Shown one piece after another: positions 1-22,772 of a DNA stretch of 22,772 nucleotides. The first letter of the stretch is position 1. Every line of letters starts with the position of its first letter. A model generated the notes under the pieces. The model made no database searches. It was given only the letters and a program-made list of their open reading frames with translations, and was not told the origin of the DNA. Source of the stretch: a virus. The stretch spans positions 1-22,772 of the IMG/VR virus record IMGVR_UViG_3300025141_000825. One strand, 5' to 3'. A program made the position numbers and the translations under genes.

Positions 1-3000
1 TCTCCCGGCTCATTGCGCAAAATGGCAGGCATGCTGCCGGTGTCGAGGTACGTGTGGAGGGTGCGCAGAAGTTCCGTGTATGCGCTGATCTTGTCCACCC
101 CACCAGCGTTGTAGGATGTCCACCGCTTGTCGGCCCCCTTGTTCTTCTCGTCAACGAAGACCTTCTGAGCGCTCTTCTGCGATCTGCGGTATGCAGCTCG
201 GCGAGCGGTCTGGGCCACCGAGTCGGCGAAGATCTTCTTGCCCGTATCCCCCGCGAGCAGTCGCTTCGAGATCTCGTTGAGGAGGTTGACGTTTGCAACG
301 ACGTTGCCCTTTGAATCCCTGAACTCAAAGTCGATGTTCAACGGGACGATGTCGCCAGGCTTGCCAGACTCTGGCACAACCGGGGCCTGCTTCTCTTCAA
401 TCTGCCGCTCAATCTTGTCTCGGGTGAGCGCTCTCTGCCGGCGGGACATCCCCTCGCCCCTCTCCTTTAGGCGGCGCACGTAGATCTCAACGATGTCTCG
501 CGCCGCTTCCTGCCGGAACTTCTTGGAGCGGAGGATCTCGGGGATCCCATCGTCCATGCTCCGTGCGATGTTGACCTCTAGGTCGTTGATAAACCTCTCC
601 GCCTCGTCGCCACCTCCGGTCACTCGATCAGCCAGCGCTTGAATCTCAGCCCGACCCTTCTCCCCCATGTCGAGGCGAGGGGTCACCCTGTAGTCTGGAG
701 GTGTTCCGGCGAGCTCATGAGTACGGTATGGCCCCGTCTTCTTCTTCCTCTGGAGTTCCTCCATCAACTCGTCTGGGTGCTCTCCGTCATTCATGCGCTT
801 GCGCATGTTGGCCATGTAGGCCTGCTCTTCCCCCATCATCATGGTTGGGCGCGCGGCAACGTCCGGGGCTCCCCCCTCAGGGCGCTGTGTGATCGTGACC
901 TTCTCGGTCCACACCCTCGTCTCAATGGGTGCGCGCTCTCCCTTGTATACGCCCCATGGAGATCTACGCGAAGCAACAGACACCGCAGCCTCTTCTAGGG
1001 CAGCACGCCTCATCTGCGCCTCGACCACCTCTGGGGCCATGGGCCTGAGCGAGCCACGCTTCTCGCCAATCTCGGTGAGCGTTCTGGTGAGTTTGTTCAT
1101 CTCCCTGGCGACTGCCTTAGCGCTTCCTCTGCTCTTCTTCCTTGCGGCAACAAGCTTAGGCAGCGCAATCTCCAGAGCCTCTTCCCATGCTGCCACCTGC
1201 TCTGGCGTGTCCAGCTCAAAGGTCTTGGGCTTCTTTGGCACTCTGAACTCGTCTGAGCCTTTCCTGAGCCCAGTGGGAAGCTCCACCGTCATTGGCTCTT
1301 CGAGGTCCACGCGCCTGCTCAAGCCGCGCTGCTGCATGCGGTCGTTGAACGCCCTGATCTTCTCAGCCTCAAAGAAGTCTTTCTCTTCAGGGAGGATCTC
1401 GATGTCACGCAGGGACTCTGTTCCCCCCTTGCGCTGGGAGAACTGCACGTTTCGCACAGTAGCCACAGGGGCAGCACGCGGGCCTAGGCTGATCTCCCCA
1501 TCCAGGATGGTGGGGATCAGGGCCTCCACTGCGTTCTGCACAATGTTCTGCCTGGCGTTGGCCTCATTGATGGTGGCGTCTGCCAGTGCCTCTGCGTTCT
1601 TGCTGATGTTCGACTCGGAGGCTGCGATGTTGCGACGAACCGTGTCGTACTTATCCGCCGCAGCGCTGGACTTTATGCGCTCGATGAGTGGAGCTGCTAT
1701 CTCGTCGAGTTGATCCAGCATCTGGTTCAATGGGGCAGGCATCTTGGCACCGCTCGCCAGAGCGCCAGCCTTGAGCGCTTTGCCAAAGGCGAGCGCATCG
1801 AGGATCACAGTGGGCCCCTCTGCCTGGAGCTTTGCTGGAAGGTCGGTGATTAGCGCTGCGTAGGACGCCATAATGGCCGGCGGGATGTTCGCCCCAAAGG
1901 CGTCAGACGCAGCCCTTGACGCCATGAAGTTGTCAATAAACCCCCGAGCCTGTTGCTCTCCTCGGCTCATGGGGTACGCGCCAGACCCATAGACAATGAA
2001 CTGACCAAGGCCGTTGATCAGATCGATGACGTTCTGCTTCCAGAGGTTCGCCGTATACATCGACGCAAAGTCGGGATCATCCTCAAGTAGCTTGTTGAGG
2101 TGCTCCCTTTGGCTTTCGAGCTCCTTGAGCACGACGTCTGCTCTCGACTCAAGGCGAGCCCTGTCCTCTGCCTCCTTCACCTCTGGCCTGGCGAAGTCAT
2201 CTACTTGGTACGTGATTGCCTTGGGCTGCCCTTCCACGCCACCCACCATCGGAACGTAGACGACGAAGGTCTTGTCCCCCCTCTCCCTGGCCTGCTGCGC
2301 TTTCCGGTACAGTTCCCAGGAGTGGGCTCTTGTGATCGCATCTTGTTTGTCTTCGAGCCATTCACCTGTGGCCCGCCCCGCTCCCACGGCACCCCAGACC
2401 ATCCTCCCTGCCGCGAGGCCGGCCCACCCAGCGAAGTCGTCGGTCAGGTCAGGTGTCGGGATAATGCCCTTCGCCGCTGCAATCACAGCGTCTCTCGCCT
2501 TCATTCCCTCAGGCGGGAGAGCCTCCCCTCTCGCGTATTGCTGGGCCAAGTCTACGGCAGGGTCGTAGGCGATAAGCTCTTTGCCGTCCACCTCGCGCAC
2601 CGTAGTTGGACCGGGGGCAAGCTCCCCCTCTGCGACGTGTCGCCCCTGGACAGGGTCTCTGACCAGCCCCTCTTCCTTGGCCAGTTCTACATCGAGTCCC
2701 CGCTTGATGTAGTCAGCCATCTCTCCTGCGCTGCGGGTGGCAGCGCCGATGACCCCCTCTTTGCGGACGGGGAGCTTGAAGGGGTCCGGGTCTATTAGGG
2801 CTGCGGCTTCCTTCTGGCGTGCTTCCTCGTCCTTGCGCCTTCGCTCTGACTCGCGCCACGCCATGCCTTCGCGCTCACGGGGATCCGCGTGCATAACACC
2901 CAGCGACTCGGCTTCTGTGATGTCGATAGTCTCTACGGGGGACACGCCTCCTGGAGATGTCCTGCCAACGGCAGGCAGTCCAGGAGCGCCAAGGGATCGC

Positions 3001-3347
3001 AGAGTGTACTCCCTTTGCTGCTCCCCGGTGGGTGGAGGGGAGGCCTCCATCAACTGCTGGACCGACTGGAGGTCTTCCTGGGTCAATGATCTTTGGAACG
3101 GCGAAGGGGGCAGTTGGGGCTGGCGCTGCTGATCTCTCCTGCTTGCTGCCGCGAACTCCCCCGCCACGATGTCGTCCCCGAATGCGATCGACGCATTCAG
3201 GAGCTCGTCAGTTGGGATCTGCCGAGACAGGTCAGCGCCGCTGCCCATGATGTCCACGCCAGTCAAATACAGGATGCGCTCGCGCCCGTCCTCCAGAGAG
3301 TAGCCCTTGCTCTGAAGGAACTTCCCGTATTCAAGGATGCTAGGCAT
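1..3347 (-). CDS. Giant probable internal virion (ejection) protein, partial at 3' end
   Basis: The frame opens at an ATG that overlaps the upstream stop (TAATG) and stays open for 1115 codons to the window edge with no stop, so the C-terminus is missing. I read the translation directly. It begins MPSILEYGKFLQSKGYSLED, is charged and mostly helical, and has Pro/Gln-rich linkers near residues 75-130. A Gly/Ala-rich zipper-like stretch lies at about 304-328 (FAGWAGLAAGRMVWGAVGAG) and an Ala/Leu-rich segment at about 493-535. The remainder is rich in Lys, Arg and Glu with coiled-coil character. I recognised no enzyme motif: no SLT muramidase triad and no polymerase motif. In podovirus-type phages very large helical proteins at the end of the structural operon are often internal virion proteins ejected with the DNA. 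That role is inferred from size, composition and position only. Confidence 0.6.
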   Translation of the reverse strand, partial: MPSILEYGKFLQSKGYSLEDGRERILYLTGVDIMGSGADLSRQIPTDELLNASIAFGDDIVAGEFAAASRRDQQRQPQLPPSPFQRSLTQEDLQSVQQLMEASPPPTGEQQREYTLRSLGAPGLPAVGRTSPGGVSPVETIDITEAESLGVMHADPREREGMAWRESERRRKDEEARQKEAAALIDPDPFKLPVRKEGVIGAATRSAGEMADYIKRGLDVELAKEEGLVRDPVQGRHVAEGELAPGPTTVREVDGKELIAYDPAVDLAQQYARGEALPPEGMKARDAVIAAAKGIIPTPDLTDDFAGWAGLAAGRMVWGAVGAGRATGEWLEDKQDAITRAHSWELYRKAQQARERGDKTFVVYVPMVGGVEGQPKAITYQVDDFARPEVKEAEDRARLESRADVVLKELESQREHLNKLLEDDPDFASMYTANLWKQNVIDLINGLGQFIVYGSGAYPMSRGEQQARGFIDNFMASRAASDAFGANIPPAIMASYAALITDLPAKLQAEGPTVILDALAFGKALKAGALASGAKMPAPLNQMLDQLDEIAAPLIERIKSSAAADKYDTVRRNIAASESNISKNAEALADATINEANARQNIVQNAVEALIPTILDGEISLGPRAAPVATVRNVQFSQRKGGTESLRDIEILPEEKDFFEAEKIRAFNDRMQQRGLSRRVDLEEPMTVELPTGLRKGSDEFRVPKKPKTFELDTPEQVAAWEEALEIALPKLVAARKKSRGSAKAVAREMNKLTRTLTEIGEKRGSLRPMAPEVVEAQMRRAALEEAAVSVASRRSPWGVYKGERAPIETRVWTEKVTITQRPEGGAPDVAARPTMMMGEEQAYMANMRKRMNDGEHPDELMEELQRKKKTGPYRTHELAGTPPDYRVTPRLDMGEKGRAEIQALADRVTGGGDEAERFINDLEVNIARSMDDGIPEILRSKKFRQEAARDIVEIYVRRLKERGEGMSRRQRALTRDKIERQIEEKQAPVVPESGKPGDIVPLNIDFEFRDSKGNVVANVNLLNEISKRLLAGDTGKKIFADSVAQTARRAAYRRSQKSAQKVFVDEKNKGADKRWTSYNAGGVDKISAYTELLRTLHTYLDTGSMPAILRNEPG

Positions 3348-5020
3348 TACCAGCCCATCTTTTTGGCATCTGTGCCGCCGCCACCGGTAGTGCCTGTTGC
3401 GGGGGTGCCTGTTCTGGGCACGAACATCTCCGTCTTGTCCAGGCCAAGCTTCTTCTCAAGCACGTTGATCATGTTCTTGGCCTTGCTCATATCTGCCACA
3501 TAGGCAGCGCCCTTCTCTTCTTTGCCAACCAGAGACAGGCCATCATAGGACTTCTTGGCTTCGTTGTACTTCCCCGTCCAGTATTTGATCTTCTTCCACC
3601 ACGACTTCTCTTCTGGCGTCTCAGCTGCAGCGCTTCCCGCAGCCTTCTTCTTCGCACGCGCCTCCATGTTCTTGATCATCATGGCGACGTCGTCGTGAAT
3701 ACCCGTCTTGCCAGCGAGCGGCGCAACGACAATTGCCACCACCTTTTGATGCACGGTTGTCATGTCGTCCTTGCCAAACGCCCTGTACGGGTTCTTTTCT
3801 GGGACAGGCCTCCCAGACGTGACGGCATCAAGCCACTGAGCGTACGCGGCGACCTCGGTCTTTGCTTCTTCGCTTAGTCCCTTGGTCTTTGGCTTCCCTT
3901 TGAGCCACCTGCTCCACCGTCTCTTCTCTTTGGTGCTGAGAGTCTTTCGCCACTCTGCCATTGCCCTCAGGTGCTCGGCGCGAGCCACGTCGAGGTCGAT
4001 CCGAGCGGGACGCCTCTCGCGAAGGTCGGTCGCTTGCTCGCCTTTCAGCGCAGCCCCGGCGCGCTTTTGCTCGGCTCCGGCCTCAGCCTCTTCCACCCTG
4101 CTTGGCAAACGCCGCAGACGCTCTTCCGCCTTCGTCATGCGCTCCACTCGCCTGGTGTAGTCGTCGCCGCGCCGCGCCTTCTGCGATTGGCCCCACAGGC
4201 TGATGAGTTCCTTGCTGATCTGCTGAGTCTTGTCAGTGCCGCCGAACAGAAGCTCTGCCAAGCTACGCGGCGCATAGGCGGGGTCCTGCTCCACCACCTT
4301 GGGCACCATCGCCATCAGGGTGCGCACCACCTCAGGGCTCTTGGCTGTGGCGGCCAATCCGTACAGGTCAGACACCGTAAGCTCACGCTCGCGCACCACC
4401 TTCTCGATGTTTGCGAGCTCGGACTTGCGCTGCTCTGCCTCCTCCCTGAGCAGATCTTGGTAGACCTGCTGCCGAGTGATTGGCTGGGCTGGAGCGTCTT
4501 GCGCGGGGGCAGGGGCCTCGGCAACCGTCTCGGTAACCTGCTCCTCGACGATGGGCGCAGGAGCGGGCGCAGGAGCGGGCGCGGGAGGAGGCGGCACCAT
4601 GCTTGTCCAGGGCTCTGGCGCGGGCTCTCCTAGGCGTATCGGAGGAAGGGGCGGGCGTCCGGGGGAAACTGCCGCTCCCTGTTGCCCATACGTCTCAAAC
4701 TGGGGGGCAGGGAGTGCGCTAAGTTGCTCTCTGCGCTCGGCCCTCTTCTTGACGGCAGACTCCCTGGACTTCCGGCTCAACATGTTGACCAAGCCGCCAA
4801 CAAGGGTGTCGTCCTTCAGGACAAACTGTGCGAGCTGCGCCCACGCCATGATGTCACGGGGGTCAACGGACTCGCCCGCCTCTTGGCGTTTGCGGATCCG
4901 CTCTGCCTCCTGCATGACTTCAACCTGATTGGGCGTCCACCTTTGAGGCGATACCTGCTGAATGACCTGAGCCACGCCCGGAAGGCGCACAGGCATTGTC
5001 CCTGGTCTAATGCGTGCCAT
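3347..5020 (-). CDS. Proline/alanine-rich coiled-coil protein, probable internal virion protein
   Basis: This 557-residue protein starts at ATG 5020, preceded by GAGAGGT as ribosome binding site and 9 bases after the previous stop. The N-terminal 100 residues are helical and basic. Residues 105-175 are a Pro/Ala-rich linker containing an alternating Pro-Ala run at about 143-156, and the rest is charged, Lys/Glu/Arg-rich and probably coiled coil. The C-terminal tail is Gly/Thr-rich and ends in KKMGW. There is no signal peptide, membrane span or enzyme motif I can name. It sits between two other low-complexity helical proteins, so I infer a structural or ejection role. A scaffold-like role is possible, but a separate scaffold gene lies next to the capsid gene. 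Confidence 0.55.
   Translation of the reverse strand: MARIRPGTMPVRLPGVAQVIQQVSPQRWTPNQVEVMQEAERIRKRQEAGESVDPRDIMAWAQLAQFVLKDDTLVGGLVNMLSRKSRESAVKKRAERREQLSALPAPQFETYGQQGAAVSPGRPPLPPIRLGEPAPEPWTSMVPPPPAPAPAPAPAPIVEEQVTETVAEAPAPAQDAPAQPITRQQVYQDLLREEAEQRKSELANIEKVVRERELTVSDLYGLAATAKSPEVVRTLMAMVPKVVEQDPAYAPRSLAELLFGGTDKTQQISKELISLWGQSQKARRGDDYTRRVERMTKAEERLRRLPSRVEEAEAGAEQKRAGAALKGEQATDLRERRPARIDLDVARAEHLRAMAEWRKTLSTKEKRRWSRWLKGKPKTKGLSEEAKTEVAAYAQWLDAVTSGRPVPEKNPYRAFGKDDMTTVHQKVVAIVVAPLAGKTGIHDDVAMMIKNMEARAKKKAAGSAAAETPEEKSWWKKIKYWTGKYNEAKKSYDGLSLVGKEEKGAAYVADMSKAKNMINVLEKKLGLDKTEMFVPRTGTPATGTTGGGGTDAKKMGW
4553..4588 (-). repeat. 12-bp tandem repeat encoding the Pro-Ala run
   Basis: On the plus strand the unit GGGCGCAGGAGC occurs twice exactly (4553-4564, 4565-4576), followed by a diverged third copy. 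It encodes the alternating Pro-Ala segment of the 557-residue protein. Such repeats can change length by slippage in whole-codon steps, altering the linker without breaking the frame. Confidence 0.8.
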
Positions 5021-5029
5021 CTATACCTC

Positions 5030-5893
5030 TCATGCGCCCGGAGGTCCGCCTGGGCTATATACAGTCTCGGTGGATGGAGAACCCCCCTCGCCCATCGTCG
5101 TCCGCTGCCACCACCCGTTGCCAATGTGGACCCACTGCCCAGTCTGGCCTGCAGGGAGAGCCCCTGGAGGGGGCCCCTCTCCAGTGTGGACTTGAACTTG
5201 CTTAAGGGGGAGATCGCCTTCGGGTGGCATATGCTTGACCCATTGGCCATGTTCATTCTGATACCACTCGCCCACCGTCCCCGTCCCAGCCTCTGAGGGA
5301 ACGTGGTACTCGTACATGGGCGATGTCAATTGCTGGTTGAGTTGGTCAATCACCCACCAGTCTGGGCTTGCCTGCCCCGCCTCCAGCGCTAGGAGAGACT
5401 TGATCGCCTCATCGCGCGCAGCGCCCTTTTCGTAGGAGTTGATGATCTCGGCGTAGGAGGTCATCTTGCCGACGCGGTCTGTCATGGACGTGCCCATGGC
5501 CTGCGCCTTTGCGAGGACATCTGCCTGGAGTTGCGCCATGTCAAACTCAGGCGACTCTGCCGCCCTGGCCGCCGCCATCTGCTGCTCCTGCATCAGAGTG
5601 TCTGCCGCAGCCTGCCGCCCCATGGCGGCAGCAGCGCCCGTGCCCACCTCCATGCCTCTCGTAGCCTGCAGCATCCCTTCCGCAGCCTGACGCCTGCCTG
5701 CAGTCTGAGCCTGCTGGAGAATGCCCTCCCTCCGCGCCTGGTCCTTCTTCGCAGCCGAGATGAGGGCTTCATTGGCAGCCTTCATCTCTTCGCGCTGTTG
5801 AACCTCTTGAGTGAGCGGATTCAAAGACGCGAGAAACGCCGACTTGTCGCCATATTTCTTCTGGACTGGGCTTGCTTTCAACTCAGACGCCAT
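5030..5893 (-). CDS. Ala/Gln-rich helical protein with C-terminal Trp repeats, probable virion protein
   Basis: This 287-residue protein starts at ATG 5893 with GGGGGAAGG just upstream and 13 bases after the previous stop. Residues 25-150 are Ala/Gln/Met/Glu-rich and almost certainly alpha-helical or coiled coil. The composition resembles small internal core proteins of podoviruses, but I see no family signature. From about residue 205 the protein changes character: two short Trp/Gly segments, GEWYQNEHGQWVKH (about 208-221) and GQWVHIGNGWWQRT (about 252-265), look like imperfect repeats separated by a Pro-rich linker. The end is Gly/Pro-rich. It is the first of three consecutive helix-rich low-complexity genes, which suggests a common ejection or core role (inference). 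Confidence 0.55.
   Translation of the reverse strand: MASELKASPVQKKYGDKSAFLASLNPLTQEVQQREEMKAANEALISAAKKDQARREGILQQAQTAGRRQAAEGMLQATRGMEVGTGAAAAMGRQAAADTLMQEQQMAAARAAESPEFDMAQLQADVLAKAQAMGTSMTDRVGKMTSYAEIINSYEKGAARDEAIKSLLALEAGQASPDWWVIDQLNQQLTSPMYEYHVPSEAGTGTVGEWYQNEHGQWVKHMPPEGDLPLKQVQVHTGEGPPPGALPAGQTGQWVHIGNGWWQRTTMGEGGSPSTETVYSPGGPPGA
5099..5281 (-). repeat. Two imperfect Trp/Gly peptide repeats
   Basis: The C-terminus of the 287-residue protein carries two segments of the pattern G-x-W-(V/Y)-x-x-x-(H/N)-G-x-W. Each is about 15 residues and they are spaced about 44 residues apart. The match is by eye at the protein level; the DNA copies are diverged. Confidence 0.5.
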
Positions 5894-5906
5894 GCCTTCC
5901 CCCTGA

Positions 5907-7955
5907 CTAGGTCAGAAACTTCTTGCCGATAATGTACACCCAATGCCCCTGATACCCCGAGATGAAAGTGTCAGCCGACTGGGCTCCCCCTGTAAACGCG
6001 CCTGATGCGTCGTCAGTGAGCTCGAGACCGCCTGTCACTCCGATGGTGACCTGTCCGGTCCCAGAGCCCCCCGTCACGGTGACGGTATCCCCGTCCGTAT
6101 AGCCAGTGCCTGGGTTGTTGACTGTTGCCATTGTGATCGCACCAGCAGTCACCTGAATGGTCAGCGTGAGCCCGCTCCCGCTTCCGCCGGTTGTGGGGTT
6201 TGAGAGGTTGTACGAGTAGCCTGACCCTGGCGTTGGGATCGCTGTAACTGAGGTTGCCCCTCCAACAAGGTTGTCGGAGATCCTCATGCGGACCTCAAGC
6301 CACTCCTCCTGTCCGTTGGTGCGGGGGGCTCGTTCGGACGCATCTCCCTGCAGGACGTTGGTGCGTACCGTTGTGCCAGCCTGATCGATTGCGGTTGGCG
6401 TCCAAGACCTCCCAGCGTAGTAAGGCTCCCCTTGTGTGGAGAATCCCCTGCCCTGGTTGCCGACAATCGGCACGTCTAGCAGGTCCCAGTCCCACCCTAC
6501 ATAGCCAGAACTGACGCCGAACCTGCCATATGCGCTGAAGCTTGCGGTCTTGATCACATCGATGAGCCCCAGCCCCCATGTGCCAGCCATCAGATTGGGC
6601 TGGCGCACGCTTAGGTCGGCAACCTGCTCGTACTGGAAGTCGTCCCCCTTGAGCCCGGTAGCAATGCCAACCCCTACGTCTACGGCAAACATGGTGGTCT
6701 GCGGCACCTTGAGCTGGTTGTTGGTGCCGCCTCCCCACTGCTGCGGATAGCTAATCCACCCCTGCCAGTTGTACGCGAGGATGACGTGGTGGATCTCCAT
6801 GGGGTAGGTAATCGGAATGATGCGCCTGTCCCACAGGGCGGACGAGCCGTCCCCCTTAATGATGTATGGCTCGTTCTCCACATCGTATGGGCTGATCCCC
6901 CCGTTTCTCCTGTTGGAGAACAGGGGGACAGCCATGACGAAGTAGCCAGCGTCGTTCTTGAGCTCCTCAACGGGACCGACCTCTCCGTACTTGTCAACGC
7001 CACCCTTGAACTTTGCCGCCACAGCCTCGTCTATCACGCCAAGGTTATCGGATATGCCGTCGTTGCTCACAGCATCGTTGGCCTGGATCAGCGAGTCCGT
7101 AGCGGGGGTGACGACGGTCACAACGTCCTGAGCCTTGGACTCTCGCGTCTGCCTGTCGTCAGCAAGAGGGGGGCAGTTCTGCACCTGAGGAGCCACAGCC
7201 GCAGTCCCGCGCTCTACAAGCTCGTGCTTGAACTTGAGGTCCACGTTGATGTTCGCAACGGCAACGTCCTTTGCCGCCAGGTCAGGGAACTCAATGGCCA
7301 GAGTGAGCGTCTTCCAAGGGTCAACCGCTTTGGCTATGTCCTTGACGACGAATGGGCCTTGCGCCGCCCACTGGTTGTAGGCGGCCTCAACGGTCCAGAT
7401 GGTGTTGGGGTTGTACGGGGTTGTGATGTCCAGGAAGTGGATGTTCTTCGACAGGATGGAGACGCGCATTGTCATCGCGTCCCAGTTGGTGAAGTCCATC
7501 CGGCCCATCTCTGAGCTGTTGCCGTAGGGTGCTCCAAGGAACTGGCTGGCAAGGGCTGTCGGTTCTGCACGCTGATCTACAGAGATAGACACCTCGTCCA
7601 GCACCACTGCGGGAGGAGGGTTCGTGTTCACGTTTGGGTACTTGCGCCCATCAAAGGTGTCATAGAAGAAGAAGTCCTGTAGTGGTGGCAGCATGAACGG
7701 GATGGAGAACGGCTTTGATACGTTGCCATTGCCTGCGAACACGTCGCCAACCTCTTGGAACTTACCCTCGATGTAGGGAACGGACAGGTTGACCCTAAAG
7801 GAGCCCCACTTCCTCTCCACGTTGTCGTTGTCAAGGCCTGCCGTGTTGATGTTCTTTGCAATGCCTGTGGCGGCTGCGCTTGAGAGGGGGTCGGTCAACT
7901 GAGACGGGACAAGCTTGGTTCCGCGAGACAGCCTCTTTCGGTCGAACTTGGGCAC
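5907..7955 (-). CDS. Phage structural protein with C-terminal GTGY repeats
   Basis: This 682-residue protein starts at GTG 7955, which shares its last G position with the preceding TAG stop (TAGTG) and has a strong GAGGAGG site upstream. It begins MPKFDRKRLSRGTKLVPSQL. Residues up to about 560 look like a soluble beta-rich structural protein with many Trp, Pro and Asn residues, no signal peptide and no membrane span. Residues about 565-640 form a Gly/Thr repeat region (GSGY near 577, GTGY near 616, then a VTVTGG strand). The last 30 residues (ending GHWVYIIGKKFLT) look like a separate end motif. I cannot name the fold. Its place after the nozzle and beta-helix genes suggests a tail, collar or fibre component; a capsid decoration protein is the alternative. 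Confidence 0.7.
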   Translation of the reverse strand: MPKFDRKRLSRGTKLVPSQLTDPLSSAAATGIAKNINTAGLDNDNVERKWGSFRVNLSVPYIEGKFQEVGDVFAGNGNVSKPFSIPFMLPPLQDFFFYDTFDGRKYPNVNTNPPPAVVLDEVSISVDQRAEPTALASQFLGAPYGNSSEMGRMDFTNWDAMTMRVSILSKNIHFLDITTPYNPNTIWTVEAAYNQWAAQGPFVVKDIAKAVDPWKTLTLAIEFPDLAAKDVAVANINVDLKFKHELVERGTAAVAPQVQNCPPLADDRQTRESKAQDVVTVVTPATDSLIQANDAVSNDGISDNLGVIDEAVAAKFKGGVDKYGEVGPVEELKNDAGYFVMAVPLFSNRRNGGISPYDVENEPYIIKGDGSSALWDRRIIPITYPMEIHHVILAYNWQGWISYPQQWGGGTNNQLKVPQTTMFAVDVGVGIATGLKGDDFQYEQVADLSVRQPNLMAGTWGLGLIDVIKTASFSAYGRFGVSSGYVGWDWDLLDVPIVGNQGRGFSTQGEPYYAGRSWTPTAIDQAGTTVRTNVLQGDASERAPRTNGQEEWLEVRMRISDNLVGGATSVTAIPTPGSGYSYNLSNPTTGGSGSGLTLTIQVTAGAITMATVNNPGTGYTDGDTVTVTGGSGTGQVTIGVTGGLELTDDASGAFTGGAQSADTFISGYQGHWVYIIGKKFLT
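6036..6263 (-). repeat. GTGY peptide repeat region (copy in the 682-residue protein)
   Basis: It contains two units of the form Thr-x-Pro-Gly-(S/T)-Gly-Tyr followed by a strand such as DGDTVTVTGGSGTGQVTIGV. The segment encoding NNPGTGY closely resembles one in the adjacent gene at the DNA level (AACAACCCAGGCAC shared). Glycine-rich repeats of this kind are common in environmental phage virion proteins. Confidence 0.75.
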
Positions 7956-9346
7956 TACTCAACCTCCTCAAGCATCGTCGCACTCATGGTGTAGTAGGTG
8001 TTGCCCCAGGGCTCCCTGCCCCACCATGACGGTCCATCGCTTGGCCATGCCTCAAGCTCGTATCTTGGGATCACAATCGAGACCCTGAGAATGGCGTTCT
8101 GGTGAATGGGGATATTGAGCTCGTTCAACTGTATGACCGCTCCCCTGATAGCACCACCAGGATACAGGGTTGGGGTCATGTCGTCCCATCCAGGCCCATC
8201 AGTCGGGAGGTCCTCCTGCTTGTGCCACGAGAAGGAGTCCATCTTGATCATGAACGTGTGCCGCTGGATCTCAGCGGAGTCCTTTGCCCTGATCCTGTTG
8301 TCGAACGTGTCGGCAACCTGCACCACCAGTTGCATGTCCGTGGCAGGCATGCCCGCAATGGCTCCAGCGTTGTTATCGGTTCCGGTCCACTCAAAGTTGC
8401 CGAACCCGACATGCTCGCCAAAAGGCTTGTTAACAGAGTCCCTGTGGTCCTGGCAAAGCATCAACTGTAGCGCGTCGAAGATGGCAGGCCTCCCAACGAA
8501 CAACTCGGTTGTCCACCCGTATTGCTCGCCAAGGGGCCAAGCCGTCCCCGCGTCTGGCATCTGGTTGATGATACCGGAGGTAAGGGTGCCCTTGATGCGG
8601 AAGTCGTTGAGGAATGACGAGGGGACGGATGACCCTGTAGCCACCTTCCCCTCTCGATTCCAAGTCCCCACCCATGGCCAATGGTGTCGATACTTTGGCA
8701 TCAAGGTCAGGGCACAGTTGCCCGCACTGATGGTGAGCTGCACTCGCCCCGCTCCGTCCCCTCCAGTAACAGACAAGACATCGCCAGTCGTGTATCCGGT
8801 GCCGCAGTCCCTGATCTTAACACCCGTAATCGCACCACCACCACCAACCGTAATGTCCAAGGTGAGCCCGGTCCCCCCAGCAGGGGCAACGGTGGTCGCC
8901 ACATTGGTGGCATTGACATAAGTGGCACCGGCAGCAGTAATAGCCCCCACGTACCTTGTGGGCGTGATGACTTCGCCAGGCACGTACCCTGTGCCTGGGT
9001 TGTTGATGGTTGCGCCTGTCACAACGCCGGCTGTGCTGACGAGGTCTACCGTCATGTTACTTCCGCCGAGACTTGCGCTGGTAGGCGTGTCCCCTGTGGC
9101 GGTTGTGTACCCCGTCCCGCCACTCGTGATCACCAGATCGAACGTGGCTGCGTGGGAAGAGGGCTCGGGCATCCACCCCCACACCCTGTCCTGGGGTATG
9201 AACCGAGTCTTAATGGCAGACGGGGGCATTGAATTGAAGAACGAGACGGTGTCTTCAAGCGCTCGATCAATACGGGTGCCGTCCACCGTTGTGGACTCAG
9301 AGAACTGCTCATCAGTGATGATGCGCGTGTGCTTGGTCTGTGCCAT
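7955..9346 (-). CDS. Phage structural protein with N-terminal GTGY repeats
   Basis: I chose ATG 9346 (MAQTKHTRIITDEQFSES, 463 residues) because it overlaps the previous stop as TGATG. The in-frame start 57 bases upstream would run back into the previous gene. Residues 1-65 are a conserved-looking head, and 69-208 are inserted Gly/Thr repeats with GTGY at 77-80, 118-121 and 182-185. From about 217 a Trp-rich beta domain follows (HHWPWVGTWN) and continues to the end. There is no signal peptide, membrane span or catalytic motif. With the following 682-residue gene it forms a pair carrying the same repeat type. A tail-fibre, collar or head-decoration component is likely but unproven. Confidence 0.7.
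   Translation of the reverse strand: MAQTKHTRIITDEQFSESTTVDGTRIDRALEDTVSFFNSMPPSAIKTRFIPQDRVWGWMPEPSSHAATFDLVITSGGTGYTTATGDTPTSASLGGSNMTVDLVSTAGVVTGATINNPGTGYVPGEVITPTRYVGAITAAGATYVNATNVATTVAPAGGTGLTLDITVGGGGAITGVKIRDCGTGYTTGDVLSVTGGDGAGRVQLTISAGNCALTLMPKYRHHWPWVGTWNREGKVATGSSVPSSFLNDFRIKGTLTSGIINQMPDAGTAWPLGEQYGWTTELFVGRPAIFDALQLMLCQDHRDSVNKPFGEHVGFGNFEWTGTDNNAGAIAGMPATDMQLVVQVADTFDNRIRAKDSAEIQRHTFMIKMDSFSWHKQEDLPTDGPGWDDMTPTLYPGGAIRGAVIQLNELNIPIHQNAILRVSIVIPRYELEAWPSDGPSWWGREPWGNTYYTMSATMLEEVE
8723..9142 (-). repeat. GTGY peptide repeat region (copy in the 463-residue protein)
   Basis: Three units carry Gly-Thr-Gly-Tyr at protein residues 77-80, 118-121 and 182-185. Each is preceded by a strand of the type ITGVKIRDC or VTGATINNP and followed by a GDV/GEV strand, the last also by VTGGDGAG. 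The alternation of short strands and glycine turns suggests a small beta-repeat fold. Confidence 0.75.
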
Positions 9347-9927
9347 CAGATACTCGCTGTAACGGTGGCTGTGCCGTATGCGTGGGTGGTCTTGTTGTAG
9401 CAACCCACGATCTGAATATTGCCCGCAGCTCCAGAGTGGTCAAAGAGGTTTCCGGCTACAGACGGGTCCCCTTTGAACACGCAGCCAACGAAGATCGCCT
9501 TAGCCCCAGCCACGACGCTGACAAACGTGGTCTTGTCGGACGCATCCTTCTCAAAGGTGCAGTTCCTGAAGACAGCGACCGACGTGCCACGGATGTTAAT
9601 GAGTTCATCGGTGTTGTCAGTCGATGACGTGAAGTGGATCCCGTCAAACACAGCATCTGCCTCAATGATGACCTTTCTGGTCATGTAGCACCCAGCGGAC
9701 AGCGCTCTGACGGTCGTGTCTGCCACTCCAATCCTGCACCCAAAGTTCCTTCCGGCAGGAAGCGTTATGGCGTTGTTGGTGGGCGCAGGCTCCTCTATTC
9801 GAGCCGGGGCTGGTCCATCAATACCCACCGCTGCCACGACGTTAGCTACGTCATCGCGCACCTGCTGGTTGAACATCTCAACCTTCGTGAACCCCTCTTG
9901 CTGGGGTATCTCAAAGACACGCCCCAT
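9346..9927 (-). CDS. Small right-handed beta-helix (pectate-lyase-like) virion protein
   Basis: This 193-residue protein starts at ATG 9927, overlapping the nozzle stop as TAATG with AAGGGGCAGG upstream. Residues 1-50 form a helical N-terminal segment (KVEMFNQQVRDDVANVVAAV) that could attach it to the virion. After a Pro/Ala linker, residues 58-193 repeat the rhythm of beta-helix rungs: VFDGIHFTS, INIRGTSVAVFRNCTFEKD, VVAGAKAIFVGCVFKGD, IQIVGCYNKT, with stacked Asn/Cys turn positions. This pattern is typical of parallel beta-helix tail-fibre and tailspike proteins, but the protein is far shorter than a tailspike and shows no catalytic residues. A fibre base or adhesin tip is a reasonable guess. 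Confidence 0.6.
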   Translation of the reverse strand: MGRVFEIPQQEGFTKVEMFNQQVRDDVANVVAAVGIDGPAPARIEEPAPTNNAITLPAGRNFGCRIGVADTTVRALSAGCYMTRKVIIEADAVFDGIHFTSSTDNTDELINIRGTSVAVFRNCTFEKDASDKTTFVSVVAGAKAIFVGCVFKGDPSVAGNLFDHSGAAGNIQIVGCYNKTTHAYGTATVTASI

Positions 9928-12914
9928 TACCTGCCCCTTCTGCGGCGACCACCGAGACCGGCAACCCTGACAAGAGCCTTGATAGACTCAAACACAAGCC
10001 CCTGCCCGCGCTCCTGAATGAAGCCAAAGACCATGTAGGTGAACGTGCGCCCCTTCACGGATAGCGACGTCGCCATGACCTCTGGGTTGGGGTCATCCAC
10101 TAGGTACGTGCCCTGCGTCTTGTTGTCGAGATCGCTGCTGCCGTACTTCATCCCAGCGGTGCCAAAGGTCTTCTTGATGAGGCCGGCGGCAGCGTCCTTC
10201 ACTCGCGTGCGGATCGTCTGCTCAGAGCGGGACTCTTCCCACGCAGGGCTATCTGCCGAGCTCGCAGTGGTGTCTACCACCTGCATGGTCCAGCCTTTCT
10301 GCTCTGAGGCGACGGACACGTTAAACAGGCCATACACCCAGTTGGGCACGAGGTAGTTGGCCACAGTGGCCGGCCCGCGTGACAGGAACCGGGAGAAGAG
10401 GCCTCGCGCCTTCATGCCCTGCTCTCCACTGCCGACCATCTGGGACTTGTAGGCCCAGTCAACAGGCTGGGCTACGTTGTCGTGCTTTCGCTTGTCCGTA
10501 GTTGTCCACTGCTCCCAGGGTATGAAGCCCCCGTCTGTTGACCACGTCAGTCCAGAGCCCGTGTTGTTGTTCTTGATCCATGGCAAGTCTTGCCCATCAA
10601 CTGCCTGGCGAGATGCGACAAGCCCCATGCCGCTAACGCTGTAAGTGCCCGTATTGGCGCGCATGGGGATGTAGATGATCGTGGACTTTCGCCTTGGGGC
10701 GATGTTCATGTACGGGTAGTGATACCAGTCTGACCCGGAATGACCTGGGCCATCCCCCCTCCACTCAATGCGAACCATGTCGCCAGAATAGATGGGCACT
10801 GCTGTCGCTGAGTTGGCCACCTGAACGCGCTCGTCTGTTCCCATCACGTTGGGAGACCCTATGGTCGTGTAGTAACCCTTCCAGCTCGACACCCTCTCGG
10901 AAGGGAGCAGGAAGTCAATCTGGGTGTTTGCCGTCTGGTCTTCTCCCTGGACCACGGGCTGCCACTTGGTTGGGTCAAACCTGAACCAGAGCTTGAACTG
11001 CTGCATGTAGTACTCTGTGACCCCAGCGTCTAGCAGCGGCATGGATGGCACAAGCGAAACCGGAAGGAGCCAGACATTGTCGTTCTCGGTGACGGTGTAG
11101 CCCAGCGGGAACACGTATCCCTTGGGAACAGGTATCCACGGATCGATGTACCATGTGGACCCATTGATGTAAGGGGTGTGCCCGTCAGAGGCAACAGTGT
11201 ACTTCCCGGCGATAAAGCGGTCATCTTCGTTGCGAATAGACCTGTCAATGCCGCCACCCCTTCCATAGCGCAGTATGTACGCAGAGAAGGACTGCACATC
11301 GTCATCGACGTCCACCACGGCAGCGTCTGGCTTCCACTTGGCCTGATCTGCAAGCTTCTGCTTATCAGCCATTCCAACCAGAAAGAGGTCACGCTGCCCA
11401 GACACAAGCCATGGGTTCGTTACGAACCCATCCGGGTTGTCGGCGTTCTGGACAATGCCTGGGTAGGAGTTCGTCGCAGATCCGCCACCCCCGCCAGTGG
11501 CTGTCGCGTAATAGACACTGGAGGTGTAGCTCCAAAAGGACCACATGCTGTTGGCCAAGCATATGGTGAGGTTCTGCTCAGGAACTGTGATCAGGAGCGC
11601 CCTGAGCTCGGGAGAGTACACGCAGTTGACGCCCGGGTCTTTGAAGTACAGGGCTGTGTGCGGCTGTTGGGTATCGAGAGGCGTGAACCCAGACTCCTCC
11701 AGGAACGACGTCAGCGGGTTGGAGACGTAGTCGGTGAAGTACGCATCTACATGTCCGCTTGAAAGGCGGACCTGTAGATCTCCCGAGTAGGTGTAGACCC
11801 CAGACTTGTCCACGAAGAAGAGCATGTCTTCGACGCGCACGATTGCGTTGGGACCAACGCAGCCCACGTTGTCGGAGATAGCCATGAGACGCCCGCCAGA
11901 GACGGTCGCCCCTGCAGACGGCTGGAAGATGAAGGTCTCGTCAGAGGTCAACATCACGAGCTGCCCGTTGATCGCGGCCATTGCGACCACATCGCCTTCA
12001 GACGGCAGCGTGATGAAGTTGTCCGTGCCAATGGTGGTGGGATCACCAGACTCGCTGAAGAAGATGGTGCGCCCAACCGCATAGACCAGGCGACTGCCCA
12101 TGGAGCAAACCACGTCAGGGGTGCCCACTTCGTCCTGCTTGAAGAAGGCCTCTGACTCGCCAACCTCTGTGCGCGGGACCTTGATCGTAGCCTGCTGAAC
12201 CAGGGAGGACTCGCCATATGGACGCGCCCAGTCGTTTCTGTACTCAGAGTCAATGAACCTGAAACGGGGCTTCTGCGGGAATGTCCCCGGCACGTAGTAC
12301 ATGAGCCCAGTGCGCTTGGACCCAAAGAACAGAACGTCCGTGTCACCACGGTAACTGTACTCCTGGAAGTAGAAGTAGTCGTCCTTGTCAGCCCCTACCC
12401 ACTTCTGAGCGTCTGCCTCAAGGTTGGTGTCGTAGTGGCCGAACCACCCCTCCATCCCATGCCCAAGGCTTCGCGAGCTCGTGACCTGCCCCTCTACTTG
12501 CTGCGCCGACGTGTGAACGTAGATGGGCTCCTCCCATCTGGTGTCCGTTGTCGCGTCATAGATGTTCACGCAATAGAGAGGCAGCAGTTGGGTCTTGTCG
12601 GGGCCTGAGCCCGTGTTGTTCTTGCAGTAGAACACTGAGATGATCTGCTGGTTCCCGGTTGAGGTTGTGATCAGCCGAGAGCCGAGGTGCTTCTGATAGC
12701 CCCACTTCAGCGAGATGCGGTCTGCGCTACGCGCAACGTCGGTTGTCTCGTTCATAGGCATCTGGGTGGTGAACTGAGTCACCTGCCCGAAACCCTTCCG
12801 AACGTGCCACGCTCCCTGCCTGTGGATCATGTTGAGGGCAAACGCGCCACGGGTCGGCTCGACCACATGAGTGCCGCCCTCTAGAAGCTCAACCTCTTGC
12901 CCTGCTACTGCCAT
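9927..12914 (-). CDS. Large tail nozzle-type (beta-propeller) protein
   Basis: This is a 995-residue protein. ATG 12914 is supported by GGGGTGAT immediately upstream, which overlaps the previous TAG. The N-terminus (MAVAGQEVELLEGGTHVVEP) is followed by beta-rich sequence. A region starting near residue 265 has blade-like repeats: GSRLVYAVGRTIFFSESGDP, then GDVVAMAAINGQLVMLTSDE, then MLFFVDKSGVYTYSG. This repeated strand pattern is what T7-gp12-like and P22-gp10-like nozzle proteins of podoviruses show, and the gene follows the adaptor candidate, where the nozzle is expected. The C-terminal 350 residues are Trp-rich and end in a basic GGRRRRGR tail. No enzyme motif is visible. A distal tail hub of another type is the alternative. 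Confidence 0.6.
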   Translation of the reverse strand: MAVAGQEVELLEGGTHVVEPTRGAFALNMIHRQGAWHVRKGFGQVTQFTTQMPMNETTDVARSADRISLKWGYQKHLGSRLITTSTGNQQIISVFYCKNNTGSGPDKTQLLPLYCVNIYDATTDTRWEEPIYVHTSAQQVEGQVTSSRSLGHGMEGWFGHYDTNLEADAQKWVGADKDDYFYFQEYSYRGDTDVLFFGSKRTGLMYYVPGTFPQKPRFRFIDSEYRNDWARPYGESSLVQQATIKVPRTEVGESEAFFKQDEVGTPDVVCSMGSRLVYAVGRTIFFSESGDPTTIGTDNFITLPSEGDVVAMAAINGQLVMLTSDETFIFQPSAGATVSGGRLMAISDNVGCVGPNAIVRVEDMLFFVDKSGVYTYSGDLQVRLSSGHVDAYFTDYVSNPLTSFLEESGFTPLDTQQPHTALYFKDPGVNCVYSPELRALLITVPEQNLTICLANSMWSFWSYTSSVYYATATGGGGGSATNSYPGIVQNADNPDGFVTNPWLVSGQRDLFLVGMADKQKLADQAKWKPDAAVVDVDDDVQSFSAYILRYGRGGGIDRSIRNEDDRFIAGKYTVASDGHTPYINGSTWYIDPWIPVPKGYVFPLGYTVTENDNVWLLPVSLVPSMPLLDAGVTEYYMQQFKLWFRFDPTKWQPVVQGEDQTANTQIDFLLPSERVSSWKGYYTTIGSPNVMGTDERVQVANSATAVPIYSGDMVRIEWRGDGPGHSGSDWYHYPYMNIAPRRKSTIIYIPMRANTGTYSVSGMGLVASRQAVDGQDLPWIKNNNTGSGLTWSTDGGFIPWEQWTTTDKRKHDNVAQPVDWAYKSQMVGSGEQGMKARGLFSRFLSRGPATVANYLVPNWVYGLFNVSVASEQKGWTMQVVDTTASSADSPAWEESRSEQTIRTRVKDAAAGLIKKTFGTAGMKYGSSDLDNKTQGTYLVDDPNPEVMATSLSVKGRTFTYMVFGFIQERGQGLVFESIKALVRVAGLGGRRRRGR

Positions 12915-12923
12915 CGATCACCC

Positions 12924-13631
12924 CTACATGAACTGATGAGAGGTGCGCACCTGAGACACGTACTGGGCCCCGTTGTAGTTCCTCGTGTTGAGGTACTCTG
13001 TCAGAGCAGAGGACCGCTCTTGCAACTGAAACAGCAGGGGCTCGTTGATCACACCATCAAGGATGAAGTACTGCTTCGCCGCCAATAGCGCGATTACGTC
13101 GTGGAACAGCGATAGGTTGTCCACAAACGAAGTGCCCGTTGACCAATCAACGTAACCAGCACCAGGACCAGGGACAGCGCCCGTCGCAGTTGGCTCCGGG
13201 AAATACGTGAGCTGCAGGTCCACCGTCATCGCGTTGCCAAACCGGAGGAACGTGTTGTCAAGGAAGAATGCGTCCGATGTCTCCAACAACGACCCGCGAG
13301 TCGTCACTGGCGTCATCGGAGTGTTCGTCGTCCCATCGCTGTTCGTGGTGCAGAGAGAGACGAGCTTCAGCATGCGCGGCTGCGTAAGGTTCGCGTCCGC
13401 TCCAAACACCCTCAGGGCGTTGCCAGGGTCCGCCAAGTCGTAACTCGCTACCCCCGCCAGGGACAGCGTTGCGTTGGTCGTGTAGATGCTTTCGTCTACC
13501 TGGAGGACGGTCCACTGGAACTCCCTGTATGCCTGAGCCAACATGGTCGCGGCCATGGCGTCTGTGATGAAGGTCTGGTCAGGCTCGTCGATGTACTGCC
13601 GAAACAGGCTAGTAATCTCGCTTACGATCAC
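12924..13631 (-). CDS. Probable head-tail connector (adaptor) protein
   Basis: This 235-residue protein starts at GTG 13631. The GTG overlaps the portal stop (GTGA), with GGAGGGGG upstream. Residues 1-50 are helical (MIVSEITSLFRQYIDEPDQT, then AYREFQWTVLQ). The middle is beta-rich (TNATLSLAGVASYDLADPGN) and residues 175-225 form a long helix (DNLSLFHDVIALLAAKQYFI). An N-terminal helix, beta insert and C-terminal helices, directly after the portal and before the nozzle, match adaptors such as T7 gp11 and P22 gp4 in position and size. The assignment rests mainly on position and architecture, as I see no diagnostic motif. Confidence 0.55.
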   Translation of the reverse strand: MIVSEITSLFRQYIDEPDQTFITDAMAATMLAQAYREFQWTVLQVDESIYTTNATLSLAGVASYDLADPGNALRVFGADANLTQPRMLKLVSLCTTNSDGTTNTPMTPVTTRGSLLETSDAFFLDNTFLRFGNAMTVDLQLTYFPEPTATGAVPGPGAGYVDWSTGTSFVDNLSLFHDVIALLAAKQYFILDGVINEPLLFQLQERSSALTEYLNTRNYNGAQYVSQVRTSHQFM

Positions 13632-15550
13632 AGGGCACCCCCTCCGCGCATTGCAGACATCAAGGCTTCATTGCGGTTGGTGCCCGCCCTCTCCGCTCCA
13701 GCGAGGCTTCCTGGGGCTTGCTGCCTCGGTGCCATTGCCTGAACCCCCTGGGGGGATGGCTGTGGAGGACCAGGCGGGGGTTGTGGGCCCATCGCCTGGA
13801 GCGGAGAGGGGGCAGGGCGAGGCCAGACAGTGAGGCTTTGTGCAGCCATCTCATACGCGCCGGGAGGCATGTTCGCGGTGTTGATCGCGACGAGGATCTT
13901 GGAGATGTGATCCTGCGTATCGTCTGGCAGCCCATAGAACTCGGTGGACTGCATGAACTCTGTGAACACCTTCCTGAATGCTTCGAGGTCGTCTGACTTG
14001 TAGATCTGAGGATCTGCACCGAGCTTGACGCTCTCAAGGATGTCACGAGCGTGCGCCATGCCGCGCACCTTCTCGGAGACAAACGAGTTGCCCGTCCTGA
14101 AACTGAGCTCATCCATGGCGATCTTGGGATCAAGGAGCCCGAGTTGCATCAACTCGATGACCTTGGCGTCTCGGTCTTGCGCCTCGTGGCGGAACAGTGA
14201 GCCGGCCTCGATGAAGACCTCAGGGTCTTCCGAGAGGTCAGTCCCCTGGATGATCTTGAATGCTGCTCGACCCGTGTGGTCGAGCATCCTGATCATCTTC
14301 TCCTCAGTGTAGTAGTGCTTCATCAGCATGAGCGCTGTCTTGGCCATTGAGGCAACGGAGGCCTCAATGTCGTTCTGAGTGCCCTGCAACTGGCTCGTGT
14401 CGTAGGAGGCCAGGGTCTCCATCGCCTTGCCCGAGGTCACGCCCACTGCGCGCTTACCAAGGGTCACAGAGTGCAAGCCAGCCACGTCGCCCATCTCGCT
14501 CTGGATGCGGGTGATGTTGTCAATGACGTGGCTGGGGATGGCAGCTCCAGTGATCTGCTCAGGCTTCCCTCCCGAGGGGTTGTAGTAGATCTTCTCCCCA
14601 ACCCTGTTGGTGATCGCACTCGCCGCAATGCCAGCGGTCTTGGGCACCACCCACTTGGGGTTGGACATCATCTCGATGTTGTGGACAACCTGGGTCCGCG
14701 CCTTGTTGTACAGCGTCTGCAAGTCAAGCAGAGGGGCCAACAGGCTCAAGCCCCACAGCCGCCTGGGAATCACAGAGTAGCGGACAATATCCACAGGGAA
14801 CGCGCCGACGGGGAACATCTCTTTGTAGAGGTAGGTGTTCCCCATCACGATGGCATGGCGTCCGTCTCTCCAGTAGATCTCAAACGTCTCGATCCGATCA
14901 GGCGGGAACTCGCCAGCGGCATTGGGCTGCCTAATCTCCTCGTCGCCTGGCGAAGCAGCAACCGCAACCGCGATCTCTTCAGCGTGATCAGGATACGCCT
15001 TCTTGAGCTCGGCGCGTGGGAAGAAGCTTCTCAGCGCAATGAACTGAGACTTCTCAGGCTCCAGCACACCACCCTCAAAGAAGATGTCGTAGGCACCGAA
15101 CGTCTCAAGCCTCACCGTCTTGGTCCCAGGGTCATAGTAGGTGTGCAGGGCAGCGGTTCCTGTCGTGAGGATCCACTCCAGCATCTTGGTGAGCGTCACC
15201 TTCACCTTCTCAGCCTGCCAGAAGTACTTGAGCGTCATCTCAGAGGTCTGAGCCTTGATGATGTCGTCATAAGCAGGAGAGGCGGGAACAACTGCCGTGG
15301 ATGGGTAAGCCATGGCCAGACGAGCCAACACGTTCCGGTAGGTGTTCAGCAACAGGTTGACCGTGACCCGGAACAGTCCGTCATTGCGGGGAGGAACAAC
15401 AGGCGCGTACTGACCAATCCGGTCGTCAAAGTTGAGCCACTGTCGCCCTTCAAGGAACAGGAGGCTCAGGTCCCACAAGCGCTCCTCAGTGCTCTTGTCC
15501 TCCTGAGATGTAGTCAGGATGCCGTTGACGTTCTGGGGAAACTCCCTCAT
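13628..15550 (-). CDS. Portal protein
   Basis: This 640-residue protein starts at ATG 15550 in an ATGA overlap. It forms the dodecameric ring through which DNA enters and leaves the capsid. Supporting sequence: LEGRQWLNF at 33-41, the helix VTVNLLLNTYRNVLARL at 62-78, GTAALHTYYDP at 131-141, YDIFFEGG at 154-161, and a central segment near 270-300 reading LDLQTLYNKARTQVVHNIEM. That last pattern (Gln, Tyr-Asn-Lys then a long helix) is typical of podovirus-type portals. The length fits the family. The last 80 residues are Pro/Gln/Ala-rich and disordered, so probably not part of the ring. Its position downstream of the capsid gene is unusual. Confidence 0.85.
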   Translation of the reverse strand: MREFPQNVNGILTTSQEDKSTEERLWDLSLLFLEGRQWLNFDDRIGQYAPVVPPRNDGLFRVTVNLLLNTYRNVLARLAMAYPSTAVVPASPAYDDIIKAQTSEMTLKYFWQAEKVKVTLTKMLEWILTTGTAALHTYYDPGTKTVRLETFGAYDIFFEGGVLEPEKSQFIALRSFFPRAELKKAYPDHAEEIAVAVAASPGDEEIRQPNAAGEFPPDRIETFEIYWRDGRHAIVMGNTYLYKEMFPVGAFPVDIVRYSVIPRRLWGLSLLAPLLDLQTLYNKARTQVVHNIEMMSNPKWVVPKTAGIAASAITNRVGEKIYYNPSGGKPEQITGAAIPSHVIDNITRIQSEMGDVAGLHSVTLGKRAVGVTSGKAMETLASYDTSQLQGTQNDIEASVASMAKTALMLMKHYYTEEKMIRMLDHTGRAAFKIIQGTDLSEDPEVFIEAGSLFRHEAQDRDAKVIELMQLGLLDPKIAMDELSFRTGNSFVSEKVRGMAHARDILESVKLGADPQIYKSDDLEAFRKVFTEFMQSTEFYGLPDDTQDHISKILVAINTANMPPGAYEMAAQSLTVWPRPAPSPLQAMGPQPPPGPPQPSPQGVQAMAPRQQAPGSLAGAERAGTNRNEALMSAMRGGGAL

Positions 15551-16326
15551 GACGGCACGCTGCCCGTCGGGGGGAGAGTGTCAAAGTCACCTGTCGCAGC
15601 TCCAGGTGCGGACTGGTAGTACTCGTTGTACATGGGCAGCCATACCTCTTCAAACATCTTGAAGTTACCCTGGTTGAACTGCCCGGCAACAGTCGGGGGC
15701 ATCTGGACATAAGCCCCATATTGCTCTGGGGGCATGTTCGCCACGTACCTGTCAACCGCAGCCTTCCTCTGGTGCTCCCTGTAGTCACGGCTCACTTGAG
15801 GAAGGGTGCTTGCGGTGCTCGTCACAGCCGGCATCACGGTCCCGAAACCGAGATCTCCACCCGCGCCAACTCGGCCAATCTGACCACCAAGCGCTGCGCC
15901 TCCTGCAACGAGCGCAGGAGCAGCGGGCGCGAGCGGTGGGATGAAACTCAGGGCTGTGCCGGCGAGGCCTCCAATGGCGGACCCGGCAGCCTGCCACTCG
16001 TTAATGCTCTGAGCTTTTTCCCGCTCTTTCGCAATCCTCCGGTTTTGCTCGTCTTGCCTGATCTGAGCAGCGCGCTCCAGAAGCGCGTCTCGACCCTGGT
16101 CAACGACAGCAGTCGTGCCGGTCGGATCACCAGCGGGGGCACCCTGTGAAAGCTGAAACCTTCCCCCGCCAGGAGGGGGGCCAGGCGGAAGGACTGCCAA
16201 CCTGTCAGACGGCTGTTGCATGGGCATTCCGCCGCCAAACCCGTACCCGTAGTTCCAGGGCATTGCGGGCGCATACCTGTTGGCCATGGACTGCTGTCCA
16301 TACATGGGCGGCATCTGCGTGACCAT
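15547..16326 (-). CDS. Gly/Pro/Gln-rich probable virion protein with hydrophobic glycine zipper
   Basis: The start is taken as ATG 16326 (259 residues), because AGAGGGGAG lies 5 bases upstream. A GTG at 16332 would have this site fused to it and so is less likely. Residues 1-68 are Met/Pro/Gly/Gln-rich and disordered. Residues 75-112 form a charged helix (RDALLERAAQIRQDEQNRRI). Residues about 113-163 are a long hydrophobic Ala/Gly stretch (AAGSAIGGLAGTALSF, then PALVAGGAALGGQIGRVGAG) with GxxxG spacing, as in proteins that insert into membranes. The C-terminal 80 residues are soluble. It lies between the small membrane protein and the portal. A membrane-active internal head or ejection protein is a plausible role; I recognise no family. 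Confidence 0.65.
   Translation of the reverse strand: MVTQMPPMYGQQSMANRYAPAMPWNYGYGFGGGMPMQQPSDRLAVLPPGPPPGGGRFQLSQGAPAGDPTGTTAVVDQGRDALLERAAQIRQDEQNRRIAKEREKAQSINEWQAAGSAIGGLAGTALSFIPPLAPAAPALVAGGAALGGQIGRVGAGGDLGFGTVMPAVTSTASTLPQVSRDYREHQRKAAVDRYVANMPPEQYGAYVQMPPTVAGQFNQGNFKMFEEVWLPMYNEYYQSAPGAATGDFDTLPPTGSVPS
15551..15568 (-). promoter_or_regulatory. Hairpin abutting the portal start codon
   Basis: On the minus strand the 18 bases GACGGGCAGCGTGCCGTC directly precede the portal ATG. They can fold as a stem of seven pairs with one bulged G and a three-base loop. No Shine-Dalgarno site is visible upstream, unlike at most neighbouring genes. With the ATGA overlap this suggests that portal translation depends on ribosomes finishing the upstream gene. 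The hairpin is seen; the control role is inferred. Confidence 0.4.
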
Positions 16327-16328
16327 GC

Positions 16329-16505
16329 TCACTCCCCTCTGCCGTAAAGAAGCTCCTCAAGCGGTTGCGCATCAGTGTGAGGGATGTCCTCAAACTGAGC
16401 AAGCTCAACGCGCTCTCGCCGGATACGAACCAGCAAGAGCCCGTTGAGCAAGACAAGGACAGACGCTCCCAACACTAGGTTGATAGCGATGAGAGCGTCT
16501 GTCAT
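16329..16505 (-). CDS. 58-residue single-pass membrane protein
   Basis: This short frame runs from ATG 16505 to TGA 16329-16331 and begins MTDALIAINLVLGASVLVLL. AGGAG lies 6 bases upstream and overlaps the capsid stop. Residues 5-26 form one clear transmembrane helix, followed by a basic cluster (RIRRER at 27-32), so the helix should insert with its C-terminus inside the cell. The remaining 26 residues are acidic and soluble, ending in LLYGRGE. It fills the gap between the capsid gene and the next gene exactly. The function is unknown: a minor virion membrane-contact protein or a small lysis-timing protein are both possible. Confidence 0.75.
   Translation of the reverse strand: MTDALIAINLVLGASVLVLLNGLLLVRIRRERVELAQFEDIPHTDAQPLEELLYGRGE
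16332..16340 (-). promoter_or_regulatory. Ribosome binding site deciding the start at 16326
   Basis: The minus strand reads AGAGGGGAG ending 5 bases before ATG 16326. It overlaps the last codons of the 58-residue gene, whose TGA stop is at 16331-16329. The spacing favours ATG 16326 over the GTG at 16332. Confidence 0.65.
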
Positions 16506-16511
16506 GCCAGT

Positions 16512-16516
16512 CTCCT
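16512..16516 (-). promoter_or_regulatory. Ribosome binding site of the 58-residue membrane protein
   Basis: AGGAG on the minus strand lies 6 bases before ATG 16505 and overlaps the TAG stop of the capsid gene. It supports this short frame as a real gene. Confidence 0.7.
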
Positions 16517-17900
16517 ACGAGATCGCGATGCCCGTAAGGATGGCGTTGGCGTTGGGCTGGGTACAAACGAGGTTGTAGTACCAGCACCAGAAGCCACGCC
16601 AACGGTCAACACCAGACTCGCGGAGGATGGTGGTTCCATCCAGATCCGCGAAACCTCCCGCCTTGAGCTCGGCGATCTTCCACGACTTGGTGTGGAGGAA
16701 CAGCATCGCCCCACGCGGCGCATGCCGCGCGTACTTGAGGGGGATGTTCTGGTAGCTCAGATCGAGGAAGCCGACATCGCCCTTCGTCGCCGCACCACGA
16801 GTCGTGGTGTTGAGAGACGCAGTGCCGGTCATCATGGCGACGTACTGAGCGCGCACAGTGGGATGGCACAGGATGACATCCGGCTCCTTGCCCGAAAGGA
16901 CAGAGACCTCGTCAATCACCTGCTGCATCCGCTCTGCGGTCAGATCCGCACGCAGGGCACCTGAGGCGGCATCACACGTCAGGATCAGAGGCTGCATCAC
17001 GGGGAGACCAGCAGCATCGATGTCCGTGCCCTCCTTGGAGACACCGAACACGTCGGTCTCGCTAAGGTTGGCGAAGACGCCCCTCGGCTGGTCGTTGGAA
17101 GCCGTGAGTGCCCCAAATCCCACATCGGTGAGGTACACCGGGTACGCGAAGCCAGCGGTAGTCGCGCTGCCCGGAGCGCCGCCGTTGTCCTGATCGGTAC
17201 GCAGAGCCTGGAGGTTGATGGTGCCAGCCGTCTCGTTGACCGAGTTGATGGTCGTCGTGTCGCAGACCGCAAGGTAGCGGGTGTTCTGCGCAGTCGTGCC
17301 ATCAGACTGGAACCCAGGCCCATCCTGGCGACGAACCTGGATGATGGTCATACCAGCGGTCATGGCCTCACTGAGCTTCCCGTAGTCCCCGTCGAACGTC
17401 CAGTTCGTGCCTGCGCCACCGTTCTGCTGGGTGGAGAGGTAGCCGACGCAGGAGCCACCGGAGATCAGGTTCTGATCAGCGGTGTTCTTGACGTCGTCCA
17501 CGAGACGGTTCATCTCGGACTCCATCCAACTGATGAACGCACCCTTGCCGCCCGACTTCGCGGAGGCCACAGCGGGACCCGTGATCTCGAAGTGACCGTA
17601 GAGGAAGTGCGCGCGCACCACGAGGTGACTGTAGGCCTGACTGCCCACAGAGCCATCGGCGATGTTGAACGGCTGCCCCTCGCCCACGAACTGGGTGGAG
17701 GTGTTCCGACCGACGTGGATCGGGATGTAGGCGAGACGACCGTTCCAGTCGATCGTTGCCTTCTGGAACAACTGCAGCGCCATCACTTCCTGGTTGAGCT
17801 GCTCGCGGACGGGTCCCAGATAAAATTCCTTCAAAATGTGTGCCAGCCCTTGCGCTGGCACGTTGGACCAGTCGGTATAAGTACCGAGTTCGGCTCCCAT
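16515..17900 (-). CDS. Major capsid protein (HK97-fold type)
   Basis: This 461-residue protein starts at ATG 17900, with AAGGGAG 7 bases upstream. It is the building block of the icosahedral shell. N-terminal features typical of HK97-fold capsids are visible: a helix (FYLGPVREQLNQEVMALQLF), the strand RLAYIPIHVG and the FVGEGQPF turn at 71-78. RAHFLYGHFEITGPA follows at 96-110, then the long spine helix from about 118 (GKGAFISWMESEMNRLVDDV). Later, EVSVLSGKEPDVILCHPTVR and YQNIPLKYARHAPRGAMLFL match the P-domain and A-domain pattern of the family. Location directly after the scaffold gene fits. It is somewhat longer than the 300-400 residues common in the family, perhaps with an insert near residues 200-260. 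Confidence 0.9.
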   Translation of the reverse strand: MGAELGTYTDWSNVPAQGLAHILKEFYLGPVREQLNQEVMALQLFQKATIDWNGRLAYIPIHVGRNTSTQFVGEGQPFNIADGSVGSQAYSHLVVRAHFLYGHFEITGPAVASAKSGGKGAFISWMESEMNRLVDDVKNTADQNLISGGSCVGYLSTQQNGGAGTNWTFDGDYGKLSEAMTAGMTIIQVRRQDGPGFQSDGTTAQNTRYLAVCDTTTINSVNETAGTINLQALRTDQDNGGAPGSATTAGFAYPVYLTDVGFGALTASNDQPRGVFANLSETDVFGVSKEGTDIDAAGLPVMQPLILTCDAASGALRADLTAERMQQVIDEVSVLSGKEPDVILCHPTVRAQYVAMMTGTASLNTTTRGAATKGDVGFLDLSYQNIPLKYARHAPRGAMLFLHTKSWKIAELKAGGFADLDGTTILRESGVDRWRGFWCWYYNLVCTQPNANAILTGIAIS

Positions 17901-17912
17901 GACGTTTCTCCC

Positions 17913-18806
17913 TTATGCGAATGGATTGTGCTTGGTGAGGAACTCACGCAGAAGTGCGGAGCCCTCTTCCACAGACTGGGGTCGCTCGTCGTTGGCCCAG
18001 ATGGACGGCACCTTGCCAGACCCCTTGAGCGGACGAGGTGGAGCACTTGGAGTAGACGCATCCTGCGCAGCGGTCGCCTCGGCCTTCAGGGCGTCAGCGA
18101 GTTGTGGGTTGTCCTTGAGATACCGCGCAATGGCGCGCTCCTCGACAGACGCAACGTAGGTAGACACCTGCTCCGCGATCTCCATGACTGAAGCCTGCGG
18201 ATTCTGGACGACACCCTGGAGAACCTGCCGGCGATCAACGCCAGGGAACTTCTCAAGGGCAGCGCCCATCTCGCGTTCCAACTGCATCTTATGCAGCGCA
18301 ACGCCCTGTGCCTCGACTTGCTGGGCAAGCGTGTGGACTCGTGGGTCTGGCTGAGGCGCAACAGCGTCAGCAGTCTCACCAGCGAGCTCATCAAGCCAAC
18401 CATACTCATCTTGGCTCTGCACTGGAGCTTGTTGCTTGGACTGAACGATCTGCTGCTGCAGATACGATGCCTGTTGGGCTTCGAGGTCCTTAAGCTGGGA
18501 ACGCAAGGCAGCCACCTCGTCACGGTGGCTATTACGAGCTTCCAAGACTTGCTTGAACCTGCCGTAGGGCACGTTGTGTCCACTCTCGTCACCGCTCGGA
18601 ACCTCGACGGAAGGCTCTGGAACTGTGGCGGGAGGCTCCTCATTCGCGCTCAGATTAACGTCCTGCGCAGGGGACGAAGGCTCAGGGGCTGTCTCAATCT
18701 GAGGCGCAGGAGTGGGAGGCGCGGGAGGCTCCGGTGGTGCTCCACCGAGTGCCTGATCAAGCGCAGGACCCATTCTCTCTATCGCATCAGCGTCAAGCAA
18801 ACCCAT
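17913..18806 (-). CDS. Capsid assembly scaffolding protein
   Basis: This 297-residue protein starts at ATG 18806 with ACGGAG upstream, 13 bases after the terminase stop. Residues 20-75 are Pro/Glu/Ala-rich and disordered. Residues about 79-92 read VPYGRFKQVLEARN, a motif I know from many phage scaffolding proteins. Residues 92-126 form a Gln/Leu coiled coil, a helical middle follows, and the C-terminus is basic then acidic (EEGSALLREFLTKHNPFA). Composition, the motif and position immediately before the capsid gene all agree. Such proteins guide procapsid assembly and leave or are cleaved before DNA fills the head. Confidence 0.85.
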   Translation of the reverse strand: MGLLDADAIERMGPALDQALGGAPPEPPAPPTPAPQIETAPEPSSPAQDVNLSANEEPPATVPEPSVEVPSGDESGHNVPYGRFKQVLEARNSHRDEVAALRSQLKDLEAQQASYLQQQIVQSKQQAPVQSQDEYGWLDELAGETADAVAPQPDPRVHTLAQQVEAQGVALHKMQLEREMGAALEKFPGVDRRQVLQGVVQNPQASVMEIAEQVSTYVASVEERAIARYLKDNPQLADALKAEATAAQDASTPSAPPRPLKGSGKVPSIWANDERPQSVEEGSALLREFLTKHNPFA

Positions 18807-18819
18807 GATTACACTCCGT

Positions 18820-20457
18820 TTAACGCCGCTTGGGCGAGTTGTTCAACGCCGAGTCAAGCGGCGAGGATTGTGAAGAAGCTACACCATACATCTCAAAATG
18901 AGAATCTCCGGTCTCATTTTTCCACACCTTTCCTGTGGCATGCTCCCACCTGATCATGTCTCGGAGGTTGCTGGGGCGCTCCCCCTGGACCTCCTCTTTG
19001 ACGTATTCGATCTGATCGAGCCCCATCAACGCCAGGCCATGGGCGAAGATCATGTCGTCGTGCTTTCCGTTGGCAGCAACGGGCTTGCCCTTGTCATCAT
19101 AGACGAAGCTATTGACCTCGGTCTTCATCCGCTCGTCCTCAAGCACAAGCCACTTCTTCGTCACGTACTCAAGCAGTCTGGACAGCATCACGGGCCGAGT
19201 AGATGTGGTTGTGTGGAACCCCATCTTCTCAACCCAGCGAGATCCAATCTTGTCGTACACGTTGCGCCTGAAGATGAACCCGTACTCCTTGCCCACGAGG
19301 TACTCAAGGACCGCGAGCCCGTAGGAGTTCGACTCCACAACCACCATGGCGTTGTACTTCTTGGCTTCTTGTAACACGAGCTCGCTGAATGCGTGAGGGG
19401 GAAGCCTCCCGTAGTAGGTGCTCACCGTCATTGGGTTCTGCTTATCGGTCACGTCGAGCACGCAGAACGCTGAGTAGTCGCCGGATGGAGTGCCTGAGGA
19501 CACGTCTACTCCTAGCGAATAGACCCTGTACTTCTCGTGATCTCGGTAGAGCCTGTGGCCTTCTCCTCCCTGGGCGTGAGGGAACACGCAGTCAAAGAAG
19601 CGCTCACCAGACGTGATGAAAGCCTGCTCTGCGGTGAGGGGGTACTCTTGAAGGAACGTGTGCCAGTTCCCCAGGCACTTCCTGGCAAAGGTGCTCTGCG
19701 CCCAGTTGATCTGCTGCTTATCCAGCTCGTGCTCTTTGGCGAGCTCTCTGAGCTTTGGGTAGACCTTGGCGGGCTTCTCTTTCGATCTGTACTTCTCGTC
19801 CTCGGTCCACGGGAAGAACACCTTGTGGAATCCGTGCTCGTCTCCGTGCCAGAGGGCGTGCGCCTGGTTCAGTCCGTTGGCTGTGGTCTCCAGCACGATG
19901 TCTGCGTTGGGGCCTGCTGTCTGGAACGCGCCTTTGACTGTCTTCTCGATGTCGGCCCAGAAGGCGAACTCTGAGCAGTGAATGGTGTGGTAGGTGGTTC
20001 CTCGGATCTCCGAGTTGGCTGTCGCCACCTTAACCATGCCGCCATGAAAGAACTTCAACTCCCTGACATTGGCCCTGTCAGTGGGCCATGTCAGGAAGTC
20101 TGGGAGGTTCTTGTAGAAGCGGGAGTAGATCTCGAAGATCTCCTCCGCTGACTCGGTGCGGTGCGCCAGGACAGCCACGCGATGGTTGGGCGTCGAGTGC
20201 GCTTTCCAGAAGTTGTAAGCAGCGAGGCCCGTCGTTATTCCGAGCTGTCGCGCTTTGAGGACGTAGATCCAGGGATTGCGCTCCAACTCCTCAAGGAAGC
20301 GCACCTGCGCCGTGTTGAGCTCCAACGGAACCAGTCGCCCTTTCTTGTCCACGATCCGCAGATAGGTCTTGCAGAAGTAGTGGAAGTCACGCGCACACCG
20401 CGCCACCTCCGCTGACAGTTCCTCGTTGACCTTGTTGTGGTCTGTGGCGTTTGCCAT
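18820..20457 (-). CDS. terL: Terminase large subunit
   Basis: This 545-residue protein starts at ATG 20457, in a TGATG overlap with the small terminase. It is the ATPase-nuclease that pumps DNA into the procapsid and cuts it. ATPase motifs: Walker A-type KARQLGITT at 68-76, Walker B TIHCSEFAFW at 158-167 with catalytic Glu163, and coupling motif ETTANG at 190-195. The RNase-H-like nuclease has acidic residues Asp318 (GVDVSSG), Glu375 (VVVESNS) and Asp467/Asp468 (HDDMIFAHG). All key residues are present and the length is normal for the family. The Ser/Asn/Arg-rich C-terminal tail is typical of the region that docks on the portal. Confidence 0.95.
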   Translation of the reverse strand: MANATDHNKVNEELSAEVARCARDFHYFCKTYLRIVDKKGRLVPLELNTAQVRFLEELERNPWIYVLKARQLGITTGLAAYNFWKAHSTPNHRVAVLAHRTESAEEIFEIYSRFYKNLPDFLTWPTDRANVRELKFFHGGMVKVATANSEIRGTTYHTIHCSEFAFWADIEKTVKGAFQTAGPNADIVLETTANGLNQAHALWHGDEHGFHKVFFPWTEDEKYRSKEKPAKVYPKLRELAKEHELDKQQINWAQSTFARKCLGNWHTFLQEYPLTAEQAFITSGERFFDCVFPHAQGGEGHRLYRDHEKYRVYSLGVDVSSGTPSGDYSAFCVLDVTDKQNPMTVSTYYGRLPPHAFSELVLQEAKKYNAMVVVESNSYGLAVLEYLVGKEYGFIFRRNVYDKIGSRWVEKMGFHTTTSTRPVMLSRLLEYVTKKWLVLEDERMKTEVNSFVYDDKGKPVAANGKHDDMIFAHGLALMGLDQIEYVKEEVQGERPSNLRDMIRWEHATGKVWKNETGDSHFEMYGVASSQSSPLDSALNNSPKRR

Positions 20458-20948
20458 CAGTGGACCGCGTCTTCAGCGCCCTCTTTCTGACCCTGCTCAC
20501 GGGCGCGGTTGAGAAGCTCCAGAATCTGCTCCGGGCTGAGAGAGCCCCGGTTGAGAGCCTTGGTCTTGGCCTCGGTGTACACCACCTCTGCCTTGGCCTT
20601 CACAATCGCCAGGTCGTCCAGTTCTTTCTGGGCTTCCTTCGAGGTCTTGGCGCGAAGCTTGAAGTCATCCCACCTGCGCTCCAAGATCCAAGCAGCAGCT
20701 CGCCAGTCGTCCTCGCCGTGAGCCGTGATGCAGTCGATCAGGTGCCCCTGGGCAGCCTCCTCTGCCGCCTTCACCCTCAGGTCGAACCCATTGTAGCGCT
20801 CGTCGCCAGAGCGATCTTTCGACTGCCACTTGCGGATCGTGTCACCATGAAGCCCAAGCATCTTCGCGATGTTGGTCTTGGTGTGGCCTTTCTTCAAGGC
20901 CTCGACGATCTTGTCGGCTAGCTTGTCGCTATAGGTGAGTCGCGACAT
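20457..20948 (-). CDS. terS: Terminase small subunit
   Basis: This 163-residue protein starts at ATG 20948 with AGGGGG upstream; the start lies 20 bases inside the previous gene. Residues 8-45 form a helix-turn-helix (ADKIVEALKKGHTKTNIAKM, then LGLHGDTIRKWQSK) expected to bind the packaging site. Residues 78-92 contain the EDDWRAAAWILERRW signature common to small terminases. A charged coiled coil follows, then an acidic C-terminus that would contact the large subunit. The adjacent large terminase confirms the call. Confidence 0.9.
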   Translation of the reverse strand: MSRLTYSDKLADKIVEALKKGHTKTNIAKMLGLHGDTIRKWQSKDRSGDERYNGFDLRVKAAEEAAQGHLIDCITAHGEDDWRAAAWILERRWDDFKLRAKTSKEAQKELDDLAIVKAKAEVVYTEAKTKALNRGSLSPEQILELLNRAREQGQKEGAEDAVH

Positions 20949-21426
20949 TGAGATACCCCCTGCGCACCGACTCGCGGAATGCCTTCGTGCTGTCTTCCTT
21001 GAGGCACAGGTGCAGCGCTTTGATGAAGTTCACCGCGTCATTAGCGTACTGGTTGACGTCGAACTCCCGGTCTTCTAGCAGTGGGCTGTTTCTGGCGAAG
21101 ACCTTGGAGGCGCGCGTCAGGATGACCCTGCAGTCGCGGTGTTTGGGGCGTAGATCGCTCCTGGGGAATCCGTCGAGGATGTCAAGCCGTGTCTCAAGCT
21201 CACTGCGCAAGAGGTGATAGGAGGCCTCTGCGAGTTCTTTGAGCTCGGGCTCGGGCTTTTTTGCCTGGACAGCCTCAACAAGAACCTCAATGGCCCCAAA
21301 GGCTTCGTTGATGATCTCACCGATGCATCCTTCAGCCACGGTGTGGCCGGCGTTGGCGTCATCGGTGACGATGAGGCCCTTCTCGCCATCCTCAAGATCT
21401 ACTTCTTCCCATACGATCTTGGGCAT
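20929..21426 (-). CDS. Acidic hypothetical protein upstream of the terminases
   Basis: This 165-residue protein starts at ATG 21426, overlapping the stop of the previous gene by one base (TAATG). Residues 1-35 are acidic (WEEVDLEDGEKGL), 35-85 look helical (GEIINEAFGAIEVLVEAVQA), and the C-terminal half is mixed helical with basic residues. There is no signal peptide, membrane span or known motif. The overlap with the small terminase suggests coexpression in packaging, but I do not recognise the family. An accessory packaging or regulatory protein is a guess. Confidence 0.7.
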   Translation of the reverse strand: MPKIVWEEVDLEDGEKGLIVTDDANAGHTVAEGCIGEIINEAFGAIEVLVEAVQAKKPEPELKELAEASYHLLRSELETRLDILDGFPRSDLRPKHRDCRVILTRASKVFARNSPLLEDREFDVNQYANDAVNFIKALHLCLKEDSTKAFRESVRRGYLNVATHL

Positions 21427-21707
21427 TACATGAACTTCCTGAGAGCCATGCGGGTGCCAATGGGGCCGAGTCGCGCCAGTTCGCTCGCGGACTTCTTGAC
21501 CATGGCACGGATGATGACCCCGGTGTCCACGTTGTAGGCAGCGGCAGCCTTGCGGACAGACGCAGAGAGGGGGGCTCCCAGATCCATCTCGGTGACCTCA
21601 CCGAGCTTGGGCGGACGTCCGGTTCCCTTCTTCTCCGGTGCCGGGGCCTTCGCCTCTGGAGCCTTCTTCGCTGGAGCCTTCTTGGCAGTAGCCTTCTTCG
21701 TGGGCAT
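21426..21707 (-). CDS. Small basic histone-H1-tail-like protein
   Basis: ATG 21707 gives 93 residues, with GGGAG 6 bases upstream. The frame is open further back to 22001, but that part is a shadow of the endolysin. Residues 1-27 are Lys/Ala/Pro-rich like a histone H1 tail (TKKATAKKAPAKKAPEAKAP). GRPPK at 30-34 resembles an AT-hook core. Residues 42-90 are a compact helical unit (SASVRKAAAAYNVDTGVIIR) whose pattern loosely recalls ribbon-helix-helix or other small DNA-binding domains. DNA or RNA binding, such as late-gene regulation or nucleoid-like packaging, is inferred from composition only. Its first 110 bases also encode the C-terminus of the endolysin. Confidence 0.75.
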   Translation of the reverse strand: MPTKKATAKKAPAKKAPEAKAPAPEKKGTGRPPKLGEVTEMDLGAPLSASVRKAAAAYNVDTGVIIRAMVKKSASELARLGPIGTRMALRKFM

Positions 21708-22143
21708 GGTGATCTCCCAGTGATCGATTAAGTAGCCGCTTCCTCCGCAGCACGATGCGCGCAAACAACCTGCTCTTACGATAACAACGGTTTCCGCTAT
21801 TCCAATGGCAGAGGGCGTCCCTCCACCTCTTATACCTTTTACGGTATCGCTTGATCGCGCGCAACCCTGCGGTAATAAGGTCACATCCCTCAAGCCTCTT
21901 GTTGGGGCAATGGTAGCGCGGCACCACCTGAAACGGACCAGACGCGCCCACAGATGACCGGGCAGTTCTGGAGAACCTTGACTCAGTGAACGCCAGCGCA
22001 ATCGCCAGGTCTAGTGGGACATCTTCGATGACTGCCTGCGTGCCTAGTGCCATGCAGGTGTCCATCTTTTCGTCTGTCTGCTTGTAGTCCGGGAGCCAGC
22101 TCATGGCGACAGAGCACATCAGGAAGACGGAGTAGTAGCTCAT
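21598..22143 (-). CDS. Endolysin, lytic transglycosylase (SLT) type
   Basis: This 181-residue protein starts at ATG 22143 in an ATGA overlap with the holin candidate. It would cleave peptidoglycan glycan strands at lysis. A short hydrophobic N-terminus (YYSVFLMCSVAMSWL) may act as a signal or anchor. SLT motifs are present: catalytic Glu54 in LAFTESRF, GASGPFQVVP at 66-75 and HWNSG at 113-117. Cysteines at 79, 87, 112 and 120 could form disulfides outside the cytoplasm. Residues 146-181 are Gly/Glu-rich, overlap the next gene and are probably not part of the fold. A virion-associated muramidase is the alternative, but the holin neighbour favours lysis. Confidence 0.8.
   Translation of the reverse strand: MSYYSVFLMCSVAMSWLPDYKQTDEKMDTCMALGTQAVIEDVPLDLAIALAFTESRFSRTARSSVGASGPFQVVPRYHCPNKRLEGCDLITAGLRAIKRYRKRYKRWRDALCHWNSGNRCYRKSRLFARIVLRRKRLLNRSLGDHHAHEEGYCQEGSSEEGSRGEGPGTGEEGNRTSAQAR
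21714..21718 (-). promoter_or_regulatory. Ribosome binding site fixing the H1-like gene start
   Basis: GGGAG on the minus strand lies 6 bases before ATG 21707. It also sits between two GATC tetramers (minus strand GATCACTGGGAGATC). The site lies within the endolysin coding sequence and is the main reason to start the gene here rather than upstream. Confidence 0.7.
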
Positions 22144-22556
22144 CTCTTGAGGTCCTCCTCTGTGATCGCCGGTCTCTCGAACTCGGTGGCGTCGGTGGTT
22201 GCGAAGTCAGTCTTCTTGTTCAGGCGATTGCCTGACCTGTCCTTGGGCTTGTGCCCGTTGCGCTTACGGAGCATCCGTTTGACGAAGCCGATAGCCTCGG
22301 AGGTGACTGAGCCGCTACCAATCCCTAGGATCAGGCCGAGCATTCCCTCTCCAGGCATCATAAGCCACCCGAATAGTGCTCCTGATGCGACAGATGAGAT
22401 CCGTAAGATGGTCCCACGCCACCATGGTTTTGCTCCTGTGCGCTCTATGACGCCTTGCTGAATGGCCTTTTTGGCTATCTCTGTGATCGAGCCAGCAGCG
22501 AGCGCAGCAATGGTGATCACCATTGCCATCGTCTCCCAGCCCGCGTCTCCTATCAT
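22140..22556 (-). CDS. Probable holin
   Basis: This 138-residue protein starts at ATG 22556, with AGAGGTG upstream overlapping the previous stop. Three hydrophobic segments are visible: about 7-27 (ETMAMVITIAALAAGSITEI), 49-67 (ILRISSVASGALFGWLMM) and 71-92 (GMLGLILGIGSGSVTSEAIG). These are followed by a basic cluster (KRMLRKRNGHK) and a 40-residue charged tail. The size and topology match class I holins, which make the membrane lesions that release an endolysin. The next gene overlaps it and encodes the SLT endolysin, which supports the call. No family motif distinguishes holins, so the assignment rests on topology and context. Confidence 0.7.
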   Translation of the reverse strand: MIGDAGWETMAMVITIAALAAGSITEIAKKAIQQGVIERTGAKPWWRGTILRISSVASGALFGWLMMPGEGMLGLILGIGSGSVTSEAIGFVKRMLRKRNGHKPKDRSGNRLNKKTDFATTDATEFERPAITEEDLKR

Positions 22557-22559
22557 GGC

Positions 22560-22772
22560 TCACCTCTGCTTTGCCAGCCTTCTCGCGTATTCTGCGAGCA
22601 GCATAGCATCAGCGGTCGCGTGAACCACGCTTTCGCCGGGAAATAGCCGCTGTGCGGCGGCCTTGGTCACGTTCTTGTCCCCCTTTGAGAGACACCCCAT
22701 TGCCCGCTGCCACGTTCCAGGCGTGGAGGCCTCGAAGCGAATACGGTTACAGACAAGCAAGCCACGACAGAA
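22560..22772 (-). CDS. RuvC-like Holliday junction resolvase, C-terminal fragment
   Basis: Seventy residues before the stop are visible; the frame is open to the window edge, so the N-terminus is missing. The sequence has the C-terminal RuvC-like layout: a short helix, STPGTWQRAMGCLSKGDKN, AAAQRLFPG, then HATADAMLLAEYARR. The last carries the H-x-x-x-D pattern that provides metal ligands in RuvC-fold resolvases. Phages use such enzymes to debranch replicating DNA before packaging, which fits its place ahead of the lysis and packaging genes. The other catalytic acids would lie outside the window, so activity cannot be judged. Confidence 0.75.
   Translation of the reverse strand, partial: FCRGLLVCNRIRFEASTPGTWQRAMGCLSKGDKNVTKAAAQRLFPGESVVHATADAMLLAEYARRLAKQR

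Follow-up and report, generated by a model that had tools for sequence, protein, structure and literature searches.

In the present study, we analysed a stretch of viral DNA of 22,772 nucleotides, an IMG/VR virus record (IMGVR_UViG_3300025141_000825, referred to here as the window), whose minus strand carries a structural operon of the podovirus type. The gene order on that strand is terminase small subunit (20457..20948), terminase large subunit (18820..20457), a 297-aa protein in the scaffold position that is conserved in the distant relative G006 (17913..18806), major capsid protein (16515..17900) and portal protein of the P22/SU10 type (13628..15550), followed by proteins of 235, 995, 193, 482, 682, 287 and 557 aa and, at the very end, by a giant gene (1..3347, in frame 3-3347), of which the window holds the N-terminal 1115 of 1888 codons by the count in a near twin. 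The 235-aa protein (12924..13631), which follows the portal, lies in the position of a head-tail adaptor; the 995-aa virion or tail protein (9927..12914) matches PHROG 511 (internal virion protein), 3287 and 578 and served as the anchor for finding the clade, in which the 193-aa protein (9346..9927) is conserved as well. The 482-aa virion protein (7955..9403, with a start nearer 9346 suggested by alignment) holds a PHROG 697-type domain, and the 682-aa virion protein (5907..7955) matches PHROG 697 ('structural protein') and others in its C-terminal ~100 aa. None of the 995-, 235- and 682-aa proteins matched a sequence in the PDB.

Directly ahead of the giant gene lie the putative small and medium members of an ejection cassette, a 287-aa protein (5030..5893), 54% identical to a 289-aa protein of locus L006, and a 557-aa protein (3347..5020), 45% identical to the 539-aa proteins of loci L006 and L018. 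The smaller of the two showed no membrane helix by hydropathy (best 19-residue value 0.54). The order from the portal through the 235-, 995-, 193-, 482-, 682-, 287- and 557-aa proteins to the giant recurs in G003 (23,372 bp) and also in the more remote G006 (24,844 bp), where BLAST found homologues of the portal and of the 235-, 995-, 193-, 482- and 682-aa proteins, a weak partial match between the 557-aa protein and the syntenic 681-aa protein (26%), and no match of the 287-aa protein to the syntenic 230-aa protein. The giant of G006 (1784 aa) occupies the equivalent position, and its C-terminal half is 21% identical to that of the twin (E 8e-17). The initial annotation, made from the letters of the window, had placed the giant last among the visible genes of the structural operon, and this position is indeed conserved in the relatives.

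The minus frame of the giant runs without a stop from ATG 3347 down to base 3, at the window edge, as had been described; from base composition, a start codon would be followed by 1115 codons without a stop with a probability of ~8e-17. Its start overlaps the stop of the preceding 557-aa gene (TAATG). The near twin, IMGVR_UViG_3300012952_000006 (G001, 39,738 bp), shares 83-91% DNA identity with the window along its length, and all 1115 codons align with the twin locus L002:358-3702 at 87% amino acid identity, with dN 0.080, dS 0.843 and dN/dS 0.095. Because every codon aligns under such a low ratio, the frame is, as judged from this codon comparison, a genuine gene under purifying selection. 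The first fifth of the shared codons evolves fastest (pN/pS 0.27 vs 0.11-0.13). Two findings had been named beforehand as refuting the initial annotation, a stop codon within 1-3347 and a clear homologue that is not a virion protein; the frame is open throughout, and no such homology emerged.

The leftward extension that the window itself could not give was supplied by the twin, which carries the whole giant gene at L002:358-6024, where the frame ends in a stop after 1888 codons, 773 aa beyond the window edge as measured on the twin. An identical 123-bp stretch stands at both ends of G001, and the window sequence crosses the junction of these ends unbroken; therefore, G001 probably represents an entire genome, ~39.6 kb in length.

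With regard to the character of the protein, the earlier description as helical is plausible, for the AlphaFold2 model is mostly helix, but unproven at a mean pLDDT of 41 (39.9 and 41.4 for the two segments modelled). That as low-complexity holds mildly, the 40-residue entropy of the giant having a mean of 3.60 and a minimum of 3.19 bits, against means of 3.72-3.85 bits for the comparison set of portal, major capsid protein, large terminase and 995-aa protein. The two stretches said to be Ala/Gly-rich and hydrophobic fared differently, residues 304-328 being so (56% A+G) and residues 493-535 less so (37% A+G). Their best 19-residue hydropathy values are 1.02 and 1.30, and a value of 1.6 is the usual threshold for a membrane helix; the giant of the twin likewise contains no membrane-strength hydrophobic helix, with a maximum of 1.37, by hydropathy only. 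The statement that no known motif could be recognised stood up to database searches, neither the window protein nor the full-length twin showing a credible Pfam, PHROGs or PDB match. Nothing below E 0.08 was found for either of them with Pfam and PHROGs; the 773 aa beyond the window, read in the twin, gave no Pfam match below E 0.087 and no PHROG match below E 0.34; PDB sequence searches started from the twin and from the family gave no match at E up to 10; and the HExxH motif is absent from all 20 giant sequences. The structure prediction in segments that had been proposed could be run, but at low confidence and with no usable Foldseek match: none reached E 0.001, and the TM-scores over 500 columns of the matches listed were at most 0.14. 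Tape measures were frequent among the chance-level Foldseek matches of these models.

A profile of the 995-aa neighbour recovered 78 viral contigs. Sequence of at least 8.5 kb followed the homologue in 20 of the 83 loci that carry one, representing 17 distinct contigs, and in 19 of these 20 loci a frame of at least 700 aa begins 5.8-7.3 kb after the homologue; the remaining one (L065) has a 509-aa frame cut by the contig end. The complete giants (n=15) span 1279-3233 aa, and pairwise BLAST showed a widely common C-terminal core together with N-terminal parts that are alike only inside subgroups. The core, of ~350-450 residues, lies at ~1223-1660 of the twin, so that the giant frame leaves the window before it and the core is known from the twin and the relatives; its landmarks are K..xT..N.....NN..SN, Y...Dn.FK, a short beta stretch, F.DY..vP and SPF.TW..k.mD.PG.K.G. 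It was matched in 15 of the 17 contigs, the loci L065 (G022) and L085 (G028) stopping short of its position. Core model A10 matches 18 of the 20 complete or partial giants compared with it at E 1e-255 to 1e-13, 8 of them from the contigs on which the model was trained and 10 from contigs outside the training set, and also 13 of 26 further records; the two that lack a core match are the window protein and one N-terminal fragment, each of which ends before the core. The giant is thus a conserved gene in a fixed place, with a shared C-terminal core and an N-terminal part that varies in sequence and length. According to the initial annotation, the gene sits where ejection proteins or virion-associated enzymes are found and might carry a new enzymatic domain in its missing part. 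The order of small (287 aa), medium (557 aa) and giant proteins fits an ejection locus, but no enzyme domain was found in the missing 773 aa, which hold the conserved core instead.

To the libraries searched, this family of giants is new; it is also unusually large and modular. Searching 50,697 phage records with tblastn, we found no match for five giants or parts of them and none for the 933-aa neighbour, nor any annotated isolate of the window's clade. The core occurred in none of the 385 genomes of the class to which the Micavibrio MAG G009 belongs, a count that shows little as it had no positive control, and in 0 of 3 in a separate smaller check, which likewise shows little. No description of the giant-protein family was found in the open-licence literature, where absence is no proof.

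Profile-profile searches, which the initial annotation had recommended, led to the giants of podoviruses of Actinobacteria: Arthrobacter phage Jasmine gp29 (1803 aa, after genes of 238 and 431 aa), Microbacterium phage Shocker gp37 (1743 aa, after genes of 244 and 417 aa), which matches PHROG 36598 (unknown function), and the giant of Cellulosimicrobium phage DS1 (1783 aa, after genes of 247 and 441 aa). BLAST finds no similarity to these proteins, and single-HMM matches were only at the level of shuffled decoys. With shallow profiles, the core compared with the actinophage giants gave an hhalign probability of 1.6% and a score of 28.0, nothing above shuffles, and another shallow comparison gave a score of 21.3, one of 30 shuffles reaching 22.3. 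The homology, at first rejected on these shallow profiles, was accepted later because the alignments had been deepened. Fifteen cores (A12) against the actinophage-type giants scored 37.9, above 100 of 100 shuffles, and 29 actinophage-type sequences against the core scored 52.5, with a probability of 79.4%, which is below 90%, and an E-value of 1.5e-5, hhalign E-values here being those of a single pair and uncalibrated. The score thus climbs with alignment depth from 28.0 through 37.9 to 52.5. As controls for the last value, none of 60 shuffles reached it (maximum 21.5), and unrelated alignments scored at most 19.2. The alignment comprises 241 colinear columns ending in SPFYTW / PFYSW, and against the full-length actinophage alignment A14 the best match of the core fell in the equivalent region (71%, E 3.7e-5). 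On these profile similarities, we take the core to be remotely homologous to the C-terminal part of the Jasmine gp29-type giants, a homology that rests on the core of the family, the window protein itself ending before it. Jasmine has the morphology of a podovirus in electron microscopy (PMC5513430), and the shared genes suggest that Shocker and DS1 belong to this group as well. The giant of Podoviridae sp. ctLwi270 ('large tegument protein uL36'), also considered as a relative, gave matches at chance level only.

One distant relative differs by a possible insert. The 3233-aa protein of G023 (locus L139) contains, upstream of the core at ~1667-1755, a NADAR-like stretch that matches PHROG 1017 (E 4.8e-8) and PHROG 652 (E 9.2e-7) and, both below the gathering score, Pfam GP30.3 (E 1.1e-4) and NADAR (E 0.0067). 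In the PDB it comes closest to YbiA (2b3w; E 0.12), and the alignment of the two brings together their SNF, E..QA.K and D..W stretches. A credible enzyme-like match was thus seen in only 1 of the 18 family members scanned with Pfam and PHROG; among 19 actinophage-type giants there was none at E 0.001. MerR-like and other single weak Pfam matches were also seen among family members. In a 2022 survey (PMC9503650), the NADARs of phages were typically standalone proteins. If the insert is real and delivered, an ADP-ribose-directed enzyme would enter with the phage DNA inside a giant protein.

Taken as a whole, these observations gave rise to the thought that the giant is a podoviral virion protein which is ejected with the DNA and which joins a conserved core for delivery or packaging to a variable N-terminal part, a reading that we hold to be reasonably probable; its packaging, its ejection and the division of labour between its parts are what we infer. 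In this scenario, the giant would be packaged inside the phage head, and the C-terminal core would serve a common task, be it packaging, threading through portal and tail, or anchoring or forming an ejection channel. The protein would then enter the host envelope or cell together with the DNA, and the variable N-terminal part would adapt it to the host envelope or defence and might accommodate inserted domains, the NADAR-like one described above being an example. Its partners would be the two proteins encoded just ahead of it (287 and 557 aa), in the roles that gp14 and gp15 have beside gp16 of T7.

It may also be that the giant belongs to the virion and is never ejected, acting as a stationary structural or assembly protein of the tail or of the head interior, of a tape-measure or chaperone kind. 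The gene does close the structural operon, and tape measures are often long and helical; we nevertheless regard this as unlikely, since the portal is of the P22/SU10 type, the small-medium-large order suits ejection cassettes, the far relatives include the short-tailed phage Jasmine, and a component that sets the length of a short tail would be a strange one to vary from 1279 to 3233 aa. Quite improbable, in our opinion, is that the giant is in the first place an effector, of the polyvalent or virion RNA polymerase-like type, whose N-terminal catalytic domain is too divergent to be recognised and which the phage delivers to work on its host. In favour are the NADAR-like insert in the protein of 3233 aa and the location of phage polyvalent proteins among late virion genes (PMC5512222), but neither the window protein nor its full-length twin shows an effector domain, the 20 sequences lack HExxH, the twin and the family match no RNA polymerase of the PDB at E up to 10, and the enzyme-like match is confined to the one member in 18, with none at E 0.001 in the 19 actinophage-type giants.

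That the giant is no virion protein at all, but a gene for lysis or host takeover standing behind the structural genes by chance, seems very improbable. The end of an operon is a border, and a lysis-type gene comes directly after the giant in Jasmine, Shocker and DS1; against this stand the fixed place right behind the 557-like gene, the TAATG coupling, and the assignment, by database comparison, of Jasmine genes 11-29, the giant included, to virion structure and assembly (in the section of PMC5513430 on these genes).

Returning to the reading of an ejected virion protein, a wider version of it, which we put forward as a doubtful though conceivable proposal, would make the core a general delivery domain for the packaging of giant proteins into podovirus heads and their entry into the host, common to phages of very different bacteria, to which exchanged N-terminal parts are joined, mostly helical ones for crossing the envelope and sometimes a counter-defence enzyme such as NADAR. 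If this were true, the phage of the window would be one carrier of a swappable platform of virion-delivered proteins. Recognisable in 15 of the 17 environmental contigs and, more distantly, in podoviruses available in culture such as Jasmine, the core offers a handle for experiments.

Among the known systems, the polyvalent proteins come close in the location of their genes, and those with LPD38 (PF18857) resemble the giant as giant late-gene products whose LPD38 regions display, by eye, elements in a similar succession. The combination of at least two recognisable domains that marks a polyvalent protein was not found in the window protein or the twin; the Pfam search of the giant gave no LPD38 match at E up to 10, and the core against nine LPD38 loci gave no significant match, with an hhalign probability of 0.4% over 21 columns. 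The C-terminus of the actinophage giants gave a suggestive profile match to LPD38 of 42.8%, which was 15.5% in a later comparison. The N4 virion RNA polymerase (gp50) is likewise a giant late-gene protein of a podovirus, although the giant described here is about half its size. Encapsidation of gp50 depends on its C-terminal region and injection on its N-terminal one (PMC5512222), a division with which the proposed split between core and N-terminal part may be compared; no RNA polymerase match was found in Pfam, PHROG or PDB, and HExxH occurs in 0 of 20 sequences.

As to gp16 of T7 and P22, podoviral genes for ejection proteins follow one another in the order small, medium, large, and these proteins diverge so fast that many are recognised from size and position, according to section 4 of the review PMC8954989. 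The giant shares with them its strong divergence between phages and its rank as the third and largest of a trio (287/557/1888 aa). It is unlike them in length, 1888 aa vs the 609-1337 aa of the large ejection proteins in that section, and, unlike T7 gp16 with its putative membrane helices near the C-terminus and gp14 with membrane helices of its own, neither the giant nor the 287-aa protein has a membrane-strength helix by hydropathy. No sequence match to proven ejection proteins was found in the Pfam, PHROG and PDB searches, gp16 itself included, and no transglycosylase domain was found in the giant. We therefore did not file it as T7 gp16, N4 virion RNA polymerase or an LPD38 polyvalent protein, because defining features of each, when tested, were not found in it. 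The nearest counterparts are the giants of Jasmine, Shocker and DS1, whose N-terminal parts have no detected similarity to those of the window's family, and which, like the giant described here, are of similar size and stand as the last structural gene after a small and a medium one.

The 682-aa and 482-aa virion proteins of the operon, encoded on the minus strand at 5907-7955 and 7955-9403, respectively, both matched PHROG 697, and the C-terminal ~100 aa of the former resembled one domain of the latter (40% over 70 aa, in a comparison made via the relative locus L006). Judging from sequence, the region common to the two proteins is a shuffled virion domain.

At the operon end opposite to the giant, a 181-aa minus-strand frame (21598-22143) lies upstream of the gene for the small terminase subunit; it matches PHROG 38211 (E 2.4e-7) and is predicted to encode a transglycosylase-like cell-wall enzyme. 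Its 3' part is overlapped, in a different reading frame, by a 93-aa minus-strand frame (21426-21707) with the N-terminus MPTKKATAKKAPAKKAP, whose Lys/Ala/Pro-rich start is histone-H1-like. The 138-aa minus-strand protein at 22140-22556, in which two segments are hydrophobic (hydropathy 1.82 and 1.50), is possibly a holin.

A MAG assigned to Micavibrio includes a contig with the same operon (L028, 1-13299; terminase large subunit 60% identical), and this contig agrees in both length and gene coordinates with the viral contig IMGVR_UViG_2778261100_000001. This hints, though weakly, at Micavibrio as a host for the clade found through the 995-aa virion/tail protein.

Among the relatives, L009 carries an extra 184-aa gene (7146-7700) between its 229-aa and 933-aa genes, the start of which, judged by eye, looks like a GIY-YIG homing endonuclease and makes it a candidate for such an enzyme, and a NADAR-like stretch lies within the 3233-aa giant of L139 (about 5240-5510, plus strand). 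The giant of Podoviridae sp. ctLwi270 (L023, 30523-34773) carries the annotation 'large tegument protein uL36', which is a name from herpesviruses and very likely a mis-annotation.
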